Notes under the pieces: model-generated
What the model was told of the DNA's origin: nothing
The model's input: only the letters and a program-made list of their open reading frames with translations
The model's database searches: none
Translations under genes and position numbers: made by a program
In this document: positions 1 through 20,566 of the stretch, piece by piece
Layout: each line of letters starts with the position of its first letter
Position numbering within the stretch: position 1 is the stretch's first letter
IMG/VR virus record: IMGVR_UViG_3300030012_004210
Location: 3,340-23,905 of that record
DNA length: 20,566 nucleotides
DNA from: a virus
Direction: 5' to 3' (one strand)

Positions 1-312
1 TAGTGGAGCAATATAGTTTTCATACCGTTCCCTAGAAATGATTAATGTTAAATCATCCAGATTCTGAATACCAAATTTGGATAAAATTGTTCCTTGTCCA
101 GAATACCCATCATAATTTTCAACATAAGCTTCAATTGGATACGCACTATTAAATTCTGATTGAATAACTTCCCTTATTACAGTATTTTTGGTTACATAAG
201 TTCTGGGAAGATAAAAAATTTCAACACCATACATCCTCAACTGTTCGTTGACTAAATCCTGTATGAGGTTTTGTTCTGTTTTACTTCCGTTGAGAAAAAA
301 TGGGTTTAACAT
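1..312 (-). CDS. 14: gp14-like neck protein, 3' end cut by window edge
   Basis: The first 104 codons of a T4 gp14-type neck protein, reading off the left edge. The protein begins MLNPFFLNGSKTEQNLIQDL and continues with LRMYGVEIFYLPRTYV and GTILSKFGIQNLDDLTLIIS, which match the N-terminus of gp14 in marine T4-like phages as I remember it. T4 gp14 is about 256 residues, so more than half is missing here. In T4, gp13 and gp14 bind the portal vertex after DNA packaging and form the neck to which the tail attaches. The start at 312 lies two bases after the gp13 stop (TGA, 316-314); an ATG at 317 overlapping that stop runs into TAA after three codons and is not the start. The near-contiguous arrangement suggests translational coupling with gp13, transcribed from the late promoter in front of gp13. 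Family assignment is strong; the C-terminus is not visible. Confidence 0.87.
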   Translation of the reverse strand, partial: MLNPFFLNGSKTEQNLIQDLVNEQLRMYGVEIFYLPRTYVTKNTVIREVIQSEFNSAYPIEAYVENYDGYSGQGTILSKFGIQNLDDLTLIISRERYENYIAPL

Positions 313-313
313 A

Positions 314-1159
314 TCATCCAATCATGTCTAGTGGTGGAAGTTCATAAGTATTACTCATTTTCTCTTTAATTTTATCCAGTTCTAATTGAGCATCATCATA
401 AAGTTGTCTTCCATTAAACTCAATACCACCAGGAAGTTTGACACCCTGGAACTTGATAAGATTTTGTCCCCATTGCCTCTTAATAAGTGCTGTTAGATAT
501 GGTTTAAGGAAAGAGTCATTCCAAACTCTAGAATATGTATCCGGATCCATAGCTTTCCAACAATCAATAATTAAATATTCACCAACTCTTAAATTACTCC
601 AATCAACATCCAGATACATCCTATTCTTTCTCTGGTTAAATCTAATTTGTTTATGGGTATTAACTAGAAAGTTTATAGTTTCAAGATATGTCATCGCCAT
701 TGAATAACTCAACAAATCAGTAGTTCCCCAATAGTAAATATCATTCAAAAACATTTGATATTTAAAACTGAACATATTGGAGGAATTGATGGACTGAGCA
801 TCATCAAATTGAAATACTTTATTGATACCTATAATATCCGGTGGAATCTGTAGATAATTACTATTTTCATTATATGTGAACGTAGTAGCAGTTCCAACTA
901 TGTTTGCAGTAGCTGAAGTAGTAGCTATTCCAACTCCAGTAGTAGGGCGAGCCTTTCCTCTATCAATATCATTTTGAGTAATTTTATACTTTAAGTAAAC
1001 CTGTGAAACTCCATCAAAATGTCTTTCTTGAAAATATTGAACAGCGTCATCTACTAAGTCTTGAATTTGTTCATCTGCAACATTAACTTCAAGAACAGGA
1101 GCTCCCAGCTGTCTTAAACAATAATCAATTAGTTCTTGTCGTGAAGAAGGCTGTGCCAT
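314..1159 (-). CDS. 13: gp13-like neck (head completion) protein
   Basis: A complete 281-residue protein resembling T4 gp13 (about 309 residues), which with gp14 completes the head after packaging and forms the tail-docking neck. The N-terminal run RQELIDYCLRQLGAPVLEVN followed by ADEQIQDLVDDAVQYFQERHFDG is the family signature, and a middle IPPDIIGINKVFQF segment is also typical. The C-terminal half is rich in aromatic and basic residues (KRQWGQNLIKFQGV, PGGIEFNGRQLYDDA). Between about residues 68 and 95 there is a low-complexity Gly/Ala/Thr stretch (VGIATTSATANIVGTATTFT) where T4 has a shorter loop; it reads like the linkers in the giant structural proteins nearby. The ATG at 1159 is preceded by a GATAAATA late-promoter-like box 22 nt upstream, with no strong Shine-Dalgarno sequence. 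gp14 follows after one base. Confidence 0.88.
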   Translation of the reverse strand: MAQPSSRQELIDYCLRQLGAPVLEVNVADEQIQDLVDDAVQYFQERHFDGVSQVYLKYKITQNDIDRGKARPTTGVGIATTSATANIVGTATTFTYNENSNYLQIPPDIIGINKVFQFDDAQSINSSNMFSFKYQMFLNDIYYWGTTDLLSYSMAMTYLETINFLVNTHKQIRFNQRKNRMYLDVDWSNLRVGEYLIIDCWKAMDPDTYSRVWNDSFLKPYLTALIKRQWGQNLIKFQGVKLPGGIEFNGRQLYDDAQLELDKIKEKMSNTYELPPLDMIG

Positions 1160-1181
1160 TTATATTACAATACTTTTTATC

Positions 1182-1189
1182 TATTTATC
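1182..1189 (-). promoter_or_regulatory. T4-type late promoter box upstream of gp13
   Basis: On the minus strand this reads GATAAATA, one mismatch from the T4 late consensus TATAAATA and in agreement with the relaxed NATAAATA form I recall being proposed for cyanophages. It sits in the 90-bp gap between the coiled-coil gene and gp13, and its end is 22 nt from the gp13 ATG. The same box occurs at comparable distance before the fibre gene and, as TATAAATA, before gp8. It would be used by host RNA polymerase carrying a gp55-type sigma factor. Confidence 0.7.
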
Positions 1190-1224
1190 AATACTTGACA
1201 AGAACTAATTTTATGTGTAAAATA

Positions 1225-1248
1225 CCTTTGTTAGGGTTCAAGACAAGG
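1225..1248 (-). terminator. Possible weak terminator hairpin after the coiled-coil gene
   Basis: Directly after the stop codon of the 77-residue gene the minus strand can fold CCTTGT against ACAAAGG (six pairs with one bulged base, an 11-nt loop), followed by TATTTTA. The stem is short and AU-rich and the U-tract is interrupted, so it is a candidate only. Its position between an upstream unit and the gp13 late promoter fits a partial terminator or mRNA 3'-end stabiliser. Confidence 0.3.
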
Positions 1249-1249
1249 C

Positions 1250-1483
1250 TTAGCTATCTTTAAGAACCTTAAGAAGCATATTCTTGATATCATTGATATC
1301 ACTTCTAACATCAGTTAGTTGATTCTCTAAGTTATTAATTCTTTCTTTATCAGAAAGAAGTTTCTTTCTATTTTCAATATAGGTTAAGTATTCAGTTTCA
1401 TCCTTATTGAGAATAGCTCCAGTCTCCTCATCTCTGAAGAGACTCTTACTATCCTTTACAGGTATAAGTCTTTTATTATGCAT
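1250..1483 (-). CDS. Small coiled-coil virion-associated protein (hypothetical)
   Basis: A 77-residue protein with no firm named homologue. The N-terminal part contains SLFRDEETGAILNKDETEYL, a pattern (arginine-aspartate, then TGAILN) I associate with small conserved proteins beside the neck genes of marine T4-like phages. The C-terminal part is a clear coiled coil: heptad core positions are I49, L52, L56, V59, I63, I66, L70 and V73, all branched or aliphatic, with charged residues between. Isoleucine at both a and d positions is compatible with a trimer. The ATG at 1483 lies inside the end of the DUF4815 giant gene, with 8 bp of overlap, and an AAGAG sequence lies 9 nt before it, so translation is probably coupled. 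It lies where T4 encodes fibritin (wac), itself a trimeric coiled coil, but any equivalence is inference from position and heptads. Confidence 0.83.
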   Translation of the reverse strand: MHNKRLIPVKDSKSLFRDEETGAILNKDETEYLTYIENRKKLLSDKERINNLENQLTDVRSDINDIKNMLLKVLKDS

Positions 1484-4400
1484 AAGATATAACTCTTAGA
1501 TTTTTAATCATTGGAGGGAAAGCTTGGTTAGTAGAAGTACCAATCAGTTTAATTCTCAAGGAATTAAATGATGATAAACGATCTACACTAAACTTATATT
1601 CCTTATATTGAGATCTCATTGAGAGTGGAACTAAACTATCTACTTTTGATACTTCATTATCAGTGGTACCATCATTTAAATTAGTGTTAATGACAGAACC
1701 ATTAGGTTGTACATTGTTGTAACCTGGGAATGGAGTAAAGATAGTATCAAGAACATCACCTTTTGGATCTAAAGCGTAGAAAGCTCTAACATCAGCTTGA
1801 TTGTGTATGTAAGCATCTATGTAAAGTTCTATAGATGTTCCTGGATTTCCAAGTTGAATATTCTTGGTTACATAAGAGAAACTATTCTTATCATTTCTCA
1901 CACCTTTAACATCAAAGTCATTGATGTAATCAGTAGTTACTTCATTTACTCTGTTAGTCGTAAATATTATAGAAGAATTATTCAAATCAACTACTGGTGT
2001 GATTCTTGAGTCAATGGTTGATAAATTGAAGTTTGCTGTAAATGATTTATTTTGTGGGAACTCTGTCAAGAAGGTAGTTTCATTGATTTTGGATGCAACA
2101 ATTCTTGGAGAATCGAAAACAGTACTACTATTAATACTCATTGGTTCAGTTCCCTTATCAGTAAATGAAATTTCATTACCAGAAATACTAGTACCACTAA
2201 CTGTTCTAGAAGTAGCACTGATTGATGTTCCGTTTGGTGTGATTGTATTGATGTTTGGTCTAATTTTTTCAAATTGAATATTATACGTGGACCTACCATT
2301 AACACCACCACCTTCAAATTTTTGATTGAAGTGTAGTTCTGGGAAACTTGAAGAACTTGTTCTATTGGTTCCATTCTGAGACATATCAATCTTCACATGA
2401 TAAGAATCGAGAGTTATTGGATTATTAATAGTAACTCTATTTAATTCATGAGTTTTATTAATTCTTCTCAGAGATACTCCATTAAATTCATATTTTTCAA
2501 CTAAATCATTAATACTGAAAGAACCAACTAAACTATTATCAACTCCTCTAGTAATTCCAGTTAAAGTATTTCCAGAAGTTCCAGTGTAAGAAATAATCTC
2601 ATCACCAATTTTTATATAACCTGGATTTGTCGTAGCAACACTTACATTTTCAAATTGAGTCAAATTAGATACATCAGCAACTGATATTGGAGAAGTATCT
2701 GAAATACTATATGATGCGGTTAGAAGTGTTGGGTCAATGTCTCCAACAATGTCACTTAATGTTGCAAGATTCGTCTCCGAATGCATCCCGTGATTTCTAC
2801 AGAAAATCTTGAGATGGAGTCCATCAGTATCAACTCTGATTGGTGATACGGGAACAATTCCACTTCCAAAACTTGCTTCGTGATTTAATGTTGTTGTAAT
2901 ACCACTACTATTCACATAAGTCAATGTATTATTGGCGAGTGTTCCAAACTCACCTTGAACATTGGTAATAATAAGTTCGTTTTCACCAAAAATGTTTGAA
3001 ACGGATAGTCTAATTCCAGTTCCAAGAGTTATAGTTCCCAAAGAACTTGGTGTTACAACATCACCTACTCTATAACCAACTCCACCATTAACAATGGATG
3101 CAGAAGAAACACTTCCATTGTTAACAGTTATATTAGCAGTAGCATTAACACCATTACCCGTAACTGATGTAAGTGCAACATCATTAAATACAAAACTTCC
3201 AGAAGAAGGTGTATAACCAACACCAGCATTTGTGACTGTTAATGCTGATGTTGCGGAACCAGCAAATCCAACAAAATCACCGGTGGCTTGTGTGAGATTT
3301 TGTGTGACAGTGTTTCCTGGTACTAAGTTACTTAAATCGGAATTTACAACAGTTGTTCCAAGACCAACCCTGATTGCATATGGATCAGTAATTGCGGCAT
3401 CTTTTCCAATAAATTCAATATCTTTATTTAAATCTGGATTGAATAGTTGTACATTTCCATTCGAAACAAAATCACATCTAAAGAGTTCGAACTTCAAGTC
3501 TTCATACTGACTTGGTGTCCATGTAGAAGCATTTTGTGATTTAAATAGTGATCCGAGAAGTGGTTGTGTAGATACTAAAGTTTGAGAAGCTTCTGGTTGA
3601 TTAATTGTAGAAATATCAACCTCACCAAGTCTAGAAATCCAAACTGTATATCCAGGTGAATTAGCTAACAATACGATTGCATATTCTCTTCCAGATTCCA
3701 AATAAACTGGGGATTCAAATGTAAACTTTGTAGCGATACTACCATCAACTGATGGTGTAATTTCTTGAGGATTTTTTACTACTCTTGAATACGCTAGAAT
3801 TTTTTTGGAAGGAACTCCTAATTCCATTTCTCTAATATCAAAAGCTACCGGAATATTATCGGTTGGAACTGATTCGAAGAATACATCACAAGAAGAAACA
3901 AAAATTCCAGTTTCGTCATCAACAGTAAATGACTGTGCTAGAGGGTCAAAAAATCTTCCAGTAAGGCCTTCGGTTGGAGGTGTTACTACTTCCGGAGTTC
4001 CAGGAATGACTTCGAAAATCGGTACCTGTTCTCTAGTAACATTTCTGGTAGAAAGTGTTACCTCTTGAGTTGTGTCAAGATCTCCCTGAGAGTAGAAAAT
4101 TTCATCAGCAGCTGTTGTATATGAAGATGATCCTTCAATTTTACTATTAGTTGGGCTACTGGTGAGCCTCATTTTATTTCTACCTGTTGAGAAAGTCGGT
4201 AATGATGTATTTCTAGAATCTGGTACTCTATAACAACCAATTAAGGAACCAACTCTATCAGTTACAAGTCTGAGATTAGATACTGTTGCTATAGCACCAC
4301 TTGTCTCACCTTGTAATGTCATCCCACTCTGAAGATATCCTGAATACTCTGGAGATCCCTCGTCAGCTAAACTAAAAGTATCTACGTTAAGAATTGAAGA

Positions 4401-7400
4401 TGTTTCTGAATAACTTGATGGGATAGTATTGTTTCTATCATAAGGATTATTTACATACGTATCAGTTGGATTGTTGTAAGGTCCGCTCTTATGATTAGAT
4501 GAAGCTACTCTGAATGTCATTACTGGAAGACCAAATCCTGCTCCAGGAATTACTTGTCTTGCTGCAACTGTGTTACTACGAACAGTCTCTCCAACTTGGA
4601 ATGTGCCAGAAACCATTTGAATTTCAATCAATTTGTTTATACAGAATCTAGATACATCAACTTCATCCCAGAAAGGATAAACTCTTGTATAAGGTTTCAT
4701 TCTTTTTGCAGTGAACTCAATATTACGAGTTCTCATATTTGCGATAATTTCGCGTTTGACAATCCTATTTCCAAGAGATTCTGTTGTTGTCTCACCTTCA
4801 GTAATTATAGTTTCGACACCAGTTTGAACTACACGGTCGGGTGTTGCTGGTTGTATTACTACTTCATTTAAAGTAGTTCCAATCTCGACCATGAAATTAG
4901 GTGGAACACCTCCACCACCCCACCAGGGTCGACCATGAATAGCTTCAAACTCTTCCGGAGTTCCTTGTCTCCAAGTCCCATCTTCTAACACTTGCTCACG
5001 ACCACCGAACTGGAACAGCTGAGCTCGGGTCCAATTGATATCATCTAGAGCTGTAGCTCCAACTTCAAGTGCACCACCATCATCATCAATTACCGTTGGA
5101 ATTGCACCAACTCTTGGAGCAGCTTCAAGATCAACCTCTATTTCAACATTAATTGGTTCTATATCTACAGTATTAACTCCACCCTGAATGTTTCTTGGTT
5201 CTATAGTTATAGTATCAATCCAAACATCAACGGTGGGTTCAAAGGACAATATTCCTTGATAGAAAGTAACTAAAAATGGAGTAACAGATTCAGCTCTTGT
5301 GGAGAATGGTTGACTTAACCAAGATACTTCTGTATAGTCAAGAGAAACTACCTGATTAGTTCTTCTAATACCATCACCTAAAATTGTAGAAAATCTGGTA
5401 TCATCGTTTGAATTACCTTCTGTAGCAAGGCTCAAGTTAATCGCAGTTGTGTAATGTGAAGGTCTCAATATTTGTTGTTTTTTATCAATAGCATTTTTAA
5501 CACCAATTCTAGAGTCTTGAAGATCTCTAGAATTAAAATTATCAACAGCTATACCTGATTTGAAACGATTCAACCCATTTTCGTCAGGAGTGAACTGATT
5601 AATTGTTTTTTGTTCTAAAGTGTTAAGGGCAGTATAGTATTCGAGGTTATTAATTCTCCTTTCCAATTTTGAGATATCTCGCATTTGATATCTCTTATGG
5701 TTGATGAATGATACTGTAGCATTTTCAACTCTATAGAGATATGCTGGAAGATATACGTTAGCGATTTCCATCGATCCACTATCAATCTTGGGAAGAGTGG
5801 GAATATCTGATGGAATTCCTTTTTTGACCGTAAAATCACCTTTTTTAGTAATTAAAATTCTGTCATATCTTGGAAGATAATAGGAATAATCTACTGTGAT
5901 TGATTCATTTGAAGCCAAAATGTCTTTAGAACTATGTTGACCTCCATTAAATGATCTCCCAAAAAATTCAAATGGAGATCTAGAACCCTCAACTACATTA
6001 AAATTAGAAGTGCGAAGTCTAGCGTCAATAATATCTGAACATCTAATTCCAGATTTAGTTGCCCCAATTTCTGTCGAATAATCAAAATTATCGTATGAAT
6101 TTATAGTTGTAATATCACCAGTATCTGAAGAATCATATGAAGCTGATTCATAATATACAATAATTTTTTTAGTCGGTGATATTACATCCTTATTTCTAAT
6201 AATTCGAGAATAGTCATAGAATGTTTCTTCCTGACCACGATCTAAGGAGAATCTAGAAGTTATATTTTTACTTCCGATATTTAAATTAGATACTACTGCA
6301 GTAACTCCTGAAGAAGTAAATGTTACAACTTCACCATTTTCAAATGTGTTTTGGTTTTCGTATATAAAGTTGATTGAAGTATCACTCTTTCTAAAAATGT
6401 ACTTAGCTAAAGCTCCACTAATACTTCCAACAATCTGTTCAGAAATAATCAGATCATTGGTTGTAGATGTAGAACCACTCATCAAAGAAGTTGTCATACT
6501 TGATGATTCTGGATCACTGGTTGTTTTTGATTCAAATACTCCAAAAACTCTAACAACATCAGGAACATTTAAAGAAATTTGTGAGTCTTGAACCCTACTA
6601 CCAAAAGGATAGTTTCCATAAGAAAGACCATCATTCAATGTTGTTGCTCCTACACCAGAATTTGATTGAGAAGACTTGTTTATAATAATAGATGATGATG
6701 TATTATTTACTTTTACCTTTTCGGTTATTTTATCCTTTCTGAGAGTGGTGACTAATTGGGCACTACCACTTCCTGACAATCCATTAATGGTAAGGGTTGT
6801 ACTTCCGGAACCAAATGTCAATTTGGATGCCGTTAATATTTCTGTACTACCATCGTCAAGAATTAATGTATATCTTTTCTGGGTATATGGGAGGAAAACT
6901 TCATTTTCACCGGCGGTTATGGTATTCGTAGATCCATTCGTAATTGTTATACTATAAGGTCTTCTTATAGTTAATGTTGCATCATTTAACGATACATTGG
7001 AAATATTTTGTTTGGGGAATGAACTGTAGAGAGTTCTGTTTGAGGAAGTATTACCACTTGCGGATGATTGTTGGAATGTAGTTCCTAATACAGAAAGATC
7101 GTTAACTTCAATCGCAGTAGATGGTAATGCACCATCTACAAAACCAGAAACCGTAGTTATACCGGAAATTGTAATTTGTGTTTGTGTTACACTCTCTACT
7201 TTCGCAAAAGATTGGAAATCTAAAGAAGCTCTTTGATATCCTAAAAGTTCACCACTATCTACAACTCCAAGGAAGTTCGCATTTGGTGATGATACTGTAG
7301 AAATTCCATTACTAGCAGCTGTAATTGACGCGTTACCAATTACTAATCTTGAAGAGGGAATAAAATTAGCGCTAAATGTTTTTGCCGATCCAACAATACC

Positions 7401-9050
7401 ATGCATCGATTGGAAATCGGATATTTTATAATTAGTAACTTCTCTGGTTGATCTGGAATTATCCTCTACTCCATTAAACAGGAGTCTCTCACCCTCTACA
7501 AATTCTCCATCAACATCATATGCTGTAATTGCTGTTCCAACAACAGAATGTCTTAAATAACCGGTAGCTCCACTAGTTTTACCTTCAATTTGTGTTGGTA
7601 TTGTAAGAGAAACTGATTCATTTACAGTAATATCTGAATATTTACTAATGTCCCATAAAGAAATATTCCACTTATTTAATGCTGGATAAGTGGAATCATA
7701 TGAACCGGATTTTAAATTGAAGTCATAGAGTCTGGCAATACCAATTTCTTTTCCCGCAGGAACTGTAAAATTAGTTCCAACTCTATCACTTCTCATACTG
7801 ATAGTATAAGAAGTGTTAATTCCTGCCGATGGGCAACCATTAACACTATTAACAACAAAGGATGGCCCAAAACCAAAATTTATTCCCTGATCTTCTAAAG
7901 TTTTAGTTGTTCTTGGTTTTTCAAAATCAATTAAAGTTGGGGCTGATGTATCAACTTCAAATCCTCTTACGTAAGCCTTTCCTGGAGAGATTTTGTAAAT
8001 ACCGATATCGTCCGAAGGAACATTTCCTGTAGGTGTTAATTGATTTGCACTAAACAAACCCCTATTACCAAAACCATTATTTAAACTATCAACAACATTA
8101 GTTACAAAATCTTTTACATAGTAATTTCCAGATTCTTCAAAAGTTCTTCTTGCAAATTCTTCAGCAATAATATTATATTCAGAATTTCTTATTATACTTC
8201 TTATAGTGCCATTATCGATAGTTGATAATTGGACAAAATTTTGATCATTAAAATCATCTAGATTTTTTTTAATTAATTTTGCAGTTATTTTTAATCTATC
8301 TGCACCAGGTGCCGTGTAATTATTAAATCCCTTCGCATTATCATTTAACGTATCATCTATGTCTGAGGAAATTATTTCCTCAACAACATTAAATCCAATT
8401 CTATAACTTGGACTATTTGTATATTGATCTAAGATCAATGTTTGATCACTAATTTGAACAAAAGTTCCTCTTAAAAAATATACTCCAGAAGAAATACTGA
8501 AAGAAGATCCAGTTGCCGAAGCATTTTGAGATATAGCTTTAGCAAATCCCTCTCCAGCAGAAATAAAGGTTGTAGCGTAATTGATACTAATATCAGTTAA
8601 CAGAACTTCATCATTAAGAAATGTTGATGTCGATAAATCGACTGAACTACTGTTAATATAATCAACATATAATGTATAATTTCCTTTTTCCGATTCAAGG
8701 TCTGTAATGTAATTGACAACTTTTGCTGTTACTCCTGATGTTGCGCCAGTAATTGTTTTTCCGATTAACTGTTCAACATACAGTGAAACGGGAACTCCAA
8801 GGTAACTCTGATCAATCTGAATACAATTATAATTCCTCTGATAGGAAACTCCACCAGGAATAACCATAGAACCTTCTTTAAAAAGGTGTTCACCAACATT
8901 TTCTACCTGATTTTGGAGAATTGATTGTAATGTCGTTAGTTCTCTAGCTTGAATCGGATATCCCGGTTTAAACAGAACTTTATAGTAGTCTTTTTGCGAG
9001 TCAAAATCGTCAAAATAGGGGGCGACGTTGAGATTAGTTTCCTGTGGCAT
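1476..9050 (-). CDS. Giant DUF4815-containing virion structural protein (2,524 aa)
   Basis: The N-terminus (MPQETNLNVAPYFDDFDSQK, then YYKVLFKPGYPIQARELTTLQSILQ) is the hallmark of DUF4815 proteins, structural proteins of marine T4-like and other myoviruses, probably of the baseplate or fibres. A helical segment at about residues 1120-1150 (ISKLERRINNLEYYTALNTL) is characteristic of the end of that region. Further landmarks are FSTRAESVTPFLVTFYQG near 1250, MRTRNIEFTAKRMKPYTRVY near 1440-1460 and DPLAQSFTVDDETGIFVSSC near 1700. Beyond 1900 come beta-type modules shared with the neighbouring proteins: GVGY turns near 1940 and 1990, an FCRNHGMH turn and a GDEIISYTGTSGNTLTGITR hairpin near 2150. 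There is no signal peptide or membrane segment. It starts 6 bp after gp8 ends, without its own late promoter, so it is probably co-transcribed with gp8. It ends in two adjacent stop codons (TAATAA), overlapping the next gene. It occupies the T4 gp9-gp12 slot; the exact role is unknown. Confidence 0.9.
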   Translation of the reverse strand: MPQETNLNVAPYFDDFDSQKDYYKVLFKPGYPIQARELTTLQSILQNQVENVGEHLFKEGSMVIPGGVSYQRNYNCIQIDQSYLGVPVSLYVEQLIGKTITGATSGVTAKVVNYITDLESEKGNYTLYVDYINSSSVDLSTSTFLNDEVLLTDISINYATTFISAGEGFAKAISQNASATGSSFSISSGVYFLRGTFVQISDQTLILDQYTNSPSYRIGFNVVEEIISSDIDDTLNDNAKGFNNYTAPGADRLKITAKLIKKNLDDFNDQNFVQLSTIDNGTIRSIIRNSEYNIIAEEFARRTFEESGNYYVKDFVTNVVDSLNNGFGNRGLFSANQLTPTGNVPSDDIGIYKISPGKAYVRGFEVDTSAPTLIDFEKPRTTKTLEDQGINFGFGPSFVVNSVNGCPSAGINTSYTISMRSDRVGTNFTVPAGKEIGIARLYDFNLKSGSYDSTYPALNKWNISLWDISKYSDITVNESVSLTIPTQIEGKTSGATGYLRHSVVGTAITAYDVDGEFVEGERLLFNGVEDNSRSTREVTNYKISDFQSMHGIVGSAKTFSANFIPSSRLVIGNASITAASNGISTVSSPNANFLGVVDSGELLGYQRASLDFQSFAKVESVTQTQITISGITTVSGFVDGALPSTAIEVNDLSVLGTTFQQSSASGNTSSNRTLYSSFPKQNISNVSLNDATLTIRRPYSITITNGSTNTITAGENEVFLPYTQKRYTLILDDGSTEILTASKLTFGSGSTTLTINGLSGSGSAQLVTTLRKDKITEKVKVNNTSSSIIINKSSQSNSGVGATTLNDGLSYGNYPFGSRVQDSQISLNVPDVVRVFGVFESKTTSDPESSSMTTSLMSGSTSTTNDLIISEQIVGSISGALAKYIFRKSDTSINFIYENQNTFENGEVVTFTSSGVTAVVSNLNIGSKNITSRFSLDRGQEETFYDYSRIIRNKDVISPTKKIIVYYESASYDSSDTGDITTINSYDNFDYSTEIGATKSGIRCSDIIDARLRTSNFNVVEGSRSPFEFFGRSFNGGQHSSKDILASNESITVDYSYYLPRYDRILITKKGDFTVKKGIPSDIPTLPKIDSGSMEIANVYLPAYLYRVENATVSFINHKRYQMRDISKLERRINNLEYYTALNTLEQKTINQFTPDENGLNRFKSGIAVDNFNSRDLQDSRIGVKNAIDKKQQILRPSHYTTAINLSLATEGNSNDDTRFSTILGDGIRRTNQVVSLDYTEVSWLSQPFSTRAESVTPFLVTFYQGILSFEPTVDVWIDTITIEPRNIQGGVNTVDIEPINVEIEVDLEAAPRVGAIPTVIDDDGGALEVGATALDDINWTRAQLFQFGGREQVLEDGTWRQGTPEEFEAIHGRPWWGGGGVPPNFMVEIGTTLNEVVIQPATPDRVVQTGVETIITEGETTTESLGNRIVKREIIANMRTRNIEFTAKRMKPYTRVYPFWDEVDVSRFCINKLIEIQMVSGTFQVGETVRSNTVAARQVIPGAGFGLPVMTFRVASSNHKSGPYNNPTDTYVNNPYDRNNTIPSSYSETSSILNVDTFSLADEGSPEYSGYLQSGMTLQGETSGAIATVSNLRLVTDRVGSLIGCYRVPDSRNTSLPTFSTGRNKMRLTSSPTNSKIEGSSSYTTAADEIFYSQGDLDTTQEVTLSTRNVTREQVPIFEVIPGTPEVVTPPTEGLTGRFFDPLAQSFTVDDETGIFVSSCDVFFESVPTDNIPVAFDIREMELGVPSKKILAYSRVVKNPQEITPSVDGSIATKFTFESPVYLESGREYAIVLLANSPGYTVWISRLGEVDISTINQPEASQTLVSTQPLLGSLFKSQNASTWTPSQYEDLKFELFRCDFVSNGNVQLFNPDLNKDIEFIGKDAAITDPYAIRVGLGTTVVNSDLSNLVPGNTVTQNLTQATGDFVGFAGSATSALTVTNAGVGYTPSSGSFVFNDVALTSVTGNGVNATANITVNNGSVSSASIVNGGVGYRVGDVVTPSSLGTITLGTGIRLSVSNIFGENELIITNVQGEFGTLANNTLTYVNSSGITTTLNHEASFGSGIVPVSPIRVDTDGLHLKIFCRNHGMHSETNLATLSDIVGDIDPTLLTASYSISDTSPISVADVSNLTQFENVSVATTNPGYIKIGDEIISYTGTSGNTLTGITRGVDNSLVGSFSINDLVEKYEFNGVSLRRINKTHELNRVTINNPITLDSYHVKIDMSQNGTNRTSSSSFPELHFNQKFEGGGVNGRSTYNIQFEKIRPNINTITPNGTSISATSRTVSGTSISGNEISFTDKGTEPMSINSSTVFDSPRIVASKINETTFLTEFPQNKSFTANFNLSTIDSRITPVVDLNNSSIIFTTNRVNEVTTDYINDFDVKGVRNDKNSFSYVTKNIQLGNPGTSIELYIDAYIHNQADVRAFYALDPKGDVLDTIFTPFPGYNNVQPNGSVINTNLNDGTTDNEVSKVDSLVPLSMRSQYKEYKFSVDRLSSFNSLRIKLIGTSTNQAFPPMIKNLRVISYA

Positions 9051-9056
9051 AATTCT

Positions 9057-10613
9057 TTAGAACTGTAAAATTATTTTTACGTCTTCTTTTTGAGAAGATG
9101 ATCTTGTTACAGAAGGTCTGTTGTCAACATAAATGATATTACCAGAATGTTTTTTAGATTCTGGTTGTGCAACACCCCTTACGAAGTTTTGACCCAAGTA
9201 GTAGGTTCTATTATTTATTACGGTAGATATACCTGTAAATGTATTATCAATCGCAAGATTTCCACTACCACCAACAATCACCAAACTACCACCAGAAGAT
9301 GGGCTATCTGTGAATTTCAAAGATTCGAATCCATATGTTGGATTTGAATTTTTTTGTCCTCCAAAAGTAAATCCCGAATTTGTTCTATCTTGCCAATACT
9401 TTAAAACTCCAGTCACAGCATCATAAGAAACAACTCTACCAACAGCTGTGGAACCAAGTCCAACAGTTTGTGTAATTAAAGTATCGGGAGTGTATGAAAT
9501 TGAACTATAACCAGCACCTGTTAATCTAAGTGCATAGACAGCACTTGCTTTATCACTCGTAAGAATTGATGAAGAATTATGTGCTTCTGGATTTTCTATT
9601 AATCCAACCCTAGCGAACTGGTTTCCTGTAATAAAATCTGGATTGTCAGTATCATTTTCAAATCTAGAATAAGCTAAAACATTATAAGCACCCAATTCTC
9701 TGTAAATATCATGACCATGACCTCCAGGTGGAGGAATAATAACATCAAAAACCGGACTGGTGGTTCCAGTTGGTACATTTCCAGATTTTAAATCCACAGT
9801 ACCATACGTATATCCACTACCACCTTTTGAAATGGTAATAGAATCTACTTTAGAGTCATTATTAATAACAATTGTAGCAGTCGCTCCACTTCCATCACCT
9901 TTAATTGGAACTCCAGTATAAGTCAAATTAGGTGATCCTAATCCAACTCCACGATTTCTAATCGTAATTGTTTTGAGTTGACCACTATTTGAAGCATTAT
10001 TCCTCACAGCAGCATTATCAGTGCTCGTATCCCAATCTGAAGGGACTGGGATGTAATTTGTGGAATCAAATCTAATAGCTTGACTTGGTCTGATTGTATA
10101 AAGATATTTCCAAATATATCCATCACCACTACTACCAGCTTCCCTTGGTTCTAGATCTGTAAACGTTGGTTCATCTAGTGAAGGTCCGCCATTGAAATTA
10201 TTTTCAGGATTTGCATTATTATAAAGACATATGTAAACCTTATAATCACTATTCATCACATAAAAATTGGAATCATAAATGTCTAGTGATGATGATGGTA
10301 GGGCAGCATTATCCCTAGTAATATCATTTCTCCACATTCCATAAGTGATTCCAGATTGCCAGGTAATTTTCCTGACAACCTGACTAATATCACTGGGGTT
10401 GATTTTTTTCAAAGCCAACATGGTATCCCAATAATCATTATTCTGATCAAAACTATCTTTTGGTGATGGGGGATTGGTGTCCCAATCAGATTGATAACTT
10501 GAAGAATTTGGCAATCCAATAAAAGTATAATATGAATTGGTAGTAGATTGTACCCCACTTACAAAATTTTTCGCATTTAATATACGAAGTTGATCAGTGA
10601 TTATAGCTGCCAT
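9057..10613 (-). CDS. 8: gp8-like baseplate wedge protein with extra module
   Basis: A 518-residue homologue of T4 gp8 (334 residues), one of the baseplate wedge subunits. Three blocks line up with T4 gp8 as I remember it. Residues about 47-80 (NPPSPKDSF...YWDTMLALKKI) match PPYPTDSVLGVTDMWTHMMG; about 158-172 (GDGYIWKYLYTI) matches GDGYVWEYLFEI; and the C-terminus (KHSGNIIYVDNRPSVTRSSS, then KIILQF) matches RHSGEMIYMENRPPIIMAMD followed by INILFTF. A further match is GNQFARVGLIENPE near 328-341 against NKGFRQISIITNP. The extra length lies mainly at about residues 205-290 and 355-485 and is rich in glycine, serine and threonine, with GGSGY-type turns (for example ISKGGSGYTYG near 260) shared with the giant proteins. 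TATAAATA stands 20 nt before the ATG; there is no strong Shine-Dalgarno sequence. The DUF4815 gene follows 6 bp downstream. Confidence 0.85.
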   Translation of the reverse strand: MAAIITDQLRILNAKNFVSGVQSTTNSYYTFIGLPNSSSYQSDWDTNPPSPKDSFDQNNDYWDTMLALKKINPSDISQVVRKITWQSGITYGMWRNDITRDNAALPSSSLDIYDSNFYVMNSDYKVYICLYNNANPENNFNGGPSLDEPTFTDLEPREAGSSGDGYIWKYLYTIRPSQAIRFDSTNYIPVPSDWDTSTDNAAVRNNASNSGQLKTITIRNRGVGLGSPNLTYTGVPIKGDGSGATATIVINNDSKVDSITISKGGSGYTYGTVDLKSGNVPTGTTSPVFDVIIPPPGGHGHDIYRELGAYNVLAYSRFENDTDNPDFITGNQFARVGLIENPEAHNSSSILTSDKASAVYALRLTGAGYSSISYTPDTLITQTVGLGSTAVGRVVSYDAVTGVLKYWQDRTNSGFTFGGQKNSNPTYGFESLKFTDSPSSGGSLVIVGGSGNLAIDNTFTGISTVINNRTYYLGQNFVRGVAQPESKKHSGNIIYVDNRPSVTRSSSQKEDVKIILQF

Positions 10614-10633
10614 TTTTACAAAATGTTTTTTAG

Positions 10634-10641
10634 TATTTATA
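10634..10641 (-). promoter_or_regulatory. T4-type late promoter (TATAAATA) upstream of gp8
   Basis: The minus strand reads TATAAATA, an exact match to the T4 late promoter core, within the 45-bp gap between the fibre gene stop and the gp8 ATG. Its end is 20 nt from the start codon, so transcription beginning just downstream would give a very short leader. It is the best of the three late boxes and probably drives gp8, the DUF4815 giant and the small coiled-coil gene. Confidence 0.8.
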
Positions 10642-10658
10642 TGGAAAATCTAAACGAA

Positions 10659-12206
10659 TCAAACACTCGGATAAATCACTATATTATTTCCCATACTACT
10701 ATGAGAAGTACATTGATAATATAGTGTATTTGGTGCGGAGAAAGGAACTTCAAATTTAACTGTTCCACTTGATGCTCCGTTATTAGTTACGCCAGTGCTG
10801 TATGCGGAACCACCATTACTCTCTCTTATTTGGAATGGATGTGAACCACTAGTGCCAATCCGAAACTCATAAGTCTGTCCTCTTGCAAGGTATATTATGG
10901 GATCGTCAGTATTACTTAATCCACCTGGACCTGTAAATGTATAGTGACCAGAACCATTGTTACCTATAGTCCAAGCAGCGGTCGGAGCGTCTAATGTCGT
11001 AGCAGTAAGAGTTCCTGTGACTGTTACACCACTTGCTGTGGTTTCAAGTCTTGAGGAATTCTGCCATTCAAGGTCTACACCACCTGCATTCAGTAATCGA
11101 ATTCTTCTATTAATAGCATCAGTTGCATTGTTGGCATAGAAACTCATACCACTTTTAGAATATAAATCTATTTGACCACTGGCTCTAAAAGCGATTGAAG
11201 ATGTTTGTGTACCAGAAACATTATATATAATATTTACATCACTTGCAGAATCAAGAACAAGATTACCACTACTAACTGTTACACCAGTAGAAGTTGTGTA
11301 TAATCTGTTTACAACACCAACACCTGTACCAGTTTTAAGATAAATTTGTCCACTAGCATGATCTGCGTGAAACGTCATGCCGTTAGCATTAGGACTTTTA
11401 ATTGTAAGAAGTCCAGATCCTAGTTGAGATATTACTGAGTTTTGTGAACTATCGGCGGCAAGACTAAGTACATTAGTGGAACCAGTATTCAATTTCAATG
11501 TACCATCAAATGTACCATCACCAGTAATATCAATATCACCAGTGATATCAATATCACCAGTTCCTGTAATATTTTTGCTGTTTAAATCTAAATTACCACC
11601 AAGTTGTGGAGTAGTGTCATCAACCACATTGGAGATTCCTCCTCCTCCACCACCAGATGCTGCAATAGTAATATCTCCAGTTGGTCCACCAGTTAATGTA
11701 ATATTAGATCCAGCAGTAATAGAAGTTACAACTCCATTGAGTGATGATCCATCAATTGATGGAAGAGTTCCTGTAAGATTCGCGGCGGGAATATTACCGG
11801 TTCCCGTTATATTCTTACTATTAAGGTCAAGGTTACCACCAAGTTGTGGTGTGGTATCTTCAACTACATTCTTGAGAAATGTACTTGCCAACTTACCATC
11901 AGCGATAGAACCTGCTAGTTGTGCATTAGTAATGGTTCCGGTTAAAGACGATGTTGGATAATTGGTTGCATCAGTTAAATCAAATGCTGGAGTTGCATCA
12001 GAAGAACCTAATGTGACAGATACACCACCAAATGAAACACTACTATTAGTTAACTTACTATTAGCAATGGTTGTTAATGCGGACCCGTTACCCAGAAAAG
12101 TGTAAACTTCGTCAAAATTTGAATTTATCTTTAGCGCACCTTGAAGTAACGTGTCTCCTGTCCCATCATTGGGATTTGATCCTGTACTAATTCCTAGTTT
12201 TGACAT
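10659..12206 (-). CDS. Fibre-like structural protein with C-terminal cupredoxin-like domain
   Basis: A complete 515-residue protein. The N-terminus (SKLGISTGSNPNDGTGDTLL, then ALKINSNFDEVY) resembles the DGTGD...KIN.NF anchoring segment of many phage fibre proteins. The body is Gly/Ser/Thr-rich with two copies of DTTPQLGGNLDLNSKNITG, a GGGGGG linker and the tandem GDIDITGDIDITGD, as expected of a trimeric beta fibre. Residues about 407-515 form a compact domain that looks like a cupredoxin: a YEFRI strand, SHPFQI with H456, then YYQCTSHSSMG with C499, H502 and M505, giving the His...Cys-x2-His-x2-Met arrangement of amicyanin. Copper binding is inference. Its place between the YHYH-type giant and gp8 suggests a baseplate-attached fibre or tip protein. 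An AAAGAGTAG Shine-Dalgarno-like sequence and a GATAAATA late box lie directly upstream of the ATG. The host receptor or role is unknown. Confidence 0.87.
   Translation of the reverse strand: MSKLGISTGSNPNDGTGDTLLQGALKINSNFDEVYTFLGNGSALTTIANSKLTNSSVSFGGVSVTLGSSDATPAFDLTDATNYPTSSLTGTITNAQLAGSIADGKLASTFLKNVVEDTTPQLGGNLDLNSKNITGTGNIPAANLTGTLPSIDGSSLNGVVTSITAGSNITLTGGPTGDITIAASGGGGGGISNVVDDTTPQLGGNLDLNSKNITGTGDIDITGDIDITGDGTFDGTLKLNTGSTNVLSLAADSSQNSVISQLGSGLLTIKSPNANGMTFHADHASGQIYLKTGTGVGVVNRLYTTSTGVTVSSGNLVLDSASDVNIIYNVSGTQTSSIAFRASGQIDLYSKSGMSFYANNATDAINRRIRLLNAGGVDLEWQNSSRLETTASGVTVTGTLTATTLDAPTAAWTIGNNGSGHYTFTGPGGLSNTDDPIIYLARGQTYEFRIGTSGSHPFQIRESNGGSAYSTGVTNNGASSGTVKFEVPFSAPNTLYYQCTSHSSMGNNIVIYPSV
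10662..10988 (-). other. Cupredoxin-like C-terminal domain of the fibre protein
   Basis: This is the coding segment for residues 407-515. The potential metal ligands are H456 (codon 10841-10839), C499 (10712-10710), H502 and M505. Spacing between the first His and the Cys is 43 residues, similar to classical small blue copper proteins, and the Cys-x2-His-x2-Met loop has amicyanin length. The segment has no Cys outside the ligand position, so the single Cys is not a disulphide partner within the domain. I recall similar C-terminal domains in marine phage structural proteins, usually without assigned function. Confidence 0.6.
11521..11556 (-). repeat. 18-bp tandem repeat encoding GDIDIT x2
   Basis: Two adjacent 18-bp units (11521-11538 and 11539-11556) differ at a single base and encode two GDIDIT units of the fibre shaft. 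A partial third unit (five bases) follows. In-frame length changes by slippage would lengthen or shorten the fibre by six residues. Confidence 0.85.
11561..11870 (-). repeat. Two diverged DTTPQLGGNLDLNSKNITG repeats
   Basis: Two copies, at 11561-11630 and 11801-11870, encode an identical 21-residue core (DTTPQLGGNLDLNSKNITG plus TG) preceded by VVDD or VVED. The 70-bp DNA units differ at 16 positions by my count, nearly all synonymous. The repeats frame the glycine-rich linker and probably form equivalent turns of a beta fibre. Confidence 0.85.
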
Positions 12207-12222
12207 TTCTACTCTTTTTGAT

Positions 12223-12230
12223 TATTTATC
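12223..12230 (-). promoter_or_regulatory. T4-type late promoter box upstream of the fibre gene
   Basis: The minus strand reads GATAAATA in the 27-bp gap between the YHYH-type giant gene and the fibre gene, ending 16 nt before the ATG at 12206. An AAAGAGTAG Shine-Dalgarno-like sequence lies between the box and the start. Together with the boxes before gp8 and gp13 it marks one of three late units in the window. Confidence 0.68.
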
Positions 12231-12233
12231 ATA

Positions 12234-15200
12234 TTAAGTGTAATTTTTAAATTTTAGAGGATTAGATCTTGTAACAACAGCTGATGTGGATATTCCAGCA
12301 TATCCATCACTACCATAGAAATTGAATGAATTCTTTTTCAGTGGTGTGGTTAGTTCAATCTTACCCCAACTAAAGTTTCCAAAGTTTCTATCGGAGGAAA
12401 TTCCACCACTCAAAACCCCAAAACTACTATTATCAAAGGTGAACGTGTTAGAATCAAAAGATATTGTATTAGTATCAAATGATGATGTTGAGTAACCAAC
12501 TATATTTGCAAATACTCTTCTTACGGCCGTATTACCAACACCAATAACTTCACCTTGTTCTGTATAAACGTTGGAAACTTGATATACATTGTCAAGGAAT
12601 GTTGTAGTTATTCCAATAACAGTTCCATCTGTCGATTCAGACACAACAGTTCCTGTTGTAGTAATAGCTACATTTGTATTGAATAGAGTAAAATAATCTC
12701 CGGTAGAAATTCCACTTACTGTGATTCCGGTACCAACATACTTACTATCTCTCATGAAAGAATCAGTAGGAATATAAAAATCAACTATAAGTTTATCTTG
12801 AGCACTTTGTGTAGTTACACCAAATCCTACCAAAGTTCCATAATCACCTTTATAGGAAGTGACTCTAACTTCATTTTCTTTAATAGTACTCTTCTCCTCA
12901 ATTATCACCGATGGTGGGTTAGTTGAAGTGTATCCACTTCCAGGATTTGAAACTGTAATACCGGAGATAGATCCGTTAATGATCGTAGCAACTGCAGAAG
13001 CTCTAAGTTCAGTTCCAAGTCCAACAGGATTGCCAATAATCACCGATGGTGCGGACGTATATCCAGAACCAACATTTGATATGTTAACTGAACTGATGGT
13101 ACCAGATGGAGAAACTGTAGCGGTAGCCAATCCTCCAACTGAAACATCTTGAGAAATAATATCTATCTTTTTATTATTTCCTTCCGCTTCATTTTGTGAA
13201 TTAAATAGAGGTCTTACAGTATCAACATAAATTTCTGTTGACCCTGCACTAACAGACTTAAGAACAAATGATGATGGATATACTAGGGGTTCTTGTTCCT
13301 CTCTATCTTTGCCAATAACTTTACCATCTATAAATCTATCATTAGTTTGTTTGCACCATATCACTGGTCTAGATAAAGTTTTATCATCAGTGACTCCTGG
13401 ACCATAATATGGATTTGTGTTTGCGGTATCAACGGTTAATACATCAGTTACAACCCTTACATCTTGATCCAAATCACTATTTTGATTTAAGATAGGATCA
13501 TTGTCGATATTTAAAGTATCACCTTTTTTGACAGTTGGTAATACATCCCTGAAAATAACATCAATATCATCACCAGAACCTTTATAGAATAGTAATTTGG
13601 AAGTATCTCCACTATTAGGAGCTTCATTAAATTCAATAATACTACTTCCTTTCAATTTAAATGATCTCTCTGGTTCCTGAAGTATGTCATTGATGAAGAT
13701 TAACAATGTTTGAGTGAGATCAATTTTAGATCCTTCTTTCTTAGAAATAGCGAATATATCATTATCCTTTTTCATCTTGAAGGATTTAGTTTTTCCATCA
13801 AATTCGTCATCTATAGTATCAAGAACATCAAATTCACCTATACTCCAACCGTTAAATGAATCATTATAAATTCTATCAATTTCTAATTGGAATTCTTTAA
13901 ATGAAGTTGTACCATCAGTTGGAATTCCCGTAGAACCTCCAACAGGTACGGTTAATATTTCACCATTACCATATCCAAAACCTGGATCATGAATACTAAA
14001 GTTGATTACACTAGAACCCTGACCAACAGTGATATCCACTGTTGCACTTAATCCAGATCCTACAGGAGAGGATGAGCTGTATTGTAGTGGAATGTCCTCA
14101 TATTGTAGGGGATTGTCAAAGACGACCAATGGTGGATTTGTATTTTTATATCCAACTCCTGGATTTGTAATAGCAACTCCAACGATATGACCTCCACTTA
14201 CAGATGCTGTTCCAATAAACTCAATGTTTGGTATTCCGTTACTATAAGTTTGAACTCCAACATTAACTACTGTCTGAACTCCTACTCTATATCCAGAACC
14301 ACTATTACCAATGCTGATAGAAGAAATTGTTCCTGCTACAGATACAACTGCAGTTCCTCCAGCAGAAACTAGAGGTTGATATCCAAATCCTTCAGTTGAA
14401 CCTACTGAAATTATTAATCCACCTAGTGGAAGGCTTGACCTATTTGGATCATATCCTTCAGGAGAACTTTGTGAACCAGTAAATGTTATCGTAGTAATAC
14501 CGGCACTTTCTTCAAGATCATAATCACCATCCTGATTGATGTCTGAGATTCTCTTAGGTTGTTGGAATATTCCATTGATCAAAACAATAGAGTTCCAAGT
14601 AGATATTCCAGATACATTGGAGTTATTAGATTTTAATACAAACGAACTTTGAACACCTGTAAATTGGTCCGAAATATTATCAAAAACATAATTATCTTCA
14701 TAAGTATCACCAGAACCATTTTCAATTCCAGATCGTATGAATGCTCTACCTTGGAAAGTTGAACTAGTTGTTATACCGGTCCAATCAAAATTAGATGGAC
14801 CTGAAGTTGTCGTACTCAGAGGAATTTTTCCATGAGGTGCTTCTGAGAAGTTTAATGTATTATTGATAATATTATAATTACCAACTATTTTAGTTACCAG
14901 TGCACCGGTACTATGACTTGAGGATAATGTTCCCATCCAACCTCTTCTAACATCAACATTCGTATTTCCACCAATACCAACATCCGTAACATAAACAATT
15001 TCGTCATCTATCTTCAAAAGGTCACTAGAAGATATAGAAGTGACCCCACTTATTCCAAATCTAGTGTCAAAAACAATATTTTGACTGAGTAGAGCTGTCA
15101 CACCAGAAGAAACAATAGGTGATTGAATCATATTATCAATTGCAATCAATACTTTAGAGTTTTGATTGGTAGAAGTTAATTTATGAACAGTTCCCACTCC

Positions 15201-18200
15201 AACTGATGTAAAGTCAAAGGTGATTGGATTTGTTGCCAATGCATCTGAAGCAGAACCTGCCAATCTTATTCTAGATTCAGAATCTTTTACAACATATACA
15301 GTTGATGGAATTTTATCAGTAATTCCAATTCCAGAAATATTTGTAGAAGCTATTGAAATTGGAACTGAATTTGGATTTAATCCATTGATAACTGCTTCAT
15401 ATGAAATCTTTTCACCAGTAACAAAATAATTATTATTAAGAACGATCTGATTGTTAGTCAAATCAACAAAAGTGGTACTGGAACCATCAATTTCTCGTTC
15501 AAAAATTTCATTACCATCATGTGTGAGGTCAAAGGTTGTTTTCAGGTCAAGAAGTGATCCAGTGTAAGTACCATTATCACAAATAATTGTTTCACAACCT
15601 AAATCAATATTTTTTGGATGTATGTTATCGTCAAATATTCTGATGGGAATTTGAAGTGATCTTACCTGAACACCAATATTTGCATTTGGTGTATATGTAA
15701 GATTAATATTATTTCCGACAGATGTAATTCCTATAGAACCAAGTGATCCGGATGTTTGAACATTACCATATTCAACATGTGTTTGAATGTTCGAGGAATT
15801 TAATATAACAGACTCAAAGATTTCATATTCATTGTTAGTGGTATCTTTAACTGTGACAATGTTATATGATGCATTAGCAAACCTTTGATCATAAGATGAA
15901 ATCACAACGGCTGACGGAGAACCAGAAGAAGAGATAGCTTTGTAATTCGATTCTAAATCTACTGTACTTAAATTAACAGTTGAAATTCCAGTGGAACTGT
16001 CAGATGTTGCAATAATTGAAACGCTTGATGTTAGTGCAACACCGACATTCGGAGTAAAATCAATCTTAAGATTACCGCTGTTAATGTATGGGAAGAAAGT
16101 ACCAAATCCACTCGAACCATCTGTTACTATGTCACCATAACTTGAGAAGTATGCTGAAGTTCCATCATGAATTACACTCAATTCCACTCCATGATGTTCT
16201 TTGGATGTATTTTCAAGATCGACAAATACCTTCGCAGATCTGTAAGTGGAAGATATTGAAACAACCGTTGTAGTGGTAGCTACTGAAACATTTGTCTGTT
16301 GAGATTTAATATTTACAACATCTCCAATATCTGTAGTCCCTATTCCACTAACACCATTTACACTACTAAAAGAAACTGTAGATACATCATAATTATTATA
16401 TTCTGACTTTATGGGGAAGAAAGTTAAGTTCCATTCTCCATCTGGATTATTTGTTGGTACTAAGTAACCAAAAGATCCTAATTCTGTCACAGTATCAAGA
16501 ATCGCATATTCGTGCATCTGTGCTTGATTTCCGACTTGCATTACGGAAACCATAGATGCATGTCTTTCGTCGGTATAAATTGAATCTTTAACAAATACAA
16601 ATAATTTATTATAATTATTGATTAATGGGAACTTAGATACCGATGTAAATTGTGTTGGTCTAATGTTACTCTGAAATGTAGAACTAATATCATCAATTTT
16701 TAAAACCCTGTTTCCAACAGATTCGAAGAAATCTGACAGTAACCTATTATTGAAGTTGATTTCTGTGGAAACTAAAGTTCCGTCTACGTTTACGGTAGTT
16801 TCAGTAACTTCATCAAAATCATAATAGCAGTTTAAGTCAGCTTCTCCAACAATATTGACTGACAATTCAACATTACTATTTTCTGGTAAAGTCACTGATA
16901 AAGTATCATTATCAACAACACTTTCAACTTGAAGATCTGCAAATTTTTCAAATCCAGCAGTATGGTCGAGAGAACTTACCGGATCATCCCATGTCTGATA
17001 AGGTATTTTAGATTTGAGTGAATATGAGAAGTTTTGATAATATTCATTGTTAGGAATTCTCTGGAAATTGTTATTCAACATACCAGAAATCAACTGCCAA
17101 CCACTAATCACAGTAGCTCCAGAACCAACAATAATTTGAGATTCAAAATTAATTTTTTTCGTAACAGAAGCTTTTGCTGTAGATGTTAAACCTTTAATAA
17201 TGTCACCAGCTAAGAATTCATCAGAAGATTCGACATACAGATATTCTGCTGTGGAGTTCCACCTTCTAGCTATACCAACCTTTGAACCAGAAACTACAGT
17301 TTCACCAACAAGTATTTCATTTGTTTTGAGTATTGGATTAAATACTGGAAAATCATTTTCTAATATTATTCTTCCAGCAGAATTAGAAAAGTCTACATTG
17401 CCCGGTACTTCATTACTAGAAAGATCTTCCTGTAAACTATACTCTACATAAGCTCCAGAACCACCTAAAGCTGTGTTGACACCGGTAAGACCAAATAATT
17501 TATAACCATAATTGGAAGAATCGTATCCCTTTCCAGTAGATCCAATACCTACAGAAAGACCTTCAATGAAAACTTTTGAACCAATACTAAATGGGAAGGT
17601 GTCTCCAGCTCCAAAAGTTTGATCGAGAAATACTCGAACAGTCTTTGAGGAATTTGTATAAGTTACCGTAGAAATTCCTATACCATTGCTGTTTTGTATA
17701 GGAATAATTCTGGGAGATGTGTTATAAATTCCATCCGTATTTTTCAGGATTGTTACTTCACTATCTCCTAAATTGTAGTTTAAATCAACATCAGAAACAA
17801 CTTTGTTTGTGAATCCATCAAGAACTATTAATTTTGGTGCAACTAAGTAATCTTTACCAGAAAAAGTAACTCCAATACTTTCAAATTTGGAGAAAGGATC
17901 TATATTTAAAATTTCTGGTAAGTTTGAATTAACTCTTAATGTATTATCAGTTGGATACGCAAAACCAATCTCATTGAATTTATAATTAGTAATTTGACCA
18001 ATAGTTTCACTATTGGATTCTAAAATAGCACCAACCCCGTCTTTACTTTGTACTGTCGATATTCCTGGTAAAGTTTCATATGAACTTCCACCATTACTGA
18101 CATCAATTCTTGATATTGGTCCAGAAGATGTTAATGAAGTTGTTTCATATGATATGGTTGAATTTGTGGAATTGTAATTTACAACCTTAGGAGATTCTAT

Positions 18201-20566
18201 TACATCATATGTGAAAGTAGATGTTCCAACTCCAGTTACTGTATAATCTCCACTGTATATTGAGTTGATAACATTTATTTGGTTGGGACTATTGACACTT
18301 GTATCAAAAACATTATTTTTGAAAGATGGTAGGATATCAAGATTTATATTGTTAAATTTGTAATACAATAAAGATGGAACAAAATCACTAACACTTAAAG
18401 TTAAACTAGCATCAGAATCAATACCAGGTTTTCCGATCTTCAATACCTCAAATTTTGATGTATTGGGTGATGAAAGAAACTCTGTTAAGAAGTTTTTGTC
18501 TTCATATAAACTTAATTCGAATGCAGAATATACATTTGAATTGTAAACAAAAGCTAATGAGTTATCTGATAGGTCAAATTTTACATTATTATTTCTACTA
18601 ATATTAATTCCTGGATTTATATTTGATAAAGTTCCACCATTTGTACTAGTAATATTTACAAAATTAGGTGATTCTTTTAATAATTCACTTTTTTCTCTAA
18701 CCAATCTAATATCTGTTTGGTTATATGTAATAACATAATACATTTCCTCATTTATCAATCCTCCAGCTGGAGATGATGAAGTATGAATTACCCTATCACC
18801 AGTTTTAAAATCATTTTTAGAGAATTTAATAGTATTATTCGTGATGTCAACGTCACCGGATACAAAAGTTTTTGGATTAAATACTATCCTTCTGTTATGA
18901 TTATTATATTTTACTTGAATGGTTATCAAATCTCTAGGTTTCAAATCAATTGAAACTTTATCTCTAGCTCTTAATAAGTGTGGTGATGATGTAGTTACTG
19001 TAATTATGTTCCTATCAACAGATCCACTTAGAACATTACTCAAGTTTGTTTTAAAGCTATGAGTAGTTCCAGCTCCAACTCCAGTAAAATAGAAGAGACC
19101 TTTACTATCAGTACCTATACCAACATAAGATCCAGTGGTTCCTATTCCGATTCTATTAGAACTTATTCCAATATGATTATCGGTGATATTAGCAACAAAC
19201 AGTGTTGTGTAATCTGTCAGATTTCTATACGAAGAAGAATTATTCCCGTCCCAGATTTGAATAGAGGTTCCTCCGTTTGTGGAGTAAGTAATCTGATCAT
19301 TGAGGTTTAATCCGTGATTTGGATAGTAAATCCTCTGTGGATTCGTAAAGATTTGGGTAATTCCAACACCTGGATTGGAGAATGTAATAGTATTACCGAT
19401 ACCAGTTCCAAGTGTAGTTCCAATTCCAACAGACTCTGAGGGATCAAAATAAAGTTCTCTATTAACTTTAAATACTCTATTAGATTTTACTGAATCTGCA
19501 AGAAAATTGAATTTAGAACTTTCCTCAAAAATCTTTGTAGATCTCGTATGTGCACTGCCAACTGTTGAATTTTGAGATCTCAATACACGTAATCTGGAAT
19601 TAATTTTATCAATATTTAATACTTTGACTTTCTCAGTTCCAATGGAGAGAATATCATTTTCTCTTATAGTTGGATACTCTAAAGGTCCCAAAACATTTAG
19701 ATAAGCAACAGATCCAGTTGCTCCTGCTGTACCAATTCCTGATGTTAAAGTCCAACTAACAGTACTTACTCCTACACTATAAGAACCATCAAACCCTTCA
19801 TAATAACTAGAAAGTCCAACAATTTGAACAGTATCTCTAGAATTTAAATTGTGGGGGGATGTGGTAAAACCAATGAATAAATTTGATAAAGGTAAAAATT
19901 CAACATCTTCTAAAGATAAAGTGCTCGCGGTTACATCACTAACTGTTTTGCCCTTAATTCTAGAAACTTTGGCCGAAGCATCAAAACCCTGGGTATTCGT
20001 ATTGTCAAATACAATATTGTCATTGAGTTTATATCCGTCACCACCGGATACAATTTCAACATTTTCAACTGAACCTCTTAAAGATGAAGTTACTTCTAAA
20101 GATTGTTTCTTAACCCTATCAGAGTCAAAAATATAATCATATCGACTATTTTGTTTTCTGAGGTGATATGGTACAGTATATCTCAACCAACTATCACTTT
20201 GTAAACTAAAATCTTTTTGATTTGAAATTCCTTTGAAATTAAAGTCAATCGGTGTTGACTTATAAGTATCACCGATTAGATACGGAAAAACTGGTCTTTT
20301 ATACTTACTAAAGGGTCCGTCACTATCAACTTCAGATTCTATAGTTGCAAAGTATGCATAAACACCATCAGGGTAATCCGGAGTTACACAATATCTTCCA
20401 TTACTCGCATCCAAATCTCCATTGCCGACATATTCAAAGTCTTCAACGAAAAATCCTGATTCAAAATTAGGTCTATCCAACTTATCAGATTTGTTAATAT
20501 ATCCAGATTTCATTTCACGAATGACTCCAGTACCATCTTTATTTGAATATCCATATGGACCATAAA
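12234..20566 (-). CDS. Giant YHYH-domain virion structural protein, N-terminus beyond window
   Basis: At least 2,776 residues; the frame stays open to the right edge, so the ATG at 20513 is internal. The first codons read YGPYGYSNKDGTGVIREMKS, followed by GDLDASNGRYCVTPDYPDGV and YAYFATIE, which match the second half of the YHYH domain (PF14240). The rest is a string of beta-type modules. It includes three copies of a 'TGD...YYV...I.L' module (about 19045-19360, 18605-18860 and 15165-15485), three 'V.IN..QQP' modules (14975-15160, 14480-14660 and 13570-13800) and many GxGY turns. It also has a DINQDGDYDLEE loop resembling an EF-hand. There is no signal peptide or membrane segment in the visible part. 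It lies directly upstream of the fibre and gp8 genes, where T4 has gp7, but I see no gp7 similarity. It is probably a baseplate-associated or host-contact protein. The stop is TAA at 12236-12234. Confidence 0.88.
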   Translation of the reverse strand, partial: YGPYGYSNKDGTGVIREMKSGYINKSDKLDRPNFESGFFVEDFEYVGNGDLDASNGRYCVTPDYPDGVYAYFATIESEVDSDGPFSKYKRPVFPYLIGDTYKSTPIDFNFKGISNQKDFSLQSDSWLRYTVPYHLRKQNSRYDYIFDSDRVKKQSLEVTSSLRGSVENVEIVSGGDGYKLNDNIVFDNTNTQGFDASAKVSRIKGKTVSDVTASTLSLEDVEFLPLSNLFIGFTTSPHNLNSRDTVQIVGLSSYYEGFDGSYSVGVSTVSWTLTSGIGTAGATGSVAYLNVLGPLEYPTIRENDILSIGTEKVKVLNIDKINSRLRVLRSQNSTVGSAHTRSTKIFEESSKFNFLADSVKSNRVFKVNRELYFDPSESVGIGTTLGTGIGNTITFSNPGVGITQIFTNPQRIYYPNHGLNLNDQITYSTNGGTSIQIWDGNNSSSYRNLTDYTTLFVANITDNHIGISSNRIGIGTTGSYVGIGTDSKGLFYFTGVGAGTTHSFKTNLSNVLSGSVDRNIITVTTSSPHLLRARDKVSIDLKPRDLITIQVKYNNHNRRIVFNPKTFVSGDVDITNNTIKFSKNDFKTGDRVIHTSSSPAGGLINEEMYYVITYNQTDIRLVREKSELLKESPNFVNITSTNGGTLSNINPGINISRNNNVKFDLSDNSLAFVYNSNVYSAFELSLYEDKNFLTEFLSSPNTSKFEVLKIGKPGIDSDASLTLSVSDFVPSLLYYKFNNINLDILPSFKNNVFDTSVNSPNQINVINSIYSGDYTVTGVGTSTFTYDVIESPKVVNYNSTNSTISYETTSLTSSGPISRIDVSNGGSSYETLPGISTVQSKDGVGAILESNSETIGQITNYKFNEIGFAYPTDNTLRVNSNLPEILNIDPFSKFESIGVTFSGKDYLVAPKLIVLDGFTNKVVSDVDLNYNLGDSEVTILKNTDGIYNTSPRIIPIQNSNGIGISTVTYTNSSKTVRVFLDQTFGAGDTFPFSIGSKVFIEGLSVGIGSTGKGYDSSNYGYKLFGLTGVNTALGGSGAYVEYSLQEDLSSNEVPGNVDFSNSAGRIILENDFPVFNPILKTNEILVGETVVSGSKVGIARRWNSTAEYLYVESSDEFLAGDIIKGLTSTAKASVTKKINFESQIIVGSGATVISGWQLISGMLNNNFQRIPNNEYYQNFSYSLKSKIPYQTWDDPVSSLDHTAGFEKFADLQVESVVDNDTLSVTLPENSNVELSVNIVGEADLNCYYDFDEVTETTVNVDGTLVSTEINFNNRLLSDFFESVGNRVLKIDDISSTFQSNIRPTQFTSVSKFPLINNYNKLFVFVKDSIYTDERHASMVSVMQVGNQAQMHEYAILDTVTELGSFGYLVPTNNPDGEWNLTFFPIKSEYNNYDVSTVSFSSVNGVSGIGTTDIGDVVNIKSQQTNVSVATTTTVVSISSTYRSAKVFVDLENTSKEHHGVELSVIHDGTSAYFSSYGDIVTDGSSGFGTFFPYINSGNLKIDFTPNVGVALTSSVSIIATSDSSTGISTVNLSTVDLESNYKAISSSGSPSAVVISSYDQRFANASYNIVTVKDTTNNEYEIFESVILNSSNIQTHVEYGNVQTSGSLGSIGITSVGNNINLTYTPNANIGVQVRSLQIPIRIFDDNIHPKNIDLGCETIICDNGTYTGSLLDLKTTFDLTHDGNEIFEREIDGSSTTFVDLTNNQIVLNNNYFVTGEKISYEAVINGLNPNSVPISIASTNISGIGITDKIPSTVYVVKDSESRIRLAGSASDALATNPITFDFTSVGVGTVHKLTSTNQNSKVLIAIDNMIQSPIVSSGVTALLSQNIVFDTRFGISGVTSISSSDLLKIDDEIVYVTDVGIGGNTNVDVRRGWMGTLSSSHSTGALVTKIVGNYNIINNTLNFSEAPHGKIPLSTTTSGPSNFDWTGITTSSTFQGRAFIRSGIENGSGDTYEDNYVFDNISDQFTGVQSSFVLKSNNSNVSGISTWNSIVLINGIFQQPKRISDINQDGDYDLEESAGITTITFTGSQSSPEGYDPNRSSLPLGGLIISVGSTEGFGYQPLVSAGGTAVVSVAGTISSISIGNSGSGYRVGVQTVVNVGVQTYSNGIPNIEFIGTASVSGGHIVGVAITNPGVGYKNTNPPLVVFDNPLQYEDIPLQYSSSSPVGSGLSATVDITVGQGSSVINFSIHDPGFGYGNGEILTVPVGGSTGIPTDGTTSFKEFQLEIDRIYNDSFNGWSIGEFDVLDTIDDEFDGKTKSFKMKKDNDIFAISKKEGSKIDLTQTLLIFINDILQEPERSFKLKGSSIIEFNEAPNSGDTSKLLFYKGSGDDIDVIFRDVLPTVKKGDTLNIDNDPILNQNSDLDQDVRVVTDVLTVDTANTNPYYGPGVTDDKTLSRPVIWCKQTNDRFIDGKVIGKDREEQEPLVYPSSFVLKSVSAGSTEIYVDTVRPLFNSQNEAEGNNKKIDIISQDVSVGGLATATVSPSGTISSVNISNVGSGYTSAPSVIIGNPVGLGTELRASAVATIINGSISGITVSNPGSGYTSTNPPSVIIEEKSTIKENEVRVTSYKGDYGTLVGFGVTTQSAQDKLIVDFYIPTDSFMRDSKYVGTGITVSGISTGDYFTLFNTNVAITTTGTVVSESTDGTVIGITTTFLDNVYQVSNVYTEQGEVIGVGNTAVRRVFANIVGYSTSSFDTNTISFDSNTFTFDNSSFGVLSGGISSDRNFGNFSWGKIELTTPLKKNSFNFYGSDGYAGISTSAVVTRSNPLKFKNYT
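12885..14330 (-). repeat. Cluster of GxGY beta-module repeats in the YHYH-type giant
   Basis: Five glycine-rich turns of one type occur here, in order of translation: SISIGNSGSGYRVG (about 14285-14330), VAITNPGVGYKNTNPPLVVF (about 14115-14195), INFSIHDPGFGYGNGEI (about 13945-14010), VNISNVGSGYTSAPSVIIGN (about 13015-13090) and TVSNPGSGYTSTNPPSVIIE (about 12885-12965). Two lie close together, separated by about 40 residues. The same turn is found in gp8 and in the DUF4815 giant. Confidence 0.75.

Follow-up and report, generated by a model that had tools for sequence, protein, structure and literature searches.

A predicted cupredoxin domain with a conserved type 1-like ligand set in a phage baseplate connector and other virion proteins of marine phages

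A 515-residue protein from the baseplate region of a T4-like phage ends in a domain that is predicted to adopt a cupredoxin fold and that carries four near-invariant residues, H456, C499, H502 and M505. The original prediction had described these residues, from the sequence alone, as a complete type 1 copper ligand set in the C-terminus of a phage fibre, with a Cys-His-Met loop of amicyanin-like x2/x2 spacing lying before a final NNIVIYPSV strand. The positions, the loop and the strand held when checked against the ORF translation and coordinates, and the spacing held as well. Hundreds of ocean phages have the four residues intact, suggesting copper or another metal on their particles, for which there is no metal measurement.

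The connector protein and its baseplate neighbourhood

The window, i.e. the whole stretch of DNA that was analysed (20,566 nucleotides), comes from an IMG/VR virus contig of 23.9 kb (IMGVR_UViG_3300030012_004210, positions 3,340 to 23,905) and covers the part of a T4-like phage genome that encodes the baseplate; the genes there are all on the minus strand. The gene of interest (10659..12206, minus strand; ORF, PF07880, PHROG_677) encodes a T4 gp9/gp10-like baseplate wedge/tail fibre connector with a C-terminal cupredoxin domain. It is flanked upstream by a gene for a gp7-like giant baseplate wedge protein (12234..20513, minus strand; PHROG_2885, 2213 bits) and downstream by one for a gp8-like baseplate wedge subunit (9057..10613, minus strand; PHROG_438, E=5e-161; PF09215), and this position between the two wedge genes meets the gene-order criterion for the connector family. 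The Synechococcus phages RB11-B and S-B05 encode proteins that share 72% identity with the gp8-like protein, and Prochlorococcus phage P-TIM68 encodes one that shares 67%; because of this resemblance to cyanophage proteins the virus is likely a marine cyanophage. The minus-strand set further includes a head-tail adaptor gene and a gene for a 2524-residue DUF4815 virion protein (1476..9050, minus strand; PF16075, E=2e-57). At residue 2084 the DUF4815 protein has an isolated FCRNHGMHS motif (C-x2-H). The motif was considered as a second cupredoxin site and was not counted, since its spacing differs and the cupredoxin profile does not match it.

The N-terminus of the 515-residue protein is a T4_gp9_10_N baseplate anchor (residues 6-60; 12027..12191, minus strand), recognized by PF07880 with E=1.5e-6 and 28.9 bits against a cut-off of 25, and PHROG_677 ('baseplate wedge tail fiber protein connector') spans residues 1-514 with E=1.9e-51. 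Given the above-cut-off PF07880 match and PHROG_677, the carrier type is evidence-backed, and the earlier label of phage fibre is corrected: the protein is better named a T4 gp9/gp10-like connector than a plain receptor-binding fibre. Two exact copies of DTTPQLGGNLDLNSKNITGTG, at residues 117-137 and 197-217, lie in a portion of the fibrous shaft (11556..11858, minus strand), while the cupredoxin domain comprises residues 410-515 (10662..10979, minus strand) and is supported by AlphaFold2 with an alignment, Foldseek against the PDB and profile matches. The whole protein has one Cys (C499), five His and four Met. It would be a short fibre with a wedge-plugging gp9/gp10-type N-terminus, a shaft of variable length and a cupredoxin C-terminus. 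By analogy with T4 gp9/gp10 and fibre shafts the fibre is probably trimeric, and the trimer remains an inference.

Predicted fold and conservation of the four-residue site

AlphaFold2 supplied with an alignment of 77 sequences (the window domain and its IMG/VR relatives, the latter <80% identical to each other) gave a model of nine strands with a pLDDT of 93.2 and a pTM of 0.86. A single-sequence model of the domain was poor (pLDDT 50) and was discarded. The best 50 Foldseek matches in the PDB were all blue-copper proteins, multicopper oxidases or cytochrome oxidase CuA domains, including copper nitrite reductases, rusticyanin, plastocyanin, AcoP, amicyanin, auracyanin and a Nitrosopumilus cupredoxin; E-values started at 1.8e-5 and the query TM-scores were modest (0.40-0.58). 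The structure prediction and fold search proposed with the original prediction thus returned cupredoxins throughout, and a non-cupredoxin fold, which would have refuted it, did not appear. The existence of the domain and its fold prediction are evidence-backed, and residues 410-515 meet the criterion of a cupredoxin fold in a predicted model, not a solved structure. Separately, fold matches in BFVD (E about 1e-6) were observed to the 'Beta-sandwich' proteins A0A481YWX9, A0A481Z7Q7 and A0A481Z6J5 from the metagenomic giant viruses Marseillevirus LCMAC201 and Pithovirus LCPAC.

At the sequence level, profiles built from the phage domain family reached plastocyanin (E=6e-4) as well as Cu nitrite reductase (4e-5) and amicyanin (7e-4), and the profile alignments placed H, C, H and M on the ligands known from amicyanin and plastocyanin. 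Comparison with amicyanin/plastocyanin by hhalign gave a probability of 95.7%, versus 0.3% for a reversed control, and masking the ligands lowered it to 5% with an unchanged register. Because masking removes most of the profile signal, the sequence homology leans heavily on the ligands themselves, and ligand-independent sequence homology to cupredoxins was rejected on these grounds. The fold match offers support that is more independent, and homology rests on the fold together with the ligand register.

Profile searches of the PDB yielded no phage chain among the matches. For the Pfam family PF00127 (Copper-bind) the result is borderline: it did not match the window domain, it matched 33 of 77 relatives weakly (best E=8e-5), and one relative, the connector on a Rickettsiales-MAG contig, passed the gathering cut-off, with 21.2 bits summed over its frame. 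Membership in the amicyanin or halocyanin families was rejected because the scores were under the family cut-offs, the window domain reaching 14 bits versus the 110 bits demanded by the amicyanin equivalog TIGR02657. The plant-named PF25489 (At5g54830-like domain) gave weak matches in 39 of 77 relatives (best E=8e-6), suggesting a distant eukaryotic cupredoxin-like relative.

The first ligand, H456 (10839..10841, minus strand), is part of an HPF motif, aligns with the first ligand His of amicyanin and is kept in 34/34 domains. C499, the sole Cys of the protein (10710..10712, minus strand), H502 (10701..10703, minus strand) and the axial ligand M505 (10692..10694, minus strand) are assigned by alignment with known ligands and by conservation, and form a C-x2-H-x2-M loop preceding the last strand. 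The order His, Cys, His, Met, aligned with known ligands, meets the criterion for a type 1 set. Convergence of the four residues at one end of the barrel, on which the original prediction also depended, is implied only by the ligand alignment with amicyanin and plastocyanin, without model distances. A chance motif is ruled out by conservation in relatives and by shuffling, as H-x(30-60)-C-x2-H-x2-M occurred in none of 20,000 shuffles of the carrier protein.

The first alignment scan demanded the C..H..M loop and was therefore unfit as a test of ligand conservation. The second and third scans used only the patterns VPxxAPxxLY and [DHN]YTF[TS]G[PIE]G, respectively, and neither required the four ligands. 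All four residues were kept in 36/37 domains from the second scan, in every one of the 34 full-length non-redundant domains (<85% identical) from the third, and in 112 of about 114 when everything collected was considered. Since the scans without a ligand requirement gave an unchanged result, the conservation is not an artefact of a motif-demanding search, and we regard it as evidence-backed; the homologue alignment could have refuted the original prediction by showing a freely varying Cys or His, and did not. The synonymous codons are mixed, with CAT/CAC at 79/34 for H456, TGT/TGC at 87/25 for C499 and CAT/CAC at 70/42 for H502, and the use of both His and both Cys codons therefore indicates purifying selection rather than recent copying. 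The Asn that usually follows the first ligand His is absent, and Pro (HPF) is found there in 96% of the relatives. Asn at this position is common in cupredoxins, not universal, and laccases have Pro after the type 1 His. The HP in place of HN sets the phage domain apart as its own cupredoxin branch. A conserved metal site is thus well supported, and the metal-binding, cupredoxin-derived module of the original prediction holds at the level of the site; no metal was measured and the identity of the metal is inferred. Copper, redox activity and receptor recognition are likewise inferences without experimental data.

Altered copies are informative in this respect. In four loci (L164, L141, L139 and L150) the connector has a complete site and an adjoining gene holds a divergent copy that lacks Cys, His and Met, while YYF and other fold residues are kept (YYFSNSSANRG in L164, YYFDRTVNSLDKG in L141). 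Other divergent copies are changed at the axial Met only, to Q in L074 and to K in L036; the axial ligand also drifts in some natural cupredoxins. Ligands that are kept whole or lost together are as predicted for a metal site. We also observed that a second divergent cupredoxin-like domain occurs in baseplate-type genes near the connector in all six of these loci, and that the near-connector copies form a natural series in which the ligands are kept, the Met alone is changed, or the ligands are lost as a set.

Distribution among marine phages and carrier types

Searches by tblastn with three different domains found matches in 342-360 of 50,697 phage records, nearly all of them marine: phages of Synechococcus, Prochlorococcus and Pelagibacter, together with marine viruses known from single cells or fosmids. 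The domain was not found in Aeromonas, Rhizobium, Sinorhizobium and Pseudomonas phages that have the gp8-like neighbour, and the plasmids searched gave no domain match. Among genomes of 84,980 species only four relatives were found, three on phage-like contigs in marine MAGs and the fourth within a Bacteroidetes collagen-like protein. A recent pickup from a host gene was rejected, given the lack of plasmid matches and the mere four relatives in all these genomes, although the genome scan relied on short patterns and is only a weak negative. As an observation on its own, a collagen-like protein of roughly 2.3k residues from a Bacteroidetes MAG (L177, 3322-10210) has an intact domain (HPF...CTAHTSM), and an S74-type C-terminus is probable.

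The domain is C-terminal in 83 of 122 distinct carriers, internal in 30 and N-terminal in nine, and some carriers have two or three copies. The carriers include gp9/10-like connectors, fibre-type proteins of T7-like podophages (P-GSP1, P-SCSP2), a long-fibre subunit (S-SCSM1), a subtilisin-like protease (S-H9-1) and an S-TIM5 protein encoded near the portal gene, and this spread is evidence-backed. Genes for subtilisin-like (S8) proteases were noted in several marine phages (S-H9-1, L012 1312-3318; L175 6578-8987; ACG-2014e; ACG-2014h; S-BM3); the C-terminus of the S-H9-1 protease is the cupredoxin domain, and fold or sequence matches point the same way in the others. Judged by eye, a contig that had been binned as Gammaproteobacteria also has a heme-oxygenase-like gene (L175, 9011-9551) in the midst of its phage structural genes.

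No account of cupredoxins in phage virions was found in the open papers searched; subscription papers and InterPro annotations were outside the search, so that the term 'undescribed' is provisional. The original expectation that such a module would be unusual held in part: it seems undescribed in those papers, yet it is common in marine phages.

Proposed role and relation to known systems

In 55 connectors the mean pairwise identity is 0.59 for the anchor, 0.35 for the shaft and 0.59 for the cupredoxin domain, and the shaft ranges from 63 to 844 aa. Since conservation of the terminal domain equals that of the anchor while the shaft varies, a strain-specific receptor-binding tip is disfavoured, and the recognition module put forward in the original prediction is not shown and somewhat disfavoured. 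On balance, we lean towards a mobile virion cupredoxin module that retains a type 1-like site and serves in docking or as an end-cap. The site formed by H456, C499, H502 and M505 would most likely bind copper in the released virion, both occupancy and copper being inferred. The metal would mainly lock the loops at one end of the barrel, creating a conserved docking face resistant to proteases and oxidation. This face may be used as an end-cap or as an adhesion or attachment module rather than as a strain-specific receptor reader, a docking role that is inferred without direct evidence. Redox switching would be possible as a secondary property, and the same module would be reused in many virion proteins across marine phages. 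Virions are assembled in the cyanobacterial cytosol, where free copper is believed to be nearly absent, and for this reason a Zn or apo form is possible. A bolder reading, which we regard only as possible, is that ocean phages, and cyanophages in particular, carry a working type 1 site in their fibres, baseplates and virion proteases and, as part of the same claim, that its copper acts in attachment or in triggering infection, tying infection to ocean copper chemistry.

Three other explanations were considered, all of which appear unlikely. The domain may be a metal lure ('Trojan horse'), in which a copper-loaded domain passes for a copper-ligand complex or for one of the host's copper carriers and attaches to a metal-handling protein of the host surface, as proposed for iron in fibres of T4-like and marine phages. 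The iron precedent of the HxH fibre motifs (PMC11705849), the near-complete confinement of the domain to marine phages and the sharing of one conserved terminal domain by phages of different hosts speak for a lure. However, there is no known partner in the host, the domain often lies inside the chain or at its N-terminus rather than at a tip, and it is also found on proteases and on the S-TIM5 protein. A redox sensor or switch is similarly doubtful. Here, a Cu(II)/Cu(I) change or loss of metal at the cell surface would alter the domain and help the baseplate or fibre to deploy, in keeping with the retention of the full ligand set of a redox-active site and with the drift of some divergent extra copies (L074, L036) at the weak axial ligand only. 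Against this, the module is found in many positions and also in podophages, which have no contractile baseplate, and no redox partner is known.

The remaining alternative, again improbable, is that the fold has been reused as an ordinary structural or adhesive beta domain, with the four residues serving in packing or binding Zn or another structural metal, and copper irrelevant. Adjoining baseplate genes with copies lacking Cys, His and Met show that the fold can work without the site, and accessory virion domains such as Ig-like domains are common. This explanation is weakened by the near-invariance of exactly the four ligand positions across diverse carriers, by the loss of Cys, His and Met as a set in several decayed copies, and by the lone surface Cys, which would be odd to conserve in oxic seawater.

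If metal does occupy the sites, protein-bound copper would be present on every particle of many marine phages, and above all of cyanophages. This would provide an adsorption cofactor that is easy to test, possibly a new class of seawater copper ligands in addition to the iron sites already proposed, and a function for the many proteins of a family that at present bears no label but 'baseplate wedge tail fiber connector' or 'hypothetical protein'. It also becomes testable why a virus should keep a metal site of the redox type where a fibre ends, and cyanophage virion proteomes have been published (PMC9602691; S-SCSM1).

Similar to type 1 copper proteins such as amicyanin, plastocyanin, rusticyanin and the domains of Cu nitrite reductase, the phage domain has a predicted beta-sandwich and a His plus a Cys-His-Met loop in identical order and place, with the C-x2-H-x2-M spacing of amicyanin. 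Unlike the known cupredoxins, it is fused to a baseplate or fibre protein and has HP instead of HN at the first ligand; its copper is only inferred, and it scores under the amicyanin and halocyanin family cut-offs. The carrier resembles the PHROG_677 connectors of T4-like cyanophages (syn9 gp102 and others) in its T4_gp9_10_N N-terminus, in the gene order gp7-like/connector/gp8-like and in a C-terminal domain that falls within the family profile. PHROG_677 is annotated as a connector only, and its cupredoxin nature is absent from searchable annotations and papers. Phage T4 gp9/gp10 share the baseplate-joining N-terminal domain, whereas the C-terminal part of the window protein is a shaft and a cupredoxin. 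The iron-binding HxH motifs in the fibres of T4 (gp37) and alterophage R22Y, on which the 'Trojan horse' hypothesis is built (PMC11705849), are likewise a conserved metal-ligand set in a marine phage fibre. The HxH sites lie between the chains of a trimer, while the cupredoxin site is within each monomer, and the fold, the ligands and the expected metal differ. Ig-like accessory domains of phages are also mobile beta-sandwiches scattered over virion surface proteins, and what distinguishes the cupredoxin module from these is its near-invariant set of metal ligands.

Follow-up and report, generated by a model that had tools for sequence, protein, structure and literature searches.

Dispersed copies of a predicted beta-barrel module in the giant 'gp7' protein of T4-like cyanophages

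The T4 baseplate protein gp7 is described, in an extract of PMC3004832, as a monomer of 119 kDa, made up of three linked domains and located at the baseplate periphery. An extract of PMC7029224 states that cyanomyophages lack the T4 gp7 and have VrlC in its place, and gp7 is named under the non-cyanophage core in a part of PMC3037559. Members of the Kyanoviridae, including S-B05, Bellamy, S-SM2 and P-TIM68, carry a giant protein (phrog_2885) annotated as the baseplate wedge initiator 'gp7'. According to an extract of PMC12632334, the phage K1F endosialidase binds polysialic acid at three sites, one of them a barrel domain that is also a hotspot for host discrimination; the same extract describes this barrel as largely permissive to substitution. 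The YHYH domain has been predicted to be a metal-dependent hydrolase (extract of PMC7824862).

The window analysed here, a stretch of DNA of 20566 bases, is the last part of a 23905-base viral record, and its large genes are on the minus strand and correspond to T4-like cyanophage tail and neck genes. P0001 (12234–20566, minus strand) comprises 2776 codons and represents the C-terminal portion of a giant baseplate wedge protein, the 'gp7' of a T4-like cyanophage, cut at its 5′ end. The other genes in the window encode gp8 (P0003), a gp9/10-type connector (P0004), a head-tail adaptor (P0005), a small virion protein (P0006) and a DUF4815 giant (P0002, phrog_358), for which the gene found in the same place in S-SM2 and P-HM1 is annotated VrlC. 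P0001 matched phrog_2885 with an E-value of 0 (best stretch residues 1–2090), and the PHROG name 'baseplate wedge subunit' is a label rather than a test. A tblastn search with P0001 matched 456 phage records, the majority from phages of Synechococcus and Prochlorococcus, and in 74 of the records a single place accounted for 80 % or more of the query. The best 12 rows had 40–45 % identity across 94–100 % of the query, and S-B05 was 44.6 % identical with 100 % of the query covered.

The P0001 reading frame is open at the contig end (record base 23905), and the ATG at 20513 is therefore most unlikely to be the start of the gene. The full-length relatives start some 1270–1330 residues further upstream than the frame in the window, and their frames of over 3900 aa range from 3908 to 4776 aa, with most near 4000–4100 aa. 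What a preliminary description, made from the sequence alone, called a YHYH-type giant is therefore approximately the C-terminal two thirds of the annotated gp7. The C-terminal part of the YHYH domain (PF14240) was found at 20334–20507 on the minus strand (Pfam E 4.1e-11, positions 127–184 of the 193 in the profile), and a fuller version is present in a full-length relative (L019, residues 1228–1334).

The preliminary description reported three copies of one module in this protein, diverged in sequence with the layout retained. All three are present, here designated module A slots M4, M5 and M6 (copies 1, 2 and 3), with limits refined to 19059–19352 (P0001 residues 388–485), 18630–18851 (555–628) and 15183–15467 (1683–1777), respectively, on the minus strand. 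The module A HMM matched them with E-values of 1.1e-16, 2.2e-20 and 3.1e-18, which, like those of the family HMMs given below, are not independent; copies from the window itself or their orthologues went into the HMMs. The named motifs were also found, GVGAGTTHSF in copy 1 and SVGVGTVHKL in copy 3. When the single sequences were compared, the raw BLOSUM62 score of copies 2 and 3 was 78, reached in 0 of 1000 shuffles, while that of copies 1 and 3 (45) was marginal, reached in 5.1 % of shuffles, and that of copies 1 and 2 (36) was not significant, reached in 22 %. Profiles of each copy were built from the window and 12 annotated phage homologues (Neff about 3.7, with S-B05 and S-B43 mutually close), and here the hhalign probabilities were 96.6 (copies 1 and 2), 97.8 (1 and 3) and 98.2 (2 and 3), against at most 2.7 in column-shuffled controls (30 per pair). 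In 68 sliding windows over P0001 the high hhalign scores clustered around the three copy places, and weaker scores were seen at residues 281–385 (70 against copy 3), 161–265 (22) and 1441–1585 (20–24). This profile self-comparison, which the preliminary description had proposed as a check, found significant internal similarity at three places.

An iterated HMM of the module family found the three copies as the only places at E < 1 in the giant frame of the window. The same 2089 frames (≥80 aa, from loci L001–L012 and L016–L095 and the window, with L013–L015 excluded as duplicates that are parts of the same record) gave zero matches when reversed. Module A was not found in the neighbours gp8, P0002 and P0004; of the remaining frames in the loci searched, none matched at E < 0.01. 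Matches in frames shorter than 2000 aa were confined to L021 (two frames) and L063, both loci fetched for the giant, and appear to be fragments of that protein. At the thresholds used, neither Pfam nor NCBIfam had a dedicated model for module A, and among 22 copies of the module just one position, the H of the HGF..G motif, is close to invariant. A chance or low-complexity origin of the likeness was ruled out by the shuffles, the sliding windows and the reversed decoys. Judged by profile comparison, the three segments are confirmed as copies of one module.

Six copies of module A (M1–M6) are present in 46 of 47 frames of over 3900 residues, drawn from 80 IMG/VR relatives and the fetched phages. 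The lone exception, with five copies, is a P-SSM2 locus that does not include the gene start. Several of the loci are near copies of one another, giving 38–41 distinct sequences per slot among 46–47. Across the 46 frames the gaps between neighbouring copies are 158–187, 34–38, 642–724, 69–84 and 1050–1094 residues. The window holds M4–M6 with matching spacing, and M1–M3 would lie past the contig end. These three further copies, upstream of anything in view in the preliminary description, are seen in the full-length relatives only. When the slots were compared by hhalign, 14 of the 15 pairs scored 88 % or above, with only 46.8 % for M2 and M4. In a tree of 68 rows, in which the columns are few and many forks are open, M1, M2, M3, M4 and M6 each fall on one side of a branch, and M5 does not form one group because its copy in S-SM2 falls in a weak fork. 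The slot-wise groups and fixed slots indicate that the copying predates the divergence of these phages. The suggestion that the giant grew by tandem domain duplication did not hold for this module, as its copies lie 34 to 1094 residues apart and occupy the same six slots; tandem growth was ruled out by this spacing together with the slot-wise clades. From their positions and phylogeny, the copies of module A are dispersed and ancient rather than tandem.

A scan of the full-length relatives with window HMMs, together with family HMMs, revealed at least five repeated module families (A–E) in the giant, and duplication is thus a general theme in this protein. Module C is present as three copies between M5 and M6, at 16329–16661, 15969–16286 and 15600–15926 on the minus strand (P0001 residues 1285–1395, 1410–1515 and 1530–1638). 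The window HMMs of one copy match the other copies in up to 67 of 80 sequences, and the family HMM, which was built from these same copies, gave E-values of 9e-27 to 1e-28. By these matches module C is a genuine tandem triplet, unlike the copies of module A, which are interspersed. The triplet was overlooked in the preliminary description. Three further families were identified from cross matches, all on the minus strand. Module B (GSGYT type) is found at 17928–18149, 14124–14375 and 12906–13139 (family HMM E 1e-17 to 8e-19), with a weak fourth copy at 19926–20093 (E 0.002), and also matches gp8 (E 8e-10). Module D is found at 19488–19697 (IG.EKVKV type, family HMM E 2.8e-21) and 14844–15053 (IDDEIVYV type, E 5.5e-26), and module E at 14529–14702 and 13641–13841 (E 3e-20 and 2e-24). 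The second copy of module D has a fold match in the JBD30 baseplate (8rk3_b, residues 479–550; Z 8.3, 2.1 Å, 66 residues aligned). The ATP synthase rows in the structure comparison of the M6 region belong to module D and not to module A.

AlphaFold models were obtained for P0001 residues 345–655 (M4–M5; 55 sequences, pLDDT 81.2, pTM 0.49) and 1575–1870 (the M6 region; 50 sequences, pLDDT 75.6, pTM 0.48). Separate domains were predicted, with uncertain relative placement at these pTM values of 0.48–0.49. A Foldseek search of the PDB with both models gave no match below E 0.03, and the rows for astrovirus and hepatitis E capsid, for beta-glucuronidase and for CDTb were discounted as weak, the majority having an rmsd above 14 Å. 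In VIA-align comparisons the Z scores for module A were all under 8, which is moderate and can mean only a common arrangement. M4 was aligned to residues 179–261 of yeast Uba1 (Z 7.5, 2.8 Å, 77 residues) and 255–340 of the phi92 endosialidase (Z 6.7, 2.7 Å, 78 residues), and is predicted to be a barrel with a longer insert. M6 was aligned to the same Uba1 residues (Z 6.0, 3.4 Å, 76 residues), UBA6 212–292 (Z 6.0, 3.0 Å, 74 residues) and phi92 endosialidase 255–339 (Z 5.6, 3.2 Å, 76 residues). M5 was aligned to UBA6 206–292 (Z 6.0, 4.7 Å, 81 residues) and 212–292 (Z 5.9, 2.5 Å, 74 residues) and to a tail tube protein of T1 (Z 5.9, 2.8 Å, 77 residues); no endosialidase appeared for M5 in this list, which gives the best chain of each entry, and further M5 matches may be hidden. 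The FCCH barrel of E1 enzymes was the best-ranked fold for both M4 and M6, and all three predicted folds align to this barrel, which agrees, indirectly via a shared reference, with the common fold expected of duplicated domains. In a library of viral structures the M4–M5 model matched two other pieces of the Bellamy giant (A0A222YXC4_1, E 2.5e-8, and A0A222YXC4_3, E 7.7e-5), with an rmsd of 23–26 Å when all aligned domains are taken together, and also a number of proteins whose names refer to tail fibres or spikes. Module A is thus predicted to be a barrel of the kind seen in the E1 FCCH and in the polysialic-acid-binding barrel of endosialidases. The giant is a beta-rich protein of many domains and may well be elongated, as proposed in the preliminary description. 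The same description favoured an appendage over a globular enzyme, but an enzymatic activity is possible, as this chain includes the YHYH domain, a predicted metal-dependent hydrolase.

The connection to the endosialidase barrel was also examined at the sequence level. The alignment used for the endosialidase-type barrel contained eight sequences, namely four endosialidase or tailspike proteins (phages phi92, K1H, K1F and K1E) plus four further phage proteins retrieved by means of the phi92 segment. The pooled module A profile matched it with a probability of 93.8 % over 54 columns around HGL.VGD.V.F, and 40 shuffles gave at most 0.7 %. Single slots ranged from 2 to 84 %, and were weak for M1, M2 and M6 (10, 2 and 11 %). 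Among 45 windows across the giant, the two best were M4 and M5 (92.6 and 91.9), followed by residues 481–576 (75), 121–216 (70, outside module A) and 181–276 (35), with only 2.8 for the window of M6 itself. An hmmsearch of the PDB with module A ranked the phi92 endosialidase (4hiz) first, with an E-value of 0.026. The sequence profiles support a probable endosialidase-barrel link independently of the fold. The corresponding Pfam family, PF12195, matched 2 of the 22 module copies and not above its curated cut-off (best E 0.021), and had no match in P0001 at E ≤ 1. Pfam presumably contains an FCCH model, and in Pfam 0 of the 22 copies matched the FCCH family at E ≤ 5, a search in which the HMMER filters drop most weak matches. 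Among the FCCH literature matches listed, judged by title and abstract, there was no work on phage tails.

Module A is also found outside the giant. Its profile matched all 12 phage records searched, which were chosen because they matched P0001 or module A. Counted in the giant frame, eight of the records had six matches; S-B05 (with one of its matches partial) and P-SSM2 had seven, ACG-2014f had five and P-HM1 had three. In 10 of the 12 a further copy was present in another frame, of 1639–2166 residues, which is annotated 'fiber' in S-SM2, the one checked, and in three of the 12 a copy was found in a frame of 379–479 residues. HMM or tblastn searches also located the module in a P-HM1 'tail fiber', a 'tail fiber' of the Sinorhizobium phage phiLM21 and a large protein of the Actinomycetia phage DSL-LC01. 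Weak matches were found in two plasmid-encoded bacterial proteins (LEPR-XLL and LamG-like, E 1e-3 and 4e-4), and the cellular range of module A is known only from these two. A single-sequence scan of genome contigs for cellular copies gave 100 pattern matches and no relative.

The gene order in annotated relatives is gp25-gp6-giant, then gp8. The giant is directly between the gp6 and gp8 genes in S-SM2 and P-HM1. S-B05 and the window have an additional gene ahead of gp8, and in the window the gp6 side of the giant's own gene is beyond the contig end. In 17 of 21 relatives the N-terminal 35 residues of the giant show a likeness to the Pfam family Baseplate_wedge (best E 4.7e-6); the two cases with bits shown were below the curated cut-off, and the N-terminus of S-B05 had no match to this family at E ≤ 1. 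T4 gp7 is, we assume, among the solved PDB chains, and neither P0001 nor full-length L019 had a PDB sequence match at E ≤ 1. The N-terminal profile of the giant matched only nitric oxide synthases in the PDB, at E 1.2 or more, which was taken as chance. The equivalence of the giant and T4 gp7 rests mainly on gene order, and we treat 'gp7' as a label of position.

We consider, with a probability of roughly 0.6, that M4–M6 belong to a six-copy beta-barrel module in a Kyanoviridae-type giant that forms an outward baseplate arm, with the barrels as spacers or docking sites. A beaded arm of this kind is the most likely role for the giant; its baseplate location, elongated shape and spacer or docking function are what we infer. 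The N-terminus would anchor the chain in the baseplate wedge, beside gp6 and gp8, and from there the chain would extend outwards as a series of small beta domains (modules A–E) with a central YHYH domain. The A barrels would act as rigid spacers to which fibre or baseplate partners dock, and they may in addition bind glycans of the host envelope, weakly and multivalently, which is plausible and speculative. The giant is read as an extended wedge arm because the K1F barrel is a binding domain, the module occurs in fibre proteins and T4 gp7 is at the baseplate periphery.

Other readings were weighed against this arm. The likeness of the three segments could reflect convergence of simple sequence made of beta strands and glycine turns, given that the raw pairwise scores involving copy 1 are not significant and the whole protein appears by eye to be rich in G, S, T, V and I. 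However, profile probabilities of 96.6–98.2 against at most 2.7 in shuffles, scores clustered at three places among 68 windows, the lack of reversed-decoy matches, the ordered motifs and the common predicted fold make convergence in place of common descent highly improbable. A different objection concerns the name of the protein. It is possible, though we think it rather unlikely, that the giant is not the gp7 equivalent and is a separate fibre-like or envelope-facing protein located between gp6 and gp8, the part of gp7 being played by VrlC (P0002). This would fit the replacement of T4 gp7 by VrlC and the placing of gp7 under the non-cyanophage core in the extracts of PMC7029224 and PMC3037559, the lack of a sequence match to a solved structure and the sharing of module A with fibre proteins. 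The conserved gene order and the N-terminal resemblance to Baseplate_wedge in 17 of 21 relatives argue against it, as does the PHROG label of baseplate wedge subunit, which is a label and not a test.

The A barrels might instead be functional glycan-binding modules, in which case the giant would chiefly bind receptors or engage the envelope, with YHYH as a hydrolase, and would not be a scaffold. The relationship of module A to the endosialidase barrel, which includes a polysialic acid site in K1F (extract of PMC12632334), and its presence in phage fibre proteins point in this direction. Against this, the near-invariant H in the HGF..G motif does not have to mark a site of ligand binding, the modules are not hypervariable and, according to the same extract, the K1F barrel is itself largely permissive to substitution. 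Mean pairwise identity is 0.44–0.51 for the modules, 0.51 for the whole protein and 0.63 for YHYH; the modules are slightly less conserved than the whole protein, which singles out no function. On balance we regard a chiefly glycan-binding giant as doubtful. The stronger proposal of a multivalent glycan-gripping arm, with six barrels of endosialidase-barrel stock arranged around a YHYH hydrolase domain, is more doubtful still and would be a distinctly unlikely outcome. If it were true, and if there were six giants per baseplate as for T4 gp7, each virion would have some 36 weak sugar sites, and adsorption of T4-like cyanophages would depend on their baseplate proteins and not on the fibre tips alone.

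The giant is built as a mosaic in which five or more kinds of beta module recur, and among these module A resembles both a known sugar-binding barrel and modules of tail fibres. Its domain map should be useful for reading cryo-EM density, and names domains that are candidates for host binding. No description of the module A repeats was found among the matches listed, seen in extract, from the literature on cyanophage baseplates, gp7 and YHYH and on endosialidase barrels. Repeated beta modules in phage tail proteins are already a known kind, to which this protein adds chiefly its domain map and the probable sugar-barrel link of module A.

The closest known system is the Kyanoviridae 'gp7', which has the same modules in the same slots as the window protein, and from which the window copy differs in being a fragment; nothing else distinctive was found. 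The fibre and bacterial surface-type proteins with module A have other architectures, with one to about six copies and other partner domains. The barrel of phage endosialidases (phi92, 4hiz; K1F/endoNF, 3gvk, 3ju4 and 1v0e; PF12195) is alike in predicted fold (Z 5.2–6.7 for M4 and 5.6 for M6), and differs from the giant in that Pfam found no sialidase propeller in the latter. The FCCH of the E1 enzymes Uba1 and UBA6 is alike to M4–M6 over approximately 73–84 residues at mostly 2.5–3.7 Å, a likeness of predicted fold only, as the giant has neither a sequence-level family match nor an E1 context. T4 gp7 is like the giant in gene-order place, proposed wedge role and multi-domain make-up, and the giant is about four times as long.

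Within the giant gp7-annotated baseplate wedge protein, module C, unlike module A, forms a true tandem triplet (window 15600-16661, minus strand), which was detected by both the window-HMM scan and the family HMM and repeats with a pitch of approximately 120-125 residues. This array was absent from the preliminary description. Module B, which is of the GSGYT type, was found by its family HMM as three strong copies in the giant (window 12906-13139, 14124-14375 and 17928-18149) and once in gp8 (P0003, residues 205-295), and is common to the two proteins. Matches to phrog_460 (head closure) overlie module B in both, and the GSGYT region of the giant has two more matches elsewhere on the same contig, outside the window (G000:C1:2402-2884, where G000 is the whole viral record).

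The C-terminal 110 residues of P0004, the gp9/10-type connector (window 10659-12206), resemble by eye a small copper-protein (cupredoxin) domain. Amicyanin (E 0.25) and halocyanin (E 0.52) were the sole such matches for this segment, both sub-threshold. A YIKIGDEIISYTG stretch in the DUF4815 giant P0002 (window 1476-9050) was likewise judged by eye to be module D-like, and had no match to the module D HMM at E < 0.01.

The predicted fold of module D in the gp7-annotated giant (window 14844-15053) reached a Z of 8.3, higher than every module A fold match, both against 8rk3_b 479-550, from the baseplate protein of JBD30, and against 9in6_M 62-138, from a phage VP1 capsid entry. The endosialidase barrel of phage phi92, which is akin to module A, shares 50% identity over 46 residues with a segment of the annotated major capsid protein of cyanophage P-SSP2 (L104 1501-1638), also matched weakly by the module A HMM (E 6e-4). 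In P-HM1, two different large genes bear the annotation gp7 (L108 1130-14470 and 25325-32602), and module A is present in both frames.
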